A stretch of 30,666 nucleotides of DNA from a virus: positions 1 to 30,666 of the IMG/VR virus record IMGVR_UViG_3300009155_000169; one strand, given 5' to 3'. The notes below the pieces were generated by a model. That model did not search any database. It was not told the DNA's origin and saw only the letters and a list, made by a program, of their open reading frames with translations. Both the position numbers and the translations under genes were made by a program. This document shows positions 1-30,666 of the stretch, in pieces (positions within the stretch are counted from its first letter, which is position 1; every line of letters begins with the position of its first letter).

Positions 1-11
1 CCGGGCTTTCC

Positions 12-56
12 GGTGCATTAGACAGCCCCGGCTGACGACATACAGACTAATGCGCC
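12..56. other. Imperfect inverted repeat / stem-loop upstream of the first gene
   Basis: GGTGCATTAG (12-21) can pair with CTAATGCGCC (47-56) through ten positions including one G-T wobble. The loop contains a small inner hairpin, CAGC (23-26) with GCTG (31-34). No T-tract follows, so it is not a clear intrinsic terminator. It could be a processing site or a structured leader for the gene that starts at 80. Bases 1-79 otherwise hold no supported gene; one frame is open to a stop at 68-70 but is too short to judge as a truncated coding end. Confidence 0.4.
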
Positions 57-79
57 TAACTTGTATGTAAGGAAAAATC

Positions 80-550
80 ATGGCATCCACCACGTTTTCT
101 GGCCCGGTTACGTCTACCAATGGATTCATTGGCGCTCTTACGGGCAACGTCACTGGCAACGTCACTGGCAACATTGCTGGCACAGGTAGCATCACCCACA
201 CGCCAACGGCAATTAACGCCACAGCGACTGCTACAGCAGCACAAGTAGCCACTGGCTACATCACCTCAACTTCAGCAGCCGCAGTCTCCATCACGTTGCC
301 GACAGGCACGTTGCTCGGCGCAGCACTGGGTGCAACGCAAGGTACTGTGTTTGACCTGTACATTGACAACACCGCAGGGGCCAATACAGTGACTATTCTT
401 GTAGCTACGAACGGTATTAAATCCGATGCAGCCGCTACCACTGCGGCAAGTTTTGGTCAGTCAACAGTGGCTTCTGGTGTTACAGGTGTGGGCCGGTTCA
501 CCATCATGTTTTCCAGCGCAACAGCCTACGTGTTTACACGCACAGCTTAA
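80..550 (+). CDS. Small Ala/Thr/Gly-rich phage structural protein (156 aa)
   Basis: The protein is low in charge and rich in Ala, Thr, Gly and Val, as in beta-rich virion surface proteins. Near residues 18-33 it has three 4-residue units (GNVT, GNVT, GNIA) encoded by a 12-nt direct repeat at 143-178. The C-terminal half alternates hydrophobic and small residues, suggesting a beta-sandwich. There are no catalytic motifs or membrane segments. The start is supported by a purine-rich AAGGAAAAA sequence just upstream of the ATG. Its position beside another small beta protein and before the tail genes suggests a head decoration or head-surface protein, but this is inferred from composition and context only. 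A fibre-like role is the alternative. Confidence 0.7.
   Translation: MASTTFSGPVTSTNGFIGALTGNVTGNVTGNIAGTGSITHTPTAINATATATAAQVATGYITSTSAAAVSITLPTGTLLGAALGATQGTVFDLYIDNTAGANTVTILVATNGIKSDAAATTAASFGQSTVASGVTGVGRFTIMFSSATAYVFTRTA
143..178 (+). repeat. Three-unit 12-nt tandem repeat
   Basis: Two identical units GGCAACGTCACT and a third diverged unit (GGCAACATTGCT) encode GNVT-GNVT-GNIA inside the gene at 80-550. Confidence 0.8.
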
Positions 551-555
551 TCTTC

Positions 556-567
556 GGGGGCAACCCC
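556..567 (+). other. Small GC hairpin with GCAA loop between genes
   Basis: GGGG (556-559), loop GCAA (560-563) and CCCC (564-567) form a 4-bp stem capped by a GNRA-type tetraloop. It sits in the 34-nt gap between the stop at 548-550 and the ribosome site CTGGAG at 572-577. It may protect or pace the transcript. It is too small, and lacks a T-tract, to be a terminator. Confidence 0.3.
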
Positions 568-584
568 ACAACTGGAGATTGATT

Positions 585-878
585 ATGATGCAAACAGACG
601 TAAAGGCGGCACACCTAACTGCTGCGGGTTCTTTTATGCTGGGGCGTACACGCCTCAAAGGTATTGTGGTCAGCCCCAAAGCTTCAACGGCAGCAACATT
701 TGAGATTCGTGATGGCAGCGCCACTGCCGCTGTGCTGTTTACGATGGACATTGCCAGTGTTACCACCCCTGTAAACTTCAACATCACCATACCCGGTGAA
801 GGTATTTTGGCGTCTACAGGGCTACACCTAACAACCAGCGTTGGTACTGTTGTGGGTATTGAAGTTTTTTATGGCTAA
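585..878 (+). CDS. Small phage structural protein (97 aa)
   Basis: I start at the ATG-ATG pair at 585, because CTGGAG (572-577) lies at ribosome-site distance and the longer upstream open frame would run through the preceding gene. The protein has an amphipathic beta pattern: a short charged start (MMQTDVKAAHL), then 'GRTRLKGIVV', 'FEIRDG', 'NITIPGEGIL' and a final 'GIEVFYG'. This pattern resembles small head or tail-surface beta proteins of tailed phages. No enzyme motif is visible. The stop overlaps the start of the next gene (ATG at 871 lies before the TAA at 876-878), indicating coupled translation. Role as a decoration or structural protein is inferred. Confidence 0.75.
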   Translation: MMQTDVKAAHLTAAGSFMLGRTRLKGIVVSPKASTAATFEIRDGSATAAVLFTMDIASVTTPVNFNITIPGEGILASTGLHLTTSVGTVVGIEVFYG

Positions 879-1128
879 GAAGAAAGGCCCGGTTCTCTCT
901 GTTGGTCGGGGCGAGAAGCTGCCGATCTCTCAGGGGGCTGGTCTGACTGCCAAGGGTAGGGCCAAGTACAACGCAGCAACTGGCAGCAACCTCAAGGCTC
1001 CACAGCCCCAAGGTGGCCCCCGCAAGGATTCGTTCTGTGCCCGGATGTCAGGTATGCCCGGGCCGATGAAAGACGAAAAAGGCAAACCAACCCGCAAAGC
1101 AGCGGCTCTTGCAAGATGGAAATGCTAA
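871..1128 (+). CDS. Small basic phage protein with Cys-Ala-Arg-Met motif, ends in Cys (85 aa)
   Basis: I place the start at the ATG overlapping the previous gene, not at the upstream GTG at 841, since the latter would encode a stretch that is merely the neighbour in another frame. The product is rich in Lys, Arg and Gly and begins MAKKKGPVL. It contains 'LTAKGRAKYNAATGSNLKAP', 'SFCARMSGMPGPMKDEKGKP' and a terminal 'ALARWKC'. I recognise the layout as a small protein family common near structural genes of environmental phages, possibly DUF6321, but the name is from memory. The two cysteines (in FCAR and at the C-terminus) are notable. Function unknown; nucleic-acid binding or virion filling is plausible given the charge. 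Confidence 0.75.
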   Translation: MAKKKGPVLSVGRGEKLPISQGAGLTAKGRAKYNAATGSNLKAPQPQGGPRKDSFCARMSGMPGPMKDEKGKPTRKAAALARWKC

Positions 1129-1524
1129 ATGCCAAGCTCCAGCAAAAAGCAGCACAACTTTATGGAGGCGATAGCTCACAGCCCGAGCTTTGCCAAGAAG
1201 GTAGGTGTCCCACAGTCCGTGGGCAAGGATTTCTCTAACGCCGACAAAGGCAAATCTTTCTCAAAAGGTGGTGATATGGCTACGAAAATGAACCCCGGTT
1301 TCATGGCAATGATGGCCAAGAAAAAAGGTATGCAAGAAGGCTCTAAAGCCGACATGGCATCTGACAAAAAACAGATGATGGGCATGAGCAAAGGCATGAT
1401 GAACAAGGGCGGTATGACCAAGATGGCAACCGGCGGCTTCGTCCGTTCGGCTGACGGCATTGCGTCCAAAGGCAAAACCAAAGCCACGCAGATCAAGATG
1501 AAAAGCGGCGGCATGGCCTGTTAG
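1129..1524 (+). CDS. Met/Lys/Gly-rich small protein (131 aa), DUF3008-like N-terminus
   Basis: The ATG follows the previous stop with no gap (TAA at 1126-1128). The N-terminus (MPSSSKKQHNFMEAIAHSP) resembles the start of the DUF3008 family of small phage/bacterial proteins; this is a similarity by eye. The rest is unusually rich in Met, Lys and Gly, with repeated MMxxG/KGG patterns and a C-terminal tail containing 'NKGGMTKMATGGF', 'RSADGIASKGKTKA' and a final Cys. The same tail design recurs in the next gene. An in-frame ATG at 1276, preceded by AAGGTG, could start a shorter 83-residue product. Low hydrophobic core content suggests a largely disordered protein. Function unknown. Confidence 0.7.
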   Translation: MPSSSKKQHNFMEAIAHSPSFAKKVGVPQSVGKDFSNADKGKSFSKGGDMATKMNPGFMAMMAKKKGMQEGSKADMASDKKQMMGMSKGMMNKGGMTKMATGGFVRSADGIASKGKTKATQIKMKSGGMAC

Positions 1525-1533
1525 GAGCACAAC

Positions 1534-2469
1534 ATGAAGATGCGTAAATTTTCAGACGGCGGTGAAACCATTGACTATATTAATGAGGATCGGTTAGGAA
1601 ATTTTATTAAAAGCAGAGGTTTAGATAAAGACAGGCCGTTGCCGGTAGACACGATAAGCGATGGTGAGTCGTTGGTTACTGATGACATGCGAGCAAAGAC
1701 AAGTCCAGCGGCGGCGTTCAAAGCTAAACCTGCAATAGTCACCAAGGAACAATTACAGGCGTTTAAAAAACAATACGGCGCGGACAAAGATTTAACAGAC
1801 TATATGAACGCCCAGCTAGGGCGGACACGCAGAGGTGCTCCTGACGCCGATACTTCCAAGGCTTACGACAAAGAGCAACAGTTCCAAAGAGCCCAAGAAG
1901 CCGCACAAACCCCAGAGGGGAAAGCCAAAAGAGCCGCGATGGAAAAATCGCAGGCAATAGAGGCTTCGTATCCCGAGCAGGCATTGATGGGTGGAGCGGG
2001 TTTTGGTATTAAAAGTATTGCTAAAGCTGCTCAAAATCTAGCCAACCGTGGTGGTGCTAAAACAGCAGTCAAGCGGTTGGAACGACCAGACCCAACTTTC
2101 CGTGAAAAAGAGCTAGAGGTCATCAAAGAAGTACCACGGTTACTTGAGGGGCCAAAAAAACTAGCTCTTCCAAAACCAACCCCAAGGCTTGAATATGATA
2201 AAGCCGGTGCTAAAGCCGTAGAGCGCGGCGGTCGTGCCGAGGGGCGTCAAGCAGAAATGCTAAAAGAAAACGCACGCCGTTCCGGGCTGCGTGAAGATGC
2301 TTCCGCAGAAACGCTTAAAGCTGTCCGTGACAAATTAGGCGGTGACAAGTTTACGGTGATGAAACGTGGGGGTTCAGTCCAAGGCTACGCATCTGGTGGC
2401 GCAGTCTCAGCATCCCGCCGGGGTGATGGCATAGCTCAACGGGGTAAGACCCGTGGAAAGATGTGCTAA
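1534..2469 (+). CDS. Basic, charged phage protein with Gly-Gly C-terminal tail (311 aa)
   Basis: A GGAG ribosome site lies 7 nt before the ATG. The protein is highly charged, mostly Lys, Arg, Glu and Ala, and predicted helical by eye from about residue 90 to 285. There is a short hydrophobic patch around residues 148-165 (ALMGGAGFGI). The last 40 residues carry 'KRGGSVQGYASGGAV' and 'GDGIAQRGKTRGKMC', matching the tail of the preceding gene. It ends in Cys and the following ATG abuts the stop (TGCTAAATG). The first part of the gene is visibly more AT-rich than its neighbours, which may mark a swapped segment. No known domain recognised; function unknown. Confidence 0.7.
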   Translation: MKMRKFSDGGETIDYINEDRLGNFIKSRGLDKDRPLPVDTISDGESLVTDDMRAKTSPAAAFKAKPAIVTKEQLQAFKKQYGADKDLTDYMNAQLGRTRRGAPDADTSKAYDKEQQFQRAQEAAQTPEGKAKRAAMEKSQAIEASYPEQALMGGAGFGIKSIAKAAQNLANRGGAKTAVKRLERPDPTFREKELEVIKEVPRLLEGPKKLALPKPTPRLEYDKAGAKAVERGGRAEGRQAEMLKENARRSGLREDASAETLKAVRDKLGGDKFTVMKRGGSVQGYASGGAVSASRRGDGIAQRGKTRGKMC

Positions 2470-2757
2470 ATGAGAGCCTCCCGTGGTATGGGGGCCATTG
2501 ACCCCAGCAAGATGCCCGGTGGCAAGAAGAAAGCCCGGCGTGATGACACTGACTTCACTCAGTACAAAGAGGGTGGGGCGGTGAAGTCGAAGGTCAACGA
2601 AGCGGGTAACTACACCAAACCCAGCCTTCGCAAACGGATTTTCAACAGCGTCAAAGCTGCGGCAATCGTGGGCACGGGCGCGGGGCAATGGAGTGCGAGA
2701 AAAGCACAAGTTATGGCTAAACGATATAAGGCCGCAGGCGGCGGGTACAAAGATTGA
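2470..2757 (+). CDS. Small basic phage protein with 'GQWSARKAQ' motif (95 aa)
   Basis: The gene starts directly after the previous stop. The product is strongly basic and has a conserved-looking core, 'NEAGNYTKPSLRKRIF', followed by 'GAGQWSARKAQVMAKRYKAA' and the tail GGGYKD. I recognise this arrangement from small proteins near structural genes of environmental phages, where it is usually encoded next to the family of the following gene. The charged helix could bind nucleic acid. It also carries the motif 'YKEGGAV'. The stop TGA overlaps a TTG start of the next gene. Function unknown. Confidence 0.75.
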   Translation: MRASRGMGAIDPSKMPGGKKKARRDDTDFTQYKEGGAVKSKVNEAGNYTKPSLRKRIFNSVKAAAIVGTGAGQWSARKAQVMAKRYKAAGGGYKD

Positions 2758-2987
2758 AAGCTCCGCAGCAGTCCCTGAAAGATTGGGGCGACCAGAAATG
2801 GCGCACCAAGTCTGGTAAACCGTCGAGTAAGACGGGGGAGCGGTACTTGCCTGAAGCGGCTATCAAATCTCTCAGCCCTAGTGAGTACGCAGCAACAACC
2901 AAGGCCAAGAGAGCAGGTAAAGCCAGTGGAAAACAGTTTGTAGCACAGCCTAAAAGCATAGCAAAGAAAACAGCAGGATTTAGATAA
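2754..2987 (+). CDS. Small basic phage protein, TTG start (77 aa)
   Basis: The only start consistent with the conserved length is TTG at 2754, overlapping the previous stop as ATTGA. No early ATG exists in this frame. The product contains 'SLKDWGDQKWRTKSGKPSSK', 'GERYLPEAAIKSLSPSEYAA' and a Lys-rich end ('KSIAKKTAGFR'). This looks like a companion of the previous protein; both types occur side by side in other phages, to my recollection. High Lys and Arg with conserved Trp/Tyr suggest a compact nucleic-acid-associated protein. Function unknown. Its stop overlaps the next ATG by one base (TAATG). Confidence 0.75.
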   Translation: MKAPQQSLKDWGDQKWRTKSGKPSSKTGERYLPEAAIKSLSPSEYAATTKAKRAGKASGKQFVAQPKSIAKKTAGFR

Positions 2988-3904
2988 TGACTACTTCGGG
3001 CGTTGCTAACTTTGACATGGACTTGAGTGAAGTCATAGAAGACGCATTTGAACGTGCGGGTTCTGAGCTTCGCTCTGGCTATGACATGCGTACTGCACGG
3101 CGATCCCTGAACATCATGTTTGCGGATTGGGCCAACCGGGGCATCAACATGTGGACAATTGAGCAGGGATCATTCACCCTGACTCAAGGTTTAAACACCT
3201 ACGCGCTACCAACAGACACCGTAGACTTGCTTGAGCATGTCATCCGCACCGATGCCAACTCGACATCCAACCAAGCAGACTTGACCATCACCCGCATCAG
3301 CATCAGTACCTACGCTACGTTACCCAACAAGCTAACCCAAGCCAGACCCATTCAAGTCATGGTGCAGCGCAACTCTGGGCAGACATCAGCCACAACGCTG
3401 ACCTTGAACGGAGCAGTGACCGCGACAGCCACCACCATCACCCTGAGTTCAGTCATAGGACTAGCCGCTGCTGGGTACATTCAAGTGGACAGCGAGATCA
3501 TCTACTACGGCTACATCGTGGGCAATGTCCTGACAGCCTGCTCCAGAGGACAAGCCAATACCACCGCAGCAACGCATACAAGCACCACAGCGGTGTATGT
3601 ATCAAACCCGCCTGCAATTACCGTCTGGCCCACGCCTGATGGTTCCCAGACCTACACCTTTGTGTACTGGCGTCTGCGTAGGAACCAGAACGCTGGAGAT
3701 GGATCTGACACGATGGATGTGCCGTTCAGGTTTATACCTTGCGTGGCAGCGGGGCTGGCCTACTACTTGGCGCTTAAGTTGCCCAACGGCATGGAGCGTT
3801 TACAGGTATTGAAGATGCAATATGATGAAGCGTGGCAGTTGGCTCAAGATGAAGACCGGGAGAAAGCAGCGGTGCGCTTTGTGCCTCGCCAGCAGTTTAT
3901 GTAA
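2987..3904 (+). CDS. Head-to-tail adaptor / tail tube A-like protein (305 aa)
   Basis: The N-terminus (residues about 10-60) has 'DLSEVIEDAFERAGSELRSG', then 'ARRSLNIMFADWANRGINMW', and a following beta segment 'TYALPTDTVDLLEHVI'. This is the pattern of podovirus adaptor proteins (T7 gp11 / P22 gp4-type helical bundle that docks on the portal). The C-terminus ('MDVPFRFIPCVAAGLAYYLA', then a charged helix) completes the bundle. Between about residues 133 and 205 there is an inserted Thr/Ala-rich beta module with 'VDSEIIYYGYIVGN' and 'SRGQANTTAATH', a type found as a plug-in domain in other phage proteins. The product would connect portal to nozzle. The start overlaps the previous stop by one base, with AGGA upstream. 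Confidence 0.75.
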   Translation: MTTSGVANFDMDLSEVIEDAFERAGSELRSGYDMRTARRSLNIMFADWANRGINMWTIEQGSFTLTQGLNTYALPTDTVDLLEHVIRTDANSTSNQADLTITRISISTYATLPNKLTQARPIQVMVQRNSGQTSATTLTLNGAVTATATTITLSSVIGLAAAGYIQVDSEIIYYGYIVGNVLTACSRGQANTTAATHTSTTAVYVSNPPAITVWPTPDGSQTYTFVYWRLRRNQNAGDGSDTMDVPFRFIPCVAAGLAYYLALKLPNGMERLQVLKMQYDEAWQLAQDEDREKAAVRFVPRQQFM

Positions 3905-3906
3905 TC

Positions 3907-4290
3907 ATGGGCAATAGGTTTGCATCAGGTAAGAATGCGATAGCGGAGTGTGACCGCTGTGGGTTTCGCTACAAGTTGAAGGAATTGAAGAAGGAAGTTG
4001 TCAAGACCAAAACCTACAACTTGCTGGTGTGCCCAACCTGCTGGACACCGGATCAGCCTCAGTTGCAGTTGGGGATGTACCCGGTAGATGACCCACAGGG
4101 CTTGCGTGATCCGCGCAGGGACTTGAGTTATTACGCTTCTGGCCTGCTGGCAGACGGGTATCCGGGCGAAGGCAGCAGGATATTTCAGTGGAACTGGAAC
4201 CCGGTAGGCGGGTCTAGGGCAAACGATGACGGACTGACACCCAACTATTTGGTGGCAGAATTAGAACTTGGTTCAGTTACAGTAACTTAG
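3907..4290 (+). CDS. Zinc-ribbon phage structural-module protein (127 aa)
   Basis: Cys15-x2-Cys18 and Cys42-x2-Cys45 (CDRCGFRYK and CPTCW) form a four-cysteine zinc ribbon. The rest is short and polar: 'PQLQLGMYPVDDPQGLRDPR' then 'IFQWNWNPVGGSR'. The ribbon is small for an enzyme, so a structural or assembly role, perhaps as a head-tail or tail accessory protein, is more likely; DNA binding is the alternative. It lies two bases after adaptor 1 and before two small basic genes. This combination of zinc ribbon with adaptor is familiar from environmental podoviruses, but I cannot name a characterised relative. Confidence 0.8.
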   Translation: MGNRFASGKNAIAECDRCGFRYKLKELKKEVVKTKTYNLLVCPTCWTPDQPQLQLGMYPVDDPQGLRDPRRDLSYYASGLLADGYPGEGSRIFQWNWNPVGGSRANDDGLTPNYLVAELELGSVTVT

Positions 4291-4298
4291 GAGTTGAT

Positions 4299-4487
4299 AT
4301 GGACAAGGCAGACTTGAAGCAGGACAAAAAGATGATGGCCGGGGCCGTGCACAAGCACGAGAAAGCCCTGCACCCCGGCAAACCCATGACCAAATTTTCC
4401 AAAGGCGGCAAGACCGGCGAGGATATGATGAAATACGGTCGTGGCATGGCTAAAGTGATGAACCAGAAATCTGGTCGTGGAGGTTAA
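4299..4487 (+). CDS. Small Lys/Met/Gly-rich protein (62 aa)
   Basis: AGGAG at 4290-4294 lies five bases before the ATG at 4299. The product has 'GAVHKHEKALHPGKPMTKF' followed by SKGGK, and is almost free of bulky hydrophobics. The 'HKHE..LHPGKP' segment is a conserved element I associate with small phage proteins that carry Gly-Gly tails, like the ones at 1129 and 1534. The two His plus Glu could bind metal, but that is speculation. Likely disordered, basic and virion-associated or DNA-associated. Function unknown. Confidence 0.65.
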   Translation: MDKADLKQDKKMMAGAVHKHEKALHPGKPMTKFSKGGKTGEDMMKYGRGMAKVMNQKSGRGG

Positions 4488-4488
4488 G

Positions 4489-4725
4489 ATGATCAACAAC
4501 AAACAAGCAGCGGCCTACGCAAAGCCGCACACCATGTCTGGCAAGGCCGTGACGGTCGAAGCCAACCCCGGCAAGGGCAAGGACATGAGCATGTTGAACA
4601 ATGCCCGTGCTTCGATTGGACGCATTACCAGCCAAGAGCAACCCGGTGTAAAGACATCTGGTATCGTCACCCGTGGTAACGGCGCGGCGACAAAAGGCAT
4701 TACCGCACGAGGCCCGATGGCATGA
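4489..4725 (+). CDS. Small basic protein (78 aa), function unknown
   Basis: I choose the ATG at 4489 because GGAGG (4479-4483) lies five bases upstream; the GTG at 4477 would place the ribosome site inside the gene. The product begins MINNKQAAAYAKPHTM and is rich in Gly, Ala, Lys and Thr ('GKGKDMSMLNNARASIGRI', 'GNGAATKGITARGPMA'). No hydrophobic core or motif is recognised. Its stop overlaps the start of adaptor 2 as ATGA, so it is translated with the tail genes. It could be an assembly or scaffolding-type factor, but nothing in the sequence shows it. Confidence 0.65.
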   Translation: MINNKQAAAYAKPHTMSGKAVTVEANPGKGKDMSMLNNARASIGRITSQEQPGVKTSGIVTRGNGAATKGITARGPMA

Positions 4726-5375
4726 ACTACGCTGCGTTGGTTGCTGCAATTTCTTCGTACACGGAGAACACCTTCCCTACGGTGGATATGAACTTGTTCA
4801 TTACACAGGCAGAGAAGCGCATCTACAACGCCGTACAGATACCATCCCTACGCAAGAACGTCACGGGCAGCACAACTACAAGCAACAAGTATTTGCAGTG
4901 CCCCCTTGACTTTCTATCCACATTCTCCTTGGCAATAATAGACCCCACCACAGGTGCGTACACGTACCTGCTCAACAAGGATGTGAACTTCATCAGGGAA
5001 GCGTACCCCAAGCCAACATCCACTGGAGCGCCTAAGTACTATGCCATATTTGGCCCACGTTCGGACAACGAAACAGAACTGACGTTCATCCTTGGCCCCA
5101 CACCCAACGCCGCATACGGCACTGAGCTTCACTACTTCTACTATCCTGAGTCTATCGTCACTGCATCGACCACATGGCTTGGTGACAACTACGACCCTGC
5201 TCTTCTGTATGGGACACTGGTCGAAGCCTACACCTACATGAAGGGTGAGCAGGACATGGTGCTGCTGTACAACACCAAGTTTGGCGAGGCTCTAGTGCAG
5301 CTTAAACGTCTGGGCGATGGGCTTGAGCGGTCTGACGCATACCGCAGTGGGCAAGCTAGGATTCCAGTAACATGA
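4722..5375 (+). CDS. SU10-type phage adaptor protein (217 aa)
   Basis: The N-terminus 'NTFPTVDMNLFITQAEKRIY' followed by 'NAVQIPSLRKN' is the hallmark of the adaptor family seen in phage SU10 and related podoviruses: a helix that carries the 'AE.RIY..' signature and then a beta domain. Later parts ('FGPRSDNETELTFILGPTPN', 'YFYYPESIV') match its beta barrel, and the C-terminus ends in helices ('LLYGTLVEAYTYMKGEQDMV'). Family assignment is from memory and pattern. It would sit in the neck between portal and nozzle. With the adaptor at 2987 this makes two adaptor-like proteins in one operon. The ATG overlaps the previous stop (ATGA). Confidence 0.8.
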   Translation: MNYAALVAAISSYTENTFPTVDMNLFITQAEKRIYNAVQIPSLRKNVTGSTTTSNKYLQCPLDFLSTFSLAIIDPTTGAYTYLLNKDVNFIREAYPKPTSTGAPKYYAIFGPRSDNETELTFILGPTPNAAYGTELHYFYYPESIVTASTTWLGDNYDPALLYGTLVEAYTYMKGEQDMVLLYNTKFGEALVQLKRLGDGLERSDAYRSGQARIPVT

Positions 5376-5788
5376 GCATTGCCCAAACCCTGACCACATC
5401 CTTCAAGCAGCAACTGCTTCAGGGGGTGCACGACTTCTCCGCAGACACCTTCTACATGGCGCTGTACACAGCCAATGCCGATATAGGGGCGGCTACCACC
5501 GTTTACACAGCGACCGGGGAGATTACAGGCACGGGCTACACCGCTACGGGTCAGGTGATGACAGGCATCTCGGTGAGTGTTACAGACACCACAGCCTTTG
5601 TAAACTTCAGCAATGTGGTCTGGACAACAGGTGCGTTTACAGCACGGGGTGCGCTGATCTACAATTCATCCAAGAGCAACAAATCGGTGGCAGTATTGGA
5701 CTTCGGCGCTGACAAAACCACTACCTCATCGTTCACCGTTGTAATGCCAACCAACTCATCCACCACCTCATTGATAAGGCTACCATGA
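5372..5788 (+). CDS. Small beta-rich tail or head structural protein (138 aa)
   Basis: It starts with an amphipathic segment 'LTTSFKQQLLQGVHDF', then 'TFYMALYTANADIG', and has regular beta strands with Thr/Gly turns, ending 'SSTTSLIRLP'. The element 'ARGALIYNSSKSNKSVAVLD' is a strongly conserved piece of a small structural family common in environmental podo- and siphoviruses. No catalytic motif or membrane segment is visible. It is ATGA-coupled to both neighbours. Its likely place is the tail or baseplate-equivalent surface, inferred from the neighbouring genes. Confidence 0.75.
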   Translation: MSIAQTLTTSFKQQLLQGVHDFSADTFYMALYTANADIGAATTVYTATGEITGTGYTATGQVMTGISVSVTDTTAFVNFSNVVWTTGAFTARGALIYNSSKSNKSVAVLDFGADKTTTSSFTVVMPTNSSTTSLIRLP

Positions 5789-6363
5789 CTACCGAAAAAC
5801 TTAAAGCTACTGACACTGTTTCTAGCGGCCTGACCTGCAACCTCAAAGCCGGTGAGGATGCACAGGCCACTGGCCTATTTGAGATTAAGTGCCATGACAA
5901 AGATGGCAACTTGAAGTGGGAAGCGCAGTCTAAAAATCTGGTAGTCAATGCCGGTCTGGCGTACATGGCGGGTTCGGCCCTAACTTCAGTCACGCAAATC
6001 ACCACTTGGTATCTTGGTTTGTACGGTGCTGGAGCAAGTAACACCCCTGCGGCGGGTGACACCATGTCTTCCCACGCTGGTTGGACAGAGGTTGTGGCTT
6101 ACAGTAATGCGACCCGTGTAGCCGCTACGTTTGTAACAGCAACCACTGCCAATCCCTCTGTAGTGACTAATACAGCTTCTCCTGCTACGTTTAACATCAA
6201 CGGCACAACAACTGTGGGCGGGGCTTTCCTGACCAGCGGCAGCGCCAAGAGTGGTACGACAGGCACACTGTTTTCTGCGGCTGACTTTGGCTCACCCGGT
6301 GATCGCTCTGTGGTGAGCAGTGATACTCTGTCTGTGACCTACACATTCAGCTTGGCGGGGTAG
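5785..6363 (+). CDS. Beta-rich phage structural protein (192 aa)
   Basis: The N-terminus has 'FEIKCHDKDGNLKWEAQSKN' then 'LVVNAGLAYMAG', the opening of a widespread phage structural family in which a short head strand is followed by 'WYLGLYGA..NTPAAGDTM' and 'HAGWTEVVAYS'. The C-terminal half has 'NINGTTTVGGAFLTSG' and ends in a strand 'DTLSVTYTFSLAG'. These proteins are probably tail- or capsid-surface parts; no function is established to my knowledge. It is ATGA-coupled to its predecessor, and the next gene begins one base after its stop. Confidence 0.75.
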   Translation: MTTEKLKATDTVSSGLTCNLKAGEDAQATGLFEIKCHDKDGNLKWEAQSKNLVVNAGLAYMAGSALTSVTQITTWYLGLYGAGASNTPAAGDTMSSHAGWTEVVAYSNATRVAATFVTATTANPSVVTNTASPATFNINGTTTVGGAFLTSGSAKSGTTGTLFSAADFGSPGDRSVVSSDTLSVTYTFSLAG

Positions 6364-6364
6364 T

Positions 6365-7381
6365 ATGTCAGCGTGGGGTTCTGGCGCATGGGGTAATGGC
6401 GGCTGGGGCTTCACGGCTTTTTCAAGCACGGTTGGTGAGACTGCAACAGGCACAGATGCTGTATTAGGGGCTAATAGAGTAGGAGTTTCAGTCAGTGAGA
6501 CTGCCACAGGCTCAGATGCAATCAGTGCGTTGGCTACTTTTGGTAGTGCGGTATCGGAAACAGCGACAGGTACGGATGTAATAAGTTCTCTGCCAACGTA
6601 TGGAGTTTCTGTCAGCGAGACAGCTACGGGTACAGATGTAGTTAGTTCGTTGCTGACAATGAGTCCATCGGTTGTTGAGAGCGCAACAGGTACGGATGCG
6701 GTAGCGGCGGCAATCAGTGTTAATTCTTCGGTTAGTGAGACTGCCACGGGAACGGACGCTGTATCAAGTTTGGTACAGGTCAATGCAGCAGTCAGTGAAA
6801 CAGGTACGGGTACAGACGTTGTTGTAGCAAAGGCAGGGTTTGGATCGGCGGTTAGTGAGTCGGGTACAGGTAGCGATGTAGTAACAGCAGTACCGACATA
6901 CAAAGTGTCAGTCAGCGAAACTGCTACGGGGTCTGATGTAGATGTGGCGTTTGTCACCTTCTTGGGGCGGATCACAGAAACAGCGACAGGTACAGATGCG
7001 GTAACTTCGTCTTTTTCGTTCTCGGGCACTGTCAATGAGTCGGCTACCGGGACGGATGCGGTATCAAGTATTTTGTCTGTTGGAGCGACTGTCAGTGAGA
7101 CAGCCACTGGGTCTGATGCGGTTACAACAGCGGCAAGTTTTGGTGCATCGGTTGCAGAGACAGCAACGGGCACTGATGTAGATACGGCAGCAGCGGCGTT
7201 TATAGCATCTCTCAACGAGTTGGCAACCGGAACAGACGCAATAACGGGACGACCATTCTGGGAAGTAATAGATGACACGCAGAATGCAAACTGGCAGAAT
7301 ATTGGTAACACGCAAACAGCCAATTGGCAAGATATTGGCAACACGCAGACAGCAGCTTGGACTGATGTTGCAACGACTTAG
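6365..7381 (+). CDS. Virion protein of fourteen 20-residue repeats (338 aa)
   Basis: The protein has four parts. Residues 1-22 carry a Trp-Gly motif (MSAWGSGAWGNGGWG). Residues 23-302 are fourteen consecutive units of exactly 20 residues with consensus V-S-E-T-A-T-G-T-D-A/V-V-S-S then a variable end often finishing F-G-x-S. Two Asp residues follow, and then three 11-residue units close the protein (TQNANWQNIGN, TQTANWQDIGN, TQTAAWTDVAT). The regular period suggests a stack of beta hairpins or a fibrous rod. It lies between a structural gene and the tail fibre, so an extended tail appendage or fibre-linked decoration is likely. The synonymous codons of the conserved core differ from unit to unit. 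Function unproven. Confidence 0.8.
   Translation: MSAWGSGAWGNGGWGFTAFSSTVGETATGTDAVLGANRVGVSVSETATGSDAISALATFGSAVSETATGTDVISSLPTYGVSVSETATGTDVVSSLLTMSPSVVESATGTDAVAAAISVNSSVSETATGTDAVSSLVQVNAAVSETGTGTDVVVAKAGFGSAVSESGTGSDVVTAVPTYKVSVSETATGSDVDVAFVTFLGRITETATGTDAVTSSFSFSGTVNESATGTDAVSSILSVGATVSETATGSDAVTTAASFGASVAETATGTDVDTAAAAFIASLNELATGTDAITGRPFWEVIDDTQNANWQNIGNTQTANWQDIGNTQTAAWTDVATT
6431..7270 (+). repeat. Fourteen 60-nt coding repeats
   Basis: Each unit encodes 20 residues; the conserved core E-T/S-A/G-T-G-T/S-D keeps its place in all fourteen. At DNA level the units are clearly diverged: Thr, Ala, Gly and Val codons change freely, so identity is higher at protein level than at nucleotide level. 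Confidence 0.9.
7277..7375 (+). repeat. Three 33-nt coding repeats (TQxAxW)
   Basis: Three adjacent units of 11 codons encode T-Q-N/T-A-N/A-W-Q/T-N/D-I/V at the C-terminus of the repeat protein. Confidence 0.85.
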
Positions 7382-7391
7382 GAGTATTTAA

Positions 7392-9791
7392 ATGGCAGCA
7401 ACGACGACTCTTTTGGGCTTAGTCACCCCCACACAGGGGACGCTCACTGGTACGTGGGGCGATACCGTCAACTACGGCGTCAGTGACTATCTTGACATTG
7501 CCATTGCTGGCACATTATCTTTTGCGGGTGATGGCGCTATTACATTGGCTAACACCACGGGTAGTTCGTCAGGAAATTCCATAGGCGCTACCACGGCGCA
7601 GTATGCGATCATCAAGGTTACAGGCACACTGACAACCGCCAAAATAATCACAGGCCCAAGCTACAGCAAAACGTATTTCGTAGTCAACGCCGCCACAGGC
7701 AGCACAGTGACGTTCAAAGCATCTGGTCAGACCGGCGTATCTATCGCTGTAGGCGAGACAGCACTTGTTTACTACAACGGCACAGACTACGTAAAGGTTG
7801 TCGGTACGGCTACGGCTGGCGCGGCGGGTGGCTCGACCACTCAGGTGCAGTACAACAATGCTGGCGTACTGGCAGGGATTACAGGCGCTACAACCAACGG
7901 CACAACACTGACCCTTGTTGCTCCCATTCTGGGAAGCCCATTCAGCGTGGGAACCATGCCAGCCTTTACGCTTGGCGGCACAGTCTCAGGCGGCGGCAAT
8001 CAAATTAACAACGTAGTTATTGGCACAACGACTCCGCTGGCGGGTGCGTTTACTACGCTGAGTGCAACGGGCACACTAAGCGGCGGCACAAGCGGCACAG
8101 CGTACAGCTTCTCAGGCAGTGCGCCAGCGACCAGCTTGACGCTGGATAGCAGCGGTAACTTGGGTGTTGGGACGAGTTCGCCTTCTAGTTTTGATCCTTT
8201 TGCAAATAATCTAGTTGTAGGAACTGGTTCTGGCTCAGAAGGAATTACTATTTACGCAGGTAGTGCCAACTCCAGTACCCTTAGTTTTGCTGACGGCACT
8301 GGCCCAGCAGCATATCAAGGCTATATTCAATACAGCCATGCAACTGATGCGTTAGGTTTTTATGTAAATTATTCAGGCAGTCCTAGCGCCCGAATGACAA
8401 TTGATTCCAGCGGTAACTTGGGCTTGGGGGTTGCTCCGAGTGCTTGGAGTAGCGCAAGCAGACCCGCATTGCAATTAACAAATGGTGCGGCTTTGTTTAG
8501 TCGTAGTGCGGCTACCGCTTTAAGCCAAAACCTTTTTTACAATAGCAGTGATGCTAGTGCATATATTGCAAATGGTTACGCTACTTTGTATTATCAAACT
8601 AGCGGCCAACATCAATGGTATACAGCACCAAGTAACTCATCTGGTGCAGGAGCAACACCTATTTCCTTCACCCAAGCAATGACGCTGGATGCAAGCGGTA
8701 ACTTGGGTATTGGGACAAGTTCGTTTTCTGCAAGATTTAATGCAAACTTAGATAACGCAACTGCTTATGCCAACACTGCTCCAAACGTAGCAAACTGCAC
8801 GGCGGCATTTACAAATGGGTCTGCTCACACTGCTGGCGGCACATTTGTGGGTTATCAACTAAACATAAGCGGCAACTCACAAAACCGAATTGGCTACTTT
8901 GGTGCAATCAGCGAATCCACAAGCAACCAAGGTTTGGCCCTTGTTTTTGGAACCAACACGACTGCTGGCGACAGAAGCGAAAAGATGCGCCTCGACTCCA
9001 GCGGTAACTTGGGTATTGGGACGACAACTATTACCAGTGGTGCTGGGTGGACTCCAAGACTTGTTTTGGCTGATGCTACTTCTCCTGCACTGATTGTTAG
9101 AGGGCCTAATTCTCAAGAGGGTTCTGTTGGCGTAATTAATGGAATGTTTATTGATAGTTTAGGGAATACAACTGGAACAAACAATAATATTATTTTTAGA
9201 AATACCTCCACAAACTCCAGTTTTACAGCAATAGAACGGATGCGCATCGACTCCAGCGGTAACTTGCTGGTGGGGACTACGGATGCGTCTGGAACTGCTG
9301 GTATTGGTTTCAAATTTCTTCCGTCTGCAACATATTCAAGAACAAGCCAAGTAGGTTCTACTACTTCAAATTCTGACACAACTCACGAGGTTTATTCAAC
9401 TGGTGCATCCGCTTATCGTTTCTATGTTGGATATGGCGGTACTGTCTTTGCCACTTCAATTGTAATTACTGCAATTTCTGACGAGCGCCTTAAAGAAAAT
9501 GTGCGTGACATTGATACGGGCCTTTCTTCAATCATGGCCCTTAAACCAAGGCGTTTTGATTGGAAAGAAGGCAAAGGCCAAGACAAGAAAGATGTTGCTG
9601 GTTTTATTGCTCAAGAGTTTGAAGATGTGTTTCCTGAGTGTGTCAACACATCAAAAGCTGGTGCAGATGGTATTGAGTACAAAAACATCAACCACGAAAC
9701 ATTGATTCCCACTCTTGTCAAAGCCATCCAAGAACAACAAGCCCTCATCACTCAACTCACCGCCCGTATCACTGCACTGGAGACAGCATGA
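7392..9791 (+). CDS. Tail fibre/spike with S74 intramolecular chaperone (799 aa)
   Basis: A TAGGAG ribosome site precedes the ATG. The N-terminus ('LVTPTQGTLTGTWGDTVNYG', then a beta domain with 'GETALVYYNGTDYVKVVG') is a typical phage fibre attachment region. The middle carries five 'DxSGNLGxG' modules, separating variable receptor-facing segments. From residue 695, I-S-D-E-R-L-K-E-N-V starts the Peptidase_S74 / endosialidase chaperone domain (about 104 residues), with 'FDWKEG', 'VAGFIAQEFEDVFPECV' and a final coiled coil. In this family the chaperone folds a trimer and then cuts itself off before the Ser; here that residue is Ser696 with Lys in RLKEN. The product is the best candidate for the receptor-binding protein. 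It has no clear enzymatic active site otherwise. Confidence 0.88.
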   Translation: MAATTTLLGLVTPTQGTLTGTWGDTVNYGVSDYLDIAIAGTLSFAGDGAITLANTTGSSSGNSIGATTAQYAIIKVTGTLTTAKIITGPSYSKTYFVVNAATGSTVTFKASGQTGVSIAVGETALVYYNGTDYVKVVGTATAGAAGGSTTQVQYNNAGVLAGITGATTNGTTLTLVAPILGSPFSVGTMPAFTLGGTVSGGGNQINNVVIGTTTPLAGAFTTLSATGTLSGGTSGTAYSFSGSAPATSLTLDSSGNLGVGTSSPSSFDPFANNLVVGTGSGSEGITIYAGSANSSTLSFADGTGPAAYQGYIQYSHATDALGFYVNYSGSPSARMTIDSSGNLGLGVAPSAWSSASRPALQLTNGAALFSRSAATALSQNLFYNSSDASAYIANGYATLYYQTSGQHQWYTAPSNSSGAGATPISFTQAMTLDASGNLGIGTSSFSARFNANLDNATAYANTAPNVANCTAAFTNGSAHTAGGTFVGYQLNISGNSQNRIGYFGAISESTSNQGLALVFGTNTTAGDRSEKMRLDSSGNLGIGTTTITSGAGWTPRLVLADATSPALIVRGPNSQEGSVGVINGMFIDSLGNTTGTNNNIIFRNTSTNSSFTAIERMRIDSSGNLLVGTTDASGTAGIGFKFLPSATYSRTSQVGSTTSNSDTTHEVYSTGASAYRFYVGYGGTVFATSIVITAISDERLKENVRDIDTGLSSIMALKPRRFDWKEGKGQDKKDVAGFIAQEFEDVFPECVNTSKAGADGIEYKNINHETLIPTLVKAIQEQQALITQLTARITALETA
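8151..9266 (+). repeat. Five dispersed copies of AGCGGTAACTTG inside the tail fibre gene
   Basis: The identical 12-mer starts at 8151, 8409, 8694, 9000 and 9255, spaced by 258, 285, 306 and 255 bases, always in frame. It encodes the SGNL part of the D-x-S-G-N-L-G/L-x-G modules. Flanking bases (GGGTATTGGGAC and similar) are also largely conserved, whereas the segments in between are unrelated to each other. Confidence 0.9.
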
Positions 9792-10087
9792 ACATCACTT
9801 GGATAATCACTCAAACCAATTACGAAACCGCCAACGGTTTCATCACCACCGCCCACTGGACTGCCACAGCAGTAGACGAGGGTTACACCGCCTCCATCTG
9901 GTCAACCTGCTCATGGCAACCGGGTACGCCCACCATCCCCTACGCCAGCGTCACGATGCAAGAAGTCTTGGATTGGTGCTACGCATCAGGCGTGGACAAG
10001 GACGCGACAGAAGCAGCACTGGCCCAGCAGATTGAACTGCAAAAGAACCCCGTAACCGCCACTGGCACACCTTGGTCAACAACATGA
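9788..10087 (+). CDS. Small protein following the tail fibre (99 aa)
   Basis: ATGA overlap with the fibre gene. The product begins MNITWIITQTNYET and has 'GFITTAHWTATAVDEGYTAS', a Trp-rich middle and 'YASVTMQEVLDWCYASGVDK', ending in 'GTPWSTT'. The pattern (a beta start with HW, a helix starting at 'TMQEVLDWC', and a C-terminal x-PW) matches a small family that I have seen next to phage fibre genes; DUF7936 is a possible name but is recalled, not checked. The position suggests a fibre-associated or assembly factor. No catalytic motif. Confidence 0.7.
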   Translation: MNITWIITQTNYETANGFITTAHWTATAVDEGYTASIWSTCSWQPGTPTIPYASVTMQEVLDWCYASGVDKDATEAALAQQIELQKNPVTATGTPWSTT

Positions 10088-10281
10088 GCATAGTTGCCAT
10101 GCCAGCAGACCCCCGGCGCAGGTTTATGGCTGTGACAAACAAAGCCAATGCCGAACTTGCTGGAGAACTGGCAACCAGAGTATCCGAGTTGATACATGAA
10201 TACGATGACCGTATACCGCTGGCTTTGGCTGTTGGTGTGCTGCGTATTGTAGAAAGCGAACTAATGAAAGAATCAGCATGA
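10084..10281 (+). CDS. Small helical protein (65 aa), function unknown
   Basis: I use the ATG at 10084, which overlaps the previous stop as ATGA; the ATG-like GTG/ATG further up (10072) would overlap by 16 bases. The product (MSIVAMPADPRRRFMAVTNK, then 'ELATRVSELIHEYDDRIPLA' and 'GVLRIVESELMKESA') is short, helical and mixed in charge. No recognised domain. It is one of a run of tiny, tightly overlapping genes between the fibre and lysis genes. Confidence 0.65.
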   Translation: MSIVAMPADPRRRFMAVTNKANAELAGELATRVSELIHEYDDRIPLALAVGVLRIVESELMKESA

Positions 10282-10433
10282 CCCTCGACCTCGACGTAAA
10301 CGAAATCAACTTTGTCCTCCAGACGCTGGGGCAGTTGCCATCAAGCAGCGGATGCTGGCCTCTGATTCTCAAAATCAAAGAGCAGGCCGAGGCGCAAGTA
10401 CCGAAGCCCAGTGAAGGAACCCCTCATGTTTGA
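10278..10433 (+). CDS. Small conserved-type phage protein (51 aa)
   Basis: Translated by hand: starts MTLDLDVNEINFVLQTLGQL and ends VPKPSEGTPHV, stop TGA at 10431-10433. 'LDVNEINFVLQTLGQLP' followed by a basic/acidic helix ('LILKIKEQAEAQV') is a familiar small phage protein architecture, probably a coiled two-helix unit. It overlaps the previous gene by ATGA and the next by eight bases (ATGTTTGA). The gene is too short to appear in a 60-residue screen, but codon use and the coupled start support it. Function unknown. Confidence 0.7.
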   Translation: MTLDLDVNEINFVLQTLGQLPSSSGCWPLILKIKEQAEAQVPKPSEGTPHV

Positions 10434-10611
10434 AATTGATGGAAAAACAGTTGATTTCACTAACCCCGCATCTTGGGGCGACAGTATCCAAATTAGACCG
10501 GGCGGGTCAATCACGGCTGTGCAGGATGGAATCAAAACGGTAGTAACGCAGGAGCAACCATGTCCGACATCCACACCTACCCACTCAACGACCTCCGAGA
10601 ACACGAAATGA
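10426..10611 (+). CDS. Small acidic/polar protein (61 aa)
   Basis: Starts MFEIDGKTVDFTNPASWGDS after AAGGA (10414-10418) and runs to a Thr/Ser-rich end (TSTPTHSTTSENTK). The first 40 residues look like a compact beta unit; the last 20 are low-complexity and share DNA with the next gene in another frame. No recognised family. It may be a small virion or assembly protein. Confidence 0.55.
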   Translation: MFEIDGKTVDFTNPASWGDSIQIRPGGSITAVQDGIKTVVTQEQPCPTSTPTHSTTSENTK

Positions 10612-10721
10612 ATCGGGCTTGCTGGTGTCACCCAACACCAGACGAGGAGTTTGATGAGTTGGTTTTGCACCATGCAATGGACGAGCGCGAGAGTTACGAA
10701 CAAGGCAGGAAACTGCAATGA
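10560..10721 (+). CDS. Small conserved-type protein with HTYPLNDLREHEM start (53 aa)
   Basis: Hand translation gives MSDIHTYPLNDLREHEM, then 'NRACWCHPTPDEEFDELVLH' and 'DERESYEQGRKLQ', stop TGA at 10719-10721. The pattern 'HTYPLNDLREHE' with a Cys-Trp-Cys unit and 'HHAMDERESYEQGRKL' is a small phage protein type I recognise by sight; no function is established that I know. CxC plus His could hold a metal. The start is preceded by AGGAG (10550-10554). It overlaps the preceding gene by 52 bases in another frame. Confidence 0.75.
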   Translation: MSDIHTYPLNDLREHEMNRACWCHPTPDEEFDELVLHHAMDERESYEQGRKLQ

Positions 10722-10730
10722 AAGCCAAAG

Positions 10731-10895
10731 ATGAACCTTGAAGCACAATTCACAAGCCATGAAGCGGTCTGCGCCGAACGATACGCGCAGATAAATGCAA
10801 GGCTAAAACGACTAGAAGGCGTGATTATGAAGACCGCCGGGGTGCTTATCTTCAGTATGTCAGCTATCGTTTATGCGTCACTCACATTCCGTTGA
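10731..10895 (+). CDS. Small membrane protein of lysis region (54 aa)
   Basis: Hand translation: MNLEAQFTSHEAVCAERYAQ, then 'INARLKRLEGVIMK', then a hydrophobic segment at about residues 32-52 (TAGVLIFSMSAIVYASL) and a short basic end. This is a soluble charged head with one C-terminal membrane helix, similar in layout to hemolysin XhlA-type lysis accessory proteins. It opens the lysis cassette. A role as holin partner or regulator is inferred from layout and position. Confidence 0.6.
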   Translation: MNLEAQFTSHEAVCAERYAQINARLKRLEGVIMKTAGVLIFSMSAIVYASLTFR

Positions 10896-10897
10896 TC

Positions 10898-11050
10898 ATG
10901 GAGTTTTTCGAAGCACTGGCAAAAGGTTGGCCGATGCTGTTGGCGCTGATAACGCTCATCATCGTGCTGGCGAAGATGGATATAAAAATTGCCGTGTTGG
11001 AAGAAAAAGTTAAATCGTTGTTTGAGATATTCAATCGCAAAGACAAATGA
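10898..11050 (+). CDS. Small single-helix membrane protein (50 aa)
   Basis: Hand translation: MEFFEALAKGWPMLLALITL, then 'IIVLAKMDIKIAVLEEKV' and 'FEIFNRKDK'. There is one strong membrane helix (residues about 10-27) followed by an amphipathic charged coil. The ATG lies two bases after the previous stop; the TGA overlaps the next ATG. A pinholin-type, antiholin or lysis accessory role fits the size and place, but no catalytic residue supports any of these. Confidence 0.65.
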   Translation: MEFFEALAKGWPMLLALITLIIVLAKMDIKIAVLEEKVKSLFEIFNRKDK

Positions 11051-11271
11051 AAGCCAAGCTCACCTTCTTCGTTACGCTCATGGTCAGCATGACCTTGTGT
11101 ATCGTTGTTCTGTCGATGTCCGGTGTCATGTTGCTTGGACTGTTTGACGAGAAGGTGGACAACAACAAGATTTTTGAGTTGGTTGGCCCTGCGTTTCAAA
11201 CCATCGTCGGTGGCTTCATTGGCCTACTTGCTGGCGTCAAACTGTCCCATGAGGAAGAAAAGAAATGCTGA
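11047..11271 (+). CDS. Putative holin, two membrane helices (74 aa)
   Basis: Begins MKAKLTFFVTLMVSMTLC with a long membrane segment (residues 6-31), an acidic loop ('LFDEKVDNNKIFELVGPAF'), a second segment about 46-66 (TIVGGFIGLLAGVKL) and a charged tail SHEEEKKC. Two helices, small size, charged C-terminus and position ahead of the endolysin match class II holins. Holins have little sequence identity, so the call rests on topology and context. The ATG overlaps the upstream stop (ATGA), and the stop overlaps the next ATG (ATGCTGA). Confidence 0.7.
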   Translation: MKAKLTFFVTLMVSMTLCIVVLSMSGVMLLGLFDEKVDNNKIFELVGPAFQTIVGGFIGLLAGVKLSHEEEKKC

Positions 11272-11756
11272 CCCTACTCTCAACCCTAATCTCCTTCCTC
11301 GCTGGTGGCCTGCCCAAGCTGCTTGGTTTCTTTCAAGATCGTTCGGACAAAAAACATGAGATGGCAATGGCTCAACTCCAGATCGAGCGTGAGCTTGAGC
11401 TACGCAAGGCAGGCTTTGAAGCCGCGCAACGGGTGGAGGAGATCAAAGTTGAGGGTCAGGCCATTGAAGCAGAGGCATCAGAACGGGCTGCACTCTACGC
11501 TCACGACATTGCCATAGGACAGGGTGCATCACAGTGGATGGTCAACCTGCGATCCGGTGTGCGCCCGATACTGACCTATGGGTTCTTCGGGCTGTTTGCC
11601 TTCGTGGAGATCGGCGGGTTTATTTATGCGTGGCAGCGGGACATTGCCTTTGATGTGCTGATTGCCAAGCTCTGGGACGCCGACACCCAGATCATTTTTG
11701 CGTCAATCATCAGCTTTCACTTTGGTGGACGGGCATTTAAAGGTGGCAAAGATTGA
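11265..11756 (+). CDS. Membrane protein with coiled coil, 3TM-holin-like (163 aa)
   Basis: Residues 2-23 are hydrophobic ('LTLLSTLISFLAGGLPKLLG'), 25-80 form a charged coiled coil (ERELELRKAGFEAAQRVEEI), 101-123 form a membrane helix (PILTYGFFGLFAFVEIGGFI), and 137-155 a third hydrophobic part (LWDADTQIIFASIISFHFGG). The C-terminus is Gly/Lys-rich. The layout resembles the 3TM holin family described in gene transfer agents and phages, and it lies directly before the endolysin. It could also act like a spanin or as a holin partner. Its stop overlaps the endolysin start (TTGA). Confidence 0.7.
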   Translation: MLTLLSTLISFLAGGLPKLLGFFQDRSDKKHEMAMAQLQIERELELRKAGFEAAQRVEEIKVEGQAIEAEASERAALYAHDIAIGQGASQWMVNLRSGVRPILTYGFFGLFAFVEIGGFIYAWQRDIAFDVLIAKLWDADTQIIFASIISFHFGGRAFKGGKD

Positions 11757-12229
11757 AAGTCTCCGACCGCTGCAAGGAGATGATCAAGCACCATGAAGGC
11801 GTGCGGTACAAGCCGTACCGCTGCCCAGCAAAACTTTGGACTGTAGGAGTCGGACATGTTCTTTACCCCGCTCAAGGACGTTTACCACTGGATCAGAGAG
11901 ACGCTTACCCGTTGGAGCCGCATGACAACCGTACTTTTTCGAAAGACGAAGTAGATGGAACCCTTAGTTTTGATCTCCAGCGATTTGAAGTTGGGGTCGC
12001 CCGACTTTTTCCTATGGGTCTTACCACAGGTCAAAACGATGCTCTTGTCAGCTTTGCTTTTAATTTGGGTTTGGGGGGCGTACAGCGATCAACCCTCCGT
12101 CAGAAAGTTCTGCGGGGCGAGACGCAAGAAGCTGCCAACGAGTTCTTGAAGTTTACGAGGGGCGGGGGTAAAATCTTGCCGGGGTTGGTCAAGCGCCGCA
12201 ATGACGAACGTGCCCTGTTCCTGTCTTAG
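11753..12229 (+). CDS. T4-type lysozyme, GH24 endolysin (158 aa)
   Basis: This muramidase cleaves the glycan strands of peptidoglycan at lysis. Glu15 (HHEGVR), Cys24 and Thr30 (WTVGVGH) give the spacing E-x8-C-x5-T of the catalytic triad; most family members have Asp at the middle position, and Cys variants are known among endolysins. The C-terminal lobe has 'GQNDALVSFAFNLGLGG', 'RSTLRQKV', and 'LPGLVKRRNDERALFL', all typical. There is no signal peptide or anchor at the N-terminus, so it needs the upstream holin to reach the wall. The start is TTG, overlapping the previous stop as ATTGA; the family N-terminus begins right there, so no later start is preferable. Confidence 0.92.
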   Translation: MKVSDRCKEMIKHHEGVRYKPYRCPAKLWTVGVGHVLYPAQGRLPLDQRDAYPLEPHDNRTFSKDEVDGTLSFDLQRFEVGVARLFPMGLTTGQNDALVSFAFNLGLGGVQRSTLRQKVLRGETQEAANEFLKFTRGGGKILPGLVKRRNDERALFLS

Positions 12230-12237
12230 GATGAAAA

Positions 12238-14334
12238 ATGCCGTTGAAAAAAATTACCTTAAAAAGCGGGGTGAATCGTGAAAACACTAGATACACGAAC
12301 GAGGGCGGCTACTATGAGTCGGATAACGTCCGGTTTCGGCAAGGCACGCCTGAAAAGATAGGCGGTTGGGTACGCATCTCTGCTGCCACATTCCAAGGGG
12401 TTTGCCGGTCTCTGTGGAACTGGGTCACCTTCGGCTTCCAAAACCTCATTGGGGTTGGCACAAACCTCAAGTTCTACATACTCAACGGCGGCGCTTACAA
12501 CGACATCACGCCCACGCAGACCGTCCACACACTAAGCGGCCCGTTTGCCACAGTCAACGGCTCTGCTGCGGTCACGGTCACGGACGCCACTGTCAGCTAT
12601 GCCAACAACGATTTTGTGGTGTTCACAGGTGCTACAGCCGTGGGTGGGCTGACCATATCCGGGGAGTACCAGATAACATACTCAACTGGCTCAACCTACA
12701 CCATCACCGCTTCATCAGCGGCAACGTCCACAGCTTCAGGCGGTGGGACAGTCTATGCTGTGTACCAAGTCAATACCGGGCCATCCTTTGCTGCACCGCT
12801 GGTAGGCTGGGGCGCAGGGCCGTGGGGTTTTGGTGCTTGGGGGGTAGGCCAATCTTCCTCTGACGCTATGCGGATATGGAACCAATTTAACTTTGGTGAA
12901 GACTTGCTGTACGGCCCAAGGGGTGGGCCTCTGTACTACTGGGACGCCACTGTTGGCTACCAAGCAAGCACCATCACCATGACAATTGCCAACCCCTGCG
13001 TTGTCACCACCACACTGAATCTGCCTGATCTGACAGCCATCGTTCTTGAAACTTCCGGTGCATTGCCAACAGGCTTGCTGGTGGGCACAACCTACTACAC
13101 CCGGTATGTGTCGGCTACCACCTTTAACCTGTCGCTAACTCCCACAGGGGCGCTCATTATCTCCTCAGTCAGTCAGTCCGGGGTACACAAGATATCTGCA
13201 CGGGGGGTACTGGTATCACAGCTAAATGGGGCAAGTAGCGTTCCGCTAACTCAAATAGCGTTCCTTGTCTCTGACGCCAGCCGTTTTGTGCTTTGCTTTG
13301 GGACAAATGACATTGGCTCAACGGTAGTCAATCCGCTCCTGATACGCTGGTCTGACCAAGAGAGTGTTACGGAGTGGTCACCGTCAATCACCAATCAGGC
13401 AGGCAGCATTGGCTTGTCCCACGGCTCTACCATTGTGACGGCTATTCAAAGCAAGCAAGAGATTGTGGTGTTTACAGATGCGGCTCTGTACTCTCTCCAG
13501 TACCTTGGCCCACCCTATGTTTGGGGATCACAACTGCTTGCAGACAACACCTCTATTGCTGGCCCCAATGCGGTGGCCTTGGCTGCGGGGATTATTTACT
13601 GGATGGGCGTAGACAAGTTCTACAAGTACGATGGGCGGCTGCAAACCCTCAACTGTGACCTACTCAGGTATGTCTATAACGACATTGCAAGAGATCAGTT
13701 TGATCAAGTTTATGCAGCCACCAATGAAGGTTTTAATGAAGTATGGTGGTTCTACCCCAGTGAGGGGTCGTCAACCAACGACAGCTATGTAGTCTTCAAC
13801 TACCTTGAGAATGTCTGGTACTACGGCACTATGGCACGAACCGCATGGTTGGACAGTGGCCTTCAAGACTACCCGGTTGCAGCCACATACAGCAGCAACC
13901 TTGTCCAGCATGAACTGGGTGTGGATGACGGCACAGCAGCCACGGCTCTTCCAATCACGGCATTCATCACCTCATCCCAGTTTGACATTGGCGATGGGCA
14001 CAACTTTGCTTTTGTCTGGAGGATGCTGCCTGACCTGACTTTCAACGGCTCCACCGCCGGGACGACACCTAGCCTGACCATGCAACTCCTGCCGCTACAG
14101 AACTCTGGCTCTGGGTATAACAGCCCCAAGTCAGTCGGTGGAGACAGCAGCAGCGCAGAGGGCACAGTCACAGCCACCCAGACCTATCCGATTGACCTAG
14201 ACACCTACAACGGGCAGTTAAACATCCGGGTCAGGGCACGGCAAATGTCTATGAAGATCAGTTCAAACACCCTTGGCACACAGTGGCAGATGGGCGCTCC
14301 AAGAATTGACATCCGTCAAGACGGACGCAGGTAA
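12238..14334 (+). CDS. Podovirus nozzle / tail hub-like protein (698 aa)
   Basis: The start 'KITLKSGVNRENTRYTNEGG' followed by 'YYESDNVRFRQGTPEKIGGW' and 'FQGVCRSLWNWVT' is the signature of a family found after the adaptors in SU10/T7-like tail gene sets. The length and beta-rich composition fit a nozzle (T7 gp12-like beta propeller with insertions). Residues about 93-180 are an inserted beta module ('ATAVGGLTISGEYQITYS'), and at about 190-203 there is a Trp-Gly loop, WGAGPWGFGAWG. The C-terminal half has 'DKFYKYDGRLQTLNCDLLRY' and 'ARDQFDQVYAATNEGFNEVW', typical propeller blades. It would form the tail tip that channels DNA and carries fibres. Confidence 0.82.
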   Translation: MPLKKITLKSGVNRENTRYTNEGGYYESDNVRFRQGTPEKIGGWVRISAATFQGVCRSLWNWVTFGFQNLIGVGTNLKFYILNGGAYNDITPTQTVHTLSGPFATVNGSAAVTVTDATVSYANNDFVVFTGATAVGGLTISGEYQITYSTGSTYTITASSAATSTASGGGTVYAVYQVNTGPSFAAPLVGWGAGPWGFGAWGVGQSSSDAMRIWNQFNFGEDLLYGPRGGPLYYWDATVGYQASTITMTIANPCVVTTTLNLPDLTAIVLETSGALPTGLLVGTTYYTRYVSATTFNLSLTPTGALIISSVSQSGVHKISARGVLVSQLNGASSVPLTQIAFLVSDASRFVLCFGTNDIGSTVVNPLLIRWSDQESVTEWSPSITNQAGSIGLSHGSTIVTAIQSKQEIVVFTDAALYSLQYLGPPYVWGSQLLADNTSIAGPNAVALAAGIIYWMGVDKFYKYDGRLQTLNCDLLRYVYNDIARDQFDQVYAATNEGFNEVWWFYPSEGSSTNDSYVVFNYLENVWYYGTMARTAWLDSGLQDYPVAATYSSNLVQHELGVDDGTAATALPITAFITSSQFDIGDGHNFAFVWRMLPDLTFNGSTAGTTPSLTMQLLPLQNSGSGYNSPKSVGGDSSSAEGTVTATQTYPIDLDTYNGQLNIRVRARQMSMKISSNTLGTQWQMGAPRIDIRQDGRR

Positions 14335-14651
14335 TGGCACAAAAGAACGTAGTAGCCCCCCGGCTACCTAGCCCACCACAGGAGTACGACCCTGTTTACA
14401 TGAACCAATTGTTGAGTTTGCTGCGTCTGTACTTCAACCAACTGGACAACGCAGGGCCAATGGCGGGGTCTACCCAAACTAACGGAACCGATGTAGTATC
14501 GGGATTGAGTTTTTTCCCTACGTCTGGCACAGCCCCCAGCCTGCCAACAGACGCTGAATTTGCCAATCTGCGGATCGGGGACGTTTACAGAGACACCCAG
14601 AACGGGGTGATGAGCAACAACCAAACGCTTAAAATAAAGACTGCACTATGA
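14334..14651 (+). CDS. Small tail-associated protein (105 aa)
   Basis: Begins MAQKNVVAPRLPSPPQEYD and has 'YMNQLLSLLRLYFNQLDNAG', an amphipathic helix with Tyr/Leu/Phe heptads, then a Gly/Ser-rich tail. A proline-rich lead plus 'LLRLYFNQLDNA' helix is a familiar motif in phage tail proteins that make small homotrimers or fibre attachment pieces. The ATG overlaps the nozzle stop by one base (TAATG) and its stop overlaps the next ATG. Inferred tail accessory protein. Confidence 0.7.
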   Translation: MAQKNVVAPRLPSPPQEYDPVYMNQLLSLLRLYFNQLDNAGPMAGSTQTNGTDVVSGLSFFPTSGTAPSLPTDAEFANLRIGDVYRDTQNGVMSNNQTLKIKTAL

Positions 14652-17600
14652 GCCTACACCAACTTGCCAACCACATGTCTGCCCGAGGCAGAGGCCCGGA
14701 CTCGACCCTCGTGCACATGTCCCCCCGCGAGGTGGAGGGGCTACAAAAACTGGCTGTGGCGCACGGTACATCCCTAACGATCAACCCCGACACAGGTTTG
14801 CCAGAAGCGTTTAGCCTAAAAGACTTGCTGCCCACCCTTGCGGGAGCCGCGCTTAATTATTTTGCTCCCGGCGTTGGCACAGCCGTTGGGGGTGTATTAG
14901 GTCTAAGCGGTGCTGCTGGAACAGGTCTTGCTGTTGGGGCTGCTACTGCGGCTATTTCTGGAGATTTAGGAAAAGGCTTGCAAGCTGGTCTTGGTGCTTA
15001 TGGTGGTGCGGGTATCACAGACACTCTTGTTGGAATGGGTGCTGGACAACTTGGCGCTCAAGCAATGGAAGAAGGAGTAGGGCAGAAACTGTCCGATCAA
15101 GCTCTTCAGGATAGTGTAGCTAACCGCATGGCATCAGCAACGATGTCAGACAAACTTGGGGCAGGTTTGTCTTTTGCGGGTAGCAATCCCATGACAGCTT
15201 TAAAAACAGGTGCTAAATATTTGGCAGCAGCAGCATCCCCAGCTATTTTTGCGGGGGACGTAGGTAACACAGTTCCAACAGTCACGCCAAGACGGCCTTC
15301 AACGCCAATTTCAAACGAAAAGTTTGATCCGCGCTCACAAACATTTGAGCGTAATCAGCCTAGATCAAACGATGGGTACGACCCAATTTCACAACTGTAC
15401 AGCCGTTCTGCCGCAAAAGGTGGGTTGATGAGTTTGGCTCACGGTGGGGCAGTTCACTATGAGGGGGGTGGGCCAGTGGGAGCAGCGGCGGCCCCTTTTG
15501 ATGAGGATGCATGGCTTAGAAATTACATAGCAACAAACTATCCTCAACCAGCAGCCCCTGTAGTAACCAATACAAATGCAGGGTCAGGGTTTGCTGCAAC
15601 ACCAGCAGCACCCGTAGCAGAAACAGCACCGTTAGCTGCAGCACAAGTATCGCCCCAAGCAGGAGCAGGTATAGCGGCGCTATCTAATGCACAAGCAGCA
15701 CCGGCAACACCCGTAGCAGAAACAGCACCAGCACCTGTAGCACAAGTATTGCCACAAGCACCACAATACTCTCCACCTGACTTTTTTGATACTGGAAAAG
15801 ACATACAAGATGTTAGAAGAACATTTGCAGAACAGCTTGCTAAAGATAATACAAACAATGCCGCTTTAGTAGCGGCTCAAGGTCTGTACGGGTCTGTTCT
15901 AGATCGTAAAGCAGAAAGTCCTGAAGTTTTACAAAACTGGGCTACTAAATTTGGCGCTACCATTGATGACAGTGAGAGGGATATTTTTAGAGCCGCTGCT
16001 GTACCTGAAACTTCTACTCGCGCCAATCAACAGAACTACATACCAATTTCTGGCCTTAACGCGCTGTATCAATCAGAACTAGGTCGTCCCGGCACAGCAG
16101 ACCCAGAGGGCATGGCTTTTTGGCAAAAAACTTTTGGTGATTACATTGACCCAACAGAACTGGCTGGGTTTAAAGAACACGCTGCCAGAGAGCGCGCAGC
16201 AAGACCCGTTGTAGTTAACCCCGTAGTACAAAACCCCGCAGTAGTTACAGACCTAACAACAGCAGGTACACAGTACATAGCACCCGGTGTTGGCGGTAGC
16301 ACAGGTGCTGGTCAAGTAGGCGGTGGGACAACTATCAACCCCAACGGGACAATCACAACGTCCCCACGCATTCCCGGTATTCCTGTTGGTGGTTTCACGG
16401 GTATGACAGGTGTGCGAGATACATACGAGGCAGGCGGTGGTAACCTTGGATACACCCCTAAATTTGTGCCAACAACAACCGCCGAGTTTGATGCCAAGTA
16501 TTCAAATACTGGTTACAGCAAAAAAATGTATGACTACTTGAGGGGCAAGGGGCCGAAGCCAACCAAGATGACGGACGTAGATGAAACGGGCAAAGAGACG
16601 TACCGCGAGATCATGCGCCCGTACAAAGAAGCCGTACTAGGGCTTCCCGTCAACACAAACACAAAGCTTAATTGGAATAAAGAAACCGGCAAGTATGACC
16701 GCAATCTAGATTATATGCGGCAGAAAACCATAACAGACCCGACTACAAAAGAAAAGTCAACTATTAACTACATGTCGATTAACCAAGCTAAAGCCGCACT
16801 AGCAAAAACACCCTTAGAGGGTAATGCTTTGGCTAATTGGTCTATTACAAACTTTGTAGATCCTGATACTTTGGCCGAGGCCACGGGTATGACCAAAAAT
16901 CAAATTACTACACTGTTGGCAAACGCAAAAGCTGACAAAGCATTTGGTAAAGCAGAAGGTGGTTTAATGGCTCTTGCCAACGGTGGTCTTGCAGGCGTTG
17001 GGTATGCAAGTGGTGGGTTGCCAGACAAAGAATTTACGGATAACACCACGGGTATTAAATATTATTTTGACTTCCCTAATGGCATATATCGTTCTGAAAC
17101 AACCGTAAAAGATGGTGTTACTTACAGGTGGAACCCGTTAACTAACAAATATGAAACCGGTTCAGCTAGTGGTTCTGGCATAGCAGGCTTGATGGATATG
17201 TCAGGTGGCAGCAATGCTGGGGATGCGCGTGGGCCGGGAACTGAGTCTGGCCCCGGTGGAGGATACGGCATTCCCGGAGCAACTATGGTTGGCGGTATTA
17301 GTGGCCCGACCACAGGGCTTGCATCTGGAGCAAACTCTTTAGCTGCAACCTTGGGAAATATGAGTGGTGGCAAAGGTTTACTGGGAGCAATATCAGACAC
17401 TCTTGCTAGAAATATAGACCCTAACTTTAGCCATGAAGGACGATTAGGCCGAGGTAGTAGCGCAGATCAAGCAGCGATAGCAGAAGCAGCACAAGCAGCA
17501 CGAGCAGCCATAGCGGATGATAGAGAAGCTAGAGACCTAAACAACGCACTTAACACCCCTAATTCTGCTGAAATAAAAGCAAGAGATTCTTATGAAGCCC

Positions 17601-18046
17601 GTTTTGGTGCTTCAGATCGAGCAGACGCAGCAGCAACAGCCGCACAAAACGGGCAACCCGGAGGCGGGGATATTGCTGAAGGTGATCGAGGCGATATTGG
17701 TAGTGGTAGTGGTTACATGGCTTCTGGTGGCATGGCAGGCTACGCCCAAGGTGGTCTAGGCTCCCTCGGTGGCTACTCAGACGGTGGCAGGCTCCTGCGC
17801 GGCCCCGGTGATGGTGTGTCAGACAGCATCCCAGCAAGCATTGGAGATCGTCAACCCGCTCGACTCGCAGATGGTGAGTTTGTTGTACCTGCCCGGATTG
17901 TGTCTGAGCTTGGCAACGGCTCCACCGAAGCTGGTGCACGGGCACTGTACAAAATGATGGATCGTATACAAGCCAACCGCCGTAAAACTACCGGCAAAAA
18001 CAGTGTGGCTGTGGATTCCAAAGCACACAAATATCTTCCCGCATAA
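14648..18046 (+). CDS. Large Gly/Ala-rich virion protein, probable ejected internal protein 1 (1132 aa)
   Basis: Residues 1-65 form a conserved start ('HMSPREVEGLQKLAVAHGTS', 'NPDTGLPEAFSLKDLLPTLA'). Residues about 65-150 are glycine-rich hydrophobic helices able to cross a membrane. Around 405-455 and 468-520 lie two segments resembling DUF4214 repeats (LYGSVLDR; 'LYQSELGRPGTADPEGMAFW'). The glycine-pair motif appears several times (GGLMSLAHGG near 260, GGLMALANGG and GYASGG near 780, GGMAGYAQGG near 1030). Residues 1050-1132 ('DSIPASIGDRQPARLADGEF', 'VVPARIVSELGNG') match a C-terminal domain common in such phage proteins. Role, by position and membrane-active composition, as a DNA-ejection or tail-core protein. 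The middle is more AT-rich than the ends. Confidence 0.7.
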   Translation: MSLHQLANHMSARGRGPDSTLVHMSPREVEGLQKLAVAHGTSLTINPDTGLPEAFSLKDLLPTLAGAALNYFAPGVGTAVGGVLGLSGAAGTGLAVGAATAAISGDLGKGLQAGLGAYGGAGITDTLVGMGAGQLGAQAMEEGVGQKLSDQALQDSVANRMASATMSDKLGAGLSFAGSNPMTALKTGAKYLAAAASPAIFAGDVGNTVPTVTPRRPSTPISNEKFDPRSQTFERNQPRSNDGYDPISQLYSRSAAKGGLMSLAHGGAVHYEGGGPVGAAAAPFDEDAWLRNYIATNYPQPAAPVVTNTNAGSGFAATPAAPVAETAPLAAAQVSPQAGAGIAALSNAQAAPATPVAETAPAPVAQVLPQAPQYSPPDFFDTGKDIQDVRRTFAEQLAKDNTNNAALVAAQGLYGSVLDRKAESPEVLQNWATKFGATIDDSERDIFRAAAVPETSTRANQQNYIPISGLNALYQSELGRPGTADPEGMAFWQKTFGDYIDPTELAGFKEHAARERAARPVVVNPVVQNPAVVTDLTTAGTQYIAPGVGGSTGAGQVGGGTTINPNGTITTSPRIPGIPVGGFTGMTGVRDTYEAGGGNLGYTPKFVPTTTAEFDAKYSNTGYSKKMYDYLRGKGPKPTKMTDVDETGKETYREIMRPYKEAVLGLPVNTNTKLNWNKETGKYDRNLDYMRQKTITDPTTKEKSTINYMSINQAKAALAKTPLEGNALANWSITNFVDPDTLAEATGMTKNQITTLLANAKADKAFGKAEGGLMALANGGLAGVGYASGGLPDKEFTDNTTGIKYYFDFPNGIYRSETTVKDGVTYRWNPLTNKYETGSASGSGIAGLMDMSGGSNAGDARGPGTESGPGGGYGIPGATMVGGISGPTTGLASGANSLAATLGNMSGGKGLLGAISDTLARNIDPNFSHEGRLGRGSSADQAAIAEAAQAARAAIADDREARDLNNALNTPNSAEIKARDSYEARFGASDRADAAATAAQNGQPGGGDIAEGDRGDIGSGSGYMASGGMAGYAQGGLGSLGGYSDGGRLLRGPGDGVSDSIPASIGDRQPARLADGEFVVPARIVSELGNGSTEAGARALYKMMDRIQANRRKTTGKNSVAVDSKAHKYLPA

Positions 18047-18055
18047 GGACGCATC

Positions 18056-19177
18056 ATGCCAGATCCAACCTCAACAACAATACAACAAAACCAGTACGGC
18101 TTTGCGCCAGAGCTAGAGGAATATGCCAACCAGATGTTGGGGGATGCCTCCAACCTAACTGATCTGGAAAACAACCCCTTCATGACGTACATGGGGGATC
18201 GGGTAGCGCAGTTCAGTCCCTTGCAACAGTTGTCCTATGACAACGCTGCTCTTATGCAGGGTTCTGGGCAACTGAAAGATGCCACAGCAACGGCAGGGTT
18301 GGCATCACTAGGTGCTTTAAACACCGGGTACACCTACAACCCGTTCACTACGCAATCCTTTACCAGTGGTTCAGGCCCAACGTATAACGCACAAACAGGG
18401 GCGATGACACCCGGTACGGGTGCTGCTGGGCAGTACATGACCCCGTACCAGCAGAATGTAACGGACATTCAACTGCGTGAAGCGCAGCGGCAAGCTGACA
18501 TTGCATCAACTGGGCGACAAGCTGATCAAGTAAGCAAGGGCGCTTTTGGCGGTTCTCGATCAGCCATCATGGATGCAGAAGCTGCTCGTAATCTTGCGTT
18601 GCAAAAAGGCGACATCCAAGCACAGGGGTTAAACACTGCCTACTCACAAGGTCAGCAACAGTTCAATGCGGAACAGCAAGCCCGTCAGAACGCAGCGCAA
18701 CTAAACGCGCAGCAAGGACAGTACGGCGCTGGACTTGGCCTACAAGGACTTCAGACGGCTTTGACCGGGGCAACCACACTGGGCAATCTAGGCAACACGC
18801 AGTACAACCAGAATATGGGCATCAACCAGATGCAGAACCAACTGGGCGCTCAACAGCAGCAACAGCAGCAGACTGATTTAAACAATCAGTACCAAGATTT
18901 TCAAAGCTCCCAGAACTATCCGTACAAACAAATTGGGTTTATGTCCGACATCTTGCGTGGAGCACCAACCACCAATGCTGGTAGCACAATGTACAACTAC
19001 CAAGCCCCTCCTAGCATGTTGAGCCAGATAGGCGGTTTGGGAGCTACTGCACTGGGAGCGTTCGGTGCTTTTGGCGGCAAAGCAAACGGTGGTATGGTTG
19101 GAAGTTATGCCAAAGGTGGTTTGGTAAAATCAAAACCACAAGGTCTTGTTGCGTTGGCTATCCACAGCATGGCATAA
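18056..19177 (+). CDS. Gln-rich internal virion protein 2 (373 aa)
   Basis: A predominantly polar protein with residues 130-250 as regular Gln/Ala helices ('VTDIQLREAQRQADIASTGR', GAFGGSRSAIMDAEAARN), a poly-Gln run near 265 (CAG-rich codons) and a C-terminal tail 'ANGGMVGSYAKGGLVKS'. The 'AFGGSR' helix is a conserved feature of this protein type in environmental podoviruses. Helical, Ala/Gln-rich, mid-size proteins in this place correspond to T7 gp14-type ejection proteins; the parallel is by size and composition, not by recognised homology. A ribosome site AAGGA precedes the ATG. Confidence 0.7.
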   Translation: MPDPTSTTIQQNQYGFAPELEEYANQMLGDASNLTDLENNPFMTYMGDRVAQFSPLQQLSYDNAALMQGSGQLKDATATAGLASLGALNTGYTYNPFTTQSFTSGSGPTYNAQTGAMTPGTGAAGQYMTPYQQNVTDIQLREAQRQADIASTGRQADQVSKGAFGGSRSAIMDAEAARNLALQKGDIQAQGLNTAYSQGQQQFNAEQQARQNAAQLNAQQGQYGAGLGLQGLQTALTGATTLGNLGNTQYNQNMGINQMQNQLGAQQQQQQQTDLNNQYQDFQSSQNYPYKQIGFMSDILRGAPTTNAGSTMYNYQAPPSMLSQIGGLGATALGAFGAFGGKANGGMVGSYAKGGLVKSKPQGLVALAIHSMA

Positions 19178-19186
19178 GGAATCAAA

Positions 19187-21697
19187 ATGTTTGATGATCG
19201 AATTGGTAACCTGCAAAAGATGCTGGCTAGGATGGGGCCAGAAGGCAGGCAGAGATACGCCGCAGAACATTCAGATGATCCTATTGCGGTGTCAATGGCG
19301 TTGTTTGTAAACAACATTGCCAAAGAAATTACACAAGGCAAACGGGGTGAGCCTGAGATGCAGGCCCCGGTAGTTCAGCAGGCTATTCAAGCCATGAACC
19401 AGCCAAGGATGCCACAGGGTATGCCGCCACAAGGTATGCCCCTACAGGGGCAGCCACAAGCACCGCAGCAGCAAGCACCGCAAGGTATGCCACCCCAAAT
19501 GGCAGCAAACGGTGGCTACATGGACTCTCAACTGCCCGAAGAAATGGGCATAGGCGCTTTACCCGAACGCAGCCTGTCTAACATGGCTGATGGTGGGATC
19601 GTTGGGTTTGCTAAAGGCGGAGATTCTGGGCCGGGAACAACAGCAGACTATCGTAGATACGCGCTTACACAAGCAGCAAAAATGGGGCTTGATCCACAGT
19701 TTGTGGACAGCATTTTTTCGCACGAGTCTAGAACCAAAGCGTACCCCACTGGGTATGATCCTAATGCCGCTTCAGGAAGTGGTTCTGTTGGTATTGGGCA
19801 GTTAATATCAGCAACGGGCAAAGCCTACGGGGTAGCACCAGAAGAACGCACAAACCCTATCAAAAATATAGACGCATCGTTGCGGTTTATGAAAGATTTA
19901 CAGAAAAAATATAATAATGATCCTCGTTTAATGGCGGTAGCGTACAACCAAGGAGAAACGGTATTAAATAACCACCTAAAGAAAAATGACGGTGTGTTAG
20001 TTCCCGATAATTTAAGAAAAGAGATAGCTGAAAGTCTAACCAAAAAAGGCAACCTTACACCAGAACAAGTAGCACAACGGGCCGTTGAACCTGTAAACTA
20101 CCTCAAACGAACCGTAGATAAACCCAAAGACACAACCAATCCTTTTGGCGGTACAACAGCAGACAAAATAAGAAAAACTCTGCTTCCTCCAATAGATATC
20201 AAACCAATTTCTGAAGTGCCTCGGGGTATTGTTCAAGGTTTGGCTTCACAAATTGCTGGTCTTGCTGGGAATGTTGCTGGCGCAGTTATGCCGGGGAAAG
20301 AAGGGCAAGGTGCCGATTATGCAAAACGCGCTGAACAATATGTAGGCAATATAGCAGGCGGTTCCAGCCCAACTTCAGAAGCAAGTAAGGGAATACTAGA
20401 TGCTCTTGGGTATTTGCCAAATAAATTCTCAGAATATGTATCAAAACCCGTTGGAGAAGCAATAGACAAGGCTACAGGTTCAGTCACTGCTGGAGATATA
20501 GCAACAAGAATTTCAGATTTTTTGCCAGCGCTTATACCTGTTGGTCGCAAAGGAAAAACACCATTAAAAACCGCAGAAGCAGCACCTGTACCCGCACCAG
20601 CACCAGCACCAGCACCAACACCAGCGGCAGCACCACCAAAAGCCGCACCAACGCCTGCACCCGCACCCGCACCTGCACCTGCACCCGCACCCGCACCCGC
20701 TCCAGCGGCAGCACCCGCTCCAGCGGCAGCACCAAAAACAATTGTTCCTACACCTCCACCTGTCGTTACCGGTGGTATACCCACCCTACTTCCTGAAGCA
20801 GCAAAACTTAAAGCAGAAGCCGTTGCTAGAGCAGACTTTAGAGCGGCAGAAAGAGCGAAGGCAACCGCAGAAAAACCCGTTGTAGTAGCAGAAAAACCAG
20901 TTGTAGTTGAACCTGCAGCAGTAGCAGCCGCAGAAGCAGCAAAAGCGGCAGAAGCAGCAAAAGCAGCAGAAGCGGCAAAAGCAGATGCACAGGTAGCCGC
21001 AGGATCTATGGCAGCGTTACAAGAACGACCAGCACCATTAAAATTTCCTACTCCTTCACTTGTAGGTGCGGGGGCAGTGGGAGCAGGTGCAGCAGGTGCA
21101 GCAGCAACTGAAGGGGCTAGTAGCGCACCAGAACCTACGGCATCTTGGGACAAACAAATCACAGACCGTGATTTTGCGGATGTTCCAAACCCAGTTAAAA
21201 AAGAAGCTGTGGCAGAGGCTACCAAAGCAATCATGGCAAGCCCAGAACCAGATCGCCTAAAAGGGTTTGGTTACGAAGACCTGATGATGTTTGGCCTGCA
21301 ACTGATGGCAGGCAAGTCGCAGTATGCGCTACAGAATGTGGGCGAAGCGGGTGTTGCTGCCCTAGCTTCTAAACAAGCAAGGGCAAAAGCCGCAGCCGAT
21401 GAGAAAAAAGAAGCGGCAATGGCTAAGTACTACGAGAAATATGGCAACTACCTTGAGTCAGAGGCTGGCCGTAAGGCTGAAGACGACAAGCCACTGGCTC
21501 AGTTTCGTAAAGAACTTGCAACAGAGTTTTTAAAACTTGAAGCCAATCAAATGCTCAGTCTCGACCCCGTCAAGATGGCTGCAGCAAAACGGCAAGCTCG
21601 AGCAGAATTGCTTAATAGTTACCCAGAGCTTATGGGTACAATGGGCGGTGCTGGTGGCAAAACTGGCAATCCACTGGTGGATAAATATTTACAATAG
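19187..21697 (+). CDS. Virion lytic transglycosylase with Pro-Ala linker, ejection protein 3 (836 aa)
   Basis: Residues about 155-290 are an SLT-like lysozyme fold: Glu180 in FSHES, GSVGIGQL at 199-206 and AVAYNQGE at 250-257, the three classical motifs of lytic transglycosylases. This would cut the wall during DNA entry. Before it lies a Met/Pro/Gln-rich region (MPPQGMPLQGQPQ) and the motif ADGGIVGFAKGG near 140. After it come a Pro-Ala linker (residues about 466-524), a Glu-Ala-Ala-Lys helical repeat near 580-605, and a conserved C-terminal domain (FGYEDLMMFGLQLMAGKSQY, then a charged helix). Start is supported by GGAATC just before the ATG. The linker may let the domain reach the wall from the tail. 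Confidence 0.8.
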   Translation: MFDDRIGNLQKMLARMGPEGRQRYAAEHSDDPIAVSMALFVNNIAKEITQGKRGEPEMQAPVVQQAIQAMNQPRMPQGMPPQGMPLQGQPQAPQQQAPQGMPPQMAANGGYMDSQLPEEMGIGALPERSLSNMADGGIVGFAKGGDSGPGTTADYRRYALTQAAKMGLDPQFVDSIFSHESRTKAYPTGYDPNAASGSGSVGIGQLISATGKAYGVAPEERTNPIKNIDASLRFMKDLQKKYNNDPRLMAVAYNQGETVLNNHLKKNDGVLVPDNLRKEIAESLTKKGNLTPEQVAQRAVEPVNYLKRTVDKPKDTTNPFGGTTADKIRKTLLPPIDIKPISEVPRGIVQGLASQIAGLAGNVAGAVMPGKEGQGADYAKRAEQYVGNIAGGSSPTSEASKGILDALGYLPNKFSEYVSKPVGEAIDKATGSVTAGDIATRISDFLPALIPVGRKGKTPLKTAEAAPVPAPAPAPAPTPAAAPPKAAPTPAPAPAPAPAPAPAPAPAAAPAPAAAPKTIVPTPPPVVTGGIPTLLPEAAKLKAEAVARADFRAAERAKATAEKPVVVAEKPVVVEPAAVAAAEAAKAAEAAKAAEAAKADAQVAAGSMAALQERPAPLKFPTPSLVGAGAVGAGAAGAAATEGASSAPEPTASWDKQITDRDFADVPNPVKKEAVAEATKAIMASPEPDRLKGFGYEDLMMFGLQLMAGKSQYALQNVGEAGVAALASKQARAKAAADEKKEAAMAKYYEKYGNYLESEAGRKAEDDKPLAQFRKELATEFLKLEANQMLSLDPVKMAAAKRQARAELLNSYPELMGTMGGAGGKTGNPLVDKYLQ
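20581..20735 (+). repeat. Pro-Ala coding repeat
   Basis: Hexamer-type units GCACCN/GCACCC encode A-P-A-P strings with a few Ala and Thr breaks, forming the long linker of the transglycosylase gene. The units vary at third positions. Confidence 0.85.
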
Positions 21698-21706
21698 GTG
21701 CAGTTT

Positions 21707-24700
21707 ATGGAACTTGAGCAAGTCCTCACAGCGTTGCGCAATGCAGATGCAGCGGGTAATGTAGAGGATGCGAGACAGTTAGCCAGAATTGCACAGCAGC
21801 TAATGGCTGCACAACCCCCCGAGGAAGCCCCCAAACCAAAAACTGGGATTGGCGCTGCTATAGGCAAAGGCGTTGAGTCCCTCATCTCCAGCGGACGCAC
21901 AGCCCTTGGTGCTGCTACCGGGGATGCCGAAGCGGCAGCACGCGCAGGACTTGAGCGCGGCGAGGCGATGGGCAAGAAGTACGCTGATCAAGTCAGCTTG
22001 CAGAAAGTCAAAGACGCATACAACAAAGACGGCGTGCTGTCTGCGGCAGGCGAAGCGTTAAGTCAAATCCCAGCGGCACTTGCAGAACAAGCACCTAACC
22101 TAGCTGCAATGGCAGGTAGTGCGCGACTCGGGGCGACAGCGGGTAGTGTTCTTGGCCCTGTTGGGGCAACCGTTGGCGGCATTGGCGGGGCGCTGCTACC
22201 GTCTCTGATACAGCAGTTCAGCGGGAATGTTGAGCGGCAAGCGCAAGAAGGCGTTCCCGTAAATGCAGGGCGTGCCCTAGCCGCCGCCGTTCCTCAAGCT
22301 GGTTTGGACGTAGCAGGTTCGCTAATCCCGTTTGGTGGCAGGCTGGTGCAGAAGTTGACCGGCATCCCTATGGGAGCGCTGCTGGGTCGCAGTGCCGAGG
22401 GTGCAGCCAAGCTGGCTGATGAGCGGTTGCTGACGGTGCTTGCCAAAGGCGTGGGCGTTGGTGCGCTGGCCGAGATTCCCACGGAAATCACCCAGCAGAT
22501 GCTGGAGCGTGCACAGGCGGGGCTGTCGCTCTCAAGTCCTGATGCGCTCAGAGAGTACGGCGAGACTGCGTATCAGGTAGGGCTGTTGGCTCCACTTGGT
22601 GCAGTGGGCCGGTTGTCAGAGCGTGGCGGTGCACGAGCACAGGTTGAGCAGAAAGCACAAGAAGAAGCCACCAAGGCTGCTGAAGTTCAGCAACAGCAAG
22701 CCGCTGTTGCAGCGCAGCAAAAGGCGACAGACGATGCTGATCCCAACTACGCAGAAAAGTTGCGGAAGGACTACGTTGCTGCCAACGTCGAGATGCAGCG
22801 GCTCAATGATGCAGTCAGGGCGCTCAGTGCCGCGAAAGACCCGCTGTCCGTAGCAGACGCCAAGGATGCGCGTGTAGCCCGGGATGCGTACGCCAAAGAA
22901 ACCATGCAGCCGCTGGTGAACGAGATTCGCCGTGTACGCCAGCTACACCCCGGGGTTGACTTCCGTCCCCCCGCTGCCGTTGCGCCTGCCGTTGCGGCTG
23001 CTGAGCCTACCGTTGCGCCTGTTGAACCTATGGCGGTTCAGCCTGCGGTTGCTGAGCCTGTGGTCACCACTACGCCAATGCCCGAGGCAACGACTGCGCC
23101 CCTACCTAAAGCCCAAACTGTTGAAGGCACGGTGTCTGCGCCAGTGGATGAGGTTACTCCCCCAGTTCCCGCAGTTCCCCCAGAGGTTGCCGAGACCGAA
23201 GTTGAGCCGGTCAAAAAGCCACGTGCCAAGAAAGCCGTTGCAGAAGCTCCGGTAGTTAAAGCTCCGGTAGTTAAAGCTCCGGTAGTTGAAGCTCCGGTAG
23301 TTGAAGCTCCGGTAGTTGAAGATACCACGGTCGAACCAACGGAACCCAAAACGCTTGAGCAGGCATTTGCCACAACGCAAAAGCCCAAAGAAATCCCGGT
23401 GGGAAGCCAGTACATGATCCCCGGTGCAGCGCAGCTTAACCGAACACGTGCAGTGCAGACGCAAGAGCTAACGCAAGAAATTCGGACAGAACTGACGCAG
23501 CTTAGCAAAAATCTTACTGTAGCGCGACAAGAGGGGCGTAAGGGGGATGCGCTAGAAATTATTGCTCGGATGCGCTACCTGCAAGACCAAGGGCGTGCAG
23601 CCAGCGTTCGTCCTGTTTGGGAGGGCGCAGCGGGTACGAAGGAAAGTGAAACGATAGAAAAACAACCGGCAGAGCGGACATCTCCCCGAGCACTGCAGCA
23701 AGACATTGAACGTGCACAGGCGTTGCCAAATCTGTCGGACACCAACGCCAAGTTACTGGACAAACTGCAACAGAATCTGCCAGCGCTGCTTCAATACAAA
23801 GCGCCTACAACGGGGCGAATCCCCGGCTTGGAAACCGTCCCTGCCGTGCCAGAAGCTGCGCGTGGCGCAGGCGATACGAGGGTGCGGATTGTTGACTTTC
23901 TTGACAGCCTGAGACAGGGCCTACCCGCTGAGACAGAAGCGCGTAACCTGCAGCAGCAACTTGCTCAGATCGAACGCCAAGCACAGCAAGAAGTTTCCCC
24001 CCGTGAGTTGCAAGGCATGCTGGCAAAAGTCAGTAAGCCAAAAAGTTCAGCAACTGCAACTCGTGATGTGTATGCAGCACCACTAGCAGAAAGAACGCAA
24101 GCTTCTTATAGAAAATTTAAAGCGCCAGAAAAAGCTGCGCTTGATAACACCGCAGAACTTTCTCGAAATGAGCGAGGACTGCTACGGCTTGTCGGAGAAA
24201 ACCAAGCCGCCATCATGGCCGATCCAGCAGCGCGGATGACCGTAGCTCGGTGGCTGTCGTCAGATGTTGGGCAGGGTATTGGAGATGCAACTCAGGATTT
24301 GCGGAAGTATTTTGGCGTTGCTGAAAAGGCGGCTCCAGCAGCACAAGAGGACATGTTCCCGGCGGAGCGCGAGCAAGAGGTTCGACGCGAAGAGACGCGA
24401 GGTATGTACGAGGACTTGTTTAGCGAGCAGAAACCCACTGTGGCCGAAACCCGCGCTGAGAAACAAAAAGAATCCAGTAAAGAACGCAAGCTGACCGGCG
24501 ACCTAAGTGCGTTGCCTGGAAAACAAATTTCTTTTGAGCGCCGCCGCGCTATGCTGGCTGCTATTGACGAAGCTCCGCTTAAGCGGCAGGCGTTTGAAGA
24601 CGCAATCAATGATGCTAACCTGTCACAGGAAGAGCGGGATGTTGCACGGACGCAGCTTACCACGTACCTTGTAAAACTTCGTAAGAGGGCGGAGAACAAG

Positions 24701-27700
24701 GATGCAAGCTACGCAACAGCGTACCGCCTTCGCGGTGAAGAGTCTCAAAAAACTCAAGACTTGAAAAAGAAATTGGAAGCCCCGGGGCTTACGGACGCCA
24801 AGCGCAAGGGGTTGCAAACCCGTTTCCGCAAAGCACAAGACCAACTCAACAAACGCGACGAACAGCTTGCACGCTTGCGCGGCGTAGAGATTGAAGCCGT
24901 TGAAACACCCGAGCAGCGGTCGCAAACGCTTGATACGTTATTCCGCGAGACTTACGGGCAGGCGGTTTCTGAAGAGCAACAAGTTGAGCTAAATAAAACC
25001 AAAGGTCGGGCGTTGGGGGCCGTGGCACGTAAAGAGGTTTTCCCCGCCACAGTGTTTTACTCAGGCGAAGAAGGTGGCGTTAAAGAAACTGAGAAGCGCA
25101 CGTATACAAGACCGGATATGCGGTTAACTGAAACGCGCGGGGTCAAACAACGGGATGTACAGATCAGCAAAGCTGAGATGGAATCTTCTAATAAGTTACA
25201 GCAACAAAAAAAAGAAGCATTTGACGCACGTGCACAAGAACAGCAGCTTTTTGAAATTGCTCAAAAGAAAGTTGAGGATTTGAGCGCTAAGCTAACAAAT
25301 ATCAAAGAGCGTGTTGCTGCAGTTGGAAGGTTAGACCCCAGAACTCGAAAACAAACGCTTGTTGATAGTCTGAATGTGGAGCAGACGCGTATCACAGCCG
25401 AATTATCTGCAGCCAAAACCGATGCCGCGCAGGCTGCACCCAAGACCGGGACAATTAGTCAGAAATCTGAGGGTGAGATATACGGCGGTGAATTTGAAGG
25501 AAAGATGCGCGGTACTTCCGGGCCGAATGACACGCCGCTGTCTGCAAAGAATGTAGATCTGCTGGGCGGCAATAAGCTGGCAGCGGTACTTACCAACATC
25601 TCAGAGAAAAGCAGCAACCATGTTGCACGCCGCATAGCGGGTAAATTAGCCGCCGTTGTTGAAGTCAATGGTGTCAACGTCAAGCTGGTGGAAGTGACGG
25701 CGCAAGACAGCCCTGACGCTCCCGGGAGTACGTCTAGAGATGGCAACCGGGTTCGCATCAACGAGAACACCGGCCTGTCTGAAGAGACCGTGGTGCATGA
25801 GGCAGCGCACGCAGCCACCATGTTTGAGTTGGACAAGGCGGACGACAAACTTACTCCAAATCAACGCAAAGCCAAAGATGAGTTGAACCGCATGCGCGAC
25901 AGCGTTTTGGCCGATAAAGATTTTGACAACAAGGTTATAAAAGACGGCGACATCCACGAGTTTGTAGCCGAGGGTTTGGCAAGTCGGGCGGTGCAAACGT
26001 ACATGCGCGGCAAGCAGTGGGAGGGCCGCAGTCTGTGGCAACGGTTTAAAGATGGGCTACTGCGTTTGATAGGTGTTAACACACCCGCCAAAGGCCCCAT
26101 GCTAGACCGTTTCTTGGACTTGGCTGAGAATTTCATAGCAGCAAAAGCAGAGAACGCACCTTCGGTAGAGAAAACAAAACTCAGGTCAGTCGGCTCCTTG
26201 CTGTCCCCCAAAGACGTAAAGTATGCCAACCCGGGACTTGCTGCCGCAGGAGTCATCGGCGACACATTCATTGCCAAGGAGCGCGGTGTCATTGACAGGG
26301 TTCGCGCAGCATCGGGTGGTTGGCTGGGTGCGGAAACGCAGTTTGTAGATCGGTTTGCGCCACTGGAGCGGGTGTCCAAGGGAATGGAAGCGCTCAAGGG
26401 TTCGCAGATGATGTACTACCTGCGGATGTACGACCAGCGGATGAACTTCACCGCGCAGTCTGTTGCCAATGGGGCGATTCAGCGGGTTGCCAAACAACGC
26501 AAAGACGGGCGCACCGAGTACGTTGTTGAGAGCGTTGACGGAGCCAATATCCAGCAGGTTGTGGACATCCTGAAGAAGGCTCCCGCTGGCAGTCCAGACG
26601 CAGCCAACCGCTTGTTCACAATGTATCTGGCTGGCATCCGTGCCAAGAACAAGGGGTTCCAAACACTGCACTTTGGTGATGCATTGACAGAGGCGCAGCT
26701 TGACAGCGCTATGGCAAACATCCGCGCTACGCCCGGGCTGGAAGAGAATTTCAAGCAAGCCCGTGATGTGTACAACGAATACAACCGCAACATGGTCGGT
26801 TTTCTTGAACAGTCGGGGGCTATATCAAAAGCACACGCAGCGCGGCTAACCAAAGAGAACGACTACATCCCCTTCTACCGGGAACAGAACGGCGTAGCGC
26901 TGCTTACCATCGGCGGTGAGACCCCCATCCGGGTTGGTAGCATTGCTGAGCAGCCCTATTTGCACGAGTTGGTTGGCGGTGACCGTCCGATTCTGGATTT
27001 CCTGACAAGCTCGGTGCAGAACACGGCCTTGATTACGGACATGGGCCTGCGCAATCTGGCGACTAAGAACTCCATGAACGAGCTTGAGGACATGGGGTTA
27101 GCGCAGATTCGGCGAGGGCCGGGTACGGCAGACCCAAAAGTTGTTCGGTTCAAAATAGATGGGGATGACTACCACGCCATCGTGGACACCGACAAGGCTG
27201 GCGTTCCTGCTGATCTTTTGGTCAAAGGCATGCAGGGCATTCCAACACAATTCAATGTGCTTGTCCGGGCGTTGGGGTTCCCCGCTACGTTGCTGCGCAG
27301 GGCGGTCACGCTGAGCCCCACGTATGCGGCACGCCAGTTGTTCCGAGACTCATTGGCCGCTTCGCTTTTGTCTGGTGCGGATTTTGTTCCCGTGCTTGGT
27401 GCATTGAAAGAAATTAACATATTCGGCAAGCCTTCTGCTGCCAAATCAACGCTGGAGAAACGTGGCATTACAGGGGGGCAAATCTTTGCCGGTGGCAGCA
27501 GCAGCGAGGCCATGACCAAGATACTGAACGACATGATGTCAGGCAAAGGCAACTTGGGGCAACTCATATCCAAGGCCGAAGCGCTCAACATGGAGGCTGA
27601 TGCTGCCACCCGCCGCGCACAGTACAACAGCTACATCAAGCAAGGGCTGTCGGAGATGGAGGCCACGTTGATGTCCTTGGAGTCAATGAACTTTAACAAG

Positions 27701-28843
27701 CGTGGTGCATCCCCCAGCATTCACATGGCAAATGCGCTGATTCCGTTCTTCAACTCGCAGATTCAGGGTTTGAACGTGCTGTACAAGGCGCTGACAGGCA
27801 AGCTGCCATTCGACAAACGGCTGAAGATTCAGGAGAAGTTGATCACTAACGGTGCGCTTATGTTTGGTGCGTCCTTGGCGTACGCTGCCATGATGCAGGA
27901 TGACGAGGCTTACAAGAACGCCACGCCAGAGCAGAAGTACGGGAACTGGTTTATACGCATTCCCGGTATTGACGAGCCCATCAAGGCCCCAATTCCATTT
28001 GAGGTGGGCTACTTGTTCAAGGCGTTGCCCGAAGCAATATACAACTCGCTGGCAAATGAGAACGGAGCAGAAGAGGCGTTCAAGGCGCTCAACGCTATCA
28101 TTTTGCAGACGCTTCCGGGCGGGACGAGTATGGCGACTGTGCAGTACAAAGGCGTCAACATACCAATCACACCGCCTATCCCACAAGCGCTCAAGCCCGG
28201 GATTGAAGCGGCACTTGGCAAGTCGTTCTACACCCGGCAAGACATTCTTTCTAGGCGTGAGCAGGCGGTGCTTCCTGAACAGCAGTTCCGCGAGAGCAGC
28301 AGCGAGATCAGCAAGATGATGGGCTCCGGGCTCGGGCTGTCCCCAATCAAGATTGAGGCGCTGGTAAGCGGCTACACCGGCACGATGGGTCTGGCACTCA
28401 TGCAGGTGCTCAGTATGGGTGTGCCTACCGGGGAGTCGCCAGAGAAGACCACGAAGCGCCTGTCGGATATGCCGGTGATCGGCAGTTCGTTCCAGCCCAA
28501 CGATGCTGGCGGCATCATCAACGCTGTGTATGAGCGCATGAACGATGTCAAGAAAGTCAAGACCACCGTAGACCGCATGCTGTCTGAGGGGCGTGTTGCG
28601 GAAGCCAAGGAATTGGTAAGCCAGCGTAGCGAAGAGTTTGCGCAGGCTGGTGTGGCGGACTACTTCACATCGAACATGCAGCAGATCACCAAGTACGAGA
28701 ACGCCATCCGGGCATCGAACCTGACCGGCGATGAGAAGCAGGCCAAGCTGGCCGAGATGCGCCAGCTAAAGATTCGCCTTGCGGAGACGGTGCGCCAAGC
28801 AACAGACGCAGCTAAGAACGTCGATAAAACCACACGCCCGTAA
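21707..28843 (+). CDS. Giant polyvalent-type ejection protein with HEAAH metalloprotease motif (2378 aa)
   Basis: I choose the ATG at 21707 because AGGTG (21696-21700) is at ribosome-site distance; a GTG at 21698 would use those same bases. Domains: residues 1-30 'VLTALRNADAAGNVEDARQL'; about 130-170 Gly-rich hydrophobic segment; 420-545 Pro/Val/Glu linker; 590-1230 charged coiled coils; about 1290-1430 a zinc-protease region with His1364-Glu-Ala-Ala-His1368 and HEFVAEG (His1417, Glu1418, Glu1422); about 1440-1490 'LWQRFKDGLLRLIGV'; 1848-2140 a conserved region ('SPTYAARQLFRDSLAASLLS', 'NFNKRGASPSIHMANALIPF') resembling large-polyvalent-protein domain LPD38; then helices. It occupies the place of T7 gp16, so delivery into the cell with the DNA is inferred. 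Confidence 0.78.
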   Translation: MELEQVLTALRNADAAGNVEDARQLARIAQQLMAAQPPEEAPKPKTGIGAAIGKGVESLISSGRTALGAATGDAEAAARAGLERGEAMGKKYADQVSLQKVKDAYNKDGVLSAAGEALSQIPAALAEQAPNLAAMAGSARLGATAGSVLGPVGATVGGIGGALLPSLIQQFSGNVERQAQEGVPVNAGRALAAAVPQAGLDVAGSLIPFGGRLVQKLTGIPMGALLGRSAEGAAKLADERLLTVLAKGVGVGALAEIPTEITQQMLERAQAGLSLSSPDALREYGETAYQVGLLAPLGAVGRLSERGGARAQVEQKAQEEATKAAEVQQQQAAVAAQQKATDDADPNYAEKLRKDYVAANVEMQRLNDAVRALSAAKDPLSVADAKDARVARDAYAKETMQPLVNEIRRVRQLHPGVDFRPPAAVAPAVAAAEPTVAPVEPMAVQPAVAEPVVTTTPMPEATTAPLPKAQTVEGTVSAPVDEVTPPVPAVPPEVAETEVEPVKKPRAKKAVAEAPVVKAPVVKAPVVEAPVVEAPVVEDTTVEPTEPKTLEQAFATTQKPKEIPVGSQYMIPGAAQLNRTRAVQTQELTQEIRTELTQLSKNLTVARQEGRKGDALEIIARMRYLQDQGRAASVRPVWEGAAGTKESETIEKQPAERTSPRALQQDIERAQALPNLSDTNAKLLDKLQQNLPALLQYKAPTTGRIPGLETVPAVPEAARGAGDTRVRIVDFLDSLRQGLPAETEARNLQQQLAQIERQAQQEVSPRELQGMLAKVSKPKSSATATRDVYAAPLAERTQASYRKFKAPEKAALDNTAELSRNERGLLRLVGENQAAIMADPAARMTVARWLSSDVGQGIGDATQDLRKYFGVAEKAAPAAQEDMFPAEREQEVRREETRGMYEDLFSEQKPTVAETRAEKQKESSKERKLTGDLSALPGKQISFERRRAMLAAIDEAPLKRQAFEDAINDANLSQEERDVARTQLTTYLVKLRKRAENKDASYATAYRLRGEESQKTQDLKKKLEAPGLTDAKRKGLQTRFRKAQDQLNKRDEQLARLRGVEIEAVETPEQRSQTLDTLFRETYGQAVSEEQQVELNKTKGRALGAVARKEVFPATVFYSGEEGGVKETEKRTYTRPDMRLTETRGVKQRDVQISKAEMESSNKLQQQKKEAFDARAQEQQLFEIAQKKVEDLSAKLTNIKERVAAVGRLDPRTRKQTLVDSLNVEQTRITAELSAAKTDAAQAAPKTGTISQKSEGEIYGGEFEGKMRGTSGPNDTPLSAKNVDLLGGNKLAAVLTNISEKSSNHVARRIAGKLAAVVEVNGVNVKLVEVTAQDSPDAPGSTSRDGNRVRINENTGLSEETVVHEAAHAATMFELDKADDKLTPNQRKAKDELNRMRDSVLADKDFDNKVIKDGDIHEFVAEGLASRAVQTYMRGKQWEGRSLWQRFKDGLLRLIGVNTPAKGPMLDRFLDLAENFIAAKAENAPSVEKTKLRSVGSLLSPKDVKYANPGLAAAGVIGDTFIAKERGVIDRVRAASGGWLGAETQFVDRFAPLERVSKGMEALKGSQMMYYLRMYDQRMNFTAQSVANGAIQRVAKQRKDGRTEYVVESVDGANIQQVVDILKKAPAGSPDAANRLFTMYLAGIRAKNKGFQTLHFGDALTEAQLDSAMANIRATPGLEENFKQARDVYNEYNRNMVGFLEQSGAISKAHAARLTKENDYIPFYREQNGVALLTIGGETPIRVGSIAEQPYLHELVGGDRPILDFLTSSVQNTALITDMGLRNLATKNSMNELEDMGLAQIRRGPGTADPKVVRFKIDGDDYHAIVDTDKAGVPADLLVKGMQGIPTQFNVLVRALGFPATLLRRAVTLSPTYAARQLFRDSLAASLLSGADFVPVLGALKEINIFGKPSAAKSTLEKRGITGGQIFAGGSSSEAMTKILNDMMSGKGNLGQLISKAEALNMEADAATRRAQYNSYIKQGLSEMEATLMSLESMNFNKRGASPSIHMANALIPFFNSQIQGLNVLYKALTGKLPFDKRLKIQEKLITNGALMFGASLAYAAMMQDDEAYKNATPEQKYGNWFIRIPGIDEPIKAPIPFEVGYLFKALPEAIYNSLANENGAEEAFKALNAIILQTLPGGTSMATVQYKGVNIPITPPIPQALKPGIEAALGKSFYTRQDILSRREQAVLPEQQFRESSSEISKMMGSGLGLSPIKIEALVSGYTGTMGLALMQVLSMGVPTGESPEKTTKRLSDMPVIGSSFQPNDAGGIINAVYERMNDVKKVKTTVDRMLSEGRVAEAKELVSQRSEEFAQAGVADYFTSNMQQITKYENAIRASNLTGDEKQAKLAEMRQLKIRLAETVRQATDAAKNVDKTTRP
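23246..23320 (+). repeat. Five 15-bp tandem repeats
   Basis: Units GCTCCGGTAGTTRAA at 23246, 23261, 23276, 23291 and 23306 are identical except for one position (A in the first two, G in the last three). They encode A-P-V-V-K twice and A-P-V-V-E three times. Near-perfect identity suggests recent expansion. Confidence 0.95.
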
Positions 28844-28852
28844 ACCCATTGC

Positions 28853-28878
28853 GGATGCCCGTAACACCACGGGCATCC
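28853..28878. terminator. Perfect 10-bp hairpin after the giant gene
   Basis: GGATGCCCGT (28853-28862), loop AACACC (28863-28868), ACGGGCATCC (28869-28878). It lies ten bases after the stop of the rightward operon. There is no clean T-tract right after it on the + strand, so termination may be factor-assisted or the hairpin may protect RNA ends. Confidence 0.6.
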
Positions 28879-28936
28879 AGCATGCGGAGGGAGAGCGCTT
28901 TCTTTAACCCCTCCTCCCTTACCGCCTCAATATCAA

Positions 28937-28960
28937 GGCAGGGGATGAAAAACCCCTGCC
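28937..28960. terminator. Second 8-bp GC-rich hairpin at convergent junction
   Basis: GGCAGGGG (28937-28944), loop ATGAAAAA, CCCCTGCC (28953-28960). It lies six bases after the stop of the leftward gene (28966), so it is placed to end the minus-strand transcript. Between the two hairpins, 28886-28918 has a weaker purine/pyrimidine pairing (GGAGGG with CCCTCC). No gene is visible in 28844-28965. Confidence 0.55.
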
Positions 28961-28965
28961 CCCGT

Positions 28966-30666
28966 TCAATCAGTCGCCACGGATAGCGAATCACCAATGG
29001 CATCATCGACCTCCCCTATTCGGCGGCTTATCTTCATCACGTTAACCCGCATCTGTGGCCCCTTGGTGCGTGCCATCATGTCCTTCTTTATAAACTCCAC
29101 CCGGCACATGCCCGACAACTGGCGTTTGAATTCGGCATACCCAAAGCTCATGGATGAGCAGTACGCCTTGAGCAGTTGCTCTTCAATGAAGTAGTCGATG
29201 TACCCCTCGGTGACGCCGTGTTCGATGCGCCCTGCCACGTTAGATCGGGTGAGTTCGCGCCAGTTGATCTTCTGGTCATCCTCCAATCCAAGCGTTGCCA
29301 TGTAGCCCCCGACCACCTCGTGGATCACGATGAAGTTGCCGTATGACTCGCGGGTGTAGGCGTTCAGCACATCCTCTGCGGTCTTTGCGCTGTGCTTCAT
29401 GTTTGCCCTCATGCCTTCTACAACGGTCTTGAGGTGGGCGATGATGTGGGCCATAGGCAAGTCGATGATGTTCGCGTGCTTGCTGCCCATGACAAGCCCA
29501 GCGGTTACCAGCGCACCGACACCTGCCATCCAGAAGCGCTCATCGTTGGTGGCTTTGAATTCCACGTACATGCGTCTGACGCTGCCAGACACCAGTTCCG
29601 GGAAGGCATCAAAGTTTTTAGCCAAGTAGTCAGACAGCACGTAGCCAGCCACGCCGTAGTTCTCTTGCAGAGACTTGATGACCTCGATCTCATGCGGTTC
29701 CCATTTCAGTTTCTCGTTCTGCACAAACTCCAGCAGCCGCCGCAGTTCTCCCTCAGAGGCATGTTTGCGTCCACCTGTCAGGTAGTCCACGGCGTTGGTG
29801 TTGGAGGACATCAAGCAGGTTGTCATCCATGTGGACAGGTTCAAACGCTCCTTGTTGGCCCCGGACTCCATACGCTCCTTGCCGCGCCCCTCAGTCATAT
29901 CCAACAGAAACGCTGGGAACCATTCGAAGTCTGCCCGGTTCTTGCTGGTGATCTCATCCGTGATGAGCGGTAGGCTGTTGAGCAGACCTAGACGCTGCTG
30001 CATGGCAACTGGAGAAGTGCCCTTGCCTGTGCGGTAGTGGGTGGGGTGGCCCCAGATGGATGCTGCCGCTTCCAGCGCCAGTGACTTGCCTGTGCCTGAG
30101 TCTGTGGAAGCACAGTGGTACGTCAGCCCGTAGATGCCTGTGAAGCGCATGAAGGGGGCGCTGGCTCCTGCCAGCATGATGGCGAGGTGCGAGTACATCC
30201 TGCGGTTGATGAGCATCTGTATGAACTTGCGCCAGTTGTCCAGTGTGCCTTTGGGTTCGGTGTTGACCGTCAGATTCTCCAGCCCCGGCATGGGCACACA
30301 GACAGGCGCTGCGTCCTTGGTAAAAATACGGCCAGCAAACACATACGAGTTGTCTGGTTGCCATCCGTAGCTGTCGGGTACTTTGACCGCTACCTTGGTG
30401 GTGCTGGATTGCTCTACGCAGGCGCGAACGTAATCCGCAAGGTTCTTGTCGTTGTTTGCTCCAAACGAGGAGATTATGTTTTGTTGGGCTAGTGATTTCA
30501 CAGTTTCATCCTTACTTACAATCGCCTTCATGGGCATGGTTACATCGGTAGCGGCTTCGGGACGAAGCGCCATTAAGTGCACCGTATGTTCAGCGTTGTG
30601 GTTGAGTATGTCTACCACGAACATGTCGTACGGCAATATCATTATTTGCTTCTTTGATTTAACACC
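28966..30666 (-). CDS. DUF927-type phage helicase/ATPase, 5' end probably cut by the window edge
   Basis: An ATG at 30642 gives 558 residues, but the frame stays open to base 30666 (eight more codons without a stop), so the true start may lie outside. Numbering from that ATG, residues 1-110 resemble the DUF927 lead region (ILNHNAEHTVHLMALRP, MPMKAIVSKDETVK). Walker A is STDSGTGKS (179-187), Walker B is LPLITDE (224-230), and MSSNTN further on fits sensor 1. The rest is the helical C-terminal half of the ATPase. This would act in phage replication, probably fused to or partnering with a primase upstream. It is the only leftward gene and faces the structural operon. Family call is by pattern. 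Confidence 0.85.
   Translation of the reverse strand, partial: GVKSKKQIMILPYDMFVVDILNHNAEHTVHLMALRPEAATDVTMPMKAIVSKDETVKSLAQQNIISSFGANNDKNLADYVRACVEQSSTTKVAVKVPDSYGWQPDNSYVFAGRIFTKDAAPVCVPMPGLENLTVNTEPKGTLDNWRKFIQMLINRRMYSHLAIMLAGASAPFMRFTGIYGLTYHCASTDSGTGKSLALEAAASIWGHPTHYRTGKGTSPVAMQQRLGLLNSLPLITDEITSKNRADFEWFPAFLLDMTEGRGKERMESGANKERLNLSTWMTTCLMSSNTNAVDYLTGGRKHASEGELRRLLEFVQNEKLKWEPHEIEVIKSLQENYGVAGYVLSDYLAKNFDAFPELVSGSVRRMYVEFKATNDERFWMAGVGALVTAGLVMGSKHANIIDLPMAHIIAHLKTVVEGMRANMKHSAKTAEDVLNAYTRESYGNFIVIHEVVGGYMATLGLEDDQKINWRELTRSNVAGRIEHGVTEGYIDYFIEEQLLKAYCSSMSFGYAEFKRQLSGMCRVEFIKKDMMARTKGPQMRVNVMKISRRIGEVDDAIGDSLSVATD

Follow-up and report, generated by a model that had tools for sequence, protein, structure and literature searches.

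Environmental genomes commonly encode phage fibres and rods made of short repeats but, to our knowledge, almost none of them is understood. The window analysed here, 30,666 bases of a lake or sea phage recorded in IMG/VR, carries a candidate for such a protein: an open reading frame at 6365–7381 (plus strand, ATG start) that encodes 338 amino acids, most of them in tandem repeats. A first-pass annotation proposed a spacer rod whose length could be tuned by copy number. Here, we ask what kind of protein this is and what governs its length.

The repeat gene is real and its product has three parts

Compared with itself at a lag of 20 residues, the protein showed an identity of 0.443, against a maximum of 0.198 across all lags in 2000 shuffles, and at each lag from 40 to 120 (in steps of 20) the value was 0.37–0.40. 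Together with the anatomy of the reading frame, in which residues 21–300 form 14 gap-free units of 20 residues, this bears out the fourteen units of constant length described in the first-pass annotation. The motif E-T-A-T-G-T-D, reported there for every unit, proved less strict: Glu5, Thr8, Gly9 and Asp11 occur in 14 of 14 units, but the full string is only a consensus within the window array, with variants including ESATGTD, ETGTGTD, ESGTGSD and ELATGTD. The three T-Q-x-A-x-W units said to follow the array are present (TQNANW, TQTANW and TQTAAW), spaced by 11 residues. Two features had been missed, namely the change of copy number in fours among relatives, described below, and a W-G-rich N-terminal cap, whose residues W4, G5, G7, W9, G10, G13, W14 and G15 are invariant in 54 aligned sequences. 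The features of the locus are collected in Table 1.

Table 1. Features of the repeat gene and its surroundings, in window coordinates.
Feature	Position	Strand	Remarks
Head-tail adaptor (SU10_adaptor, PF24175)	4722..5375	+	E=2e-21
Small gene, 138 aa, PHROG 644 of unassigned function	5372..5788	+	also adjoins the sister-class repeat protein
Upstream partner gene, 192 aa, PHROG 8123 of unassigned function	5785..6363	+	73-99% identity in relatives
N-terminal W-G cap MSAWGSGAWGNGGWGFTAFS, residues 1-20	6365..6424	+	W-G-rich; pLDDT <50 in AF2
14-unit array, residues 21-300	6425..7264	+	consensus x-S-V-S-E-T-A-T-G-T-D-A-V-x-S-x-x-T-F-x; AF2: two strands per unit
Four-unit block, approximately units 2-5, residues 41-120	6485..6724	+	missing from L002; breakpoint within unit 1/5
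C-terminal W/Q tail with three 11-residue units, residues 299-338	7259..7378	+	
Tail fibre, S74 chaperone domain C-terminal (residues 696-751)	7392..9791	+	
Nozzle/stabilisation-type virion protein, PHROG 3287	12238..14334	+	

We regard the reading frame as a real gene because its dN/dS against the related contig L002 is ~0.27 and because the first IMG/VR scan sets yielded 170 distinct complete relatives. An antisense reading frame of 350 codons (6292–7344, minus strand), likewise periodic at 20 residues, was rejected as a gene; it is open by composition only, and 11 of 53 relatives keep it open over the greater part.

The gene lies in a module resembling the tail-fibre module of SU10

The order adaptor, 5372 gene, 5785 gene, repeat gene and fibre is kept in nearly all related contigs that cover the region. 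The partner gene at 5785–6363 directly precedes the repeat gene in nearly all of them; in L076 a gap intervenes. In the tail fibre that follows, about 136 N-terminal residues are common to relatives and the remainder is swapped, and a DNA-ejection protein gene also lies downstream of this fibre in the window. In phage SU10, the fibre genes gp12 and gp13 are located between the adaptor gp11 and the nozzle gp17 (PMC9509320); the repeat gene likewise lies between an adaptor and a nozzle gene and beside a fibre gene. We consider the odds slightly in favour of its being part of the tail-fibre module of a short-tailed phage of the SU10 type and of its product being present in the virion, a judgement made jointly with the reading of the protein as a rod. 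The earlier remark on its place before a receptor-binding fibre stands as far as adjacency is concerned, since this is kept in relatives; however, the fibre is a separate gene, and the repeat protein is at most a putative in-line spacer.

Further observations concern other genes of the window. A second, weaker match to SU10_adaptor (E=1.8e-9) lies at 2987–3904. Distant relatives of the 5785–6363 gene occur in Methanosarcina virus MetMV, Acidovorax phage AP1 and a spring podovirus (L082, L083, L088), in each case without an adjoining ETATGTD protein. The gene at 19187–21697 encodes a transglycosylase (SLT) protein whose tandem repeats of low complexity lie at ~20580–20984, and that at 21698–28843 a giant protein of 2381 residues with an LPD38 domain, which is also found in polyvalent proteins thought to enter with phage DNA by injection.

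Relatives share one plan and match no characterised family

The relatives share a modular plan in which an ETATGTD array is framed by a W-G-rich N-cap and by a W/Q tail of 18, 29, 40 or 62 residues. Among them, the unit spacing equals 20 in ~1900 of ~1980 cases; the chief other value, 38, corresponds to a further copy of the W-G cap that interrupts the array in L009:1453-2490, L072:4644-5921 and about 57 relatives. Further scans for diverse relatives added only six complete proteins, of which four have 10 units and the other two, from one lineage, have 11. We also noted a W/Q tail at L089:8001-8129; this contig was binned with an uncultured Armatimonadetes genome and may stem from a virus or prophage.

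The first-pass annotation knew of no characterised fold with this consensus, and our searches agree with it. The window protein has no significant match in Pfam, PHROGs or NCBIfam and no meaningful one in the PDB, 54 members searched against PHROGs and Pfam gave isolated weak matches only, and whole-protein tblastn against named phages, in which low-complexity filtering may mask matches, returned none. PDB matches to the designed helical repeats DHR14 were ruled out as compositional similarity to helical targets. In literature searches we found no described family of such kind, and neither virion proteomics nor cryo-EM of a relative.

The array is predicted to fold into regular two-strand rungs

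In an AF2 monomer model built with a 54-sequence alignment, each unit forms two strands and the units stack as a β-solenoid. The array reached a pLDDT of ~71 (mean of ten-residue blocks) with a pTM of 0.60, while cap and tail stayed below 50. AF2 is known to give unrealistic β-solenoids for perfect repeats (PMC11795689). As a control we folded the antisense frame of the array, which has an equal period, a comparable alignment (40 rows) and encodes no selected protein. It was far weaker, with an array pLDDT of ~46, a pTM of 0.37 and a best VIA-align Z of 6.9; thus, the sense model is not merely a product of periodicity, although, as a monomer model, it carries no more than moderate confidence. 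The monomer prediction called for by the first-pass annotation therefore speaks for the regular fold, one unit per rung, that it had expected, rather than for disorder. A search of structure databases with the model gave no Foldseek match at E ≤ 0.001. In VIA-align the top match was curli CsgA (8c50, Z 25.5, rmsd 8.5), followed by the Ca2+ β-helix 3p4g (Z 23.6, rmsd 2.6 Å over 264 residues), which is the best low-rmsd match.

A disordered low-complexity linker without defined rungs would be in keeping with the Thr/Ala/Ser/Gly-rich sequence and with the low pLDDT of cap and tail. We nevertheless consider it very improbable, given the exact unit length in nearly all spacings, the near-invariant Glu5 and Asp11, the alternating hydrophobic pattern and the purifying selection on the gene. 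A weightier alternative, which we take seriously while holding it to be the less probable case, is a homotrimeric fibre shaft of another β topology, in which Glu5 and Asp11 would line the trimer interface and the monomer solenoid would be an AF2 error. SU10 fibres are trimers (PMC9509320), the confidence of the model is only moderate, and the alternation of the consensus would place Glu5 buried with the hydrophobic face of a solenoid; internal Glu stacks are a warning sign in such models, to which 3p4g, with its calcium, is cited as an exception (PMC11795689). The antisense control argues against a solenoid produced by periodicity alone, and hence against this alternative.

Conserved acids suggest bound cations

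Among 1502 distinct units of the relatives, Glu5 is kept in 98.3% and Asp11 in 96.3%. The other conserved positions are V/I at 3, A at 7, G at 9, V/I at 13 and an aromatic or hydrophobic residue at 19, and a unit holds 0.23 K+R versus 2.6 D+E. Conserved acids that occur in pairs and lack basic partners suggest bound cations, and putative metal (Ca2+) binding at Glu5/Asp11 is plausible from the sequence.

A more specific proposal, a calcium-stabilised β-roll akin to the RTX-like region IV of the Marinomonas antifreeze adhesin MpAFP, in which the T-[AG]-T-G-[TS]-D turn would bind Ca2+ between rungs, appears doubtful to us. The near-invariant acids and the scarcity of K and R would fit it, as would the low-rmsd match of the AF2 model to 3p4g. 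The model also agrees, at moderate confidence, with the parallel β-solenoid of two strands per 19–21-residue rung of the RTX fold, but it comes from a method biased to that fold (PMC11795689). We found no sequence match to RTX families in Pfam, nor of the repeat profile to 3p4g in the PDB. The repeats are not of the GGxGxDxUx or xGTGNDxU type: only the T-G-x-D half of an RTX nonapeptide is similar, and Glu5 has no counterpart in the MpAFP consensus, xGTGNDxuxuGGxuxGxux, of 19–21 residues (PMC3492233).

Unit number changes mostly in steps of four

We parsed 163 arrays. Fourteen units were found in 76 of them, 10 in 67, 18 in five and six in one, which places 149 of the 163 at 6, 10, 14 or 18 units; the remaining 14 have 12, 15 or 19, L298 among them being probably 18 with an extra cap. 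Exceptional counts of 11, 12, 15 and 19 all occur among relatives. From cap to tail, the proteins span 125, 205 or 285 residues, or 224, 304 or 384 where there is a single internal cap. Arrays interrupted in this way carry 1, 5 or 9 units (10 in one case) in the first block and about 9 or 13 in the second, and the two blocks vary separately.

When changes in unit number were inferred on a tree built from the last nine units, 14 of 20 were of exactly four, whereas the 11-residue repeats of the tail changed on the same tree in steps of one (13) or two (8), one aberrant tail aside. If each step had a probability of 0.25 of being four, 14 of 20 would give P = 3e-5, a value that is indicative only, because changes subject to recombination are not independent and some branches of the tree are weak. 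A tree of the neighbouring gene also requires at least 17 changes among 10, 14 and 18 units. The comparison of unit number in related phages, suggested by the first-pass annotation, therefore confirms that copy number varies, but the tuning proceeds mostly in blocks of four and is not free.

Structure or history may underlie the four-unit step

We give similar weight to structure and to history as the cause of this step, with certainty for neither. A four-unit higher-order repeat was rejected as the cause, since neither protein nor DNA showed a peak at lag 4. Between units, identity in DNA hardly varies with lag (0.506, 0.501, 0.495, 0.504 and 0.506 at lags 1–5), so the substrate for recombination shows no preference for four; covariation between units showed no lag above the phylogenetic background.

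On the historical account, phages repeatedly swapped one ancestral four-unit cassette through recombination and an array of any length would be workable, which we judge a credible but minority explanation. A cassette LLTLS/SNGVG/VPIYV/SNGVG occupies units 2–5 in L236, L072 and L080, where it belongs to 18-unit arrays, and units 8–11 in L264 and L265. Block positions were taken from a residue-level alignment, in which L002, otherwise 91% identical to the window protein, lacks a four-unit block. Unit 2 of the window is identical at 19 of 20 residues to unit 2 of L003, and their DNA identity is 88% for unit 2 and 82% for unit 4; the window block may thus have come by recombination. With the cassette at two positions, this resemblance indicates that block exchange contributes to the pattern.

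Exchange of one cassette fits less well with other arrays. The blocks concerned differ, being units 2–5 in the window, approximately units 4–7 of L002 lost in L147, and first-block losses in L156, and the blocks beside an internal cap move separately in fours. Single-unit steps would be expected to be at least as easy, since similarity at lag 1 matches that at any other lag. That different blocks are all of four favours a structural reason. One particular form of it, which we offer tentatively and would not count as probable, is that the rod repeats itself, by superhelix or by symmetry, every four 20-residue units (for example, with a turn of 30 degrees per unit if it is a trimer); its ends would then stay in register only at lengths of 4k+2 units, and selection would remove the others.

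The protein as a probable rod with a proposed four-unit structural repeat

Most likely, the protein serves as a fibre or spacer rod in which four units form one structural repeat; we infer its metal, its oligomeric state and its location in the virion. To its full form, a virion rod of the tail-fibre module with a W-G cap, a β-repeat shaft and a W/Q tail, we assign a probability of about 0.55; the anatomy of the sequence, the gene context, the modular plan, the steps of four and the moderate AF2 model with its negative control are the observed parts of this reading, and presence in the virion, the spacer role, the oligomeric state and the physical meaning of four are its presumptive parts. The N-terminal cap would be the attachment end of the rod, each unit would supply one two-strand rung of a stiff shaft with its turn at T-G-T-D, and the W/Q tail would attach at the opposite end. 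Four units would probably make one structural repeat, for instance through a rotation bringing both ends back into register, and viable rods would then mostly have 4k+2 units.

A phage fibre or rod built of repeats is a known kind of protein; the four-unit length rule, with its exceptions, is unexpected. The steps hint at a hidden structural rule in building such rods, and natural length variants of one rod, mostly four units apart, are a ready test of which fibre lengths are allowed.

Comparison with known systems

The long tail fibre module of SU10 (gp12/gp13) resembles the present one in that its genes lie between adaptor and nozzle, but it differs in gene arrangement and in repeat anatomy, and a corresponding role of the window protein would be presumptive. 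Region IV of MpAFP from Marinomonas primoryensis (PDB 3p4g), an RTX-like β-helix, can be likened to the AF2 model as a solenoid of 19–21-residue repeats with a G-T-G-N-D turn. However, MpAFP is a cell-surface adhesin to which we found no sequence homology, and binding of Ca2+ or ice by the window protein would be hypothetical.

Roseobacter phage CRP-902 gp53 (WED25149.1, a hypothetical protein), with repeats of the G-V-A-G-T-G-A-V-G type, also adjoins a tail adaptor and has a W-G motif. Unlike in the window protein, this motif is C-terminal, the N-terminus belongs to PHROG 28581, and ETATGTD units are absent. The same PHROG is matched by the window gene at 3907–4290 and by the N-terminus of the CRP-902 repeat protein (L086:5964-6890), so the module may be fused in CRP-902.

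A further parallel is a sister class represented by WJZ48131.1 of phage DSL-LC04, annotated as a hypothetical protein, which occupies the equivalent place and has about 115 IMG/VR relatives. W-G caps are present in 50 of 80 loci of this class, the W/Q tail in 70, a neighbour of the 5372 type in 56 and the adaptor in 49; the window protein itself combines a W-G cap, a W-x-x-I-x-x-[ST]-Q tail and the 5372-type neighbour. The central units, in contrast, are of the V-T-G-V-Q-A-T-G-x-V-G type, ~22 residues long and without the E/D pair. Shared caps, tail and neighbours around a different central repeat point to an architecture of cap, exchangeable β-repeat and tail, by which hundreds of 'hypothetical' phage proteins could be annotated as one architectural class.
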